DNA from: Subsaximicrobium wynnwilliamsii
Lineage (GTDB): Bacteria; Bacteroidota; Bacteroidia; Flavobacteriales; Flavobacteriaceae
DNA: 49,142 nucleotides
Direction: 5' to 3'
NCBI RefSeq assembly: GCF_007997225.1
Contig: NZ_VORM01000032.1
Location: 1 to 49,142 of the forward strand
Below the pieces are notes generated by a model that was given only the letters and a program-made list of their open reading frames with translations, was not told the origin of the DNA and did not search any database. Made by a program: the position numbers and the translations under genes. Of this stretch, positions 1 through 49,142 are shown piece by piece. How positions within the stretch are numbered: the stretch's first letter is position 1; every line of letters begins with the position of its first letter.

Positions 1-66
1 ATTTGGTTCCCATTAGGACCAATCGAAAATCTGAAAGAAATCCTGATAAATATCGATCAAGAATAA
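1..66 (+). CDS. C-terminal end of a gene cut by the window edge (tentative)
   Basis: Reading from base 1 in frame 1 gives an uninterrupted stretch of 21 codons ending in TAA at 64-66, with residues such as FPLGPIENLKEIL, which look like ordinary coding sequence. The family cannot be recognised from so short a piece. A bidirectional hairpin follows at 251-278 and could serve this gene from the plus side. It could equally be a chance open frame. Confidence 0.3.
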   Translation: MWFPLGPIENLKEILINIDQE

Positions 67-250
67 AACCTAAAATAACCAAAAATCAGAAAGATGGAGT
101 TTGAATGACCTTAACTTAATGACATTGCGCTCGCGCTAGCGGGGATTAGACTGATGTTCACGGTTATTTTCCCGCGATGACAAAACATTCAAAGGATTGC
201 AAACCATCACGTGTAGCAGTTTGATGATTCTTGTCAATACCATAAAACAA

Positions 251-278
251 AAAAGCTCTAGAAATTTCTAGAGCTTTT
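251..278. terminator. Bidirectional intrinsic terminator
   Basis: AAAAGCTCTAGAAA pairs perfectly with TTTCTAGAGCTTTT (251-264 with 265-278), so the whole 28-base stretch is a palindrome. It has A/T tracts on both sides, giving a U-run in either direction. It lies about 40 bases past the stop of the minus-strand barrel gene at 317. Confidence 0.75.
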
Positions 279-316
279 TATATAATTTTTAATTAGTACG
301 TATTGCGTTACCTGAG

Positions 317-901
317 TTACAGTCTGAACACAGCTTGGGCAAAATACATCCAATGGTTGTTGTCAAATTGTTTGTCTGGGTGATTGAAAGCAAATTTTCC
401 AGTACCTTGAAATCTAATGCCGATGGTTCTATTACGATTTAACCAAAATAAAGCGCCAAAAGAGACATTGGCAGAGGTGTTCAATTCATCAATTGTAAAG
501 ATGCCTACGCCACCAGAAGCGTAAAGATCAACCCATTCTGCATCATATAAATAATCGGAAAAGTAAAATTTTAGGGAGGTATTGGTGCTAAAATAGAGTA
601 CGTCATCCTCGAGGAAACCGTTATCTAGAAATTCGCCTTTATCATAGCCGTTAAAGCTCACGTCTTGTTCTATGGAAAGATATTTGGTCCATCTGTGCTC
701 TATAGCGAGTGCCAAAGGGTTTTTTAATTTAAATTCATCCAATTTTTCAACTGGGTTTCTTGTACCAAGATTTCCTAATGCATTCACGCCAACACTTAAG
801 ATCCACTCACCTTGACTGTTTCTATACGATTGCTTGGTTTGTGATTGACCATAAGATAAAGTGCCAATTAGCACAGCAGCAATAAATAGTAATTTCTTCA
901 T
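317..901 (-). CDS. Outer-membrane beta-barrel protein, secreted
   Basis: 194 residues. The N-terminus MKKLLFIAAVLIGTLSYGQ is a clear signal peptide with cleavage expected after Gly-Gln around residue 19. The rest alternates polar and aromatic residues in strand-length runs (for example LSIEQDVSFNGYDKG and TIGIRFQGTGKFAF) and ends in VFRL, as usual for small Bacteroidota barrels. Function is unknown; a structural or porin-like role is only inferred. It starts 55 bases after the nucleotidyltransferase gene on the same strand. It could be the last gene of that operon, but a possible promoter element of its own lies at 916-923. The ATG at 899-901 is the only sensible start because it precedes the signal peptide directly. 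Confidence 0.75.
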   Translation of the reverse strand: MKKLLFIAAVLIGTLSYGQSQTKQSYRNSQGEWILSVGVNALGNLGTRNPVEKLDEFKLKNPLALAIEHRWTKYLSIEQDVSFNGYDKGEFLDNGFLEDDVLYFSTNTSLKFYFSDYLYDAEWVDLYASGGVGIFTIDELNTSANVSFGALFWLNRNRTIGIRFQGTGKFAFNHPDKQFDNNHWMYFAQAVFRL

Positions 902-915
902 ATCTTAAATTTGTT

Positions 916-923
916 CAAAAATA
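916..923 (-). promoter_or_regulatory. Possible -7 box TATTTTTG before the barrel gene
   Basis: Read on the minus strand, TATTTTTG fits the Bacteroidota TAnnTTTG element and lies 14 bases before the ATG. No convincing TTG element is seen 17-23 bases further upstream, so this is a weak call. The identical octamer precedes the peptide gene at 3397-3404. Confidence 0.3.
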
Positions 924-942
924 GCCAATTATGTTAAATTAT

Positions 943-982
943 AAAATAAAATCTTACTAACTTTTACTAAAGATTTTATTTT
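943..982 (-). other. AT-rich hairpin over the end of the nucleotidyltransferase gene
   Basis: AAAATAAAATCTT (943-955) pairs perfectly with AAGATTTTATTTT (970-982) around a 14-base loop that contains the stop codon at 957-959. The stem is 13 base pairs but almost all A/T, so it is a weak terminator or attenuator at best. It may separate expression of the barrel gene from the three genes upstream. Confidence 0.35.
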
Positions 983-2006
983 TTAGTATGTGTTTGCGAT
1001 AACTCGTATTCGTGATGAATAGTTTTAAGCGTCTTGATACGTCTAAAATAATCACTTTAACCCTATATTCGGCTACTTCTAAGGGTTTTCTATTGATTTT
1101 AAATTGATAAAACTGAGTGTGAAATCGATCCAACCAAGCATTTTCATGAAATCCAGTTTTCAGATTCCAAACTTGCAATAGGCTTAAATACCTAGAAATG
1201 TAAGGGTTGCTTTTGAATTCTTTAACATCACTAAAATCCTTGTTCTTCCAAAGCACTAAGCTGTCGTAGACGTTTTTGAAATTTAGACGGTTGAAATAAA
1301 AACTATCATCATTCAGCTGCGTCGTCAATATGTTGATCTGTCCAAGATGCTTTTTACTAGCGACGAAAGTACCATTTTCAAATCTTTTATCTTGTATTAT
1401 GGCGCTCAAGTCCAATAATTCTCGATGACCCGATATTAATACGTCTCGGTGTAATTCAATTGCCGCGAGACGCTCAGGATTCACTTGCCGGTCTAAATGT
1501 CTAAAACCCGTGTTTTCATAGTTGAAGCCAATCAATTGATCGTAGCCGTTATCGATTAAAAGCTGAAATGCAAAGTCGATGTCTTTCTCAGGTACCAAAA
1601 TGTCAAAATCGCCAATCATGCGTTCGCCAAGATCTTGGTAACAATTGGAAAGCAGCAATCCCATTCCCTTTATAAACGCATATTCAATCCCATTGCGCTC
1701 TAAAATGTTGGCGACAAGCTGGGCTTCGCTTATCAAGCCCTGATTCCGTGCCCTATTGATATTAGTGAGTTCCCTGAGGTAAGTGATCAGATCTTTTGGC
1801 AGCGCTTCTAAAAGCTGCTTCTGTTCTAATCTGCAATACACGGCTGTAAGAACAAGATGTCCACTGGCGATGCTTACCAGCTGATCCCAGTCAGTATCTT
1901 TAGCTTGCGTCAGCCTGAGTTTTAACTGACTTTCATGAGCATCAAAACGCAGGATGTCCACAATTAATTGCAGGGTGTCTTTATTGGATGTTGCGTTGGT
2001 AGTCAA
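957..2006 (-). CDS. Nucleotidyltransferase family 5 protein (NTP_transf_5 type)
   Basis: 349 residues. The core FIKGMGLLLSNCYQDLGERM (111-130) followed by GDFDILVPEKD (132-142) is the typical pattern of this family: Lys-Gly (113-114), an Arg (129) and the metal-binding pair Asp133 and Asp135. The C-terminal half is helical, basic and poorly conserved. Family members occur next to HPr-kinase-like genes in RiPP clusters; in the lasso peptide pseudomycoidin cluster such an enzyme glycosylates a phosphorylated peptide. Here it follows the kinase gene by 32 bases and is probably co-transcribed with the small peptide gene. The frame has no suitable ATG; TTG at 2004-2006 is the likely start. The substrate is unknown. 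Confidence 0.75.
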   Translation of the reverse strand: MTTNATSNKDTLQLIVDILRFDAHESQLKLRLTQAKDTDWDQLVSIASGHLVLTAVYCRLEQKQLLEALPKDLITYLRELTNINRARNQGLISEAQLVANILERNGIEYAFIKGMGLLLSNCYQDLGERMIGDFDILVPEKDIDFAFQLLIDNGYDQLIGFNYENTGFRHLDRQVNPERLAAIELHRDVLISGHRELLDLSAIIQDKRFENGTFVASKKHLGQINILTTQLNDDSFYFNRLNFKNVYDSLVLWKNKDFSDVKEFKSNPYISRYLSLLQVWNLKTGFHENAWLDRFHTQFYQFKINRKPLEVAEYRVKVIILDVSRRLKLFITNTSYRKHILKNKIFSKS

Positions 2007-2038
2007 GTTGTGGTTTTGAAGGACGAAGATACTAAAGT

Positions 2039-3193
2039 CTAATCTGCTGCTGCGGCATCGAACAAAGTTTTAAATGCGGAAATCGCAAAGTCGTTATCGG
2101 AATAATTCAGTTCGTAAAATCTGACCTGCTCCAGCCAGTCCAGAAATAATTTAGCGTGTTCTGGCTGTGGTGAGATCCAAGAATCTGGGATGAGCGTCGC
2201 TAGAATTTTTTCTGCGGAAGCCTTTTTTAAGTTGGAGTCGCCATCCTTACTGTACTTCACATATACAATGGTTTTGCAGGGTAAGGCTTTTACAGCGGAT
2301 GCATAATCCACTGCGGAAGGCAAGTACTTTACATTCGTTTGTTTTGCATCTTTGAAATGCGTTTCAAGCGTTTCGAAGTTTCTCACGGTTTTAGCCATCA
2401 TATCAAAAGCACCTGCCTTAATCGAAACCGCATTGGGATATCTGTATAACATCAAATCATCGGCGTACATGGGTGTGAAATCGTCTGCCAATAAATCCAT
2501 GCCATGAGCCGTGAGCAATGCTGAAAGCGTACTTTTTCCGTTTCCAGACTCGCCTACAAGCATTATGGCTTCCTGATCGTTGCAGATGGTGGAGGCGTGA
2601 AAACTAGCCAACCAATTGGAAGCGGTCTTATTGTGAATGTAATTGGTCAATTCTAAAGAAAACGCCCCTTGGATAAAATGATAGCTTATGGTATCATAGG
2701 CATAGGCCGGTGTCTTGTTCTTAAATAGGTATAGCAGTTTGTCTACTTGGAAGATATCCAAAATCATTCCGACAGCTTCCGAAGTATTGGAACTAAAATG
2801 TGCCAACTGCGGATGAAAAAGACCTTTGATCTTCTCCGAACCGTAATTGACTTGGACGCCCAAATTTCCGAAGTGGTAATGGATGGCGATGCTCTGTTCT
2901 GGCGGATTAATATCTTCAGCAATAGCTCTGTCAATTTTAGTTGTGGCATTGCTATTTGCAGCTTTAAGAAAAGCTTCCAATTCCTTGTGTAACTCTGCAG
3001 CCTCAGCCTGTTCAAAGCCAAGCTCCTCTTGAAGCGACCTCAAAAAATGGGCTGGCGTTTTGGCGTTTAAGAACCTGTTTATGAGTTCGTAATTTGCGGG
3101 AGACACTATGGTAAAATGATTAGAGCATTGAAACCAAAGTATAGTACTTTGGTCAATGCTCTTTATATGTTTCGGAGATAAATCCGTGTTCAA
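2039..3193 (-). CDS. HPr-kinase-like protein with PqqD/RRE-like N-terminus
   Basis: 384 residues. A Walker A loop GESGNGKST (214-222) and a following ADD (236-238) match the C-terminal kinase domain of HPr kinase/phosphorylase-like proteins, which phosphorylate serine on small proteins or peptides. Residues about 20-80 (FTIVSPANYELINRFLN, then two helices ending ELEAFLKA) resemble PqqD, the peptide-binding RiPP recognition element; this is judged by eye only. It starts 15 bases after the stop of a 55-residue peptide gene and precedes a family-5 nucleotidyltransferase, so the peptide is the obvious candidate substrate. The frame is closed by the peptide gene's own stop codon upstream and holds no ATG there, so TTG at 3191-3193 is the likely start. 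Confidence 0.7.
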   Translation of the reverse strand: MNTDLSPKHIKSIDQSTILWFQCSNHFTIVSPANYELINRFLNAKTPAHFLRSLQEELGFEQAEAAELHKELEAFLKAANSNATTKIDRAIAEDINPPEQSIAIHYHFGNLGVQVNYGSEKIKGLFHPQLAHFSSNTSEAVGMILDIFQVDKLLYLFKNKTPAYAYDTISYHFIQGAFSLELTNYIHNKTASNWLASFHASTICNDQEAIMLVGESGNGKSTLSALLTAHGMDLLADDFTPMYADDLMLYRYPNAVSIKAGAFDMMAKTVRNFETLETHFKDAKQTNVKYLPSAVDYASAVKALPCKTIVYVKYSKDGDSNLKKASAEKILATLIPDSWISPQPEHAKLFLDWLEQVRFYELNYSDNDFAISAFKTLFDAAAAD

Positions 3194-3208
3194 AATGCGA
3201 ATTAGTAA

Positions 3209-3376
3209 TTAACCAAAAGGATTTCCTCCTGGATCTGGAACACCTGGAGAAGCGGCATGTGCCTGGCTAGGGCTAAGAATTAAGAAAGTCCCTACAGCCG
3301 TAAGCGCAGCATATTTGCCCATCTTTTTCATGGCCTCCTTACGGGTTATTTGATCTTGTGTAGTTTTTATTTTCAT
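3209..3376 (-). CDS. Small secreted or membrane peptide, candidate modified-peptide precursor
   Basis: 55 codons plus TAA, starting at ATG 3374-3376. The N-terminus MKIKTTQDQITRKEAMKK is charged. Residues about 20-40 (KYAALTAVGTFLILSPSQAH) form a hydrophobic, export-like segment. An Ala-Ser dipeptide then leads into a Pro/Gly-rich tail, SPGVPDPGGNPFG. The layout is that of a signal or leader segment with a short 13-15-residue mature tail. From memory, short peptides of this shape recur beside HPr-kinase-like genes in Bacteroidota. The only hydroxyl residue in the tail is the Ser after the hydrophobic segment, a possible phosphorylation site for the neighbouring kinase; that is inference. It could also be a small membrane-anchored protein that is not modified. 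Confidence 0.65.
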   Translation of the reverse strand: MKIKTTQDQITRKEAMKKMGKYAALTAVGTFLILSPSQAHAASPGVPDPGGNPFG

Positions 3377-3396
3377 TGTTCATCAATATGTTGAGT

Positions 3397-3404
3397 CAAA
3401 AATA
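3397..3404 (-). promoter_or_regulatory. Possible -7 box TATTTTTG of the peptide operon
   Basis: TATTTTTG on the minus strand fits TAnnTTTG and lies 20 bases before the peptide ATG. A clear -33 TTG at 17-23 bases is not visible. It would drive the peptide, kinase and nucleotidyltransferase genes. Confidence 0.4.
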
Positions 3405-3454
3405 CTTACAATAAATTCAATATAAAAGCGAAACGGGATATAATTTAACTGAAA

Positions 3455-4222
3455 CTAATCAATTATTACTTTCATCGCGTTTTCTTGTTTTTGGTCTTTA
3501 ATTTTAATGATGTAGACACCTGCATTCATAGTTTGGAGGGACAATCTGTTTTCATTTTGATGTATGTCCAAAGCATATTTCGAAATAAGCCTTCCATTTA
3601 TGTCAAAAACGGTGCATACTGTTGCTGCTTTGAGTTGCCCTTTGATGATGAGCTCTTTAGTATTGTTGGCCATGATAATGCTCAGATCGGAAAATGAACG
3701 GTGGGTAGTGGCTAAATTTTCGCCCACAAAACGCAGATAGAATCTGCCAACTCCCATAAGGTCGCTACTTGGTGTCAACACATAATCAGTTTCCGTTAAA
3801 AGCGTCGAGGTGTTCGCAACAGTATCATCCAAATAAACGGCCACTGTTTCTGGGATGGAGGAGGTCTGGATGCTGAATCGAACTTCGACACCTAACTCCG
3901 CGTTCACGCCAAGCGGAATTGTGACATCGTTATAATCGGTCTCTCCAACCGCTTGAATGGTAAAAGGAATGCCTTCATTACTTTCTACCAATTGCGTATA
4001 AAGGGAAAACCCTGTAGTAGGACTTCCAAAAAATGCAGCATCATATCCAGGATCCAATCCTAAGCTTGAATATTCCGAAAAATAAATATCGGTAAGATAG
4101 TCTTGGGTTTCATTGCTTAGTTTAAGTTTGAAATTGGTAATCGCCGCGGCATCTTGTGCTGCATTTTGGGCAAAAAGTGAGGTCGTGATCAGTAGCAATA
4201 CGAAGTAAGTAATTTTTTTCAT
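3455..4222 (-). CDS. T9SS type A sorting domain protein, short form
   Basis: 255 residues. A signal peptide (MKKITYFVLLLITTSLFAQ, 1-19) is followed almost at once by the beta-sandwich module shared with the three larger proteins of this array, recognisable by TDIYFSEYSSLGLDPGYDAA and VTIPLGVNAELG. The C-terminal 75 residues (DINGRLISKYALD through GVYIIKIKDQ and MKVIID) form the T9SS type A sorting domain, which directs export across the outer membrane and surface attachment or release. Unlike its neighbours it has no N-terminal repeat region, so it is essentially the shared module alone. No function beyond surface exposure can be assigned. No terminator is visible before the peptide gene 78 bases downstream. 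Confidence 0.85.
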   Translation of the reverse strand: MKKITYFVLLLITTSLFAQNAAQDAAAITNFKLKLSNETQDYLTDIYFSEYSSLGLDPGYDAAFFGSPTTGFSLYTQLVESNEGIPFTIQAVGETDYNDVTIPLGVNAELGVEVRFSIQTSSIPETVAVYLDDTVANTSTLLTETDYVLTPSSDLMGVGRFYLRFVGENLATTHRSFSDLSIIMANNTKELIIKGQLKAATVCTVFDINGRLISKYALDIHQNENRLSLQTMNAGVYIIKIKDQKQENAMKVIID

Positions 4223-4454
4223 AATTGGTAGGTTTAGGTTAAAGTAATAGATGTTGAGTGGTACTCTTCTAAAAGTAATCCACTGCGAATCTATACATTA
4301 ATCCCGAAGTCTTTAAAATTTTTCGATGGAAGGCAGATTCATATTGTTAATCGGTTACTTGGTTTTACTTCGTCGGATTTTGGTACTTTTAATGGGTACA
4401 TAATTTCAGTCATTCTGCTAGCAAATGTGCTGATGGAGTTTAATAAACCTTCCG

Positions 4455-4494
4455 AAAAAAACAAAACGCACGGTCTAAATGACGCATGCGTTTT
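4455..4494 (-). terminator. Intrinsic terminator of the 4526-7279 gene
   Basis: AAAACGCA (4463-4470) pairs with TGCGTTTT (4487-4494). On the minus strand the hairpin is followed by a run of T (4455-4462). It lies about 30 bases beyond the stop codon. The rest of 4223-4525 shows no convincing gene. Confidence 0.65.
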
Positions 4495-4525
4495 AATGTA
4501 AACTTGTTGAACCTTCTTCAACTTC

Positions 4526-7279
4526 CTATCTTAAGATCATTTTTTCACTTCGGCTGAACTGCTTAGAGTTCAATTTCACAATATAGATGCCTGAACTTAA
4601 ACCCGATACATCCATACGCTGCTGTGCCAAATTTTGCTCTAAAGCCTGCGAGGCAACCAATCTGCCTTGTAGATCATACACATCGGCTATGGTGGCCCTG
4701 ACAAAGTTGCCATTGAAAACCAATTCACGTGTGGGTTGGGCAACATAGAGCGCTATAGTATTCAGGCTATTCGTTGCTGCGGATAAGCTGTTCTCGGCAT
4801 ATCTCAAAAAGAAACGGCCAGTGCCTGATAAGGCTGTTGTTGGCGTAATCACATAATCTGAATTGTTGAGTATTGTGGTTAGGTTAGCAAGCGTATCATC
4901 CAAATACACATTAACAGATGCGGGTAAGGTACTAGCCGAAATACTGAAAGTTAGTTGTTCTCCTTGATTGGCATTGACACCCAAGGGAACGGTTACATCA
5001 CTCAAGCTTGTAGGACTCAATGCTTGTAAAGCCATGGGCACTCCAGTATTGCTCTGTACCAAATGCGAATAGAGTGCGAAACTTGGGGCAGATCCACCCC
5101 AAACTCCTGCATCATATCCAGCGTCAAGGCCTAGTGAAGCATTGGTATTGAAATAAAAATCAGTCTTGTAGTTGGATGTAGCTGTACTTAATTGAAGCTT
5201 GAGATAGGTAAGTTCTGCATTTCTACCTGATATAAAGTCATCAGAGCTGCCAATTCTTCTCATAGCTGGAGTGAATTCAATAGTACCATCACTTTCAGCA
5301 GCGACGAAAAATCCTTGGCCAGGAGTAATAACTGCCGAATCATCAGTGTTAGAAAGGTTGAGAATGGTCCAGCCGTTAGACGCATCACCATCGTAACCGT
5401 AAATACCAACATTAGTTACGTCTAATAACGCTGCATTGGCACTATTGTTTAAGAAGGCTCGGACGTTTAAGTATGATGGAAAGGGATTTCCAATCAAATT
5501 CCATGGGGCAGAAAAAGGGCCAGAGTTTACAATAGCTGTAGTCTCAGTTCCAGTAGAAATAGTTCCCGTAAAGGCTAGAGTAGTGCCAGCATCGGTGGTA
5601 GCTGCTCTATAGCCTGTGCCGCTTTCTAGCGATGCAGTTGTCGCATTAGTATAGTTTTCAAAATCTCCAGTGCTTTTATCAAAGGGCGCAAAGGCATATG
5701 CAGTAGGTTCCGTTTCGCCATCATCTAAAAGCGCTGTACCATTGGCAGTTAAAAAGCTCCCCCACGTTTGACCAGATACCGGAGCAGACACTAAATCATT
5801 TCCATTGGTATTTGAATTTACAAATCTGTTGTAGGTAATAGTTCCACTTCCAGAAACGTTGTTTACGATAAGACTAGAATACATAGTGCTTGTAGACTCA
5901 AGACTAACTGTGCCATTTGTAGTGGTATTCAAACTAGCTGCTGTAATACCAACACCCTCTGTAACACTTAAAGTTCCGTTAGTTACCAAAATTTCTCCAG
6001 CCAAGAGGCGAGTAGCGTGTAGCGTTACTGTACCAGTGTGGTCAACTTCAAAGTCTTGCGGTCCATTAATGGTTGGGAAAATAGCGTCGGTAGTTGCAAT
6101 ATCAGTAGTTCCTGTTATTGCCAATTTGCCATTTGGCCCATAAGTTATAGAACCTTCTGTATCAATAGTGGCACCTGCATCAACTGTGAGGGTACCATTT
6201 ACAGTTAATATTCGTCCTGTTGGAATGGTAAGCGTGCCGCCAGAATTTAAGGTTAAACTATTCACTGAGATGTCCTCCGTACCAGTAAGACTAAAACTAG
6301 CCGTTTCATTTACAATAATTTGTGAAGAAGCTAAATCTACACTTGAACTAAATACACCACCATTTATACTAGTAGTGCCAGTATAGTCTTGAGTTCCAAA
6401 AAGGCTCAAAGTCCCAATCCCGTTTTTTACAAGGCTTCCTGAACCTGAAATATTGCTTTGAAACCGATTCCCAGTCCAACCATTAAGAGTTAAAGTTCCA
6501 GTGCCCAAAGAGATTGAGCCCGAATTCGAACTGCCGGTTTCTGAAACTGAACCTACGGTTATACTTTGGTTGTTTAAATCAAATGTTGCCCCAAGAGAAA
6601 TAGTCACAGGCGTAACATCTGATAAATCACCACCATCCATAATTCTGAATGTACCAGCTTCCACAGCAGTACCGCCAGTATAGGTCATTACACCAGCAAT
6701 TTCAACAATTGAATTTTGCTTGAGGGCAATGCCACCAGTGCCTTGCAAATTCCCAGATAATCTTAGAGTTTTATTATTATTGCCAAAAACGTCGATAAAA
6801 TTATTATTAGTATAGATATCGCTTGTAAAGATTAAATCGCCGTCAACTGGATTAAATTCTGCAGTACCATTAAAAATTTCTATGGTATTATTAAAGGTAT
6901 GTGCGGCAATACTTTGATTTTGTATTTTTGAGGGGCCTCCATTTTGATGACGTAATTCTAAGGCGAGTCCATTAAATGTTCTGCTTTGATTCGCATTTGC
7001 TTCAAATACTAATTCTTTGGCTCTATAGGATCTTCCATTTAGAGTCATTGTGAGATTACTATTATGTCCAATTCTAATTAAGTTAGCAGTTGAATTCTCA
7101 TTGTCAGGATCCCCTTGATTATGAGATGTCTGGTAAAACCAAGGTAACTGTGCATCTCCCCAATTTCCAGTAGATACATTGCTTCTGCTAAATACCTGCT
7201 GCTGAGAGTGAAGCGTTGCGCTAAATAACAAAATTATTAAAAGGCCAAAAATTGAAAAGATTTGTTTTTTGAGAAACAT
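4526..7279 (-). CDS. Large T9SS-secreted protein with autotransporter-type beta-strand repeats
   Basis: 917 residues from the chosen ATG (MFLKKQIFSIFGLLIILL, signal peptide ending near LHSQ). The middle holds glycine- and threonine-rich strand repeats such as YTGGTAVEAGTFRI and FGTQDYTGTTSINGG, typical of passenger-associated autotransporter repeats that form beta-helices. Next comes the FNDLVSAPVSGQ-type segment found in many flavobacterial surface proteins, then the shared beta-sandwich module (YKTDFYFNTNASLGLDAGYD) and a T9SS type A sorting domain ending SEKMILR. The frame extends to 7384, but the likely -7 box at 7330-7337 places transcription start below that. The start is therefore ATG 7279, or ATG 7294 in the same frame. 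Likely a surface adhesin or matrix protein; the ligand is unknown. Confidence 0.85.
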   Translation of the reverse strand: MFLKKQIFSIFGLLIILLFSATLHSQQQVFSRSNVSTGNWGDAQLPWFYQTSHNQGDPDNENSTANLIRIGHNSNLTMTLNGRSYRAKELVFEANANQSRTFNGLALELRHQNGGPSKIQNQSIAAHTFNNTIEIFNGTAEFNPVDGDLIFTSDIYTNNNFIDVFGNNNKTLRLSGNLQGTGGIALKQNSIVEIAGVMTYTGGTAVEAGTFRIMDGGDLSDVTPVTISLGATFDLNNQSITVGSVSETGSSNSGSISLGTGTLTLNGWTGNRFQSNISGSGSLVKNGIGTLSLFGTQDYTGTTSINGGVFSSSVDLASSQIIVNETASFSLTGTEDISVNSLTLNSGGTLTIPTGRILTVNGTLTVDAGATIDTEGSITYGPNGKLAITGTTDIATTDAIFPTINGPQDFEVDHTGTVTLHATRLLAGEILVTNGTLSVTEGVGITAASLNTTTNGTVSLESTSTMYSSLIVNNVSGSGTITYNRFVNSNTNGNDLVSAPVSGQTWGSFLTANGTALLDDGETEPTAYAFAPFDKSTGDFENYTNATTASLESGTGYRAATTDAGTTLAFTGTISTGTETTAIVNSGPFSAPWNLIGNPFPSYLNVRAFLNNSANAALLDVTNVGIYGYDGDASNGWTILNLSNTDDSAVITPGQGFFVAAESDGTIEFTPAMRRIGSSDDFISGRNAELTYLKLQLSTATSNYKTDFYFNTNASLGLDAGYDAGVWGGSAPSFALYSHLVQSNTGVPMALQALSPTSLSDVTVPLGVNANQGEQLTFSISASTLPASVNVYLDDTLANLTTILNNSDYVITPTTALSGTGRFFLRYAENSLSAATNSLNTIALYVAQPTRELVFNGNFVRATIADVYDLQGRLVASQALEQNLAQQRMDVSGLSSGIYIVKLNSKQFSRSEKMILR

Positions 7280-7329
7280 GTATTTTTGTATCATATCAAA
7301 TGAGTTTAAATTTTTTTTAAAAAATAACA

Positions 7330-7337
7330 CAAATATA
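7330..7337 (-). promoter_or_regulatory. -7 promoter element TATATTTG
   Basis: The minus-strand octamer TATATTTG fits TAnnTTTG exactly. The same octamer precedes three other minus-strand genes here (11884, 13761, 15451). It lies about 35-50 bases before the two candidate start codons and argues against starts further upstream. Confidence 0.5.
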
Positions 7338-7441
7338 ATAGCTATTTTAAAAAACGAACTCCGCAAACGTTTTCGTGTTGACAACTAAACGAATAAAGCG
7401 GTTTCTTTAATTCGTAAGCCACATCATAGAGACACTAGAAC

Positions 7442-7471
7442 AAAAAAAGCGCACTAAAACGCAATGCGCTT
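7442..7471 (-). terminator. Terminator left behind by the decayed gene copy
   Basis: AAGCGCA (7447-7453) pairs with TGCGCTT (7465-7471), with an A-run at 7442-7448 that reads as U on the minus strand. No intact gene ends near it. It sits downstream of the T9SS remnant at 7670-7790 and closely resembles the terminator of the next gene (7973-8005). Confidence 0.5.
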
Positions 7472-7504
7472 CAATTGCATTCCAATAAAAACAGATTTAT
7501 GTTA

Positions 7505-7549
7505 GTCACTCGTGTCACTCGTGTCACTTGTGTCATTTGTGTTGCTCGT
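7505..7549 (-). repeat. Five 9-base tandem repeats
   Basis: GTCACTCGT occurs twice, followed by GTCACTTGT, GTCATTTGT and GTTGCTCGT (7505-7549). On the minus strand one frame reads repeated Thr-Ser-Asp before a stop. No function is evident; it lies inside the degraded stretch between two T9SS genes. Confidence 0.7.
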
Positions 7550-7669
7550 TATATTGAAGATGTGCAACCTAAACACTTCCGCATAACAAAGTGATCTCAA
7601 TACGGTTTTTGAGATTCGGCTTACTCACGCTGACCGTAATTGCTAATCTGGCTTTATGAATACCAAAAC

Positions 7670-7790
7670 TCAAATGGGCACTTTGGCAGTATTTACCTCA
7701 ATTGGAATGCTGACCTCCTTGTAAGCTGTTTTTCCAAGCGGCTGCACAGCGAAAGGAATTCCAGTAATGGCTAGACCGAGTTACGAGTTT
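7670..7790 (-). pseudogene. Remnant of a fifth T9SS module gene
   Basis: The minus strand from 7765 to 7670 encodes TGIPFAVQPLGKTAY, then KEVSIPIEVNTAKVPI and a stop. This lines up with the shared module of the neighbours (for example EGIPFTIQAVGETDYNDV followed by TIPLGVNAELG in the 255-residue protein). The frame upstream is broken by a stop about seven codons before, and no signal peptide or sorting domain remains in frame. With its own leftover terminator at 7442-7471 it marks a former gene copy between the two intact ones. The rest of 7385-8031 shows no supported gene. Confidence 0.65.
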
Positions 7791-7972
7791 AGGCCGAATG
7801 CGCATTGCCAACAGGTAAAGAGGCCTCATGTCTAAGCCTTACAAACCTCACGCCCTTTTGGAATTGCTTTTAGAGTCAACTGCTCCTTTTGATCGAATAG
7901 CGCTCTATAGCTTTCCGCGTTTAAATACTTGTGTTGTCAATTTTGAGTACCAGGTGCATGGTCGGGATAAAC

Positions 7973-8005
7973 AAAAAAAGCGCATCATTTTCATGACGCG
8001 CTTTT
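7973..8005 (-). terminator. Intrinsic terminator of the 8032-11844 gene
   Basis: AAAAGCGC (7976-7983) pairs with GCGCTTTT (7998-8005). An inner TCAT/ATGA pairing extends the stem, and an A-run at 7973-7979 gives U residues on the minus strand. It starts 27 bases past the stop. Confidence 0.75.
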
Positions 8006-8031
8006 CAGAATAAACTATAAAACTAAAGTGC

Positions 8032-11000
8032 TTATTTAATAATCACTTTCTGCGTTTTCTGTTGTGTGGCATTGCTAAGGGTCACAATGTAAACCCCGGT
8101 GGTCATGTTAGACACATCCACTTGATTACTGTTGCTGCCTTTATCCAACTGCGTGTTCAATACCAAACGCCCTTGCAAATCGTAAAGATTTACTGCGGTG
8201 TTCGCATTGAGCAATCCTTTCACAAATAAGGTATCGTTGTTGGTGTACATCTGTAAACCTGCAACGTCAACTGCTGTTGTGCTTAAGGTACTGTTTGAAG
8301 TTCTCAAGAAGAAACGACCCGTGCCATCAATAGCACTATCTGCCGTAAAGGTATAATCACCAGTATTAAGCAGCGTAAACGTATTGTTGAGGTTGTCTTC
8401 CAGGTACACTTGCACATCGGCGGGTAAACTAGAGAGTTCCATGCCAATAGTCACTTGCTGCCCTTGTGAAGCTTTCAAACCTAATGGAATGATGACCTCA
8501 TTAACAGCAGCAGTTCCTAAGGATTGGATCGCCATATTGCGACCTTCATTATTTTCTACCAAATGCGAGTAGATCATGAAGTTTGACGCAAATGCACTCA
8601 TTAAAGCAGCATCATAACCAGGGTCTAGACCCAAACCTGAATTGCTGTTGAAATAAATTTCAGTCGCAAAATCTGTTGCACCACTGGAAGCTTTGAGTCT
8701 CAAATTGTAAGATTCTGTAGCATCTCTACCTAAGATAAAATCATCGGTACCTGTGGTAGTGGCCATATCATAATCGAATGTAATACTGTTTGTGCCTGCA
8801 GCTGTATTGTTAGCCACAAAGAAACCTTGCCCTGGTGCAATATTCACTGAAGCATTAGAGGCGCCGTTGATGATTGTGAAATTACCAATGGTTCCTATAC
8901 TGGGGCCATTGTTATTGTTATAACCATATATGGCTGCGGCACTAGGATCTAGAGCAGCTATGTTGGCTGCATTCAAGAAGGAGTTTGCTCCGGTAGAAGT
9001 CACATAACTTGGATATGGATTCCCAATCAGGTTCCATTGATTACCACCAATTGGGGTATTTATGGTTCTGGAGACTGATCCCGTTTCAATTGTTCCAGAG
9101 AAGGTCAAACGATTATTTGAAACATCTTTGCTCGCAGCACGGTATCCTTTACCGCGCTCAAGTGGAGTTGCAGCTGTCATTCCAAAATTGACATAGGTTT
9201 GAGCAGCATTGTTATATGGGCCAAAGGCGTAAAAAATACCGTTATCTGGTAATACGGAAGCATTTGATTGTGGATCTCCAAAAGTAATGAAGTCTGCAAA
9301 GGTTTGTCCAGGGCTCATCAATGGTAAGGAGAGTAAGTCATTACCTCCTGTGCCAACCGCTCCTGAGCCTACAACGTTGGTGTAACGCTCATAGCTAATG
9401 CCACCCAAAATAGCCCCTATATCAGCACCATCCTGCTCTAAAATCAAGCTTGAAAATAGAGTAGAGCTAGACTCTAAGGTGGTTTGTGTCGCATTTAATG
9501 TCGCATTGGAGTTTACGGTCAATGATGCGCCCGCTGCTATATTTACCGAATCGGCATTGGTATCGGCAGAAATATTGGCATTGCCATTCTGCACAATAAT
9601 AATGTTAGATGGGTTTATAGACCCACTTGGATCGTCTGGCGTCCAAATGCTGTTATCATAAGTATAGGTTGTTAAAGTAACAGGCTGGAAATTCAGTTGG
9701 ATATCATCAATTGCAAATTCATCGCGAGCTCCTGTTCCAGATACATCGTTACCTCTCCATCTTAAGTAAAAGAAACTTCCATTAGGAATGTTTATACCAT
9801 CAATTACCGCTGTTCTTGTCACAAATTCCCAACTAGGCGTAGTAGATGCGGTTGATGGAGATGTGAAATTTAGTCCGGTAACACCAGTATAAGATGTATT
9901 GTTGTTACTGTACGCAAAATTTAACGAGTTGCTATTGTTTTGATCATTATAGACATAGACTTTATACTGCACTATAAATTTGGTTACCGTACTGCCTGTG
10001 TTATTTTTTGTCTTTAGTACCACAGTTCCTGGAGTAAAATCATCATCAGTAGCTTGAACTCCCAATGCGTAATTGGAAGGTGCCACTTCGAAACTGTAAA
10101 AACCACCAGTAGTCACTGCTCCCGTGCTAGTGCCTCTTGCATAATCCCCTGTTGTGAAATTGAGTGCGAAGCCTGTAGGACCGTCGGACATACCAGAAGT
10201 TTGCCAAGCATCAGAATCCAATTGGCCGTTTGCAGGTGTTTTGACGATTCCAGTTCCTGTAAATGTACCGTTATTGACACCAGGTACTGTGGTGTCAAAA
10301 TTGATGATATTTTCATCATTGATGGCATTGATTATAAATCCGTCACCAGGCGCTGCAGAAATATTAAATGACGTACTTGTCGCTACTGTTAAACTACCAG
10401 AGGAAGCCTGCAAGGTATAACCAGTGCCAATAGTATCGAATCCAATATTGCTAAAAGTTGCCAACCCAGAAACTGCACTTACTGTAGTGGTTGCACCAGG
10501 ATCAAAAATGCCGGCAGTAGAAGGTGTTAAGGCCACAGCACCAGTAAAATCCAAATCGGTATTAGCGTTGGGATCAATCGCATTTACGGAAGGTGCAGGT
10601 ACCACGACCGCATTTACTACGAAATTTGGTGGATTGGTGTTAAAAATAAGGTTCGTTGCAATGACCTCAATCCGGTTATCGTCACCAACAACAGGTGTTG
10701 CAGCAGCTCCAGCATTTGGAGACGCGAAATTCGACCCACTTGCAAGTGCAGCAGCCGATTCAATTGTTAATTGAATTTGTTGATTATCGGTTACAGTGTT
10801 TTTAAACGTCGCATAAACACTAAAGGTTTTTGCGGCATTATCAGTTGCAGTAATACCAGCTCCAGAATTTATGGCTGAAAAATTAGTGCTTGCTGTGACA
10901 CTACTTACTTCGGAAACATTGGTACTGCCATCAAAAATGGCTAAGGCAGCAAGGTTGTTGAAGTTAGGAATATTGAAACCTAAGCTCGTTAGCGTTGTTC

Positions 11001-11844
11001 CCACGAGATCAGCATCGCTTAAATCATCGCCACCATCTTGAATGCTAAACTCAGCAATTTTTATGGCGTTTGCATTAGTTAGACCCGAGCTTGCGGAATA
11101 AGCGGTATAATCGATGTTATCGGTTGGATCAAATGCAGTTGCAACAATGTTGGATTCAGCACTAGTTACTGAGCCCGTAATTCTAACTCCCGCATCACCG
11201 CTAACGTAATCGGTCCAGACAACATTGCCTGAATTTGCAGGCTCATTATTAGGACTGCTTGCACTAGCAAAAACCTTGATTAGGGCATTATTTGGATCAC
11301 TTGGTGAGCCACCCCAGGCGTACATCCTAAACGTCACAGTCCCCTCAACGCCAGAATTCAGATTTAAGTCGTAGGAAAAAATCTTTCTCCCTTTAGTTTG
11401 GAAGGTAGTTGACCCATCAGCATTTAATTCACTGGGATTAGAATTGAGTAAAGCTGTGCCAGCAGTGGCAAAGCCATCTGTACTGGAGTAAATTCTAAAT
11501 CTAGTGGGGCCTTCAGTATCTCTTCTTCCCAATTTAATTTCCAGTTGCGATAACTCCAATTCATAAGTAGCATTTGCCGAAATAGAGAACTGAATATAAT
11601 CGTCATTGGTTATGGCAGATGCATTGTCTGGGGCGTTCAACCCTGCAACTGCATAATCATCACCGGAATCATAACTAGCGCCGGTACCTCTGGTCAAGCC
11701 TATACTTGAGACATTGGCGATATTGCCAGTAGTGCTAGGATTATTCGAGGAAGAACTATTGACATTAATTTCAGTAAGAACGTCCTGTCCATAGGAAACA
11801 CTCCCAAGAATTAATGCGGTTAATAAAATGTAAAGTTTTTTCAT
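8032..11844 (-). CDS. Very large T9SS-secreted multidomain surface protein
   Basis: 1270 residues from ATG 11842-11844 (MKKLYILLTALILGSVSYGQ, signal peptide). In order: an N-terminal beta-rich region; Thr/Asn/Ala-rich immunoglobulin-like stretches; a jelly-roll-like segment with FYLRWRGNDVSGTGARDEF and FAIDDIQL, as in choice-of-anchor and LamG-type domains; a segment with TLESSSTLFSSLIL; the shared module (TDFATEIYFNSNSGLGLDPG); and a T9SS type A sorting domain ending TQKVIIK. No catalytic motif was recognised. An in-frame ATG at 11886 overlaps the -7 box at 11884-11891, so it cannot be the start. Probably an adhesin or matrix component; the partner is unknown. Confidence 0.85.
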   Translation of the reverse strand: MKKLYILLTALILGSVSYGQDVLTEINVNSSSSNNPSTTGNIANVSSIGLTRGTGASYDSGDDYAVAGLNAPDNASAITNDDYIQFSISANATYELELSQLEIKLGRRDTEGPTRFRIYSSTDGFATAGTALLNSNPSELNADGSTTFQTKGRKIFSYDLNLNSGVEGTVTFRMYAWGGSPSDPNNALIKVFASASSPNNEPANSGNVVWTDYVSGDAGVRITGSVTSAESNIVATAFDPTDNIDYTAYSASSGLTNANAIKIAEFSIQDGGDDLSDADLVGTTLTSLGFNIPNFNNLAALAIFDGSTNVSEVSSVTASTNFSAINSGAGITATDNAAKTFSVYATFKNTVTDNQQIQLTIESAAALASGSNFASPNAGAAATPVVGDDNRIEVIATNLIFNTNPPNFVVNAVVVPAPSVNAIDPNANTDLDFTGAVALTPSTAGIFDPGATTTVSAVSGLATFSNIGFDTIGTGYTLQASSGSLTVATSTSFNISAAPGDGFIINAINDENIINFDTTVPGVNNGTFTGTGIVKTPANGQLDSDAWQTSGMSDGPTGFALNFTTGDYARGTSTGAVTTGGFYSFEVAPSNYALGVQATDDDFTPGTVVLKTKNNTGSTVTKFIVQYKVYVYNDQNNSNSLNFAYSNNNTSYTGVTGLNFTSPSTASTTPSWEFVTRTAVIDGINIPNGSFFYLRWRGNDVSGTGARDEFAIDDIQLNFQPVTLTTYTYDNSIWTPDDPSGSINPSNIIIVQNGNANISADTNADSVNIAAGASLTVNSNATLNATQTTLESSSTLFSSLILEQDGADIGAILGGISYERYTNVVGSGAVGTGGNDLLSLPLMSPGQTFADFITFGDPQSNASVLPDNGIFYAFGPYNNAAQTYVNFGMTAATPLERGKGYRAASKDVSNNRLTFSGTIETGSVSRTINTPIGGNQWNLIGNPYPSYVTSTGANSFLNAANIAALDPSAAAIYGYNNNNGPSIGTIGNFTIINGASNASVNIAPGQGFFVANNTAAGTNSITFDYDMATTTGTDDFILGRDATESYNLRLKASSGATDFATEIYFNSNSGLGLDPGYDAALMSAFASNFMIYSHLVENNEGRNMAIQSLGTAAVNEVIIPLGLKASQGQQVTIGMELSSLPADVQVYLEDNLNNTFTLLNTGDYTFTADSAIDGTGRFFLRTSNSTLSTTAVDVAGLQMYTNNDTLFVKGLLNANTAVNLYDLQGRLVLNTQLDKGSNSNQVDVSNMTTGVYIVTLSNATQQKTQKVIIK

Positions 11845-11883
11845 GATATATTTAGAAATTAGCGGTTTATGTCTATAATCACA

Positions 11884-11917
11884 CAAATATATCTGTTTGC
11901 TTTTTAAACCTTACAAA
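11884..11917 (-). promoter_or_regulatory. Promoter TTTG-N22-TATATTTG
   Basis: On the minus strand TTTG (11914-11917) and TATATTTG (11884-11891) are separated by 22 bases, within the TTG-N17..23-TAnnTTTG pattern described for Flavobacterium. It is placed about 40 bases before the chosen start at 11844. Confidence 0.6.
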
Positions 11918-11962
11918 TCGGGCTTTTTTTTAGTTATTCGGCATGAATAACCGTTATAATGA

Positions 11963-11994
11963 AAAAGTGCCACTTCGTTTGAAGTGGCACTTTT
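11963..11994. terminator. Strong hairpin terminator
   Basis: AAAAGTGCCACTTC (11963-11976) pairs perfectly with GAAGTGGCACTTTT (11981-11994) around GTTT. A and T runs on the two sides allow termination in both directions. It ends the minus-strand gene at 12018. Confidence 0.85.
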
Positions 11995-12017
11995 AAAAAT
12001 AGTGGTGTAATGCGCTA

Positions 12018-13715
12018 TTAATTCAATATCAATTTCTGGGTTTTCAGTAAGGTCGCACTTGATAGTTTCACGATATAAGTACCTTTTGGCATGCTTGACA
12101 CGTCAATGTATTGGTTGGTAGCATTTTGATTCAGTTTTGTTTCCATGATCAAGCGGCCTTGGATATCATAGAGCATGAATGTGCTGTTTTGATCGAGACG
12201 TCCTTTAATGATAACCTTATCCTTAACCGAATACACTTCAACTGTATGTGCTGTGGCCACGGCTGTACCCAAGGTGCTATTGGCAAAGCGCAGGAAAAAA
12301 CGACCTGTACCATTAATCGCTGTACTTGATGTAAGCGTGTAATTGCCAGTGTTTAGCTTGGTATAGGTATTGTTAAGCGTATCGTCCAAATACACGTCAA
12401 TATACGCAGGAAGTGTGGACTGGTTGATGGAGAAGCTAATTTGCTGCCCCATGGCTGCGTTGACGCCCAAAGGCACGCTTACGTCATTCATATCTGTCAT
12501 TCCCATACATTGAATGGCCATAAAACGACCGGTATTTTCTTCAACCAATTCAGAATAGATTGAAAATGCGGGAGCAGCATCGCCAAACAACGCAGCGTCA
12601 TAGCCTGGGTCGAGACCTAAACTCGCGTTTTCACTAAAATAGAATTCGGTATCAAAGGTTTTGCTGCTGTTTGAGATTCTAAGTTGCAGGTATTTATTTT
12701 CAACAGTGGTAGATCGTCCTTCAATAAAATCGTCACCAGTACCTGTTCTTCTCATATCTGGTGTAAATACGATGTCATGGGCTGCAACATCTGCCGCATC
12801 CGCAGACACGTAAAAGCCTTGGCCTGGAGCAATGAGGGTAGTCTCATCAATATTGATGAGGTTGTAGATTGTATATCCAGTCGAGAGATCACCTTTATAA
12901 CCGTAGATACCTGAGGAGGTGCTAGTCATTAAATCAATGTTTTTGACGCCCGTAGCGACTTCATGATTTAAAAAGTCTTGCACCGATAAATACGTTGGAT
13001 AGGGATTTCCAATAAGATTCCACTGTACGGCGTTGGTTCCCGAGTTCAAGATGTTCGCAGAGACATCACCGGTGTTAAGGTCGCCGTTAAACGTGAACGT
13101 GCCTCCATTTGTGCCGTCGGCTGCTGCTCTGTAGCCTACGCCAGGGTCTAAGGTTGCGGTTTCTGTGTTGCTATACAATCCTAAGACATTAGTACTAGAA
13201 TCTAAGGGGCCGAAGAGAAATAAAGTTTCCCCGGTGTTGCTCACTATATTGTCATTTGCCAACTGAAAATCTTCAAAAGTTTGACCCGTGAGTGGTGCTG
13301 AAATCAAATCGTTTCCGCCCGTGGTAACTCCAGCAGCGACGGTTCCGTTGACGTGACGTTTGTATTCAATGTCGCCATTAATGCTTCCTGCACTTGAGAT
13401 CAAGCTGGAATAGGAGTCGGAGTTTGATTCCAAACTCACCATGGAAGCGGTTAAAGTTGCACCCGCATCCACAGTCAATGCTGCGCCAGGGGAAACGGTC
13501 ACGTTGCCAATGCTGGTATCGGCTGTAATGCTTGCGTTTCCGCTTGTTACAAAGATGTCATCGTCGCCTGTGCTAATCCCATTGGGATCTCCGGGTGACC
13601 ATGTGCCGTCAAAGGTGTAGGCTGTTAAAGTAGTTCTGCCAGTATCAACACTGGTCTGCGCGTAAAGATTGAGTCCCATCAAAAAAAGTAGGATTACTGA
13701 GTAAATGTTTTTCAT
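12018..13715 (-). CDS. T9SS type A sorting domain surface protein
   Basis: 565 residues from ATG 13713-13715 (MKNIYSVILLFLMGLNLYAQ, signal peptide). The N-terminal part (TLTAYTFDGTWSPGDPNG, then ITADTSIGNVTVSPGAALTV) is a short beta-strand repeat stack closely matching a segment near the middle of the 1270-residue protein. It is followed by VSLESNSDSYSSLISSAG, the shared module (KTFDTEFYFSENASLGLDPG) and a T9SS sorting domain ending TQKLILN. It is a shorter paralogue of its downstream neighbour. The in-frame upstream start at 13763 falls within the -7 box and is rejected. Confidence 0.85.
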   Translation of the reverse strand: MKNIYSVILLFLMGLNLYAQTSVDTGRTTLTAYTFDGTWSPGDPNGISTGDDDIFVTSGNASITADTSIGNVTVSPGAALTVDAGATLTASMVSLESNSDSYSSLISSAGSINGDIEYKRHVNGTVAAGVTTGGNDLISAPLTGQTFEDFQLANDNIVSNTGETLFLFGPLDSSTNVLGLYSNTETATLDPGVGYRAAADGTNGGTFTFNGDLNTGDVSANILNSGTNAVQWNLIGNPYPTYLSVQDFLNHEVATGVKNIDLMTSTSSGIYGYKGDLSTGYTIYNLINIDETTLIAPGQGFYVSADAADVAAHDIVFTPDMRRTGTGDDFIEGRSTTVENKYLQLRISNSSKTFDTEFYFSENASLGLDPGYDAALFGDAAPAFSIYSELVEENTGRFMAIQCMGMTDMNDVSVPLGVNAAMGQQISFSINQSTLPAYIDVYLDDTLNNTYTKLNTGNYTLTSSTAINGTGRFFLRFANSTLGTAVATAHTVEVYSVKDKVIIKGRLDQNSTFMLYDIQGRLIMETKLNQNATNQYIDVSSMPKGTYIVKLSSATLLKTQKLILN

Positions 13716-13760
13716 AACGTAAATAGGTTTTAATTTGGGGGGGTTCAATTTTTGGTAAAA

Positions 13761-13768
13761 CAAATATA
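13761..13768 (-). promoter_or_regulatory. -7 promoter element TATATTTG
   Basis: The minus-strand octamer TATATTTG lies about 45 bases before the chosen ATG. It is the same octamer as before the other T9SS genes. No good -33 TTG is seen. Confidence 0.45.
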
Positions 13769-13899
13769 GAAGGATATTTGAATAAACCAGATTATATACA
13801 CCAAAATTCGAAGAGATGTATATTTATGTAATCTAAATCGTATGTATCAAGCTTTTTAAGTCTCTTTTTCTGAAAAATCAAAACAAAATCGCTTATCCC

Positions 13900-13929
13900 T
13901 TGCTCAAATTTGCGGCAATAGTATTTTTG
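13900..13929 (+). promoter_or_regulatory. Orphan promoter, near-copy of the promoter at 16091
   Basis: TTG (13900-13902), 19 bases, then TATTTTTG (13922-13929). The surrounding bases closely match those around 16091-16120, including TCCCTTGC and CGGCAATAGTAT. No gene follows on the plus strand; transcription would run into the repeats. Confidence 0.55.
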
Positions 13930-14089
13930 TGAGAACTTCTAAATAAAAATGCAGCAAAAAAAAGTGACTCCTTATGGCCTGGGGTGGTGCGATAGCTACC
14001 TTAGTCCCTCATGACCGTCATCACGATCGAACACCGAATTTTGAATGTCGAACACCCAATGTCGAATGATGAATTTTGAAGTATTAGAT

Positions 14090-14760
14090 TCGTCTTTGGT
14101 TTTAAAATTTATTGGAGATTGAAGGAGATTAACGATTGACGATTAACGATTAACGATTTTTGATTTTTTGAAGTTTTGATTCTGCTTCAGTTTCAGATTC
14201 GATCTTGAGCTCATGTTCAAATTCAATTTCAAGTTCTCCCGATAGCTATCGGGATCATCTTCGTCTTCATCTTCATCTTCATCTTCAACACCCAATGTCG
14301 AACACCGAATGACGAAGTGTTAGATTCGTCTTCGGTTTTAAAATTTATTGGAGATTGAAGGAGATTAACGATTGACGATTAACGATTTTTGATTTTTGAA
14401 GTTTTGACTCTGCTTCTGTTCAAGATTCGATCCTGAGTTCAAATTCAATTTCAAATTCAAATTCAATTTCAATTTCAAGTTCAAGTTCTCCCGATAGCTA
14501 TCGGGATCATCTTCATCTTCATCTTCATCTTCGTCTTCGTCTTTCTTCCGCGTAGATCCGCGATATCTGCGGGCTAAACAAACAGCCGCCACTAAATATT
14601 TCCCGCAGATCACGCAGATCCTCGCAGACCTCTCTTCGTCTTCATCTTCCGTCTTCAAGTTCTCCCGATAGCTATCGGGATCATCTTCGTCTTCATCTTC
14701 ATCTTCATCTTCATCTTCATCTTCATCTTCAACCCCTCGTGACCGTCATTACAAACGCCG
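14090..14760. repeat. Simple-sequence and palindrome-rich noncoding block
   Basis: No credible gene lies in 13930-14895. The block carries long runs of CATCTT/CGTCTT hexamers and TTCAAATTCAA-type hexamers. It has two copies of a longer unit that starts with GGAGATTAACGATTGACGAT (about 14121 and 14361), and three copies of the perfect palindrome CCCGATAGCTATCGGG at 14238, 14490 and 14664. Minus-strand open frames here read as Glu/Asp and Asn/Leu runs and are artefacts of the repeats. Confidence 0.8.
14544..14634. repeat. Copy 1 of a 90-base inverted-repeat element
   Basis: It begins TCTTCCGCGTAGATCCGCG and contains ATCTGCGGG and, after a spacer, CCCGCAGAT. The two arms can form a stem extended by GATCCGCG with CGCAGATC. 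It is slightly diverged from the two copies at 15641 and 15844. The form is that of a REP-like or MITE-like noncoding element. Confidence 0.6.
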
Positions 14761-14895
14761 TTAAATATCATTAGTTGCGCGTCACAAGCAGAAAATTTAG
14801 CAAATATAAAAGAACCTGCTAATGCACGAGGATTTTAAGCAAAAGGCCAGAACTAGCAATTGATTAAACGCGAGTTTGTTGGCAACTGTGAATTT

Positions 14896-15192
14896 TTAAT
14901 ATTTCAAAATGTTGTTTAAATCCTGTCTTCCGATTATGGCCATTATTTCAACAATGTTATCATCGTTGATTTTATAATATATACTATCAACACCACAAAC
15001 ACAACGTCTATATCCCGCTTTTACGAAATCAACGGATTGGAACGAGAACGGACTGTTGGCAATGACCTCAAAATATTCAAAAAATGAATCAAAATATTGA
15101 TCCGCTTGTGTTATTCCAAACTTGTCAGTGCCATAGTGGTGAATCCTTATCAAATCTTCCCTAGCCGCGACACTTAGTTTGTAATTAGCCAT
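14896..15192 (-). CDS. parE: ParE/RelE-superfamily toxin
   Basis: 98 residues. The pattern YKLSVAAREDLIRIHHYG near the start, then GITQADQYFDSFFEYFEVI, and the end pattern YYKINDDNIVEIMAIIGRQD are characteristic of ParE toxins, which in studied cases poison DNA gyrase. The length is normal for the family. The gene overlaps the 3' end of the antitoxin gene by 8 bases, the usual order and coupling for parDE. It is embedded in repeat-rich DNA with no relation to the capsule genes, consistent with acquisition as a stability module. Confidence 0.88.
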   Translation of the reverse strand: MANYKLSVAAREDLIRIHHYGTDKFGITQADQYFDSFFEYFEVIANSPFSFQSVDFVKAGYRRCVCGVDSIYYKINDDNIVEIMAIIGRQDLNNILKY

Positions 15193-15424
15193 TCAATAAA
15201 GATTTGGAAGCAGCTAAGATCTGCGCTTTACTCTCGTTTGTGAATCCGCTCTTTTCGGCTTTTTCGAGTTTGACTCTTAACCAATCGATTTGTCGTTGTT
15301 GTTTTCTGGCCTGCCTAATTAAGTCGTTAACGAGTTCACTCTTGCTTGAATATTCATTACTGTCTATTTGAGACTTTAACCATTCATCATTTGGTGCTGT
15401 GAAAGAAATGCTTTGTCTTTTCAT
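15185..15424 (-). CDS. parD: ParD-type antitoxin (ribbon-helix-helix)
   Basis: 79 residues. The N-terminal strand KRQSISFTAPNDEWLKSQI and the helices EYSSKSELVNDLIRQARKQQ form the ribbon-helix-helix DNA-binding fold of CC2985-type ParD antitoxins. The C-terminal tail (about 45-79) would wrap the toxin. It has its own promoter octamer TATATTTG at 15451-15458 and a 12-base palindrome at 15438-15449 between that and the ATG, fitting autorepression by the antitoxin-toxin complex. Confidence 0.88.
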   Translation of the reverse strand: MKRQSISFTAPNDEWLKSQIDSNEYSSKSELVNDLIRQARKQQRQIDWLRVKLEKAEKSGFTNESKAQILAASKSLLNG

Positions 15425-15437
15425 GGTTCGTTTTTGG

Positions 15438-15449
15438 TGTAAATTTACA
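15438..15449. promoter_or_regulatory. Probable ParD operator, perfect palindrome
   Basis: TGTAAATTTACA is a perfect 12-base inverted repeat. It lies just downstream of the -7 box and 13 bases before the parD start codon, where a bound repressor would block transcription. Confidence 0.5.
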
Positions 15450-15450
15450 T

Positions 15451-15458
15451 CAAATATA
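15451..15458 (-). promoter_or_regulatory. -7 promoter element TATATTTG of parDE
   Basis: The minus-strand TATATTTG lies 26 bases before the ATG at 15424, directly adjacent to the palindrome at 15438-15449. Confidence 0.5.
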
Positions 15459-15487
15459 GATAATAGCTGCGTACTAGAAAAGAAACA

Positions 15488-16010
15488 CCGAACAGGAGAT
15501 TGGAGATTAACGATTGACGATTAACGATTTTTGAAGTTTTGACTCTGCTTCTGTTCAAGATTCGATCCTGAGTTCAAATTCAAATTCAAATTCAAGTTCA
15601 AGTTCAATTTCGTCTTCGTCTTCATCTTCGTCTTCGTCTTTCTTCCGCGTAGATCCGCGAAATCTGCGGGCTAAACAAACATCTGCCACTCCATATTTCC
15701 CGCAGATCACGCAGATCGCCGCAGATTTCTCTTCAAGTTCAAATTCAAGTTCAAGTTCAAGTTCTCCCGACAGCTATCGGGATCATCTTCATCTTCGTCT
15801 TCGCCTTCGTCTTCGTCTTCATCTTCATCTTCGTCTTCGTCTTTCTTCCGCGTAGATCCGCGAAATCTGCGGGCTAAACAAACATCTGCCACTCCATATT
15901 TCCCGCAGATCACGCAGATCGCCGCAGATTTCTCTTCAAGTTCAAATTCAAGTTCAAGTTCAAATTCAATTTCAAATTCAAGTTCATCTCCCGCCTCCCA
16001 ACCTCGCACG
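15488..16010. repeat. Repeat block upstream of wecB with two near-identical 90-base elements
   Basis: The stretch 15425-16196 holds no credible gene. The unit GGAGATTAACGATTGACGAT recurs near 15500. Copies 2 and 3 of the inverted-repeat element lie at 15641-15732 and 15844-15934 and appear identical by eye. In copy 3 the arms are 15855-15873 and 15902-15920. A variant palindrome CCCGACAGCTATCGGG lies at 15766-15781. Between them are CTTCAT/CTTCGT and TTCAAG runs. Acidic minus-strand open frames here are artefacts. Confidence 0.8.
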
Positions 16011-16090
16011 AGACCTCCCAGCAGGCAATGTCCACAATCTTTAACGCCCCACCAATACCAAAGCAATCCAGAACAAATCGTAAATATCCC

Positions 16091-16120
16091 TTGCGCAACT
16101 TTTCGGCAATAGTATCTTTG
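16091..16120 (+). promoter_or_regulatory. Promoter TTG-N19-TATCTTTG of wecB
   Basis: TTG (16091-16093) and TATCTTTG (16113-16120) are spaced by 19 bases, an excellent match to the Bacteroidota consensus. It lies about 85 bases before the wecB start. A near-copy is found at 13900-13929. Confidence 0.65.
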
Positions 16121-16205
16121 TGAAGATGGAACAGCTAATCCGAAGCTATCTTACTATATAATATGTGCGAAATCACGTTGAGAAGGCTTTAATGGGATGA
16201 TTACA

Positions 16206-17303
16206 ATGAAAAAAAAACTACTCCTGGTCGTAGGCACCAGACCCAACTATATCAAAGTCACACAGTTCAAAACCGTTGCCGAACGTGATTTTGAAAACCA
16301 ATTTGAGATCAAGATCGTGCACACCGGTCAGCATTTTGACAAGGCCATGGCCGATGATTTCTTCAAGCAGTTGGACCTTTGGCCCGATTATTTTCTCAAC
16401 ATTTCCCAAGGATCCGCCAATACCCAAATGGGCGAGATCATGCTGCGTTTGGAAGGCGTTATTTCAGAATTCAAGCCAGACATGCTCATTGTTCCGGGAG
16501 ATGTGAACTCCACTTTGGCAGCAGCTTTGACCGCCAATAAGCTGGGCATTCCTTTGGCGCATCTGGAAAGCGGACTGCGTAGTTTTGACCGCAGCATGCC
16601 CGAAGAAATCAACCGCATTCTGGTAGATGAGATTAGCGACCACTTTTTTGTGACCGAGCAAAGTGGGATTGATAATTTAGTAGCCGAAGGCAAACCCAAG
16701 GAGCGCGTTCACTTCGTGGGCAATACCATGATTGATACTCTTGTGGCTTTTGAAACTGAAATCGCGGCACAGCCTATCCTAGACCAATATCAGTTGAAAC
16801 CCAACGGATTCATCCTCGTGACCATTCACAGGCCAGCGACCGTCGATCACGAAGACGGACTAAAAACCTTGGCAGATTTACTAGAGAATCTTCCAAGCGA
16901 GCAAAAAATTGTGTTCCCCATGCATCCCAGAACACGGAAGCACATCGCTAAATTCGGATTGACCGAACGCTTTGACCAGTTGGAGCAGTTGATCATTGTG
17001 GAGGCCTTGGATTATTTCAGCTTCCAAAGCTTGATTCACAATTGCAGTTTGGTGCTGACCGATAGCGGCGGCATTCAGGAAGAAACCACCTTCAAACAAA
17101 AACCCTGTCTCACTCTAAGACCCAATACCGAACGCCCCAGCACCGTCACTATCGGCTCGAACACCCTGCTCAATCTCGACAAAGACAAAATAGTAGCCCA
17201 CATCGATTCCATTTTAAATGGTAATTACAAAAAAGGCAAAGTACCGGAACTTTGGGATGGCAAGGCGACAAAACGGATTTTGAGTGTTATTGCGGATTTG
17301 TAG
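16206..17303 (+). CDS. wecB: UDP-N-acetylglucosamine 2-epimerase (non-hydrolysing), copy 1
   Basis: 365 residues from ATG 16206; the upstream in-frame ATG 16197 would add MIT, which the paralogue at 31611 lacks. It would interconvert UDP-GlcNAc and UDP-ManNAc in the cytosol. Family motifs are clear: VVGTRPNYIK at the N-terminus, VPGDVNSTLA, HLESGLRSFD, TDSGGIQEE and RPNTERP. It is closely similar along its whole length to copy 2 inside the glycan locus, but its codons are visibly richer in G/C. It stands alone between two repeat blocks, with its own promoter. It may supply ManNAc derivatives to this or another glycan. Confidence 0.9.
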   Translation: MKKKLLLVVGTRPNYIKVTQFKTVAERDFENQFEIKIVHTGQHFDKAMADDFFKQLDLWPDYFLNISQGSANTQMGEIMLRLEGVISEFKPDMLIVPGDVNSTLAAALTANKLGIPLAHLESGLRSFDRSMPEEINRILVDEISDHFFVTEQSGIDNLVAEGKPKERVHFVGNTMIDTLVAFETEIAAQPILDQYQLKPNGFILVTIHRPATVDHEDGLKTLADLLENLPSEQKIVFPMHPRTRKHIAKFGLTERFDQLEQLIIVEALDYFSFQSLIHNCSLVLTDSGGIQEETTFKQKPCLTLRPNTERPSTVTIGSNTLLNLDKDKIVAHIDSILNGNYKKGKVPELWDGKATKRILSVIADL

Positions 17304-18712
17304 CTGCTAGGTATTTGGGATTAGGGATTAGGGATTAGTTGTTAGGTAGTGGGTAGTAGGGAATAGGCATTTGGGATTAGGGGTTAGTTGGTAGTTGGTA
17401 GTGGGTAGTAGGTGGTTGGTAGTAGGGAATAGGCATTTGGGATTAGGGATTAGTTGATAGTGGGTAGTAGGAAATTTACTATTTTTGAGTATAACAATTT
17501 CAACGAGCGTAAAAGTCCCTTTCGGGAATTTGCGGGCATATCGAAGTATGGTTTTAAAGATCAATTTAATTTACACTTGAATCAAAAGTCCCTCTTTTTA
17601 AAGGCATTTGATTGTACCAAAAAGGTAAATGGTTGCAATACTTTTAATTGCATTTAAAAACAAAAGTCCCCTTGGGGGATTTAGGGGCCAATGAACAGGC
17701 AACAAAAAAGAAATATCGAATAACGAATTTTGAACACCGAATAACGAAGTTTAAATTTAAGCAATAATCAAAAGGCAAAACGAAATTAGGTCCCCTTTGG
17801 GGATTTAGGGGCCAGACAACAGAGAACAGACAACAGAGAACAGAGAACAGAGAAAAGAGAACAGACAACTGCCAACAGCGAAATCAGTCTCAGTCACAGT
17901 CTCAGCATTGGAAATTGTAACTGAAATTGAAGTAAAAAAAATAAATATCGAATAGCGAATTTTGAACACCGAATAACGAAGTTTAAATTTAAGCAATAAT
18001 CAAAAGGCAAAACGAAATTAGGTCCCCTTTGGGGATTTAGGGGCCAGCAAAATCAGTCTCAGTCTCAGTCTCAGTCTCAGTCACAGCATTAGAAATTATA
18101 ACTGAAATAAAAGCAAAAAAGAAATATCGAATATCGAATTTTGAACACCGAATAACGAAGTTTAAATTCAAGCAATAATCAAAAGGCAACAACGAAATCA
18201 GGTCCCCTTTGGGGATTTGCGGGCATATCGAAGTATGGTTTTAAAGATCAATTTAATTTACACCTGAATCAAAAGTTCCCCATGGAGATCTAGGGGCCAG
18301 ACAACAGGCAAAAAAGAAATATCGAATATCGAATTTTGAATACCGAATCACGAAGTTTAAATTTAAGCAATAATCAGCAGGCAACAGGCAACAGCCAACA
18401 GCCAAGAGCCAAGAGCCAACAGCGAAATCAGTCTCAGTCACAGTCTCAGCATTGGAAATTGTAACTGAAATTGAAGTAAAAAAAAGAAATATCGAATATC
18501 GAATTTTGAATACCGAATGACGAAGTTTAAATTTAAGCAATAATCAAAAGGCAAAAACGAAATCAGGTCCCCTTTGGGGATTTAGGGGCCAGAAAACAGA
18601 AAACAGAAAACAGAGAACAGAGAACAGACAACAGAAAACAGACAACAGACAACAGCCAACAACTCACAGCTCAAAACTCAAAGCTTAAACCCAACAAACT
18701 ACTCCATAATTC
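17304..18712. repeat. 1.4-kb noncoding mosaic of interspersed repeats before the antiterminator gene
   Basis: No credible gene. Several units recur. Unit A (about 110 bases: AAATATCGAAT, then GAATTTTGAACACCGAAT, CGAAGTTTAAATT, ending CCCCTTTGGGGATTTAGGGG) begins near 17710, 17940, 18119, 18313 (shortened) and 18485. Unit B (AATCAGTCTCAGTC, then GCATTGGAAATTGTAACTGA) lies at 17880, 18049 and 18423. Unit E (GGGCATATCGAAGTATGG) lies near 17533 and 18221. There are also runs of AACAGA/GACAACAGA (17813-17878, 18590-18660) and of GGGATTAGGGATTAG with GGTAGTGGGTAG (17310-17470). Minus-strand open frames here are repeat artefacts. Confidence 0.8.
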
Positions 18713-19183
18713 ATGCAACAACTAAACTGGTACGTCATCATTACCAAACCAAGATCCGAACGGAAAGTTGCCGATCGCTTATCCGCTATCGGGATAGACG
18801 TCTATTGCCCCATTAAAACCGAAATGCGCCAATGGAGCGACCGCAAGAAAAAGGTGGAAGTGCCGGTATTGCCTTCTATGGTTTTGGTAAAGTTGGCCGA
18901 TAAAGACCGCAATCGGGTCTTTGAGGTCACGGGGGTGGTAAGGTATCTGTTTTGGTTGGGCGAACCCGCTGTGGTAAGGGAAGAGGAGATTGATGTGCTC
19001 AAAAAAGCCATGGACTCCGGATTGAACATTGTCGAAGTAGATACCATTAAGGTGGGCGATATGATTGAGATTGAAGGTTTGGGCTCGGTTAAAAAAGAGA
19101 AAGGCAAGGTCAAATACGTTTCCGGAAACCGCTGTTGGGTGGTGCTGGAGAGTTTGGGCTATGTGGTCACTTTGGATATTTGA
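18713..19183 (+). CDS. UpxY/NusG-like capsule transcription antiterminator
   Basis: 156 residues. Residues 5-95 form a NusG N-terminal domain: LNWYVIITKPRSERKVADRL at the start, then VEVPVLPSMVLVKL. Residues about 112-156 form a KOW-type domain (KVGDMIEIEGLGSVKKEKGK to the C-terminus). Such proteins (UpxY in Bacteroides, RfaH/LoaP elsewhere) bind paused RNA polymerase early in long polysaccharide operons and suppress termination. It is the first plus-strand gene before the 30-kb glycan locus, which is the position typical of UpxY. It is followed by a 320-base untranslated stretch where recruitment would be expected. A link to this particular locus is inferred from position. Confidence 0.88.
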   Translation: MQQLNWYVIITKPRSERKVADRLSAIGIDVYCPIKTEMRQWSDRKKKVEVPVLPSMVLVKLADKDRNRVFEVTGVVRYLFWLGEPAVVREEEIDVLKKAMDSGLNIVEVDTIKVGDMIEIEGLGSVKKEKGKVKYVSGNRCWVVLESLGYVVTLDI

Positions 19184-19503
19184 TACAATAATATTGAATA
19201 AAGCTAAGCTGTTATCAAAATTCTTGTAGTTTTGCAAGCTTTTGAGAGGTACTGTTTAGTGTCTACCAAATTATTACAAACAGCTTGTTGTCAACACATT
19301 AATTAAATTTAGTGGGATTGATGTTAGCGAAGCTGTGTTAAAGTGAGAGCTAATTACGGCTTAATTTCGAGCATTTGGTTTGACATCTTACAGGTAAACA
19401 TGATGTATAGAAGAGCTTATCTCAGCCACTATAAACTAAGTGAGCCTAATGAAAATTGATGTAAGTTGGAGCCAGTCCATAAAAAATTACAATACCTATC
19501 ATA
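19184..19503 (+). promoter_or_regulatory. Leader region between antiterminator gene and ugd
   Basis: 320 bases without a gene. A TAGTTTTG octamer at 19227-19234 fits the -7 consensus but lacks a good -33 element, so it is a weak promoter candidate. No clear hairpin terminator and no match to the enterobacterial ops element was seen. By analogy with Bacteroides capsule loci this is where the UpxY-like protein would act. Confidence 0.35.
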
Positions 19504-20898
19504 ATGCATAACATCAAAAACATTTGCTGCATCGGTGCCGGCTACGTAGGTGGCCCAACCATGGCGGTTATTGCACAGAAAAACCCAGATATTAAAGTGA
19601 CTGTGGTGGATATCAATGAAGCCCGCATTGCGGCCTGGAACGACGCCGATTTGGATAAGCTCCCAATTTACGAACCGGGTTTAGACAAAGTAGTGGCAGA
19701 AGCCAGAAATAGAAACCTGTTTTTCAGTACCGCAGTAGATGAGGCCATTGAAGCGGCAGATATGGTTTTTATTTCAGTAAATACGCCGACTAAAACTTAC
19801 GGGAAAGGTAAAGGCATGGCGGCCGACTTAAAATACATTGAGCTCTGTGCACGACAAATTGCACGCGTGGCTAAAACAGATAAGATCATCGTTGAGAAAT
19901 CAACCTTACCGGTTAGAACGGCTCAGGCTATTAAAAGTATTCTGCATAATACAGGCAACGGGGTCAAATTTCAGATCCTTTCCAATCCAGAGTTTTTAGC
20001 AGAAGGCACCGCGGTTCAAGATCTCATGGCACCAGACCGTGTGCTTATTGGTGGCGAGCAAACCGAAGACGGACTTAATGCCATTCAAGCTTTGGTAGAC
20101 ATCTATGCCACTTGGGTGCCTAATGAAAACATTCTAACTACCAACCTCTGGTCTTCGGAATTATCAAAACTAACGGCGAATGCATTTTTAGCACAACGTG
20201 TGTCTTCAATCAATGCGCTTTCAGAATTATGCGAAGTGACCGGTGCCGATGTCAACGAAGTGGCAATTGCCATAGGTAAGGACAGCAGAATCGGACCTAA
20301 ATTTTTAAAAGCATCCGTAGGTTTTGGAGGCTCTTGTTTTCAGAAGGACATTTTGAACCTGGTGTATATCGCAAAATCTTATGGACTAAACGAGGTGGCC
20401 GATTATTGGGAGCAAGTCATTATTATGAACGACTATCAAAAACGCCGTTTTGCTGCCAAAATCATTCAAACACTTTACAATACCATTTCAGGTAAAAAAA
20501 TAGCGTTTTTAGGTTGGGCATTTAAAAAGGATACTAATGATACCCGGGAGTCGGCAGCCATTTATGTGGCAGATCAGCTTTTGGAAGAGCAGGCTAATAT
20601 TGTGGTGTATGATCCAAAAGTAAACGCCCATCAAATGCAAAGCGACCTCAATTACCTGAACACCCGCTCTGAAGAAGATAACAACCAGTATCTAACAACG
20701 GTTTCAAATCCGCATCAAGCCTGTAAAGATTCTCATGCCATTGCGGTGTTGACCGAGTGGGACGAGTTTAAAACCTACGATTGGCAAAGGATCTATGAGG
20801 AGATGCAAAAACCGGCTTTCGTCTTTGACGGTCGCGGGATATTGGATAAAGAGAAACTGGAAACCATAGGATTTCAAGTGTATGTCATCGGTAAATAA
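19504..20898 (+). CDS. ugd: UDP-glucose 6-dehydrogenase
   Basis: 464 residues, the length of the animal-type enzyme. It oxidises UDP-glucose to UDP-glucuronate with two NAD+. The Rossmann motif [10 protein letters not shown] (9-18), the catalytic cysteine Cys278 in [10 protein letters not shown], the Lys/Asn region [12 protein letters not shown] and the C-terminal [13 protein letters not shown] are all present. It is the first enzyme of the plus-strand glycan locus, and the next gene overlaps it by 17 bases. It supplies UDP-glucuronate to the 4-epimerase next door and to the UDP-xylose synthase at 43059. Confidence 0.95.
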
Positions 20899-21934
20899 AG
20901 ACCTTCCAAAAACGATATTGGTTACAGGAGCGGCTGGTTTTATTGGCTTTCATTTATGTAAAGCACTTTTAGAGCGAGGTCATAATGTTTTGGGTCTTGA
21001 CAACATCAATGATTATTACGACATCAATCTGAAATATAGCCGTTTAGAGGAATTAGGAATTGATAGACTGAAAGCTGAAAATTTTTCAGAATATACAACC
21101 AGCACTATTTATGGTACTCAGATGACCTTCGTAAGGATGAATCTCGAAGATCGAATGGAACTCCCGAAGATTTTCAAGGATTTCAAAATATCACAAGTTT
21201 GTAATCTTGCAGCGCAAGCAGGGGTAAGATATTCACTGGAAAACCCAGAAGCCTATATTGATAGTAATATTGTAGGCTTTCTGAATGTTTTGGAATGCTG
21301 TCGAAACTTTAAAATTAAAAAGTTGGTGTATGCCAGTAGCTCTAGCGTCTATGGAAATAGTGAAGAGGTGCCATTTAAGGAAACTGCAAATGTAGATCAT
21401 CCTATAAGTCTGTACGCAGCTACCAAAAAATCGAACGAATTGATGGCGCATACCTATAGTCATTTATATGGTTTTGAAACCATTGGCCTTCGTTTTTTTA
21501 CCGTGTATGGCCCTTGGGGAAGACCAGACATGGCCATGTTTTTGTTTACCGATGCTATTATGCATGATAAGCCGATTAAGGTGTTTAATAATGGTGAGCT
21601 ATCTCGGGATTTTACGTTTATTGATGATATCATCGCTGGGGTGTTAGCAACGCTGTTAAATTCAGGTAAAGATCAAACGAAACCAATGTCCAAACTCTAT
21701 AATATTGGGAATAGCCAACCTGTAAAGCTGTTAGATTATGTCGCAGCAATTGAGAATGAACTTAATAAAAAGGCAAATAAAGCAATGATGCCGATGCAAG
21801 CAGGGGACGTCAATCAAACGTTTGCCAACATCGATGCCTTAAAAGCAGACTACAAATACCAACCTAAGACCTCTATCAAGGAGGGAATCGCTTCATTTGT
21901 TGATTGGTATAATTCTTACTATAACAAAGACTAA
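20882..21934 (+). CDS. UDP-glucuronate 4-epimerase
   Basis: 350 residues, extended short-chain dehydrogenase/epimerase fold. The NAD-binding motif GAAGFIG (16-22), the SSSSVYG loop (152-158) and the catalytic Tyr178-xxx-Lys182 pair are present. The segments [29 protein letters not shown] and [10 protein letters not shown] mark the UDP-glucuronate to UDP-galacturonate branch rather than GalE. It overlaps ugd by 17 bases, which fits direct use of its product. A 65-base gap separates it from the exporter genes. Alternative epimerase specificity cannot be excluded from sequence. Confidence 0.88.
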
Positions 21935-21999
21935 TTGAAACAAATTGCGTAATACGAGTTCTAGCATTACAAATCAAGAAAAACCAGTCATTAATTAAT

Positions 22000-22863
22000 A
22001 TGAATACTATAGATAAAACTCATGAGTACACACTCGTGATCGAACCCAAAACAAAGCTCTTGGACTTCGACCTTAAAGAACTTTGGCGTTATCGGGATTT
22101 GCTATTACTATTTGTGCGTCGTGATTTTGTATCAGTTTACAAACAAACTATTTTTGGTCCGCTGTGGTTTTTTATTCAGCCTATTTTAACGACCATTATG
22201 TTTATGGTGGTATTTGGAGGTATTGCCAAAATGAGTACCGACGGATTGCCACAAGCAGTCTTTTATTTGGCAGGCATTGTGAGTTGGAATTATTTTGCAG
22301 AAGCCCTCAAAACCACTTCAGAAACTTTTGTCACTAACGCCGGTATCTTCGGGAAAGTTTATTTCCCTAGAGTCATTACACCGCTGTCCATTGTGGTTTC
22401 TAAGCTGCTCACATTTGCAGTCCAGTTCTTTTTGTTCTTGCTGGTTTATTTTTATTATCTATGGTTTACAGATGCGACATTAGAACCAAATCTAATGCTG
22501 CTGCTACTGCCTGTACTCATCGTCATTACTGCAGGCTTGGCTTTAGGCTTAGGGTTACTAATTACTGCTTTGACTACCAAATATAGGGATTTTCGATTTT
22601 TAATTGGTTTTGCAGTCCAATTGGCGATGTATGCTACACCAATCATATATCCATTAAGTGAAATTGACAATGAAAAATTGCGCTTTGCCGTTTTGGCCAA
22701 TCCTATGACTTCTATCATCGAGACTTTTAGATATGCATTTACAGGAAGTGGCGAATTTAGTTGGTTTAATTTGGGCTATAGTTTCGTTGTTATGATTGTT
22801 TTATTAATTGTAGGCACCTTAAGCTTTAATAAGGTTGAAAAAACCTTTATGGACACTGTATAA
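22000..22863 (+). CDS. wzm: Polysaccharide ABC exporter, permease subunit
   Basis: 287 residues with six hydrophobic membrane segments and the ABC-2 signature of O-antigen/teichoic-acid exporters. RRDFVSVYKQTIFGPLWFFI (40-59) is followed by FYLAGIVSWNYFAEALK and FGKVYFPRVITPLS. It would form the inner-membrane channel that moves the lipid-linked glycan to the periplasm, working with the ATPase encoded 2 bases downstream. The symbol is assigned by role; family resemblance (Wzm, TagG, RfbA type) is strong. Confidence 0.92.
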   Translation: MNTIDKTHEYTLVIEPKTKLLDFDLKELWRYRDLLLLFVRRDFVSVYKQTIFGPLWFFIQPILTTIMFMVVFGGIAKMSTDGLPQAVFYLAGIVSWNYFAEALKTTSETFVTNAGIFGKVYFPRVITPLSIVVSKLLTFAVQFFLFLLVYFYYLWFTDATLEPNLMLLLLPVLIVITAGLALGLGLLITALTTKYRDFRFLIGFAVQLAMYATPIIYPLSEIDNEKLRFAVLANPMTSIIETFRYAFTGSGEFSWFNLGYSFVVMIVLLIVGTLSFNKVEKTFMDTV

Positions 22864-22865
22864 AT

Positions 22866-24146
22866 ATGAGCAAAGACGCAATAATAAAAGTAGAAAACTT
22901 AGGCAAGCAGTACCGACTGGGTTCAGTTGGCACTGGGACCTTGTCACACGACATTAACCGATGGTGGCAGAAGGTGCGAGGTAAAGAAGATCCCTATTTG
23001 AAGATTGGAGATGTTAATGATCGTACTTCTACAGGCGGTTCTGATTATGTCTGGGCTTTAAAGGATGTCAATTTTGAGGTACAAGCAGGCGAGATTTTAG
23101 GAATCATTGGTAAAAATGGCGCCGGTAAATCGACTTTGCTTAAATTATTAAGCCGTGTTACGGCACCTACCACTGGTATGATTACTTGTCATGGTCGTAT
23201 TGCCTCTTTATTGGAAGTGGGCACAGGCTTTCATCCAGAACTTACAGGTAGAGAAAACATCTATCTCAATGGCGCCATCTTGGGGATGACCAAAAAGGAA
23301 ATTGCCAATAAATTTGATGAGATCGTGGATTTTGCAGGCTGTGCTAAATATATTGAAACTCCTGTAAAACGCTATTCGTCAGGAATGTATGTGCGGTTAG
23401 CCTTTGCGGTTGCTGCACACTTAGAACCGGATATTTTGGTGGTTGACGAAGTGCTCGCAGTTGGAGATGCAGAGTTTCAGAAGAAGGCCATTGGAAAAAT
23501 GAAACAAGTAAGCGAAGGACAAGGGCGTACGGTATTATTTGTCAGTCATAATATGGCAAGTATTCAAAACCTATGTAATAGAGTAATGGTGCTAGAAAAC
23601 GGAACAACCGTATTTCGTGGTGATGTTGCTAGCGGAATAGACTTTTACATGAATGCTAACTTAAAGAAGAGTTCCATTGCCCTAGTTGATAGAGAAGACA
23701 GGGCAGGGAAAAAGGGAGTTCAGTTTCAAGATATAACCATAATGGATGGCAAGGGTGAAGCAATCGCTGAAGCGTTTTCAGGTAAACCATTGTATGTTGA
23801 TGTAACTGTAAAAATTAATAGAAAGCTCGAACAACCTATTTTTAGAATCATGTTCATAGATACTAAGGGGGTTATCCGTTTTCTGTGTAATAATCAATTT
23901 TCAATGAAAAGTAAAATGAATTTGATTGATTCTGGAAATCAAATAATTAGATGTATAATACCTGAGTTCCCATTACCTAAAGGGATTTATTCGGTTCAGC
24001 TTACATGTTACTCTTTAGAAGGAGTTGAAGACGATATTGAAGCGGCAATGGAACTTACAGTTGCAGGAGGCGATTTTTTTAATACTGGAAAGGAACAAGT
24101 TTTGAAAGAAGGGGTGTTGGTTAAAAACACATTTGAAGCATTATAA
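22866..24146 (+). CDS. wzt: Polysaccharide ABC exporter, ATPase with C-terminal glycan-binding domain
   Basis: 426 residues. The nucleotide-binding domain (1-250) has Walker A GKNGAGKST (82-90), signature YSSGMYVRLAFAVA (170-183), Walker B ILVVDEVLAVGD (190-201) and switch His228. The last about 150 residues form an extra beta-rich region like the Wzt C-terminal domain, which in studied O-antigen exporters binds the modified non-reducing end of the glycan. Such a domain suggests export of finished chains. The following sulfotransferase gene begins immediately after the stop codon, so that enzyme may make the terminal mark that Wzt reads. Confidence 0.9.
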   Translation: MSKDAIIKVENLGKQYRLGSVGTGTLSHDINRWWQKVRGKEDPYLKIGDVNDRTSTGGSDYVWALKDVNFEVQAGEILGIIGKNGAGKSTLLKLLSRVTAPTTGMITCHGRIASLLEVGTGFHPELTGRENIYLNGAILGMTKKEIANKFDEIVDFAGCAKYIETPVKRYSSGMYVRLAFAVAAHLEPDILVVDEVLAVGDAEFQKKAIGKMKQVSEGQGRTVLFVSHNMASIQNLCNRVMVLENGTTVFRGDVASGIDFYMNANLKKSSIALVDREDRAGKKGVQFQDITIMDGKGEAIAEAFSGKPLYVDVTVKINRKLEQPIFRIMFIDTKGVIRFLCNNQFSMKSKMNLIDSGNQIIRCIIPEFPLPKGIYSVQLTCYSLEGVEDDIEAAMELTVAGGDFFNTGKEQVLKEGVLVKNTFEAL

Positions 24147-24866
24147 ATGAAAAATATTCTAAAAAAAATAATGCCTTCGCCTTTCAAAGAACGTTTGCTG
24201 GAATATAACCGAAGACGTTTTTGTAAAAACCTATATGTTACAAGGGAGCAGTCAAATCCCGGTGAATATTATTCGTTTAATGAATTTGACTATTACAAAT
24301 GCATCTTTATCCATATTCCAAAGGCGGCTGGTATTTCATTTAATATGTCGTTGTTTGGTAATTATGGTGGTGGTCATCGCGATTTGAAGTTTTATGAAGA
24401 CAAATATCCTAAATGGACGTTTGATTCCTACTATAAATTCACGGTCGTCAGAAATCCTTGGGATCGTTTGTATTCTGCCTATACATTTTTGAAAAAAGGC
24501 GGATTTGATCACATTGACAAACAATGGGCAGAGGAGAACCTATCACAACTCAATTCGTTTGAAGATTTTGTGATGACTTGGGTCAACAAAGAAAATGTGT
24601 ATTCCAAAATCCACTTTATGCCACAATTTGAATTTTTGACAGATAGTGATGGTAAGGTTTATATGGATTATATCGGTCGTTTTGAAGCTATTGAAGATTC
24701 TTTTGAAGTGATTGCAAGATACTTGAAGATTGATACATCGCTCGAAAAACGAAATCTTACTAATAATAAAGCAAGTTATCATAAACATTATACAGATGTT
24801 ATGATACAAATTGTAGCTGATGTTTATGAACGCGATATAGAAGAATTTGGTTATACATTCAAATAA
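24147..24866 (+). CDS. Sulfotransferase (family 2 type), glycan-modifying
   Basis: 239 residues. The PAPS 5'-phosphosulfate loop FIHIPKAAG (54-62) and the 3'-phosphate-binding segment VVRNPWDRLYSAY (100-112) match the sulfotransferase-2 / carbohydrate sulfotransferase family, with the usual length. It would transfer sulfate from PAPS to a sugar hydroxyl on the cytosolic face. The start ATG directly abuts the wzt stop (TAA ATG), implying translational coupling with the exporter ATPase. The acceptor sugar is unknown. No PAPS-synthesis genes lie in the window. Confidence 0.88.
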   Translation: MKNILKKIMPSPFKERLLEYNRRRFCKNLYVTREQSNPGEYYSFNEFDYYKCIFIHIPKAAGISFNMSLFGNYGGGHRDLKFYEDKYPKWTFDSYYKFTVVRNPWDRLYSAYTFLKKGGFDHIDKQWAEENLSQLNSFEDFVMTWVNKENVYSKIHFMPQFEFLTDSDGKVYMDYIGRFEAIEDSFEVIARYLKIDTSLEKRNLTNNKASYHKHYTDVMIQIVADVYERDIEEFGYTFK

Positions 24867-24871
24867 GGAGT

Positions 24872-25897
24872 ATGAGGGAAGTTAAACCAAAAGTTACAGT
24901 TTTAATGCCAGTCTACAATGGCGATAAATACTTACGAGCAGCCATCGATTCAGTATTGGCGCAAACCTTTAGAGATTTTGAATTTCTAATCATTAATGAT
25001 GGGAGTACCGACGATACCCAGAACATAATCGATTCTTACACTGATTCTCGTATTAAATGTCATAAACAAACAAATCAAGGCGTTGCGAAATCTTTAAATA
25101 ATGGATTAAAATTGGCAACAGGAGAATTTATTTGGAGACATGATGCTGATGATATTTGTTTGCCGGAACAACTGCAAACGCAATTAGATTTTTTGAAAAC
25201 ACATGCTAATTTTGCTTTAGTGTCCACTCAAATTGCCTTTATGAGTGATCGCGGTAGAATTGCTTATGATTACAAACAACCGAAGGATGCTTTTTTTAAC
25301 GGGCAGACTTTTATGAAAGTTGAACGCTCTCAGTTTAATCCCTTCTCTCCAATAACCCATGCAACGGTCTTGATAAAGAAAAAAGTATTTGATACCATTG
25401 GTGTCTATAGAACAGAATTTAAAACTTCTGAAGATACTGACTTGTGGTTACGCGTCATAGAACACTTTGATGCTGCGGTACTGCATTATTGTTCTTATTT
25501 TGTAAGGCTTAATTCGACCTCTGCAACTCAAATCTATAAAAAAACCAATACCTTTTATAGGGATTTAGCTTTCCAATTTGCAGATGAGCGCACCCAAAAG
25601 GGTACAGATGTTTTGCTCCGAGGTGAGCCCATGCCCCAACCAACGGAGGAAGTTTTGGAATTTAAAAGTAAACCTTTAAGTAATAGTAAAAAAGGCACCA
25701 ATTTTCGGAAGGATTTATTGAACTTTCAATATAAAGTCATGCTCAATGCAAAAGATTATCAAAACGTATTCAAAATTATAAAAATATCTTTAAAGGATGG
25801 ATGGAAATTATCCAAAACATGGAGAGCTATTTTGTTTCCTATGCTTGGGGATGATGTCATTAATATAGGCGTCAAGCTCAAAAGTTTCCTGAAATGA
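24872..25897 (+). CDS. Glycosyltransferase family 2
   Basis: 341 residues. The GT-A core starts with VTVLMPVYNGDKYLRAAIDS and carries NDGSTDD and the metal-binding RHDADDICLPE (about residues 89-99). Residues 100-240 form the acceptor part. The C-terminal 100 residues are basic and helical, perhaps for membrane association. It begins 5 bases after the sulfotransferase gene and its last codons overlap the next gene by 4 bases. Donor and acceptor cannot be told from sequence. Confidence 0.9.
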   Translation: MREVKPKVTVLMPVYNGDKYLRAAIDSVLAQTFRDFEFLIINDGSTDDTQNIIDSYTDSRIKCHKQTNQGVAKSLNNGLKLATGEFIWRHDADDICLPEQLQTQLDFLKTHANFALVSTQIAFMSDRGRIAYDYKQPKDAFFNGQTFMKVERSQFNPFSPITHATVLIKKKVFDTIGVYRTEFKTSEDTDLWLRVIEHFDAAVLHYCSYFVRLNSTSATQIYKKTNTFYRDLAFQFADERTQKGTDVLLRGEPMPQPTEEVLEFKSKPLSNSKKGTNFRKDLLNFQYKVMLNAKDYQNVFKIIKISLKDGWKLSKTWRAILFPMLGDDVINIGVKLKSFLK

Positions 25898-27006
25898 TTC
25901 TCTATTATTTTGGTGCTGATACGGCATGGCATGAGCAAAGTGCTGCTGCTTTGAATAGACGGAATATGGCTCTATTATTTGCACTGTCCAATCAGGAATC
26001 CATTTCAACAGTCTACAATGTCATAAGAAGCACACGTAGCACGGTTTTTAAAAATCGCAAAAAACAGAAACTCGCAACTACTAAAATTATAAATGTTTAC
26101 GTTGCACCTATTTTTCCTGAACGTGGCTTTTTAAACCATATCACTAGACCAATCAATAGGATGTTACTAAAAATGATGCATCCTAAAGTATTTGAAGCAT
26201 CTACTGTGGGGAAAAAATTGGCCTGGTGCTACTGGCCCAAAGGTTTTGAAGATTTTGAGTTTATGGGAATTGATATGGAATTGATTTTTGATACAGATCA
26301 TAATATAATCGATGAACCCAATATTGGTAACGAAAAAAAGGAAGAACGTAGATTGCTTCTCTTGAGAGCAGGAAAAAAAGCGAAGTATATTTTAAGTAGT
26401 TCGCGTTCCATGATAAACTGGTATCAACAGTATGGACTCTCTAATACTAAAATATTAATGAATGGGCTGTTTGAGGAGCGAGTCAATTTAACACCAAATC
26501 TAAAAGAAAACAAGAATTACGTTGTTACTTATTGTGGAACACTTTCAAAATGGCTCAAGTTAGATTGGTTGTTCAAAATACTTCATGAGCGTCCTGAATG
26601 GTCTTTCAATTTTATCGGGGCTAATTATCAAACCGATATTACTACGCAATTAGAAGAATTTTCTAATGTCAATTTATGTGGTTTTTTGAACCCAAAGCAA
26701 GTAGATGAAATTTTAAAACAAAGTGATGTCTGTTTTGGCTTGTATCAAAAAGATCCGTCGGTTGATGTTAATAGCATGAAGCTATATGATTATCTGGCAC
26801 AAGGCATCCCTGTAGTAGTTAATAATTATCACTCTAATTTAAAAGAGGACTTCAATGATCTTTTAAATATTGCTAATACCTATGAGGAATTTGAAAGTTT
26901 ATTAGCCAACCCAAAACAGATGAATTTAAATAAGGTGGAACAATTTTTAGAGGCATCCACATGGAACTATCGTGTAAAAAATATCATTAATGGAATACTC
27001 GCCTAA
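25894..27006 (+). CDS. GT-B fold glycosyltransferase (family 4-like)
   Basis: 370 residues. No Asp-x-Asp motif. The two-domain GT-B pattern is suggested by an N-terminal domain without close match and a C-terminal domain with YVVTYCGTLSKWLKLDWLF and NSMKLYDYLAQGIPVVVN, the segment that normally contacts the nucleotide-sugar. It overlaps the genes on both sides (4 and 17 bases), so it is tightly embedded in the operon. Family assignment is less secure than for the GT2 neighbours. Confidence 0.75.
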   Translation: MILYYFGADTAWHEQSAAALNRRNMALLFALSNQESISTVYNVIRSTRSTVFKNRKKQKLATTKIINVYVAPIFPERGFLNHITRPINRMLLKMMHPKVFEASTVGKKLAWCYWPKGFEDFEFMGIDMELIFDTDHNIIDEPNIGNEKKEERRLLLLRAGKKAKYILSSSRSMINWYQQYGLSNTKILMNGLFEERVNLTPNLKENKNYVVTYCGTLSKWLKLDWLFKILHERPEWSFNFIGANYQTDITTQLEEFSNVNLCGFLNPKQVDEILKQSDVCFGLYQKDPSVDVNSMKLYDYLAQGIPVVVNNYHSNLKEDFNDLLNIANTYEEFESLLANPKQMNLNKVEQFLEASTWNYRVKNIINGILA

Positions 27007-27949
27007 AGTATCTATAGTTGTACCCGTCAAAAATGGCATGGATACCTTACCTAAATTAATGGAAGGTATTCAAAATCAAACATGTTTTGAAGACTGTGAA
27101 GTTGTGGTCATCGATTCAGGTAGTACAGACAATTCTATTGATTTTTTATCCCAATTTAATTTTGTAAAATTAATTTCGATAGATCCAACAACCTTTAATC
27201 ATGGTGCTACTCGAAACCTTGGTGTATCTCATGCAAATGGAGAGTTTGTAGTAATGACAGTTCAGGATGCGCTACCAACAGATGAGCTTTGGTTAGAAAA
27301 AATGCTTTCCCATTTCAAAGATGAGACAATCGCAGCAGTTTGTGGTCAACAGGCTGTGCCACATCATGCAAATAAAAATCCACATGAATGGTTTAGACCC
27401 CAATCTGAAGCAAAAGCAAAAAAAATTCATTTCAAGTCAAAGCAGGAGTTTTTAAATTTGTCTCCAAAAGAGCAACGCGCAGCTTGTGGTTGGGATGATG
27501 TCAATGCCATGTATAGAAAACAAGCCTTATTAGATTTGCCTTTTCAGCCTTTAGTATTTGGCGAAGACATGCTATGGGCAAAAATGGCATTAGAGAAAGG
27601 CAATGCCTTGGTCTATGACGCATCTGCTAGAGTATATCATTATCATTTTCAATTTCCAGAATACACTTATAAACGTACTCTAATTGCAAAATTTTTTATA
27701 TTTAAGTGTTTTAATTATTTAGATACGAGAACCTATAGTTTTAAATCTTATGCATTAGTGGTGTTTAGAAATTTTAAATGGAAGTGTGCACCAAAATGGA
27801 TTCTGCATAATTTTAATATTATACGTAATCATAGAAAAGCGACTCATTTTTTAATTAATGCTATTAATAACAATACGGTCGAAGTCCTAGAAAAAGAATT
27901 AGCTATAAAGATACCAATTGGGCAGCAACACACAAAAAAGCATGAATAG
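26990..27949 (+). CDS. Glycosyltransferase family 2, rhamnosyltransferase-like
   Basis: 319 residues. VSIVVPVKNGMDTLPKLMEG at the start, DSGSTDNS, then NHGATRNLG and VMTVQDALPTDELW are typical of the RfbF-like GT2 subgroup, and FGEDMLWAKM supplies the expected acidic pair near residue 190. Members of this subgroup often transfer rhamnose or another deoxysugar, but the window has no dTDP-rhamnose genes, so the donor is open. The ATG at 26990 lies inside the preceding gene. Confidence 0.85.
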   Translation: MEYSPKVSIVVPVKNGMDTLPKLMEGIQNQTCFEDCEVVVIDSGSTDNSIDFLSQFNFVKLISIDPTTFNHGATRNLGVSHANGEFVVMTVQDALPTDELWLEKMLSHFKDETIAAVCGQQAVPHHANKNPHEWFRPQSEAKAKKIHFKSKQEFLNLSPKEQRAACGWDDVNAMYRKQALLDLPFQPLVFGEDMLWAKMALEKGNALVYDASARVYHYHFQFPEYTYKRTLIAKFFIFKCFNYLDTRTYSFKSYALVVFRNFKWKCAPKWILHNFNIIRNHRKATHFLINAINNNTVEVLEKELAIKIPIGQQHTKKHE

Positions 27950-28826
27950 CAAATTGAAGCAACCTTTGGTTTCAGTCTTAATGACCGTTTATAACCGCGA
28001 AAAGTATATTGGCGAAGCAATAGATAGCATCATAGCTTCCACTTACGACCACTGGGAATTAATTATTGTGGACGATAGCTCCATAGATGGGTCGGTTGCG
28101 ATTGCCAAAAGCTATGCCGAAAAAGACAAGCGAATCAATGTATATGTCAACGATAAGAATTTAGGTGATTATCCAAACCGTAATCAAGCCGCATCATACG
28201 CCAAAGGTAAATATTTGAAATATGTGGATGCTGATGATATGATCTATCCGCACGGACTGGAATTGTTGGTTTATTATATGGAACAGTTTCCAGAATCTGG
28301 ATATGGCTTGTGCTCTTTGCCACAGGATAAATTCAGAAAATTTCCATTTCAACTTAATCCGAAAGAAGCGTATCAAAGACATTATTTTGAGCAAGCTTTA
28401 TTTCATAAGGCACCTTTGTCTGCAATTATCAACAGACAGATTTTTAACGAGCGTGGTGGCTTTACTGGAAAACGAATGTTAGGCGATTTTGAAATGTGGA
28501 ACCTATTATCCCAAACACATTCGGTCGTTTTGATGCCGCATGGCATTGCTTGGTATCGCGAACATGATGAACAGGAAATGGCAGACCATAGAACAGATCC
28601 AATGCATCCTTTTAAATATATTTTGTTGGCAGAAGACCTTCTCAAATCACCTAGCTGTCCATTGGAAGATAGGGAAAAAGTTCAGGCCCTAAAAAACAAT
28701 AAAATCCAGCAGGCTAACGCTATTCTATCAGCATTTAAGCATCATGGTAAAGGAAAAGCTATGGAATTATCAAGAGCTTCAGGAATTAGTTTATATAAAG
28801 CGATAAATCTTAAATTTATAAAATGA
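27942..28826 (+). CDS. Glycosyltransferase family 2
   Basis: 294 residues from ATG 27942; an in-frame TTG at 27918 would add eight residues but lies deeper in the previous gene. The GT-A motifs VSVLMTVYNREKYIGEAID, DDSSIDGS and YVDADDMIYP are present, and GKRMLGDFEMWNLL (the acceptor-side acidic motif) follows. The coding sequence overlaps the previous gene by 8 bases and the next by 4. Specificity is unknown. Confidence 0.88.
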   Translation: MNSKLKQPLVSVLMTVYNREKYIGEAIDSIIASTYDHWELIIVDDSSIDGSVAIAKSYAEKDKRINVYVNDKNLGDYPNRNQAASYAKGKYLKYVDADDMIYPHGLELLVYYMEQFPESGYGLCSLPQDKFRKFPFQLNPKEAYQRHYFEQALFHKAPLSAIINRQIFNERGGFTGKRMLGDFEMWNLLSQTHSVVLMPHGIAWYREHDEQEMADHRTDPMHPFKYILLAEDLLKSPSCPLEDREKVQALKNNKIQQANAILSAFKHHGKGKAMELSRASGISLYKAINLKFIK

Positions 28827-29572
28827 CTATCATATTATCATATATAAAATACTGGGTTAATTCTTTCATCAGGAATTTGTATTGGCTTTACCGTTTAATG
28901 AATGTCAAATTTGATAGAAATTCTAACCTATCATTCCCAATTATAGTTGAAGGCAGAGGTAAGATTGCTTTTGGAGAATACGCACAAGTACAGAAGGGCG
29001 TGAATTTGGGGGTAGGAGATAACGGCTCTTTAGTAATTGGAAACGAATGTAAGTTGGAAAAAGATGCTTTAATTCGCGTGGGTGCAGACAAAAATTTTAA
29101 GATTGGTCACAAATTTCATTTAGGACATGGAGTACGCTTGTATGTACAAGATGATTGGGAATTTCATAACCACACAAGTATTCACTCGCTTTGCTCTATT
29201 TCTTCAAGAGAACCTGGCTTAGCAGGTAAGTTTATTATGCACGATAATTCTCATATTGGTGATAATTGTATCATTGATGTTTCCGACGATATAACAATCA
29301 TGGAAAATGTTGCGATTGGTCCAAATTGTACATTTTATAGTCATGATCATAAATATGAAGATTTTAGTAAGGCTGCCTGGGCAGGTAAAACCTACACGGC
29401 AAAAATCTTCATTGGTAAGAACAGTTGGATTGGATCTAATGTCACCATATTACCTGGTGTCACAATCGGCAGCCATGTGGTAGTTGCAGCAGGTTCAGTA
29501 GTAACCAAAGATTTAGAAGATAATTCTGTTTATGCTGGTGTACCTGCAAAAAAAATGAAAACCATAGAATGA
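28823..29572 (+). CDS. Left-handed beta-helix acyltransferase (WbbJ/maa type)
   Basis: 249 residues. From about residue 45 it is built of hexapeptide repeats such as IAFGEY, NLGVGD and VAIGPN. The catalytic-type segment FYSHDHKYEDF and the C-terminal IGKNSWIGSNVTILPGVTIG with VYAGVPAKKMK are classic for sugar O- or N-acetyltransferases using acetyl-CoA. The N-terminal helix (about 10-25) is hydrophobic and aromatic. It overlaps both neighbours by 4 bases. It probably acetylates a sugar of the repeat unit. Confidence 0.85.
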   Translation: MTIILSYIKYWVNSFIRNLYWLYRLMNVKFDRNSNLSFPIIVEGRGKIAFGEYAQVQKGVNLGVGDNGSLVIGNECKLEKDALIRVGADKNFKIGHKFHLGHGVRLYVQDDWEFHNHTSIHSLCSISSREPGLAGKFIMHDNSHIGDNCIIDVSDDITIMENVAIGPNCTFYSHDHKYEDFSKAAWAGKTYTAKIFIGKNSWIGSNVTILPGVTIGSHVVVAAGSVVTKDLEDNSVYAGVPAKKMKTIE

Positions 29573-30255
29573 ATTCTATTAAAAATAAAGTTGCCCATAG
29601 GATTTTCAGTCTATTATTGACTAAAAATTATACTTCTACGAATTCTTGTGTGACATATCCAAAAAATGCAACGGTTTATGGAAACCACTTCAATGGTAAA
29701 ATAGCGATTGGAAAAAATTCAAAAATATTACGAACTGAATGTTATGGTCAAATCGATATTGGTGACCATACAGCATTAAATGGACCAAATTTGAGCATCT
29801 ATGCTGGAGATGGAAAAGTGGCAATTGGTAATTTTTGTTCTATTGCTAGAAACGTTTCCATACAATTAGACGGTCACAATTACAATAAAATAACAAGCTA
29901 TCAAATTTTTAAAAATTTCTTTCACACAGAAAACACCTCTGAAATAATTAATAACGGAGACATGACCATTGGTAATGATGTGTGGATTGGGGCGAATGCC
30001 ATGATTTACGGAAATGTAAGCATTGGTGATGGCGCTGTCATTGGCTCAAATAGTTTTGTCAATAAAGATGTGCCAGATTATGCAATTGTAGTAGGGTCGC
30101 CAGCAAAAATCATAAAATATCGGTTTGAAGATGACCTTATAAAAGAGTTAAAACAACTGAAATGGTGGCATTGGGATGAGCAAACACTAAGAAAAAATCA
30201 GTTTTTATTTGAAAACGAATTGACCTTAGAGGCATTAAAAAAAATCCAATTATAA
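29569..30255 (+). CDS. Left-handed beta-helix acyltransferase (CatB/XAT-like)
   Basis: 228 residues. Hexapeptide repeats run from about residue 35 (GKIAIGKNS, QIDIGDH) to 185. SIQLDGHNYNKITSY carries the catalytic-type His, and MTIGNDVWIGANAMIYGNVS and VVGSPAKIIKYRF are typical of the xenobiotic-acyltransferase branch found in glycan loci. It has a C-terminal tail with KWWHWDEQTL, as in this branch. It directly follows another acyltransferase gene with a 4-base overlap, so two different positions may be acylated. Confidence 0.85.
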   Translation: MNSIKNKVAHRIFSLLLTKNYTSTNSCVTYPKNATVYGNHFNGKIAIGKNSKILRTECYGQIDIGDHTALNGPNLSIYAGDGKVAIGNFCSIARNVSIQLDGHNYNKITSYQIFKNFFHTENTSEIINNGDMTIGNDVWIGANAMIYGNVSIGDGAVIGSNSFVNKDVPDYAIVVGSPAKIIKYRFEDDLIKELKQLKWWHWDEQTLRKNQFLFENELTLEALKKIQL

Positions 30256-30256
30256 G

Positions 30257-31597
30257 TTGACCAACATTCTTTACATCGCCTATCAATTTCCACCTTTAAA
30301 CGTAGGAGGTTCTGCAAGGCCAGCACGTTTTGTTAAGCACTTGAGCAAATTTGACATTAATACTACTGTCGTGACTTTAGACCCTGAGAGTTATAGCAAC
30401 GTTTACCCACATGCAAAAAGTGATAGTAACCTCTTAGACGATTATAAGATAGACTTTTCCATCTTAAAGGTGCCCTCTAAAAACCTGGTTGAACGTCGTG
30501 CCAATAAGGTTTCTAATTTTATAGATATTTTCTTCAATAAATACAAAGGTAATGAGCATACCTATTGGCAGGAGGATTACCATAGCATTGTAGATAAATG
30601 GTTAGAGACCAATAGCGTGGAAGCAATAGTGGTTACAGCACCACCATTTAGTATTCTGCCATTGGCTGTTGCGACATCAAAAAAGCATAATATCCCTTTA
30701 GTGGTAGATTTGAGAGACCATTGGACACTTTGGGTCATGGCGCCTTATGGGACATATTATAAGTATTTAGCGTCTAAAGTGGCCGAAAATAAAGTGTTTA
30801 GACACGCAAAAAAAATTATTGTGACGTCAAAAGTGACGCAGCAGGATCTCATTGATTTCCACCCTAATATAGCTGCCCATAAATTTAAATATATCCCAAA
30901 TGGGTTTGAAACGCCAATAGTTTATAAAGATATTACTTTTAAGCCTTCCGAAGAAATAGTCATTGGTTACGTCGGTAGCTTTTATTATTCGCCAGAAAGT
31001 AGAGATCTAATAATGACACCTTGGTGGAAAAAGAAAGCACATAGGAAATTACAATACGTGCCAAGAAAGGAGGATTGGTTATATCGCAGTCCGTACTTTT
31101 TATTCAAAAATTTAGATGCTCTTTTCCTAACATATCCAGAGTTAAAGCACATTATTAAGGTCAAATTTGCAGGGACCAGGCCTGATTGGTTCGACGAGAT
31201 GGTTTCAGAATTTGGTCTCGAAAATAATGTAGAACATTTAGGTTGGATCTCACAAACGGAATCCTTAGCTTTTCAAGACTCCTGCGACTTTTTATTAGCG
31301 ACCTCTGCAAAAGTCATTGGTGGTAGAGATTATAGTATTGCTGGCAAAACCTTTGAGTATTTCAGAATGCAAAAACCTATATTGGCATTAGTGGCAGAAG
31401 GCGCTCAAAAAGATATGCTTGAACAATCAGGCATGGCACATTTAATAGCTATTGACAATACAACATTAGCCAAAGAACAACTTCATACTGTTTTCACTTC
31501 GGAACATACACTACATCCAAATAAAACCTTTATAGACTCATTTCAAATCGAGAAGCTTACGGAAGCATTGGCAAACGAAATAAAAGCATTAGAATAA
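30257..31597 (+). CDS. GT-B glycosyltransferase (family 4-like)
   Basis: 446 residues. NILYIAYQFPPLNVGGSARPA at the start is the usual N-terminal loop of GT4-like enzymes. VVTAPPFSILPLA and VVDLRDHWTLWVM lie at the domain interface. The C-terminal domain has IVIGYVGSFYYSPESRDLI and GRDYSIAGKTFEYFRMQKPI. It starts with TTG one base after the preceding stop; no ATG is suitably placed. Donor and acceptor are unknown. Confidence 0.82.
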   Translation: MTNILYIAYQFPPLNVGGSARPARFVKHLSKFDINTTVVTLDPESYSNVYPHAKSDSNLLDDYKIDFSILKVPSKNLVERRANKVSNFIDIFFNKYKGNEHTYWQEDYHSIVDKWLETNSVEAIVVTAPPFSILPLAVATSKKHNIPLVVDLRDHWTLWVMAPYGTYYKYLASKVAENKVFRHAKKIIVTSKVTQQDLIDFHPNIAAHKFKYIPNGFETPIVYKDITFKPSEEIVIGYVGSFYYSPESRDLIMTPWWKKKAHRKLQYVPRKEDWLYRSPYFLFKNLDALFLTYPELKHIIKVKFAGTRPDWFDEMVSEFGLENNVEHLGWISQTESLAFQDSCDFLLATSAKVIGGRDYSIAGKTFEYFRMQKPILALVAEGAQKDMLEQSGMAHLIAIDNTTLAKEQLHTVFTSEHTLHPNKTFIDSFQIEKLTEALANEIKALE

Positions 31598-31610
31598 AAA
31601 TAATACACAG

Positions 31611-32708
31611 ATGAAAAAGATTCTTATCGTTGTTGGAACAAGACCCAATTATATAAAAGTAACCCAGTTTAAAAAGGTCGCAGAACATCAGTTTTCTGGT
31701 CAATTTGACATTAAAATTGTGCATACAGGACAGCATTTCGACAAATCGATGGCGGATGTGTTTTTTCAGCAATTAGACATTTGGCCAGACTATTTTTTGA
31801 ATATATCCCAGGCCTCTCCAAATACGCAAATGGGTGAGATTATGATCCGTTTGGAAAAAGTGATTACAAAAGAATTTCAACCAGATATCATTTTGGTGCC
31901 AGGTGATGTTAACTCTACACTTGCAGCAGCATTGACAGCCTATAAATTAGGGATACCTTTAGGGCATTTAGAAAGTGGATTGAGAAGTTTTGATCGCTCA
32001 ATGCCAGAGGAGGTCAATCGTATCTTAGTGGATGAGATCTCAGATTTTTATTTTGTGACCGAGCAAAGTGGTATTGATAACCTTTTAAAAGAAGGAAAAC
32101 CTGATGCGAAAATCCATTTTGTAGGGAATACCATGATTGATACGCTCGTAGCATTTGAGAAACCTATAAGAGAACAGCAAGTCATGACCGATAATGGTTT
32201 GGAAAAAGATAATTTCATTTTAATGACGATACACCGTCCTGCAACGGTAGATAATAGAGAGGGGCTGGAAAATCTGGTGACCCTTTTTAATCGCATTCCA
32301 AAAAATCAAAATTTAGTTTTTCCGATGCATCCAAGAACATTGAAAAATATTGATAAATTTGGTTTAAAGAATGAATTTGATGCGATTGAAAATTTGAAAA
32401 TTTTAAAGCCATTGGATTATTTTAGTTTTCAGAATTTGATCCATAATTGCAAAATGGTACTAACCGATAGTGGCGGTATCCAAGAAGAAACGACCTTTAA
32501 ACAAAAGGCCTGCTTAACCTTGAGACCAAATACCGAAAGACCTAGTACACTAGAAATAGGGTCTAATACCTTGCTTAATTTTGATCAAGATGAAATCCTC
32601 AAACAAATAGAGCGTATCATATCTGGCACTTATAAAAAAGGAGAAATCCCGAAATATTGGGACGGTAAGGCTACCGAACGCATACTCGAAGTAATTTCAG
32701 AACTTTAA
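31611..32708 (+). CDS. wecB: UDP-N-acetylglucosamine 2-epimerase (non-hydrolysing), copy 2
   Basis: 365 residues. Same motifs as copy 1: VVGTRPNYIK, VPGDVNSTLA, HLESGLRSFD, TDSGGIQEE and RPNTERP. It would produce UDP-ManNAc for the glycan. The protein is strikingly similar to the product of 16206-17303, but the gene is more A/T-rich, in line with its neighbours. It starts 13 bases after a glycosyltransferase gene and is followed by a 270-base gap. No UDP-ManNAc dehydrogenase (WecC) was found, so ManNAc itself, or a product made elsewhere, is the likely end point. Confidence 0.92.
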   Translation: MKKILIVVGTRPNYIKVTQFKKVAEHQFSGQFDIKIVHTGQHFDKSMADVFFQQLDIWPDYFLNISQASPNTQMGEIMIRLEKVITKEFQPDIILVPGDVNSTLAAALTAYKLGIPLGHLESGLRSFDRSMPEEVNRILVDEISDFYFVTEQSGIDNLLKEGKPDAKIHFVGNTMIDTLVAFEKPIREQQVMTDNGLEKDNFILMTIHRPATVDNREGLENLVTLFNRIPKNQNLVFPMHPRTLKNIDKFGLKNEFDAIENLKILKPLDYFSFQNLIHNCKMVLTDSGGIQEETTFKQKACLTLRPNTERPSTLEIGSNTLLNFDQDEILKQIERIISGTYKKGEIPKYWDGKATERILEVISEL

Positions 32709-32978
32709 ATTTATAGAATTTTTTAAAAGTCAATAACCTCAGGGCGAGTCCAAAAAGTTTGCATTGAAAGTTGTTCTTTGTGTTTCGAGGGAAGTCTCGG
32801 AGAATAAAACCCTCTGGTGGGATTTAATTGGTAACAGAGCTCCAGTTTATAATTAAAACTGTAATTTTCCCGTAAAAATTTTTGTTAATAATGAAAAGCT
32901 TAAAAATTTATTTCGCATTCGAACCAGTTAAAATTATTTGGCTTTTTAGAATCCAATTAGAGTTAAAAAAGTATTACG
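32709..32978 (+). other. Intergenic gap inside the glycan locus
   Basis: 270 bases without a gene. A short hairpin CAGTTT/AAACTG (32843-32848 with 32856-32861) is not followed by a strong T-run. No promoter match is convincing. This is the longest gap within the core and may mark an old junction. Confidence 0.4.
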
Positions 32979-33968
32979 ATGCAATATAAAACCAAAGTAA
33001 TAGAGGTTTTTAGATTTTTAAATCATATTCGGTTTAAACGTATTGAAAAGAACAAAAATATTTTAATTTATGGGATCTCGAGAGGAGGTACAACGCTTTT
33101 AGCAGAAACTCTAGTTGGTTTATTTAATGCTAGATTGGTTTGGGAACCTTTATTTCCTTTTAGTGATGTTCGATTTGATGCGATAAATCCGTTTTCTATC
33201 AATGCTTATAAGAAGTTAGGGTTTGGTTGGTCTCCTCATACAAACATTGCAAATGTTAGTAAGTTGAACACCTATTTTGATCGCTTATTTTCTTTAAAAG
33301 TAAGGAACATACGATATTTAAGATTTACAAACCATAAAGAGTTTGAAAATAGTGATCATACTGTTTTCAAATTTTGTTTCGCAAATTTTATGTATCCATA
33401 CTTTCAAGAACGCTATAAGGCTAAAGCCATTATACTTTTAAGACATCCATTTGCTATAGCGGCCAGCTCCCTCAATTTTGGCGATAATTTTAATTGGCAT
33501 AAAGAAAATTACGCCTCATGGAAATATCATGATTCCCAGCACAGCGGAAAATTTTTTGAAGGGTATGATGATAAATATGAACTCATCAATTCCCCGTTTA
33601 CACTTCTCGTTTTTCAAGCAGTCAGTCAGTTTGCCTATGCTATGGAAAATATGGATGCGTCTAATACTATAGTTGTCTATTATGAGGATATCGTCGCCCA
33701 ACCAGAGCATGTTTTTGAACAATTAGAACACTTTTTTGAAATACCTCTTGACGAATCTATTTTTACGAGATTGGTGAAAAAACAAAGTTTTAGCTCACAA
33801 AAAGGTCACACTAAAAAAAATCCATTAGATCAATTGTCTAAGTGGAAAACTAAAGTTCCTAAAGAGGAGATTGCAAGTGCGCTCAAAATATTTGAGGCGT
33901 TTGAGTTTGAATGTTATAGTGACGAGATCTTGCCTCTAAAACACAGTACTTCATCTTCAATAGAATAG
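32979..33968 (+). CDS. Sulfotransferase, second in the locus
   Basis: 329 residues. ILIYGISRGGTTLLAETL (28-45) matches the PAPS 5'-phosphosulfate loop, and AIILLRHPFAIAASSL (150-165) the 3'-phosphate-binding segment with Arg155 and Ser163/164. The family is that of Sulfotransfer_1/3-like bacterial glycan sulfotransferases and differs from the shorter enzyme at 24147. It probably sulfates another position or sugar. The gene begins after the 270-base gap and ends one base before the next gene. Confidence 0.82.
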   Translation: MQYKTKVIEVFRFLNHIRFKRIEKNKNILIYGISRGGTTLLAETLVGLFNARLVWEPLFPFSDVRFDAINPFSINAYKKLGFGWSPHTNIANVSKLNTYFDRLFSLKVRNIRYLRFTNHKEFENSDHTVFKFCFANFMYPYFQERYKAKAIILLRHPFAIAASSLNFGDNFNWHKENYASWKYHDSQHSGKFFEGYDDKYELINSPFTLLVFQAVSQFAYAMENMDASNTIVVYYEDIVAQPEHVFEQLEHFFEIPLDESIFTRLVKKQSFSSQKGHTKKNPLDQLSKWKTKVPKEEIASALKIFEAFEFECYSDEILPLKHSTSSSIE

Positions 33969-33969
33969 C

Positions 33970-35166
33970 TTGCAACTTAAGCCACACATTGTATTTCTTA
34001 GCACTTCAAGTTTAGCTACTAATCCTCGTTTAGTAAAGGAATTTGAATTTTTGAAAGAACATTATAAATGCACTGTTGTGTGTTTTGAGCACGAAGATTG
34101 GAGCTTAGAACCTTCCAACGCTATTAAGAATCGCAATCCAGACGTAGAATTTATTAGCATTGATAGGCATAAAAGCTTACTGCAGACACTATTTGCAAAA
34201 GTGTGCCATAAGGTGGCCATTATTCTTAATCCATTTTTTAAATCTAATATAAAAATTGCTGCTTTTGCTAGCAATGACAAAACTCCTCAATTGCGTTTAG
34301 CATTGAAATACAGCATAAAAACAGAAGAGTTGCATACAGTTATTGCTCACAATTTAGGTGCGTTTTATCCTGCCATGGTACTTGCAAAGAAGTCGAATGC
34401 TAAACTGCAATTGGATATTGAAGATTATCATCCTGGGGAAGAACTTTATTTTAACAAAAAGTACGAGTTGCAAAACAGATTATTAATTATGCAGGAGACT
34501 TTCAATAGAGCGCATACTATAAGCTATGCTTCGGAAGGCATAAAACTAAAAAGCGAATCAGTATTTAAGTTAAAATCCCATACCAAACGCGCTGTGATTA
34601 TTAATGCGTTTAGAGCTACCGACTTTTCGAAACCAATTGAGAAAAACACAAGTTTGAACTTTGTTTGGTTCTCCCAAAATATCAGCCACAAGAGAGGTTT
34701 AGAAGAGGTGTTTAGGTTAGCTAAGGAATATAAGCACATTAATGTGCATTTAATAGGCAAAGCTAATGAAGGTTTTATAGAAGCCATGCAACCTTCAGAA
34801 AATGTGATAATCCATAAACCCATGCATCAAGATAAACTGCATCGGTTCTTATCGACGATGGATATTGGTTTAGCACTTGAAAATAAAGATGGTGATGGGA
34901 ATAGAAATATATGTTTAACCAATAAGTTTTTGGCTTACGCTCAAGCGGGACTTTATATTTTTGCAACCGATACCTTTGGGCAAAAACATTTTTTAGAGCA
35001 AATTGGTAATCAATTTGGTGTCATAATAGAAACGTCACTAAAAGCCACTTTAATGCAATTTGATGAGCAGGTTTTGGATCATAAAAACAAAATAGATCGT
35101 TGGGAAGTCGCAAAAAACTTTTCTTGGGAAAAACAAAGTGAACGCTTATTAGTGGCAATGAAATGA
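33970..35166 (+). CDS. GT-B glycosyltransferase-like protein
   Basis: 398 residues. HIVFLSTSSLATNPRLVKE at the start, VIAHNLGAFYPAMVLAKK in the N-terminal domain, LNFVWFSQNISHKRGLEEVF at the domain junction and ICLTNKFLAYAQAGLYIFAT at the donor side fit the GT4-like fold. It starts with TTG one base after the sulfotransferase stop and overlaps the next gene by 4 bases. The family is divergent, so the exact GT class is uncertain. Confidence 0.72.
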   Translation: MQLKPHIVFLSTSSLATNPRLVKEFEFLKEHYKCTVVCFEHEDWSLEPSNAIKNRNPDVEFISIDRHKSLLQTLFAKVCHKVAIILNPFFKSNIKIAAFASNDKTPQLRLALKYSIKTEELHTVIAHNLGAFYPAMVLAKKSNAKLQLDIEDYHPGEELYFNKKYELQNRLLIMQETFNRAHTISYASEGIKLKSESVFKLKSHTKRAVIINAFRATDFSKPIEKNTSLNFVWFSQNISHKRGLEEVFRLAKEYKHINVHLIGKANEGFIEAMQPSENVIIHKPMHQDKLHRFLSTMDIGLALENKDGDGNRNICLTNKFLAYAQAGLYIFATDTFGQKHFLEQIGNQFGVIIETSLKATLMQFDEQVLDHKNKIDRWEVAKNFSWEKQSERLLVAMK

Positions 35167-36425
35167 AAAACGTTTTAATCATATATCCTCATTGGCACCC
35201 AGCAAATTTAGCAGGAGTTCATAGGCCACGATTGATAGGTAATTTTTTGCCTGAATTTGGTTGGCATCCTATAATTCTTACGGTTAAAGAAGCGTTTTTT
35301 GAGGAAACACCAGATATTGATTTTAAAAAGACATTTAGAGATCATTTTGAAGTGCATCGCGTTAATGCTGCGCCATTAAGCAAATTCAGGGTGATAGGTG
35401 ATATTGGAATTCGTTCGTTCTGGCAACTCTATCAAGGGGCAAAAAAGATTATTACTGAAAAAGAAATCGATTTTATTTGGATTCCTGTGCCTTCTTATTA
35501 TCCGGCCTTACTAGGGAGATTGCTTTATTCAAAATACAAAATTCCTTATGGGATTGATTATATCGATCCTTGGGTAAGGGATATGAAAAATTATCCAAGT
35601 TCTGGGATAAGACAGCGTTTGGCGTTAGCAATTGCGAAATTTTTAGAGCCTATAGCTGTTAAGAAAGCAAGTTTAATTAGTGGTGTCGCCAAAGCTTATT
35701 ACCAAGACGTGCTGAACCGAAATGACCGCGATGGAGAAAAAATTGATGTGGCAATGCCTTACGGTTTTGATCCTAAGGATCATGAAATTGAACTAGATAT
35801 TGAAACTCCATGGAGCGGAGAAAGAGAGATCATACCGTATATTTATGCTGGCGCATTTTTGCCAAATTCGGTATCCTTTTTCCATAAGTTTTTTGCAGCT
35901 ATAAAAAAATTTAGAGATCGTGATAAGTGGAATTCTAAGATAAAACTTTATTTTATTGGTACAGGCTTGTATCCAGGCACTACTATTCAAGAAATTGCTA
36001 ATGGTTATGGACTTAAGGACGTAGTCGTTGAAAAGAAAGAGCGTTTGCCATTTTTAAATATTCTCTATTTTTTAAGTCAGGCAAAAGGTGTTTTGGCCAT
36101 TGGAAGTCCTTCGCCGCATTATACTGCATCAAAAATTTTTCAATCTGTTTTAAGTAAACGACCTGTATTTGCTTTTTTTCATGAAAAAAGTACTGTTGTT
36201 GGGATCCTAAACGAAGCTAATGCCGATCAATTTTTGATGACTTATAGCGAAAATGATTCTGAAACAGATTTGGATGTACGACTAGAGACAATATTAGAGA
36301 ACTATTTCCTGAAAGATGTTGATTGGCAAGTAAATTTAGAAGCATTAAATAAGTATAGTGCAAAAGCTTCAGCACAGGTTTTAGTTGAGGGATTTAATAA
36401 AGTTTTGAAGAATAATAATGCATAA
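35163..36425 (+). CDS. GT-B glycosyltransferase (family 4-like)
   Basis: 420 residues. KNVLIIYPHWHPANLAGVHR at the start, IPYGIDYIDPWVRDMK at the interface and a C-terminal domain with IPYIYAGAFLPNSVSFFHK and IGSPSPHYTASKIFQSVL. It resembles the protein encoded at 30257 in layout. It overlaps the previous gene by 4 and the next by 8 bases. Confidence 0.78.
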   Translation: MKNVLIIYPHWHPANLAGVHRPRLIGNFLPEFGWHPIILTVKEAFFEETPDIDFKKTFRDHFEVHRVNAAPLSKFRVIGDIGIRSFWQLYQGAKKIITEKEIDFIWIPVPSYYPALLGRLLYSKYKIPYGIDYIDPWVRDMKNYPSSGIRQRLALAIAKFLEPIAVKKASLISGVAKAYYQDVLNRNDRDGEKIDVAMPYGFDPKDHEIELDIETPWSGEREIIPYIYAGAFLPNSVSFFHKFFAAIKKFRDRDKWNSKIKLYFIGTGLYPGTTIQEIANGYGLKDVVVEKKERLPFLNILYFLSQAKGVLAIGSPSPHYTASKIFQSVLSKRPVFAFFHEKSTVVGILNEANADQFLMTYSENDSETDLDVRLETILENYFLKDVDWQVNLEALNKYSAKASAQVLVEGFNKVLKNNNA

Positions 36426-37587
36426 AATACTCTTTTTACAATCCCATCCCATCCAATACCATTCGCCTCTGTACGATAAATTGGAGCAAAATGAATTGGT
36501 GGAATTTAAGATCTATTATTGCTCTGACTATGGATTGTCTCAAGATGGTAAACGCTTTCATCCAGAGTTTGGTGAATTGCCAAATTGGGATGTTGATTTA
36601 GTTAATGGACATACCTATGAGATTTTAAAAAATAGCGCTTTAAAAAAAGGTATTTTTAATGGTTTTTTTGGATTGATGAATTTTGGTATTTATGCTAAGT
36701 TAAAAAGTGATAGACCTGATGTTTTAGTAATCAATGGCTGGAACTATTTCACCATGATTTGGGCTGTTTTTTGTTGTAAATTTTTGAAAGTAAAAGTATA
36801 TGCTAGAGGCGATAATTCTATAGATGGAGATAAACAGCTGTCGAATTTGAAGCTTATCATGAAACATTTTTTATATGGGAAATTGCTGTTTCCCTTATTT
36901 ACTAAAATAGGTTATGTAGGTAAAAAAAATAAGGAGTTTTTTGAATCGTATGGAGTAAAATATGCAAAATTAATTAATCTTCCACATGCTATTGACAATG
37001 AGCGATTTATAAAATATTATGAGCGACATAGAAATAATAAAATAGAAATACGCCGTCAATTAGGAATATCAAGTGCGTTCAATGTTTTATTTATCGGAAG
37101 ACTTCATCAAGAGAAGCGAATTTTTGATTTAATTGAAGCTGTTGGGAAAATTCCTGAGAAAGTACAATTAACCATAATAGGTGATGGCAAATTGCAGGAT
37201 AAAGTAAGGCAAGCTTGTGAGGCTTATCCTAACCATACTTTTAATTTGATTGGATTTCAAAATCAAGAAGAATTATTAGAGTATTACATTACAGGCGATC
37301 TTATGGTGTTACCAAGTCAATTGGAAACTTGGGGGTTAGTTGTAAATGAGGCGATGAATTTTGATTTGCCTATTATTTTATCAGATACAGTGGGATGTGC
37401 GGAAGATTTATGTCAAGAGAAGAATGGATACATTTACAAAATGGGAGACGTAAATAGTTTAAGTTCACATATTGATTATCTAACTAAAAACTCTAACATT
37501 GCAAAAAAAATGGGAGTTAAGAGCGGGGAAATTGTAAAAGATTATTCCTATGAATCAATAATTAAAAATTTAATACAATCCTTATAA
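36418..37587 (+). CDS. Glycosyltransferase family 4/1
   Basis: 389 residues. QSHPIQYHSPLYDKLEQN at the start, then FNVLFIGRLHQEKRIFDLI and LVLPSQLETWGLVVNEAMN with the donor-binding Glu-x7-Glu-like arrangement, and LPIILSDTVGCAEDL. This is the best-conserved GT-B enzyme of the locus and a probable retaining enzyme. It overlaps the preceding gene by 8 bases and ends one base before the aminotransferase gene. Confidence 0.88.
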   Translation: MHKILFLQSHPIQYHSPLYDKLEQNELVEFKIYYCSDYGLSQDGKRFHPEFGELPNWDVDLVNGHTYEILKNSALKKGIFNGFFGLMNFGIYAKLKSDRPDVLVINGWNYFTMIWAVFCCKFLKVKVYARGDNSIDGDKQLSNLKLIMKHFLYGKLLFPLFTKIGYVGKKNKEFFESYGVKYAKLINLPHAIDNERFIKYYERHRNNKIEIRRQLGISSAFNVLFIGRLHQEKRIFDLIEAVGKIPEKVQLTIIGDGKLQDKVRQACEAYPNHTFNLIGFQNQEELLEYYITGDLMVLPSQLETWGLVVNEAMNFDLPIILSDTVGCAEDLCQEKNGYIYKMGDVNSLSSHIDYLTKNSNIAKKMGVKSGEIVKDYSYESIIKNLIQSL

Positions 37588-37588
37588 A

Positions 37589-38692
37589 ATGAATCAATTT
37601 ATACCAATATCGCAACCGTCTATTACTCAGAAAGAAATAGATTATGTTAATGACGCAGTAACTTCTACGTGGATTTCTAGTCTTGGCAAATATATTGATC
37701 GTTTTGAAGCCGAGTTTGCAGCTTTTTGCGGATCAAGATATGCCATTTGTGTATCAAATGGCACAGTTGCCATTCAGTTAGCTTTAACAGCTTATGGCAT
37801 AGGAGAGGGTGACGAGGTTATCATGCCGAATTTGTCGTTTATCGCAACTGCAAATGCAACTTTGCATTGTGGAGCCAAACCGGTATTTGCAGATATAGAC
37901 CCTAGTAATTTGTGTCTAGATCCTAATGCTATTGAAGCTTTGATTACGCCTAAAACGAAAGCGATCATGCCAGTGCATTTATATGGGCATCCAGCACAAA
38001 TGGATGCGATCCTAAAAATAGCTAATAAACATGGGCTTTGGGTCATAGAAGATGCAGCCGAAGCTCATGGCGCCACTGTCAACGGGAAGCGTGTTGGGTC
38101 GTGGGGCAATTGCGCTACTTTTAGTTTCTACGGAAACAAAAACCTGACCACTGGAGAAGGTGGGATGATTACCACCGATGATGAAGATTTTTATAACCGT
38201 TGTCGGCATTTGAGAGATCATGCCATGAGCAAGGAAAAGAGGTATTGGCATACAGCACCTGGTTTTAATTTTAGAATGACTAATATCCAGGCAGCGATAG
38301 GTTGTGCGCAACTGGAACGCGTTGCAGATTTTATGGCCAAACGTCAATTGATTTTTGATTGGTATAAAACATATTTAGGAGATTTTAAAGGCGTTAGCCT
38401 AAATAATACAGATGCTTGGGCTACAAATGCCTATTGGCTCATTTGTTTAGAAAATAAGAGCTGGAATTTAGAAAGCCGAGATGCATTTATGGTAGAGTTG
38501 AAGAAAAGAGGTGTAGACTCCAGGCCTTATTTTTATCCAATGTCGCAAATGCCTTACATAAACGAATTCCCAGATACTCCGGTTACGAATCAAATTTATC
38601 AACAAGGCATCAACCTGCCAACCTATTTTGATTTAAAAGAAGAACAAGTTAAGTTTATTTGTGAAATTTTGAGACAGTTGTTAGATGATTAA
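37589..38692 (+). CDS. DegT/DnrJ/EryC1 sugar aminotransferase (perosamine synthase-like)
   Basis: 367 residues. PLP-binding Lys184 in FSFYGNKNLTTGEGG, EDAAEAHG (154-161) contacting the cofactor, VSNGTVAIQLAL (55-66) and GFNFRMTNIQAAIG are all as in GDP-perosamine synthases and related 3- or 4-keto-sugar aminotransferases. It would aminate a nucleotide-linked keto sugar. The adjacent acyltransferase gene overlaps by 8 bases and may N-acylate the product. No dehydratase producing the keto sugar is seen in the window, so its substrate may come from elsewhere on the chromosome. Confidence 0.9.
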   Translation: MNQFIPISQPSITQKEIDYVNDAVTSTWISSLGKYIDRFEAEFAAFCGSRYAICVSNGTVAIQLALTAYGIGEGDEVIMPNLSFIATANATLHCGAKPVFADIDPSNLCLDPNAIEALITPKTKAIMPVHLYGHPAQMDAILKIANKHGLWVIEDAAEAHGATVNGKRVGSWGNCATFSFYGNKNLTTGEGGMITTDDEDFYNRCRHLRDHAMSKEKRYWHTAPGFNFRMTNIQAAIGCAQLERVADFMAKRQLIFDWYKTYLGDFKGVSLNNTDAWATNAYWLICLENKSWNLESRDAFMVELKKRGVDSRPYFYPMSQMPYINEFPDTPVTNQIYQQGINLPTYFDLKEEQVKFICEILRQLLDD

Positions 38693-39320
38693 GTTAGTAA
38701 AGCAACTTGTCGAATCATTTATCCGGAATATTGGTGGTGTGTTTGGTATTAAGTTGAGATATCTTTATTATAAACATCAGTTTAAAACTTGTGGGTCTAA
38801 AATAATTATAGAGCCAGGTGTATTTTTTGAAAATGCAGAATTTATGGTTTTCGGCAGTAACATTTGGATTGATAAAAATGTTATTCTGGTTGGAGGTGCT
38901 TTCAATTCAACAGGTAGAAATTTTTCTCAAAAGGGAAAAACTTTAGTCAAATGGGGAGAATTAAATATTTCAGATGGCGTGCATATTGCTCCTTTTACTT
39001 TAATACAAGCGCATGGTGGCGTGAAAATAGGTAAGAATGTTACAGTTGCATCAGGATCTAAAATCTACAGTTTATCCCATCATTATAAAAATCTGGAGAA
39101 CTTAAAGGATACAAAACGTTATTCATTTTCTTCCATGGCAAACTTAGAAGATCAATATATGATTATTGGCAATGTCATTGTTGGAGATTATGCTGCTATC
39201 GGTTTGAACTCAGTTATTCTGCCTGGATCCTATATTCCAAATGGTACATGGGTTAGCGTGATGAGCACTGTTAATAGTAGTGATCAGATGCTGTCAAATT
39301 CAGTATTTAAAAGTAATTAA
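38685..39320 (+). CDS. Left-handed beta-helix acyltransferase
   Basis: 211 residues. Hexapeptide repeats (VFFENAEFMVFGSNIWIDKN; VHIAPF; VKIGKNVTVASG) with a catalytic-type His-His in YSLSHHYKNL, then VIVGDYAAIGLNSVILPG. The C-terminal half of the helix is typical, but the usual closing GxPAK motif is replaced by GTWVSVMSTV. It is coupled to the aminotransferase gene by an 8-base overlap, suggesting N-acylation of the new amino group; this is inference from position. Confidence 0.78.
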   Translation: MIKLVKQLVESFIRNIGGVFGIKLRYLYYKHQFKTCGSKIIIEPGVFFENAEFMVFGSNIWIDKNVILVGGAFNSTGRNFSQKGKTLVKWGELNISDGVHIAPFTLIQAHGGVKIGKNVTVASGSKIYSLSHHYKNLENLKDTKRYSFSSMANLEDQYMIIGNVIVGDYAAIGLNSVILPGSYIPNGTWVSVMSTVNSSDQMLSNSVFKSN

Positions 39321-39325
39321 TTGAA

Positions 39326-40459
39326 ATGAAAAAAATACTTTATTTATCTCCAGGATGTTTTGATAAAGGAGGTATAAGTCGCTACAATCGTTATCAAATA
39401 AGAGCTATCCGTGAAATTTCAGGTAAAAATAATGTAAGAGTATATTCCTTATTGGGACCAAAAGCAGGAGATTTTGAAGAGCAATTTAAAGTGACATGGC
39501 ATGGTTGGGGAGCAACAACTCCAAGTAAGTTAGCGTTTACTTTAAAAGTATTATTTGCACTCCTATTTTGGAAACCAGATATTATTTGGTTAGGTCATAT
39601 CAACCTTACCGAAATATTAGTGCGTTTCAATTTATTTACCAAGGTTAAGAGTGTTTTAAATATCTATGGCTTAGAAGTCTGGAGTGGGTTGAGACCAAAT
39701 GTAGAGAGGGGTTTCAAAAAAGTAACTCACGTCATATCCGATTGTCATTTCACAGCCAAATATGCCGAAGATGAAGGATTTAGGCCAAGAGGCACAGTGG
39801 AAGTGATTTGGGATTGTGTGGATTTAGAAAAGTTTACAGCTGAAGGAGCAGCAGATAATAACTTTTATGAACATTATAAGCTGCCAAATCCTATTGAGCA
39901 TCCTTGGATATTGAGTCTAGGACGATTGTCTTTTACGGCCGCTCACAAGGGTTATGAGCGATTGATTGAAGTGTTCGCTAAGGTTGTTAAAGGAGATGCC
40001 AGGTCGGTATTGGTTTTTGCTGGTAAGGGAGATATGATTGATTTCTTGAAAAAGTTAGCGGAAAAGTATAATGTTTTGAATCGTGTCTATTTTTCTGGGA
40101 TGGTACATGAAGAGGATCTTCCTAAATTTTATAGAGCTTCAAGAGTTTTTAGCTTAGTTTCAGATCGAGGTAAAGGAAGAGGAGAAGGTATACCATTAAC
40201 GCCTTTAGAAGCCATGGCTTGTGGGTCCCCCATAATTGTGGGCAATCAAGATGGCTCGCAAGAGGCTATTTTTGAAAGCAAAAACGGTTACTGTATCTCA
40301 CCACATGATTTAGACGGTCATGCAAAAGCCATTAGTGCTATTTTGAATAACCAAGACGAGTTTGAGCACAAATCTAAATCGGCAATTACTATCGCTCATC
40401 AGTACTTTTCTTTCCAAGAATTCAAAAGTAAACATCAAACATTTTTGCTTAAGATTTAA
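39326..40459 (+). CDS. Glycosyltransferase family 4
   Basis: 377 residues. KKILYLSPGCFDKGGISRYN at the start, IWLGHINLTEILVRF, HVISDCHFTAKYAEDEGF, then ILSLGRLSFTAAHKGYERLI and a donor-binding segment GEGIPLTPLEAMACGSPIIV. A confident GT4 member, probably retaining. It begins 5 bases after the acyltransferase gene and precedes the polymerase gene by 8 bases. Confidence 0.9.
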   Translation: MKKILYLSPGCFDKGGISRYNRYQIRAIREISGKNNVRVYSLLGPKAGDFEEQFKVTWHGWGATTPSKLAFTLKVLFALLFWKPDIIWLGHINLTEILVRFNLFTKVKSVLNIYGLEVWSGLRPNVERGFKKVTHVISDCHFTAKYAEDEGFRPRGTVEVIWDCVDLEKFTAEGAADNNFYEHYKLPNPIEHPWILSLGRLSFTAAHKGYERLIEVFAKVVKGDARSVLVFAGKGDMIDFLKKLAEKYNVLNRVYFSGMVHEEDLPKFYRASRVFSLVSDRGKGRGEGIPLTPLEAMACGSPIIVGNQDGSQEAIFESKNGYCISPHDLDGHAKAISAILNNQDEFEHKSKSAITIAHQYFSFQEFKSKHQTFLLKI

Positions 40460-40467
40460 GCTTTTAT

Positions 40468-41757
40468 ATGACAGAAGCGCTATTAATAATTCTTTTCTTT
40501 TTTTTTCTGTATCGCTTGATAAAGAATATAGGCAAGTCCTTTCCTCTCTTTGATCTGGTTATCGTGCTTTATTTATTACAATATGGGATTGCACCGTTGT
40601 TGGAATATAACATTGATCCCTTAAACTCGATGTCTATAAGTAAGGAAGAATACATTAGCTTTGCCACGTTTTCTTGCTTAGCCTTTATCATAGGGTTGTT
40701 TTCAGTGAAAAATAAATTCAAAAAATTAGAGATTACGGTCTCCAGCGAATTAGCATCAAATCTAGGACGCGCTTTTCTACTTATTGCTCTATTTGGTAAT
40801 CTCGCAGTATTTTTTCTTCCATATTCGTTGAGGGCGATACTTACTTTTTTTGTGATCCTAAAGTCACCCGGCGTTTTTTGTTTGATATACTCAGATAAAA
40901 AATTAGATAAAATTATTATTGCGCTCATTTTTTTACAAACAGCCATCTCGTCCATACTAAATGCAATGCTAATTGAATTTATAGTATTTACGGTGTTTTT
41001 TGCAATGTTCTATAGTCTGAGATATGAGGTTTCAACCAAATTAAAATATACGATTATAGCTATTGGTATATTGTTTTTATCTGTTTATCAAGGGGTAAAA
41101 CAGGAATATAGGGAAAATACATGGGAGGAAGAAATAGGTTGGCAAGGTAAAGTAGCAATTCTCACTGATCTTATTTCGATAGATTCCTTTACGGCCGCGT
41201 TTGATTCTGATTTAGACAATAATGAATCCATAGTTCAAACTGTACATCGTCTCAATCAAGGTTGGCAAACGTCGATGGTCGTTAATCACGTTCCAAAATA
41301 TGTTGACTTTGAAAATGGAAGTGCTCTAAAAGATGACATTTTGTCGTCAATTATGCCTCGATTTTTAATGCCTAATAAGCGTGTCGTAAATGACTATGAA
41401 CGTTATAACCATTATACAGGATATATCTTAAATGATCAAACATCAATGTCTGTTGGCGTTATTGGTGATTTTTATTTAAACTTTGGCTTTAATGGGACTT
41501 TAGTTTCCATGTTTGTCTTTGGGTTTTTTATGGCTAAAGTATGTTTATGGTTTTATAAAAAATATATTGTAAAAAACCCTATAGATCTTGTGTGGCTTCC
41601 TTTTATTTTTAGCTATTTCATACGACCGGGCAACGAGTTTTATATGGTTTTAAATCATCTAATTAAAGCCTTTATAATTTTCTTTTTAGTACGTAAATTT
41701 TTATACCCGTACATCTATAAACGGTTAGCCCTTAAATCTTCGCGCCTTGCATCGTAA
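40468..41757 (+). CDS. Wzy-like polysaccharide polymerase, polytopic membrane protein
   Basis: 429 residues with about ten hydrophobic segments and a large polar stretch at about 215-310 (after YQGVKQEYRENTWEEE, with QGWQTSMVVNHVPK). It ends with two more membrane helices. This is the architecture of O-antigen/oligosaccharide-repeat polymerases, whose sequences are poorly conserved. Co-occurrence with an ABC exporter is unusual because that route normally makes the full chain in the cytosol. It could instead act as a ligase or on a second glycan. It overlaps the next gene by 11 bases. Confidence 0.72.
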   Translation: MTEALLIILFFFFLYRLIKNIGKSFPLFDLVIVLYLLQYGIAPLLEYNIDPLNSMSISKEEYISFATFSCLAFIIGLFSVKNKFKKLEITVSSELASNLGRAFLLIALFGNLAVFFLPYSLRAILTFFVILKSPGVFCLIYSDKKLDKIIIALIFLQTAISSILNAMLIEFIVFTVFFAMFYSLRYEVSTKLKYTIIAIGILFLSVYQGVKQEYRENTWEEEIGWQGKVAILTDLISIDSFTAAFDSDLDNNESIVQTVHRLNQGWQTSMVVNHVPKYVDFENGSALKDDILSSIMPRFLMPNKRVVNDYERYNHYTGYILNDQTSMSVGVIGDFYLNFGFNGTLVSMFVFGFFMAKVCLWFYKKYIVKNPIDLVWLPFIFSYFIRPGNEFYMVLNHLIKAFIIFFLVRKFLYPYIYKRLALKSSRLAS

Positions 41758-42889
41758 AAAAATTTTAATTACCATAGACTGGTTTCTCCCTGGCACGAAA
41801 TCTGGAGGCCCAGTACGTTCTTACGCTAATTTAATCGAACATCTCAATGAAGGGTTCGAGTTTTATATCGTCACCCGAAATACCGATTTTGGTTCAACCG
41901 AATCTTATGAAAGCATTACCCCAAATGTATGGACACGCTTTAATGCCTATACCCAGGTGTTTTATTGTTCAGCAGACTATCTAAGTAAAACGCATCTAAA
42001 AACACTTTTCGAAACCACCGAATTTGATTTCGCCTACATCAATGGCATCTACAGTTGGTATTTTTCCATTCTACCAGTAATGTTACTAAAAAAGAGCAAT
42101 AAGCCAATCATTGTCTCTGCAAGAGGGATGCTGAACCCACAAGCCTTTTCAGTAAAACCGTTCAAAAAGAAACTTTTCATTAACATTGCAAAAGGGTTCC
42201 GCTTCTATACAAAGATTCAATTTCACGCCACCAATACAGAGGAAGCGATTTATATTAAGCAAATCATCGGGAGTTCAACAAACGTAAAGGTGGCACCTAA
42301 CTTACCTAGAGCGGTAAACACATCAGCTAAGCCGAAAGTTTCAAAGCAGCATCCAGTCCGCTTCGTGAACTTGGCGCGGGTGTCTATAGAGAAAGGCACC
42401 TTGACCATGCTCAATGCCCTGAGGCATGTCAAAGCATCCTTGATTCTTGATCTATTCGGTCCCATCTATGATACTGCCTATTGGGAAAAATGTCAAACGG
42501 TGATCGCAGCATTGCCCGACAGCATTGAGGTTAATTACAAAGGCGTTCTGGATAGTGAAGAAGTGCCAGAGCTATTGCGTGGATATGATTTCTTTGTGCT
42601 GCTTTCAGAAGGCGAGAATTTTGGGCATGCCATTTTAGAAGCGCTGTCTGCGGGCATACCAGTTTTGATATCCGATCAGACTCCTTGGCGCAATTTGACG
42701 AGTCAATCGGTTGGCTGGGATCTCAATTTAAACGACGAAGAGACTATCATTCGCGCATTTGAGACCGCAATTACTATGAATGATGAGAATTACACAAAGT
42801 GGTCTCAAGCGGCATTTCATTACGCCAAGGAAGTTATCGAAAACCCTAAAGTACTGGAACAAAATAAAGCCTTATTTTTGAACGCTTAA
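41747..42889 (+). CDS. Glycosyltransferase family 4
   Basis: 380 residues, starting with TTG inside the polymerase gene. ILITIDWFLPGTKSGGPVRS at the start is the GT4 loop for sugar acceptors. NKPIIVSARGMLNPQAF, FVNLARVSIEKGTLTML and VLLSEGENFGHAILEALSAG (donor-binding Glu-x7-Glu) are all present. Codons are visibly richer in G/C than those of genes 24-41 kb, as in the next gene. A 169-base gap follows. Confidence 0.9.
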   Translation: MHRKKILITIDWFLPGTKSGGPVRSYANLIEHLNEGFEFYIVTRNTDFGSTESYESITPNVWTRFNAYTQVFYCSADYLSKTHLKTLFETTEFDFAYINGIYSWYFSILPVMLLKKSNKPIIVSARGMLNPQAFSVKPFKKKLFINIAKGFRFYTKIQFHATNTEEAIYIKQIIGSSTNVKVAPNLPRAVNTSAKPKVSKQHPVRFVNLARVSIEKGTLTMLNALRHVKASLILDLFGPIYDTAYWEKCQTVIAALPDSIEVNYKGVLDSEEVPELLRGYDFFVLLSEGENFGHAILEALSAGIPVLISDQTPWRNLTSQSVGWDLNLNDEETIIRAFETAITMNDENYTKWSQAAFHYAKEVIENPKVLEQNKALFLNA

Positions 42890-43058
42890 ACTAGCAGGAT
42901 GGACGGAAGACTTAAGACTTATGGACGAAGGACGTTTGACCTTCATTTTTTATAGAACCAATTGTAAAAGTGAAACATATTTATTCTTTCGTCCTAAGTC
43001 ATGCAGTCGTTCGTAATAGGACGTTCAACGGATACGCATTAAAAAACATAAAATAGAT
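42890..43058 (+). other. Intergenic gap before UDP-xylose synthase
   Basis: 169 bases with repetitive GGACGAAGGACG and CGTCCTAAG stretches that could pair, giving a loose stem. No gene and no clear promoter. Confidence 0.35.
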
Positions 43059-44000
43059 ATGAAACGCATATTAATTACAGGAGGCGCAGGATTTGTAGGC
43101 TCACATTTATGTGAACGCTTGCTCAATGAAGGGAATGAAGTCATTTGTTTGGACAACTACTTCACCGGGAGCAAGAAAAACATTGAGCATTTGATGGATA
43201 ACAAATATTTTGAGTTGGTGCGGCATGATGTCATCAATCCTTATATGATAGAGGTCGATGAGATCTATAATATGGCTTGTCCAGCTTCTCCAGTACATTA
43301 CCAATACAATCCCATAAAAACAATTAAGACTTCCGTCATGGGTGCCATTAATATGTTGGGTTTGGCAAAACGTGTCAATGCTAAAATATTACAGGCTTCT
43401 ACTAGTGAGGTCTATGGCGATCCCGCAGTGCACCCGCAACCTGAAACCTATTGGGGCAATGTGAACCCTATTGGTTTGCGTTCTTGTTATGATGAAGGCA
43501 AACGCTGTGCAGAAACCTTGTTTATGGATTACCACATTCAGAACGACGTCAAAATAAAGATCATCAGAATCTTTAATACCTACGGCCCAAACATGAATCC
43601 CCATGATGGCCGTGTGGTCTCTAATTTTATCGTGCAAGCATTAGAAGGCAAGGACATTACCATTTTTGGAGATGGCAACCAAACCCGAAGCTTTCAATAT
43701 GTAGATGATTTGGTCGAAGGCAGCATTAGAATGATGAACAGCAGAGATGGCTTTGTGGGCCCGGTAAATATTGGCAACCCTACCGAATTTACCATGCTGG
43801 AACTGGCTGAAAAGATTATCGAGTTAACCAATTCTAAATCCAAGTTGGTTTACATGCCATTACCACAAGACGACCCCTTACAACGTCAACCTGTAATAGA
43901 TTTAGCTAAAAAGGAACTCAATGGATGGGAGCCAAAAGTGCAATTGGATGAAGGCTTGAGGAAAACCATTACTTATTTTGACGAACTATTGCAAAATTGA
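43059..44000 (+). CDS. uxs: UDP-glucuronate decarboxylase (UDP-xylose synthase)
   Basis: 313 residues. [10 protein letters not shown] (8-17) binds NAD, Tyr144-xxx-Lys148 is the catalytic pair, and the signature regions [15 protein letters not shown] (71-85), [22 protein letters not shown] and [12 protein letters not shown] are those of UXS enzymes. It converts UDP-glucuronate made by Ugd into UDP-xylose, so xylose is predicted in the glycan. The length is typical for the bacterial soluble form. Confidence 0.95.
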
Positions 44001-44053
44001 TTTAATGAATTTTGAATTTCTAAAAGACATTTAAATTAGAATTACTAAAACCT

Positions 44054-46000
44054 ATGGAAAAAAACACGATAAGTCATAAACTCATAAAAACCTTGATTCG
44101 CATTCGGAATGTTGAACAAACTTTTCTCGATTTATTCAGTCAAGGGCATCTAAATGGTACCGTTCATACTTGTATTGGTCAAGAACTGAGTGCGCTCGCT
44201 TTTGCTGGCCAATTAAAAAAAACAGATTTTGTCTTTTCAAATCACCGATGTCACGGACATTTTATCGCCTACACTAACGAATGGAAACCTTTAATGTTGG
44301 AATTATTAGGAAAAAAAGATGGTGTTTGTGGTGGCGTTGGAAGTAGCCAACACTTACAACTATATAACTTCTTTTCAAATGGGATCCAAGGGGGTATCAT
44401 GCCCATGGCGGCGGGTTTTGCTTTGGGGAATAAGTTGAAACAGAATGATGCTATTGGCGTGGTTTATATTGGTGATGGTACTTTGGGAGAAGGTGTTGTT
44501 TATGAAACATTGAACTTTATAAGCAAAAAGGAAATCCCAGTGATCGTAGTTTGCGAAAACAATAAATACGCACAATCCACTCCAATCGAATATAATCTTG
44601 CCGGCTCAATTGAGTTACGAGCGAAGGCTTTTGGCATCGAGTTTAGAAATTCATCCACATCGGGAGAAACCGCGAATATCATTGATGAGGCGAAGGCTTC
44701 CATTGATTGGGTAAGAGCCAATAAGAAGCCAATATTTCATTTGGTCGATACTTACCGGCTCAAAGCTCATTCAAAGGGTGATGACGATCGAGATCAATCT
44801 GAAATTGAAACTAACGCAAAAAATGATTTTTTAAATATTCTTGCGGAAAATGATCCAGAATATTTCAAAAAAGAAAATGATAAAATACAGGCTGAGATCG
44901 ATAAATTTATCGAAACGGCCTTAACGGAAGACGAGTTGTCTATTGAAGACTACAACTATGCTGAACAAGAAGAAAAGTACAGGGAAGATGTAGAATTTTC
45001 TCCCTACGAAACCAAAAAAGGGCGTTTAGTGCAAAAAATGAATGCGTCATTCAAAAAACTGTTGGAAGACAAAAAAGTTATTTTTATAGGTGAGGATATT
45101 ATGGATCCTTATGGCGGGGCGTTTAAAGTATCCAAAGGACTTAGCGATACGTTTCCAGAACAAGTGATTGGCACATCTATTTCTGAAGGATTGATTGCTG
45201 GCGTTTCCAATGGTTTGGCCCTAAATGGGTTTAAGCCTTTTGCCGAATTCATGTTTGGCGATTTTACGGCCTTGGCCTTTGATCAAATGATTAATCACGC
45301 TTCCAAGATCTATAATATGTATAACAAAAAGGTAACCTGCCCTGTGGTTTTTCGAACCCCTATGGGTGGTGGTCGTGGATACGGACCCACCCATAGCCAA
45401 AGTATAGAAAAACATTATATCGGGATGGATGCATTTGAGATTTGTGCCTCCAATAGGTATTTGGATCCTGATATTATATTGAATTATCTCTACGAGCGAA
45501 AACATCCGTCGCTGTTGATAGAGAATAAAGTGGATTATGCTAAAAACAGCACAATAAGCTTGCCCAATGGTTATGAGATGCTGCAGTCGATTGAAGCATT
45601 GCCTTCAATCCTAATAAGGCCAACTTCAGACCATGCAAAAACCACCATTATCACTTATGGAGGTTCTGCAGATGTTGTGATCAACAATATAGAAAATTAC
45701 TTTTATGAATACGATAATTTGGTGCAGGTGTTGCTTTTAACCAAGATCGATCCAATCCCAAAACGTTTATTAAAAACAGTTTTGCAAAACGCAAGTTCTG
45801 TTCTATTTGTTGAAGAAGGGAATTCTGGAGGTACCGTGGGCGATTATTTTATTTCCTATTTGGCTCAAAATTTTAACAATCTAAATTTAAAGGCAATCGC
45901 TTCAGAAAGAATAAGTATTCCAAGTGCAAAATCATTGGAAGATACAGTACTGATAAATAAAGCTAATATCTACAGTAACCTAAATGGCGTTGATGCATGA
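44054..46000 (+). CDS. Fused E1 alpha/beta subunits of a 2-oxoacid dehydrogenase
   Basis: 648 residues. Residues 1-250 form the alpha part with the thiamine-diphosphate motif GDGTLGEGV (140-148) to CENN (167-170) and KAHSKGDDDRDQ (237-248). Residues 320-648 form the beta part, with GEDIMDPYGGAFKV, the catalytic Glu378 in SISEG, FMFGDFTALAFDQ and TPMGGGRGYGPTHSQS. The fused arrangement occurs in pyruvate, acetoin and branched-chain type enzymes. It would decarboxylate a 2-oxoacid and pass the acyl group to a lipoyl arm. The next gene encodes exactly such a partner and overlaps by 4 bases. No E3 subunit is present; the housekeeping one would have to serve. Substrate unknown. Confidence 0.88.
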   Translation: MEKNTISHKLIKTLIRIRNVEQTFLDLFSQGHLNGTVHTCIGQELSALAFAGQLKKTDFVFSNHRCHGHFIAYTNEWKPLMLELLGKKDGVCGGVGSSQHLQLYNFFSNGIQGGIMPMAAGFALGNKLKQNDAIGVVYIGDGTLGEGVVYETLNFISKKEIPVIVVCENNKYAQSTPIEYNLAGSIELRAKAFGIEFRNSSTSGETANIIDEAKASIDWVRANKKPIFHLVDTYRLKAHSKGDDDRDQSEIETNAKNDFLNILAENDPEYFKKENDKIQAEIDKFIETALTEDELSIEDYNYAEQEEKYREDVEFSPYETKKGRLVQKMNASFKKLLEDKKVIFIGEDIMDPYGGAFKVSKGLSDTFPEQVIGTSISEGLIAGVSNGLALNGFKPFAEFMFGDFTALAFDQMINHASKIYNMYNKKVTCPVVFRTPMGGGRGYGPTHSQSIEKHYIGMDAFEICASNRYLDPDIILNYLYERKHPSLLIENKVDYAKNSTISLPNGYEMLQSIEALPSILIRPTSDHAKTTIITYGGSADVVINNIENYFYEYDNLVQVLLLTKIDPIPKRLLKTVLQNASSVLFVEEGNSGGTVGDYFISYLAQNFNNLNLKAIASERISIPSAKSLEDTVLINKANIYSNLNGVDA

Positions 46001-47313
46001 ATAAATTAATTGAAACAATAAAAACACAGGTTGATTCTGTAAATGATGACAGTGTAATTGTAACGCAGATTTTGGTTACAGATGGTCAGCAGGTTTTTGA
46101 GGATGATGTTTTGGCGGAAATTGAAACATCCAAGGCCCAATTGGAAATTATTTCGAGCAGTGAAGGATATATCAAAATTTTATGCCTAGTAGATCAAGAA
46201 GTCATGATTGGTGAGACGCTTTTTGAAATATTTGCTGAAGAGATCCCGGAAGACGAATTAAATATAATGAAAGTCTCTGTAAAAAATGCTGAAAGTGATT
46301 CCGTCGAATCAAACTCAGAAAGGCAAGTGGAGATTTTAGAATTTGAAACCCAGTTTTCTAAAAAGGCAAAAGCTCGTATTGAACGTGAAAATATAAATGT
46401 TGCGGATTTCAAATCGATGCAGTTTGTCACAATTAACGATATTGAAAATTTCCTAAACCCTAATACGAAACGTCAAAACAACAATCGACAATTTGAAATA
46501 GTACAAGTATCAAAGCAGAAAAGTGACAATCGCTCCAAGACTGTTGTCTTAGGGAAACAGAAACTCAATGAAATGAATTACTTGAGTTCTGTTAATTCAA
46601 GTGGTTTGGTTTCTCGGCTTAGCATTCCTATTGAAGCCAGTTTAAAGGCTATTGTAAAGTCCCAAAATTTTATCAGTTCTACACCATTGCCCGTTATTGT
46701 TTATGAGGTCTCTAGGTTGCTGACTAAATATCCCAATCTTAATTCCTATTTTGAAAGCAACAGCAAGATTGAACATCAAAGCATTAATGTTGGCGTGGCG
46801 TTAGATAACGGAACCAATGGTTTAAAAGTTGGGAGTATTTTAAAATGTGACGATAAAAACCTCCATGATATAGAGGAAAACATAACAGATTTATCATTAA
46901 AGTATAACAATAACAATCTAAGCTTAGAAGAAATTAGTGCCGCCACTTTTACTATAACCGATTTGTTCGCCACTGGTGTCTCAAATTTTCACCCATTGGT
47001 AAATTATAACAACGCAGCTATATTGGGTATTTGCGGATTGGTAAATAATGCATTCAATATAGAGCTTGCCTTTGATCATCGTATTTCTAACGGTTTGGAA
47101 GTCTCTAAGTTTTTAAACGATCTCAAAATGAGATTGGAAACTAGATTCAATCAAGGTCAGTATGATAAAAATTTAACAGCGTTAGAAGACATCGAATGTT
47201 ATAAATGTTTGAGAACCGCTGCCGACGATCTTAATGGGAAAATTTATTTTATAAAGGTTGCAAATTCTAAAGAGGAAGGTCAAATTTGTTCTAATTGTTT
47301 TAATGGGTTCTAA
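45997..47313 (+). CDS. E2-like lipoyl acyltransferase with zinc-ribbon-like tail
   Basis: 438 residues. An N-terminal lipoyl domain (about 15-80) has the lipoylation site ETSKA, Lys46. A peripheral-subunit-binding-like segment (about 117-152, FSKKAKARIERENINVADF) follows. The catalytic-type domain (about 205-390) is recognised by ISAATFTITDLFATGVSNFH and DHRISNG (360-366). The normal E2 motif ends Asp-Gly; here Asn365 replaces the catalytic Asp. A C-terminal tail adds two Cys pairs, CYKC (401-404) and CSNC (431-434), which look like a zinc ribbon and are not usual in E2 proteins. It is coupled to E1 upstream and to the transferase gene downstream. Confidence 0.85.
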   Translation: MNKLIETIKTQVDSVNDDSVIVTQILVTDGQQVFEDDVLAEIETSKAQLEIISSSEGYIKILCLVDQEVMIGETLFEIFAEEIPEDELNIMKVSVKNAESDSVESNSERQVEILEFETQFSKKAKARIERENINVADFKSMQFVTINDIENFLNPNTKRQNNNRQFEIVQVSKQKSDNRSKTVVLGKQKLNEMNYLSSVNSSGLVSRLSIPIEASLKAIVKSQNFISSTPLPVIVYEVSRLLTKYPNLNSYFESNSKIEHQSINVGVALDNGTNGLKVGSILKCDDKNLHDIEENITDLSLKYNNNNLSLEEISAATFTITDLFATGVSNFHPLVNYNNAAILGICGLVNNAFNIELAFDHRISNGLEVSKFLNDLKMRLETRFNQGQYDKNLTALEDIECYKCLRTAADDLNGKIYFIKVANSKEEGQICSNCFNGF

Positions 47314-48047
47314 TGGAAGAAAAAATCAAAAGCTTATATACCAAATTATCCAATCAGTCTATTGAGAATAGCGACAGTGTGATTTCTACCGATGTTTTTT
47401 CATCGGTATTATTAGACCGCTTTACTGCTGAATTATCTAAACTTGGCGTTACTTGGGATAAAGAACCAACGTCAATCAACATGCTTATTGGCAATGCAGC
47501 TCGTCCTGTAGTAGCTACAAGTGTTTCTATGGAGAACACTGTGAAAAAAGAAAATTCAAAAACTTTGGCTATTGGCACAGATATCCAAAAGCTCGATAAA
47601 TTTCCGAAGGTAAAAGATTTTTGGGAAGAACCTTTTTATACAGATACCTTTAGTGCAACTGAAATTGGCTATTGTTTGAAAAAATCAAATCCAATCGAGT
47701 CATTTGCCGGCATCTTCGCGGCTAAAGAGGCAGTGTTTAAGGCAACAGGTATAGCTCGGCAAGACGTTATTATAAATCATACAGATAAAGGCATGCCCGT
47801 GTGTGACTACGCGTCTATTTCTATTTCACATGATGGCGATTATGCGGTTGCGACAGCATTTATAGGTAATCAAACAATAGTTTCAGTAAGCGATGATGAA
47901 AATAGAAGTATTGAAACAATTAAACCAAGTGTCGCCAATATTCCCAAACAAACATCCCATTCGAATAGATTATTGTGGAGTTTATGCTTCATATTAATTG
48001 TAGGTTATATCATATACAAAGAGTTTTTAGAAGCGCTCATTTTTTAA
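47313..48047 (+). CDS. Membrane-anchored phosphopantetheinyl transferase with possible acyl-carrier domain
   Basis: 244 residues. Residues 85-190 match AcpS-type 4'-phosphopantetheinyl transferases: LAIGTDIQKL with Asp90, IFAAKEAVFKATG with Glu139, and ISISHDGDYAVATAFI. Residues 1-60 look like a short acyl carrier protein in helix pattern, with a Ser-Ser (30-31) before VLLDRF where the carrier serine would be; this is by eye and uncertain. Residues 220-236 form one hydrophobic helix that would anchor the protein in the inner membrane. The start codon overlaps the E2 stop by one base. It probably arms itself or an unseen carrier with phosphopantetheine. Confidence 0.75.
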   Translation: MEEKIKSLYTKLSNQSIENSDSVISTDVFSSVLLDRFTAELSKLGVTWDKEPTSINMLIGNAARPVVATSVSMENTVKKENSKTLAIGTDIQKLDKFPKVKDFWEEPFYTDTFSATEIGYCLKKSNPIESFAGIFAAKEAVFKATGIARQDVIINHTDKGMPVCDYASISISHDGDYAVATAFIGNQTIVSVSDDENRSIETIKPSVANIPKQTSHSNRLLWSLCFILIVGYIIYKEFLEALIF

Positions 48048-48060
48048 TTGGTTTTATTTT

Positions 48061-48609
48061 ATGGAAATAGATTTATCTAAATACAACAATTCTTGGTATC
48101 ATCCAGGCTCAAAATTGAAACTGGGCTTATGGTATATCACTAATATTTTATTTTTTAGAAGTTCATTGGTTCCCTTTTCTTCTTTTAAAGGGAGTTTGCT
48201 GAAATTATTTGGTGCTAAAATAGGAAACAAAGTAGTGATTAAACCTCGGGTCAACATCAAATATCCCTGGTTTTTGGAAATAGGTGAGAATACATGGGTA
48301 GGTGAGGATGTCTGGATTGATAATGTGGCAAAGGTTACTATAGGCAAGAACGTTTGCTTGTCTCAAGGCGCCATGATTTTATGCGGAAGTCATGATTACA
48401 CCAAAACATCTTTTGATTTAATGATTGCGCCTATAACTTTGGAAGATGGTGTCTGGATTGGTGCACAAGCCATTGTGCCATTAGGGATTACCTGTAAAAG
48501 CCATTCTATTTTATCACTAAAATCTGTAGCCACTAAAAATTTGGAACCTTATTATATTTATCAAGGTAATCCTGCAAAAGAGATTAGGCTGCGAACCATT
48601 ACAGCATGA
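48061..48609 (+). CDS. WcaF-like left-handed beta-helix acyltransferase
   Basis: 182 residues, the usual length of WcaF. SWYHPGSKLKLGLWYITN and LLKLFGAKIGNKVVIKPRVN at the start are typical of the WcaF branch, followed by hexapeptide turns with GSHDYTKTSFDLMIAPITL (catalytic-type His) and VWIGAQAIVPLG, closing with YQGNPAKEIR. It transfers an acyl group to a sugar in the cytosol. It follows the phosphopantetheinyl transferase gene by 13 bases and may use the acyl group made by the three preceding genes; that is inference. It overlaps the next gene by 4 bases. Confidence 0.88.
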   Translation: MEIDLSKYNNSWYHPGSKLKLGLWYITNILFFRSSLVPFSSFKGSLLKLFGAKIGNKVVIKPRVNIKYPWFLEIGENTWVGEDVWIDNVAKVTIGKNVCLSQGAMILCGSHDYTKTSFDLMIAPITLEDGVWIGAQAIVPLGITCKSHSILSLKSVATKNLEPYYIYQGNPAKEIRLRTITA

Positions 48610-49097
48610 AAGTTTCCATAATAACAGCAACTTATGATAGTGAACTAACGCTTCCCGATTGCATGGCCTCTGTACTGAGTCAAAGCCATGAAGATATTGA
48701 ATATGTCATTATTGATGGGGATTCTAAGGACGGCACACTTGGATTTATTGAATCAAAAGCCAAAGCACACGCCAATATCGTTTATGCGTCCGAACCCGAC
48801 AAGGGTATTTACGATGCGCTTAACAAAGGCATTCAAATGGCAACCGGGGATGTTATAGGGTTCGTGCATTCCGACGATTATTTGGCAGATCCCAAGGTCA
48901 TTGAAAACATTGTGACCGCATTTGAACAACATAAAGCCGATGGCGTTTATGGCGACTTGCATTACGTGTCCTTCGAAGATCCTCAGAAACTGATTCGCAA
49001 CTGGAAAAGTCAGGTTGGAGTGTCTACATTTGCTGTGACGAATTTATCTAGTCCGAAAACTATAACTTTGTATTATGAGAAGAAATTTCGACAATGA
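48606..49097 (+). pseudogene. Glycosyltransferase family 2 (WcaA-like), apparently disrupted
   Basis: The first 136 residues are a good GT2 domain: VSIITATYDSELTLPDCMAS, DGDSKDGT (38-45), FVHSDDYLADP (86-96) and GVYGDLHYVSFEDPQKLIRN. Relatives continue with a Lys/Pro-rich acceptor segment for another 100 residues or more. Here the sequence changes abruptly after LIRNWKSQ (base 49013) into 27 unrelated residues and a stop at 49095-49097. An IS3-type transposase gene begins at 49075 in another frame, so the enzyme is probably truncated by the insertion. The missing 3' part may continue beyond the element, outside the window. Confidence 0.75.
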
Positions 49098-49142
49098 ATT
49101 TAAAACAACTGTGGTAGAATTGCTGCAGGCAGGTAAAAGTGT
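49014..49142 (+). mobile_element. Left end of an IS3-family insertion sequence (runs off the window)
   Basis: After base about 49013 the glycosyltransferase similarity ends. The next bases, TGGAGTGTCTACATTTG (from 49016), are a plausible terminal-repeat start, and an orfA-like transposase frame follows 50-60 bases later, the normal spacing in IS3 elements. The exact terminus (49016 or 49021) cannot be fixed without the other end. Confidence 0.65.
49075..49142 (+). CDS. IS3-family transposase OrfA, N-terminal fragment
   Basis: ATG at 49075 opens a frame beginning MRRNFDNEFKTTVVELLQAG that stays open to the window end. The pattern (basic start, F-x-x-EFK, then VVELL-x-x-GKS) is that of IS3 OrfA helix-turn-helix proteins, which bind the element's ends. 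Only 22 codons are visible. Confidence 0.75.
   Translation, partial: MRRNFDNEFKTTVVELLQAGKS

Follow-up and report, generated by a model that had tools for sequence, protein, structure and literature searches.

The closest described system to the one reported here is that of the linear polyphosphorylated peptides (LPP) of Bacillota, to which LPP is stated to be restricted in the available excerpts of Popov et al. 2026 (PMC13381572). According to the same excerpts, the kinase LppK adds phosphate to Ser3 in the LPP core but not to an S3T variant, the leader carries the motif YxxPxVLxHQxIxFETxxS, and the system includes an RRE as a discrete protein, along with an SpI peptidase dedicated to it and an MsbA-like exporter; deletion of lppN in B. 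subtilis changed nothing, so that precedent for a second modification step is thin. Related enzymes, PadeK and the pair PsmK/PsmN, act on lasso peptides (PMC9266682, in excerpt). The biological role of LPP and of the paeninodins is unknown, as their authors put it in these excerpts. At the cell surface of P. gingivalis, the C-terminus of T9SS cargo is joined by an amide bond to an aminoacyl (seryl) sugar, and the portions of that article at hand name no ribosomal peptide in the anchor (PMC7468200). Nor is such a peptide mentioned in the accessible portions of a paper on the T9SS shuttle (PMC12618676), and the main texts of two RRE papers (PMC12710340, PMC7470986) contain none of the terms kinase, nucleotidyltransferase, HPr, Bacteroid or Flavobact. 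The listings from searches of the open-licence PMC literature showed no prior report of the present kinase–peptide–cargo system.

The locus and its enzymes

The window analysed is the entire 49,142-nt contig NZ_VORM01000032.1 of Subsaximicrobium wynnwilliamsii (GCF_007997225.1), the view ending past the barrel gene. Re-derived open reading frames place four minus-strand genes where a preliminary description of this DNA had put them (Table 1), among them an ATG-initiated 55-codon gene ending in GGNPFG, with spacers of 15 bases from peptide to kinase and 32 from kinase to nucleotidyltransferase; another 55 bases lead to the barrel gene. That description did not mention the T9SS cargo genes that lie upstream in the same orientation, the closest of them separated from the peptide gene by 78 bases. 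Surface polysaccharide genes are present on the same contig.

Table 1. Features of the window (positions in the 49,142-nt contig). The model behind the module bit scores includes the window proteins 4526-7384, 8032-11886 and 12018-13763 themselves.
Feature	Position	Strand	Basis or remark
Small outer-membrane barrel-like protein, 194 aa, accessory	317..901	-	OMP_b-brl E 0.016, below cut-off
NTP_transf_5 family nucleotidyltransferase, 349 aa	957..2006	-	PF14907 E 7.5e-28
GDFDIL motif of nucleotidyltransferase	near 1602-1610	-	
HprK/PEPCK-type kinase, 384 aa, TTG start, proposed peptide kinase	2039..3193	-	
Kinase Asp237-Asp238	2480-2485	-	Invariant in 40 kinases
Kinase P-loop GESGNGKST, residues 214-222	2528..2554	-	Invariant positions in 40 kinases
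Kinase His199	2597-2599	-	Invariant in 40 kinases
Kinase N-terminal domain, residues 9-79, possibly RRE (PqqD)-like	2957..3169	-	Model topology, hhalign
55-aa precursor-like peptide	3209..3376	-	Conserved leader-like segment, Ser43, Pro/Gly tail
Ser43 codon, proposed phospho-acceptor	3248..3250	-	Conservation among homologues
Leader-like segment, peptide residues 10-41, ITRKEAMKKMGKYAALTAVGTFLILSPSQAHA	3254..3349	-	Conserved; A-x-A at its end
T9SS type A cargo, 255 aa, short module form + CTD, directly upstream of peptide	3455..4222	-	TIGR04183 E 9.9e-10, over cut-off; module 173.5 bits
T9SS cargo with shared C-terminal module, 952 aa	4526..7384	-	Por_Secre_tail E 6.9e-09, weak PATR; module 331.8 bits
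T9SS cargo with shared C-terminal module, 1284 aa	8032..11886	-	Por_Secre_tail E 5.3e-11; module 314.0 bits
T9SS cargo with shared C-terminal module, 581 aa	12018..13763	-	Por_Secre_tail E 1.3e-09; module 329.1 bits

The naming of the second gene as HPr-kinase-like agrees with its motifs and its predicted fold. P-loop, His and Asp-Asp motifs of the HprK/PEPCK kinase superfamily sit in a modelled HprK fold, with G214, S216, G217, G219-T222, H199, D237 and D238 invariant across 40 kinases; the P-loop, His199 and Asp237-Asp238 presumably have the catalytic roles they have in HprK. The C-terminal half matches the NCBIfam family TIGR04352 (HprK-related kinase A, HprK_rel_A; residues 184-377, 72.2 bits, E 3.7e-20, under the family cut-off of 200 bits), beyond which the protein has an extra N-terminal domain. 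Its TTG start recurs in mechanically called reading frames of several homologues. In the structure model the N-terminus runs through three strands and then three helices, the order found in RRE/PqqD domains, and a single hhalign comparison with Bacteroidota PqqD rows gave a score of 20.9 (E 0.0011, probability 20.9%, 14% identity), against a maximum of 16.0 for 100 column shuffles and up to 13.8 for control blocks. The structural matches listed for the kinase model, which mostly cover residues 86-384, include no PqqD/RRE chain. The case for an RRE-like domain, drawn from model topology and profile comparison, is thus weak to moderate. Weak HprK-like matches in other Bacteroidota (under 40 bits in 34 of 39 matching genomes) are of a different kind, and some of them adjoin lasso-precursor-like ORFs.

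The PF14907 enzyme, for which a fold of the nucleotidyltransferase type is predicted, adjoins the kinase in 22 of 24 kinase loci; a PDB sequence search with its profile returned no match. Only 14 of these 22 pairs have a barrel homologue beside them, and we treat the barrel as optional rather than as a core component. The absence of a cyclase and of an ABC transporter, asserted earlier for this locus, extends to the conserved gene set as a whole, in which neither a cyclase nor an ABC exporter is seen; the absence of a protease holds for the operon only. A metallopeptidase M90 gene (PF06167) lies near 9 of the 24 kinase loci (duplicate locus L042 dropped), a limited distribution that, together with its position on the opposite strand every time, led us to set it aside as a candidate leader peptidase.

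A conserved peptide that travels with the kinase

The peptide is one of a family conserved among Flavobacteriaceae, with 221 homologues at E <= 1e-3, 120 of them listed. Members follow the pattern TRKEAxxxMGKYAALTAxGTFxxLxPxxAxA-x, then a Ser, then a variable Pro/Gly tail, and a 27-sequence alignment (A4) holds R12, A15, K21, T26, A27, G29, L34, P36 and Ser43 invariant. Because synonymous divergence greatly exceeds non-synonymous divergence over the 33-37-codon block (mean pS 0.70 versus pN 0.15; 297 pairs from 37 rows, duplicate locus L042 included), the reading frame is a gene under purifying selection, which with the number of homologues rules out a chance ORF. Position 43 is Ser in 114 of 115 anchored homologues and Thr in the remaining one (P0095, which counts against the Ser phosphorylation proposed below); in the fetched loci, with L042 dropped, all 37 peptide genes encode the equivalent Ser. 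Tail Pro (92/115) and Gly (93/115) are common too in this homologue set, which is skewed towards near relatives. Tails like GGNPFG, however, are confined to near relatives and are outright different in distant homologues, so the expectation of a conserved tail gives way to conservation of a leader and one Ser. From this sequence pattern we propose Ser43 as the candidate phospho-acceptor, and the leader-like segment, read by eye as a signal peptide, as a putative combination of kinase recognition and export signal.

Peptide and kinase are nearly always found together. Across 149 family genomes both occur in 14, the kinase alone in one (G048, 82% complete, with the kinase at a contig edge) and the peptide alone in one (G136, 84% complete), a co-occurrence with Fisher p 1.4e-17 when kinship is ignored. 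Among 395 genomes of the phylum, peptide and full-length kinase are present in an identical five; two of the five (G000 and G131) belong to both samples. The search for a conserved short ORF next to homologous kinases, set in advance as a check on the peptide, thus found one. Of 37 peptide cases, 18 have the kinase close by, and two genomes (G234 and G454) each hold six dispersed peptide genes and one kinase gene located elsewhere.

Set beside LPP as excerpted, the locus shares an HprK-like kinase and an NTP transferase encoded with a small precursor, a conserved N-terminus, a variable C-terminus, the lack of a cyclase and nearby polysaccharide loci; the Ser near the start of the LPP core has a possible counterpart in the candidate Ser43. 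In contrast to LPP, the possible RRE-like domain is here fused to the kinase, the leader resembles a signal peptide, the neighbours are T9SS cargo genes, and a single kinase can be common to several dispersed precursors. The LPP leader motif is absent from our peptide alignments, and the conserved neighbours encoded on the same strand as the operon include neither an SpI-like peptidase nor an MsbA-like exporter. Nor is there a discrete RRE gene among the conserved neighbours, and genome G000 has no PF05402 (PqqD) hit, searches that a very divergent RRE could escape. With paeninodin and pseudomycoidin the likeness is in a kinase (PadeK, PsmK), joined in pseudomycoidin by the nucleotidyltransferase PsmN, that targets a Ser in either the precursor or the product; in the portions of PMC9266682 at hand, these have a C-terminal Ser of their own, B1/B2/C proteins and a macrolactam, none of which turned up in the gene set conserved at the present loci. 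A lasso peptide cluster was rejected on the same ground, macrolactam cyclase C and the B1/B2 proteins not being among the conserved neighbour clusters.

Pairing with T9SS cargo

In 33 of the 34 cases with visible upstream sequence, dispersed copies away from the kinase included, the nearest gene upstream of the peptide is a T9SS cargo gene or a CTD-bearing ORF. Of the 31 proteins longer than 100 aa encoded upstream on the same strand, 29 have a C-terminal module in common, and the distribution of this module subfamily tracks the kinase. The CTDs resemble those of type A cargo (described in excerpts of PMC7468200): in the window, TIGR04183 exceeds its cut-off for the 255-aa protein and PF18962 does so for three more, and of six cargo proteins from other loci scanned against Pfam, two pass the cut-off (L047, L093), three fall below it (L054, L095, L096) and one has no hit at E 0.01 (L058). 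We also sought a functional domain in the scanned cargo, and Pfam returned only CTD, PATR, fn3, a weak Pur_ac_phosph_N, and PKD and DUF285 pieces.

Several observations count against the pairing. In G000, six proteins reach at least 140 bits for the module, yet the genome has one peptide; seven extra module genes in G000, G045, G069 and G097 have no recognisable peptide behind them, which excludes a strict one-peptide-per-cargo rule. Two genomes, G121 and G066 (the latter 80% complete), lack both kinase and peptide but carry the module subfamily, one locus (L021) encodes the peptide and the kinase with no cargo gene upstream, and at two others (L046, L059) the upstream CTD-bearing ORFs span just 77 and 44 aa, the next larger genes being unrelated. 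Because cargo nevertheless lies upstream in nearly every case and a single kinase gene can be all that six dispersed peptides have between them, a minimal lasso-like cluster is improbable, and the minimal system envisaged in the preliminary description is not a closed unit; the kinase and nucleotidyltransferase probably act in trans on peptides that would belong with T9SS surface proteins.

A proposed modification system and its alternatives

These patterns point to peptide modification in the service of the cell surface in some marine flavobacteria, rather than to a stand-alone natural product. As a whole, the best explanation, which we favour with modest confidence, is a RiPP-like surface system of Flavobacteriaceae. 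Its kinase would bind the conserved peptide leader, with the RRE-like N-terminal domain of the enzyme as the probable point of contact, and phosphorylate Ser43, two residues past the likely A-x-A cleavage site of the export signal; the NTP_transf_5 enzyme would then add a nucleotide, or a nucleotide-derived sugar or sugar-phosphate, to the phosphoserine. The modified peptide would be exported by means of the signal it carries (Sec or Tat-like, with general signal peptidase), making a dedicated leader peptidase or ABC exporter unneeded, and would work with one subfamily of T9SS cargo in secretion, retention or anchoring, a single kinase gene serving every peptide of a genome. To our knowledge, peptides modified by kinases and nucleotidyltransferases of these kinds are known only as RiPPs; here gene order and co-occurrence tie the enzyme pair to T9SS surface proteins, which places such peptides in a definite biological setting open to experiment and may expose an unrecognised step in T9SS cargo secretion or attachment in marine flavobacteria.

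Alternatively, the peptide might not be the substrate at all: small and exported, it might partner T9SS cargo or aid its assembly, and the kinase and nucleotidyltransferase might act on another target, for example a glycan precursor or the cargo itself. We consider this unlikely given the near coincidence of kinase and peptide, the possible RRE-like domain, the one Ser kept despite tail variation, and the two described families in which HprK-type kinases phosphorylate small precursors encoded next to them.

Somewhat harder to sustain is an exported LPP-like or lasso-like phosphorylated and glycosylated signal or antimicrobial, its T9SS neighbours incidental. Enzyme types shared with LPP and pseudomycoidin clusters, the variable tail behind a conserved leader, the polysaccharide genes on the contig, as near LPP loci, and the M90 gene at some kinase loci would all fit such a product; it accounts poorly for the recurrent cargo or CTD-bearing ORF upstream even of dispersed copies, for a cargo subfamily that follows the kinase, and for a conserved gene set that lacks an exporter gene and has the M90 gene always on the opposite strand.

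Returning to the surface system, we entertain as a speculative and rather improbable elaboration that the peptide is itself a ribosomally made surface anchor: Ser43 would bear a phosphate-linked glycan (or lipid-glycan), signal peptidase would free an amine two residues away, and the T9SS sortase PorU would join the C-terminus of the paired cargo to the peptide. In that case the peptide would fill the role that the seryl sugar has as linker in P. gingivalis, and building the anchor would be the work of the peptide kinase and the nucleotidyltransferase.

Least probable by far is that the conserved segment is a signal peptide only, in an ORF that is left over from cargo operons or serves them as a leader: the ORF is short and hydrophobic with an A-x-A end, one UniRef name labels a homologue as a Tat signal sequence and TatC occurs in 18 of 19 genomes, but signal peptides seldom hold so many fixed residues, the gene is under purifying selection and accompanies one specific kinase almost without exception, and, in place of the twin-arginine motif, the peptide has RK, not RR.

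Gene order and the peptide family

The window is one complete contig (G000:C59), on which the gene for the 55-residue peptide lies in a run of minus-strand genes that begins with four cargo genes of type IX secretion (T9SS) and ends with a small barrel-like protein (table). From the nearest cargo gene through peptide, kinase and nucleotidyltransferase to barrel the gaps are 78, 15, 32 and 55 bases; the peptide-to-barrel order, which the preliminary description read as a possible minimal peptide-modification system, is borne out. The host shares its genus with the sampled genome G045.

Features of the cargo-peptide operon, in transcription order, and an example of a neighbouring gene at a related locus
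Feature	Coordinates	Strand	Remark
T9SS cargo gene 1	12018-13763	minus	
T9SS cargo gene 2	8032-11886	minus	
T9SS cargo gene 3	4526-7384	minus	
T9SS cargo gene 4	3455-4222	minus	nearest to peptide
55-aa peptide gene	3209-3376	minus	after cargo genes
HprK-like kinase gene	2039-3193	minus	after peptide
NTP_transf_5 nucleotidyltransferase gene	957-2006	minus	after kinase
Small barrel-like protein gene	317-901	minus	last in order
Metallopeptidase M90 gene (example)	L018:10920-11780	opposite to operon	PF06167; eight further kinase loci likewise

A protein search returned 221 peptide homologues at E <= 1e-3; those of the 120 listed that bear a name are called hypothetical proteins, with one Tat signal sequence. 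Across 27 aligned sequences (the window peptide, 12 of the listed proteins and 14 from fetched loci), M1, R12, A15, K21, T26, A27, G29, L34, P36 and S43 are invariant. A pattern anchored the Ser43 position in 115 of the 120 listed homologues, with Ser in 114 and Thr in one; the five it missed have Ser there by eye, and Ser occupies the position in all 37 peptide genes of the fetched loci (duplicate locus L042 dropped). Among the anchored homologues the flanking residues vary (commonest 39/115 before, 72/115 after), and tail Pro (92/115) and Gly (93/115) are also frequent in this set of near relatives. A conserved tail, which had been named as a supporting sign, did not emerge, since the range of tails starts at PPDPGGNPFD and reaches unrelated segments rich in Gly/Asn or Lys/Pro. 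The leader block retains its amino acids, with synonymous sites almost saturated (mean pS 0.70, pN 0.15; 297 pairs drawn from 37 rows, L042 among them).

Kinase and peptide are found in nearly the same genomes. Among 149 Flavobacteriaceae genomes the kinase occurs in 15, the peptide in 15 and both in 14 (Fisher p 1.4e-17, relatedness uncorrected); the two genomes that break the pairing are 82% complete with the kinase at a contig edge (G048) and 84% complete (G136). In 395 genomes of the phylum, a sample sharing G000 (the window's genome) and G131 with the first, five have the peptide; the kinase profile matches 39, full-length (292 bits or more) only in the same five, with a best score elsewhere of 37.8 bits. 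The expectation that a conserved short ORF accompanies the kinase is thus upheld in both samples. In G040 the kinase gene (L010/L016, G040:C1:3440232-3441360) is split over two reading frames.

T9SS cargo upstream of the peptide genes

The preliminary description overlooked the T9SS cargo context of the peptide. Three of the 37 distinct peptide genes lie at contig edges; in 33 of the remaining 34, all but that of L021, the nearest upstream same-strand gene is a T9SS cargo gene or an ORF bearing the cargo C-terminal domain (CTD), within 100 bases in 25 of the 33 and with a second peptide intervening in two. This pairing is not chance, because Por_Secre_tail (PF18962) genes make up by our estimate roughly 0.5-2% of genes (the eight genomes with the peptide in which matches were counted had 12 to 83 each). 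The profile used to call CTDs came from the four cargo proteins of the window and did not recognise the cargo of L095 and L101; both carry the shared module described below, and L095 matches Por_Secre_tail below threshold (E 9e-4). A Pfam CTD scan placed L047 and L093 above its cut-off and L054 and L096 below, and gave zero matches for the L058 upstream cargo. Directly before the L046 and L059 peptide genes stand tiny ORFs (L046:9663-9896, 77 aa; L059:8950-9084, 44 aa) whose sequence resembles a signal peptide joined to a CTD end, either degraded genes or mini-cargo.

Leaving L042 aside, 31 proteins longer than 100 aa are encoded upstream on the same strand, and 29 of them have a C-terminal module in common (E 1.7e-127 to 7.9e-30); it is missing from the products of the next larger genes at L046 and L059, an Lcl_C protein and a THF dehydrogenase. 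The module spans about 460-550 residues including the CTD, and 221 in the short product of cargo gene 4. A model of 257 positions, covering the module ahead of its CTD and built with sequences from eight of the 16 genomes that proved positive (G000, G004, G014, G033, G040, G069, G123, G131), reached its 140-bit threshold in 16 of the 149 family genomes, 14 of them among the 15 kinase genomes; the fifteenth, G067, has at best 118 bits, in contig-end fragments. The positives outside the kinase set are G066 (80% complete) and G121. The best score below threshold, 127 bits in the next genome, belongs to a more general paralogue, and some match to the model occurs in 100/149. Some module cargo genes have no peptide behind them, and one peptide may therefore serve several cargo.

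Kinase loci and dispersed peptides

The PF14907 enzyme adjoins the kinase in 22 of 24 distinct kinase loci (L042 dropped; L020 lies within it). Of the exceptions, L056 is near a contig end, and L053 (G055; 1270-2157) has a PF00483 nucleotidyl transferase (E 5.2e-10) directly downstream where NTP_transf_5 would be expected, as though the one nucleotidyltransferase had taken the other's place. A barrel homologue stands beside 14 of the 22 pairs, and nine of the 24 loci have an M90 gene nearby, in every case on the other strand from the kinase (two copies scanned: PF06167 E 3.8e-29 and 1.6e-37); it may be a chromosomal neighbour or functionally linked.

Only 18 of the 37 peptide genes are followed by the kinase within two genes. 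G234 and G454 each have six peptides at several places and a single kinase gene with its nucleotidyltransferase elsewhere, and in G123 two peptides lie about 370 and 490 kb from the kinase; if the peptides are substrates, the enzymes must therefore act in trans.

HprK-like kinases of other Bacteroidota (L081, L086) are accompanied by short ORFs that by eye are lasso-precursor-like; L086 also has a discrete PqqD-type RRE (5v1u TbiB1, E 4.3e-11). A 547-aa open frame combining a sub-threshold PqqD match with an HprK-like match (G290:C1:208656-209396; G337:C1:2101182-2101922) may represent a PqqD-kinase fusion in other members of the phylum.

Possible action of the enzyme pair

By analogy with LppK, the kinase of linear polyphosphorylated peptides (LPP), whose target is Ser3 in the core of those peptides (PMC13381572), and with the lasso-peptide enzymes PadeK and PsmK/PsmN, precedents for a peptide-modifying kinase and nucleotidyltransferase (PMC9266682), the kinase would most probably phosphorylate Ser43 and the nucleotidyltransferase would extend that phosphate. 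Two results of the LPP paper, that LppK refuses Thr at the acceptor site and that lppN deletion was without effect in the test host (PMC13381572), count against a smooth analogy. The flavobacterial system has the same enzyme pair and Ser as LPP but another leader, other partners, a different export and probably a different RRE arrangement, the kinase's own N-terminal domain being possibly RRE-like at a low hhalign probability; as several LPP-defining features fail, it is LPP-like in working and no LPP member. The LPP paper confines LPP and paeninodins to Bacillota (PMC13381572), the T9SS cargo context is unexpected for an LPP-like enzyme pair, and among open-licence PMC papers we found no report of such a peptide-kinase-T9SS system.

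The leader also resembles an export signal, which may be of Sec or Tat type: 18 of 19 genomes have TatC, but the leader's motif is RK, not RR. The conserved gene pairing points to a joint action of modified peptide and T9SS cargo at the cell surface. A bolder version, in which the peptide would be the acceptor for the PorU sortase, draws on P. gingivalis, where a seryl-sugar is amide-bonded to the cargo C-terminus (PMC7468200), and we think it improbable.

Divergent from the operon lies a surface-polysaccharide cluster (16197-49097), by eye comprising two UDP-GlcNAc 2-epimerase-like genes, a UDP-sugar dehydrogenase with epimerases, an ABC-2 export pair and many glycosyltransferases; nucleotide-sugar genes also occur near several related loci (clusters c5, c12). 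Within it, 44054-48047 holds a set odd for a polysaccharide locus: a fused E1-like thiamine-dependent dehydrogenase, an E2-like lipoyl/acyltransferase and a phosphopantetheinyl-transferase-like gene (by eye). An Asp/Glu-rich low-complexity ORF at about 14365-14658 belongs to a small repeated set (cluster c22) confined, among the loci compared, to the window.
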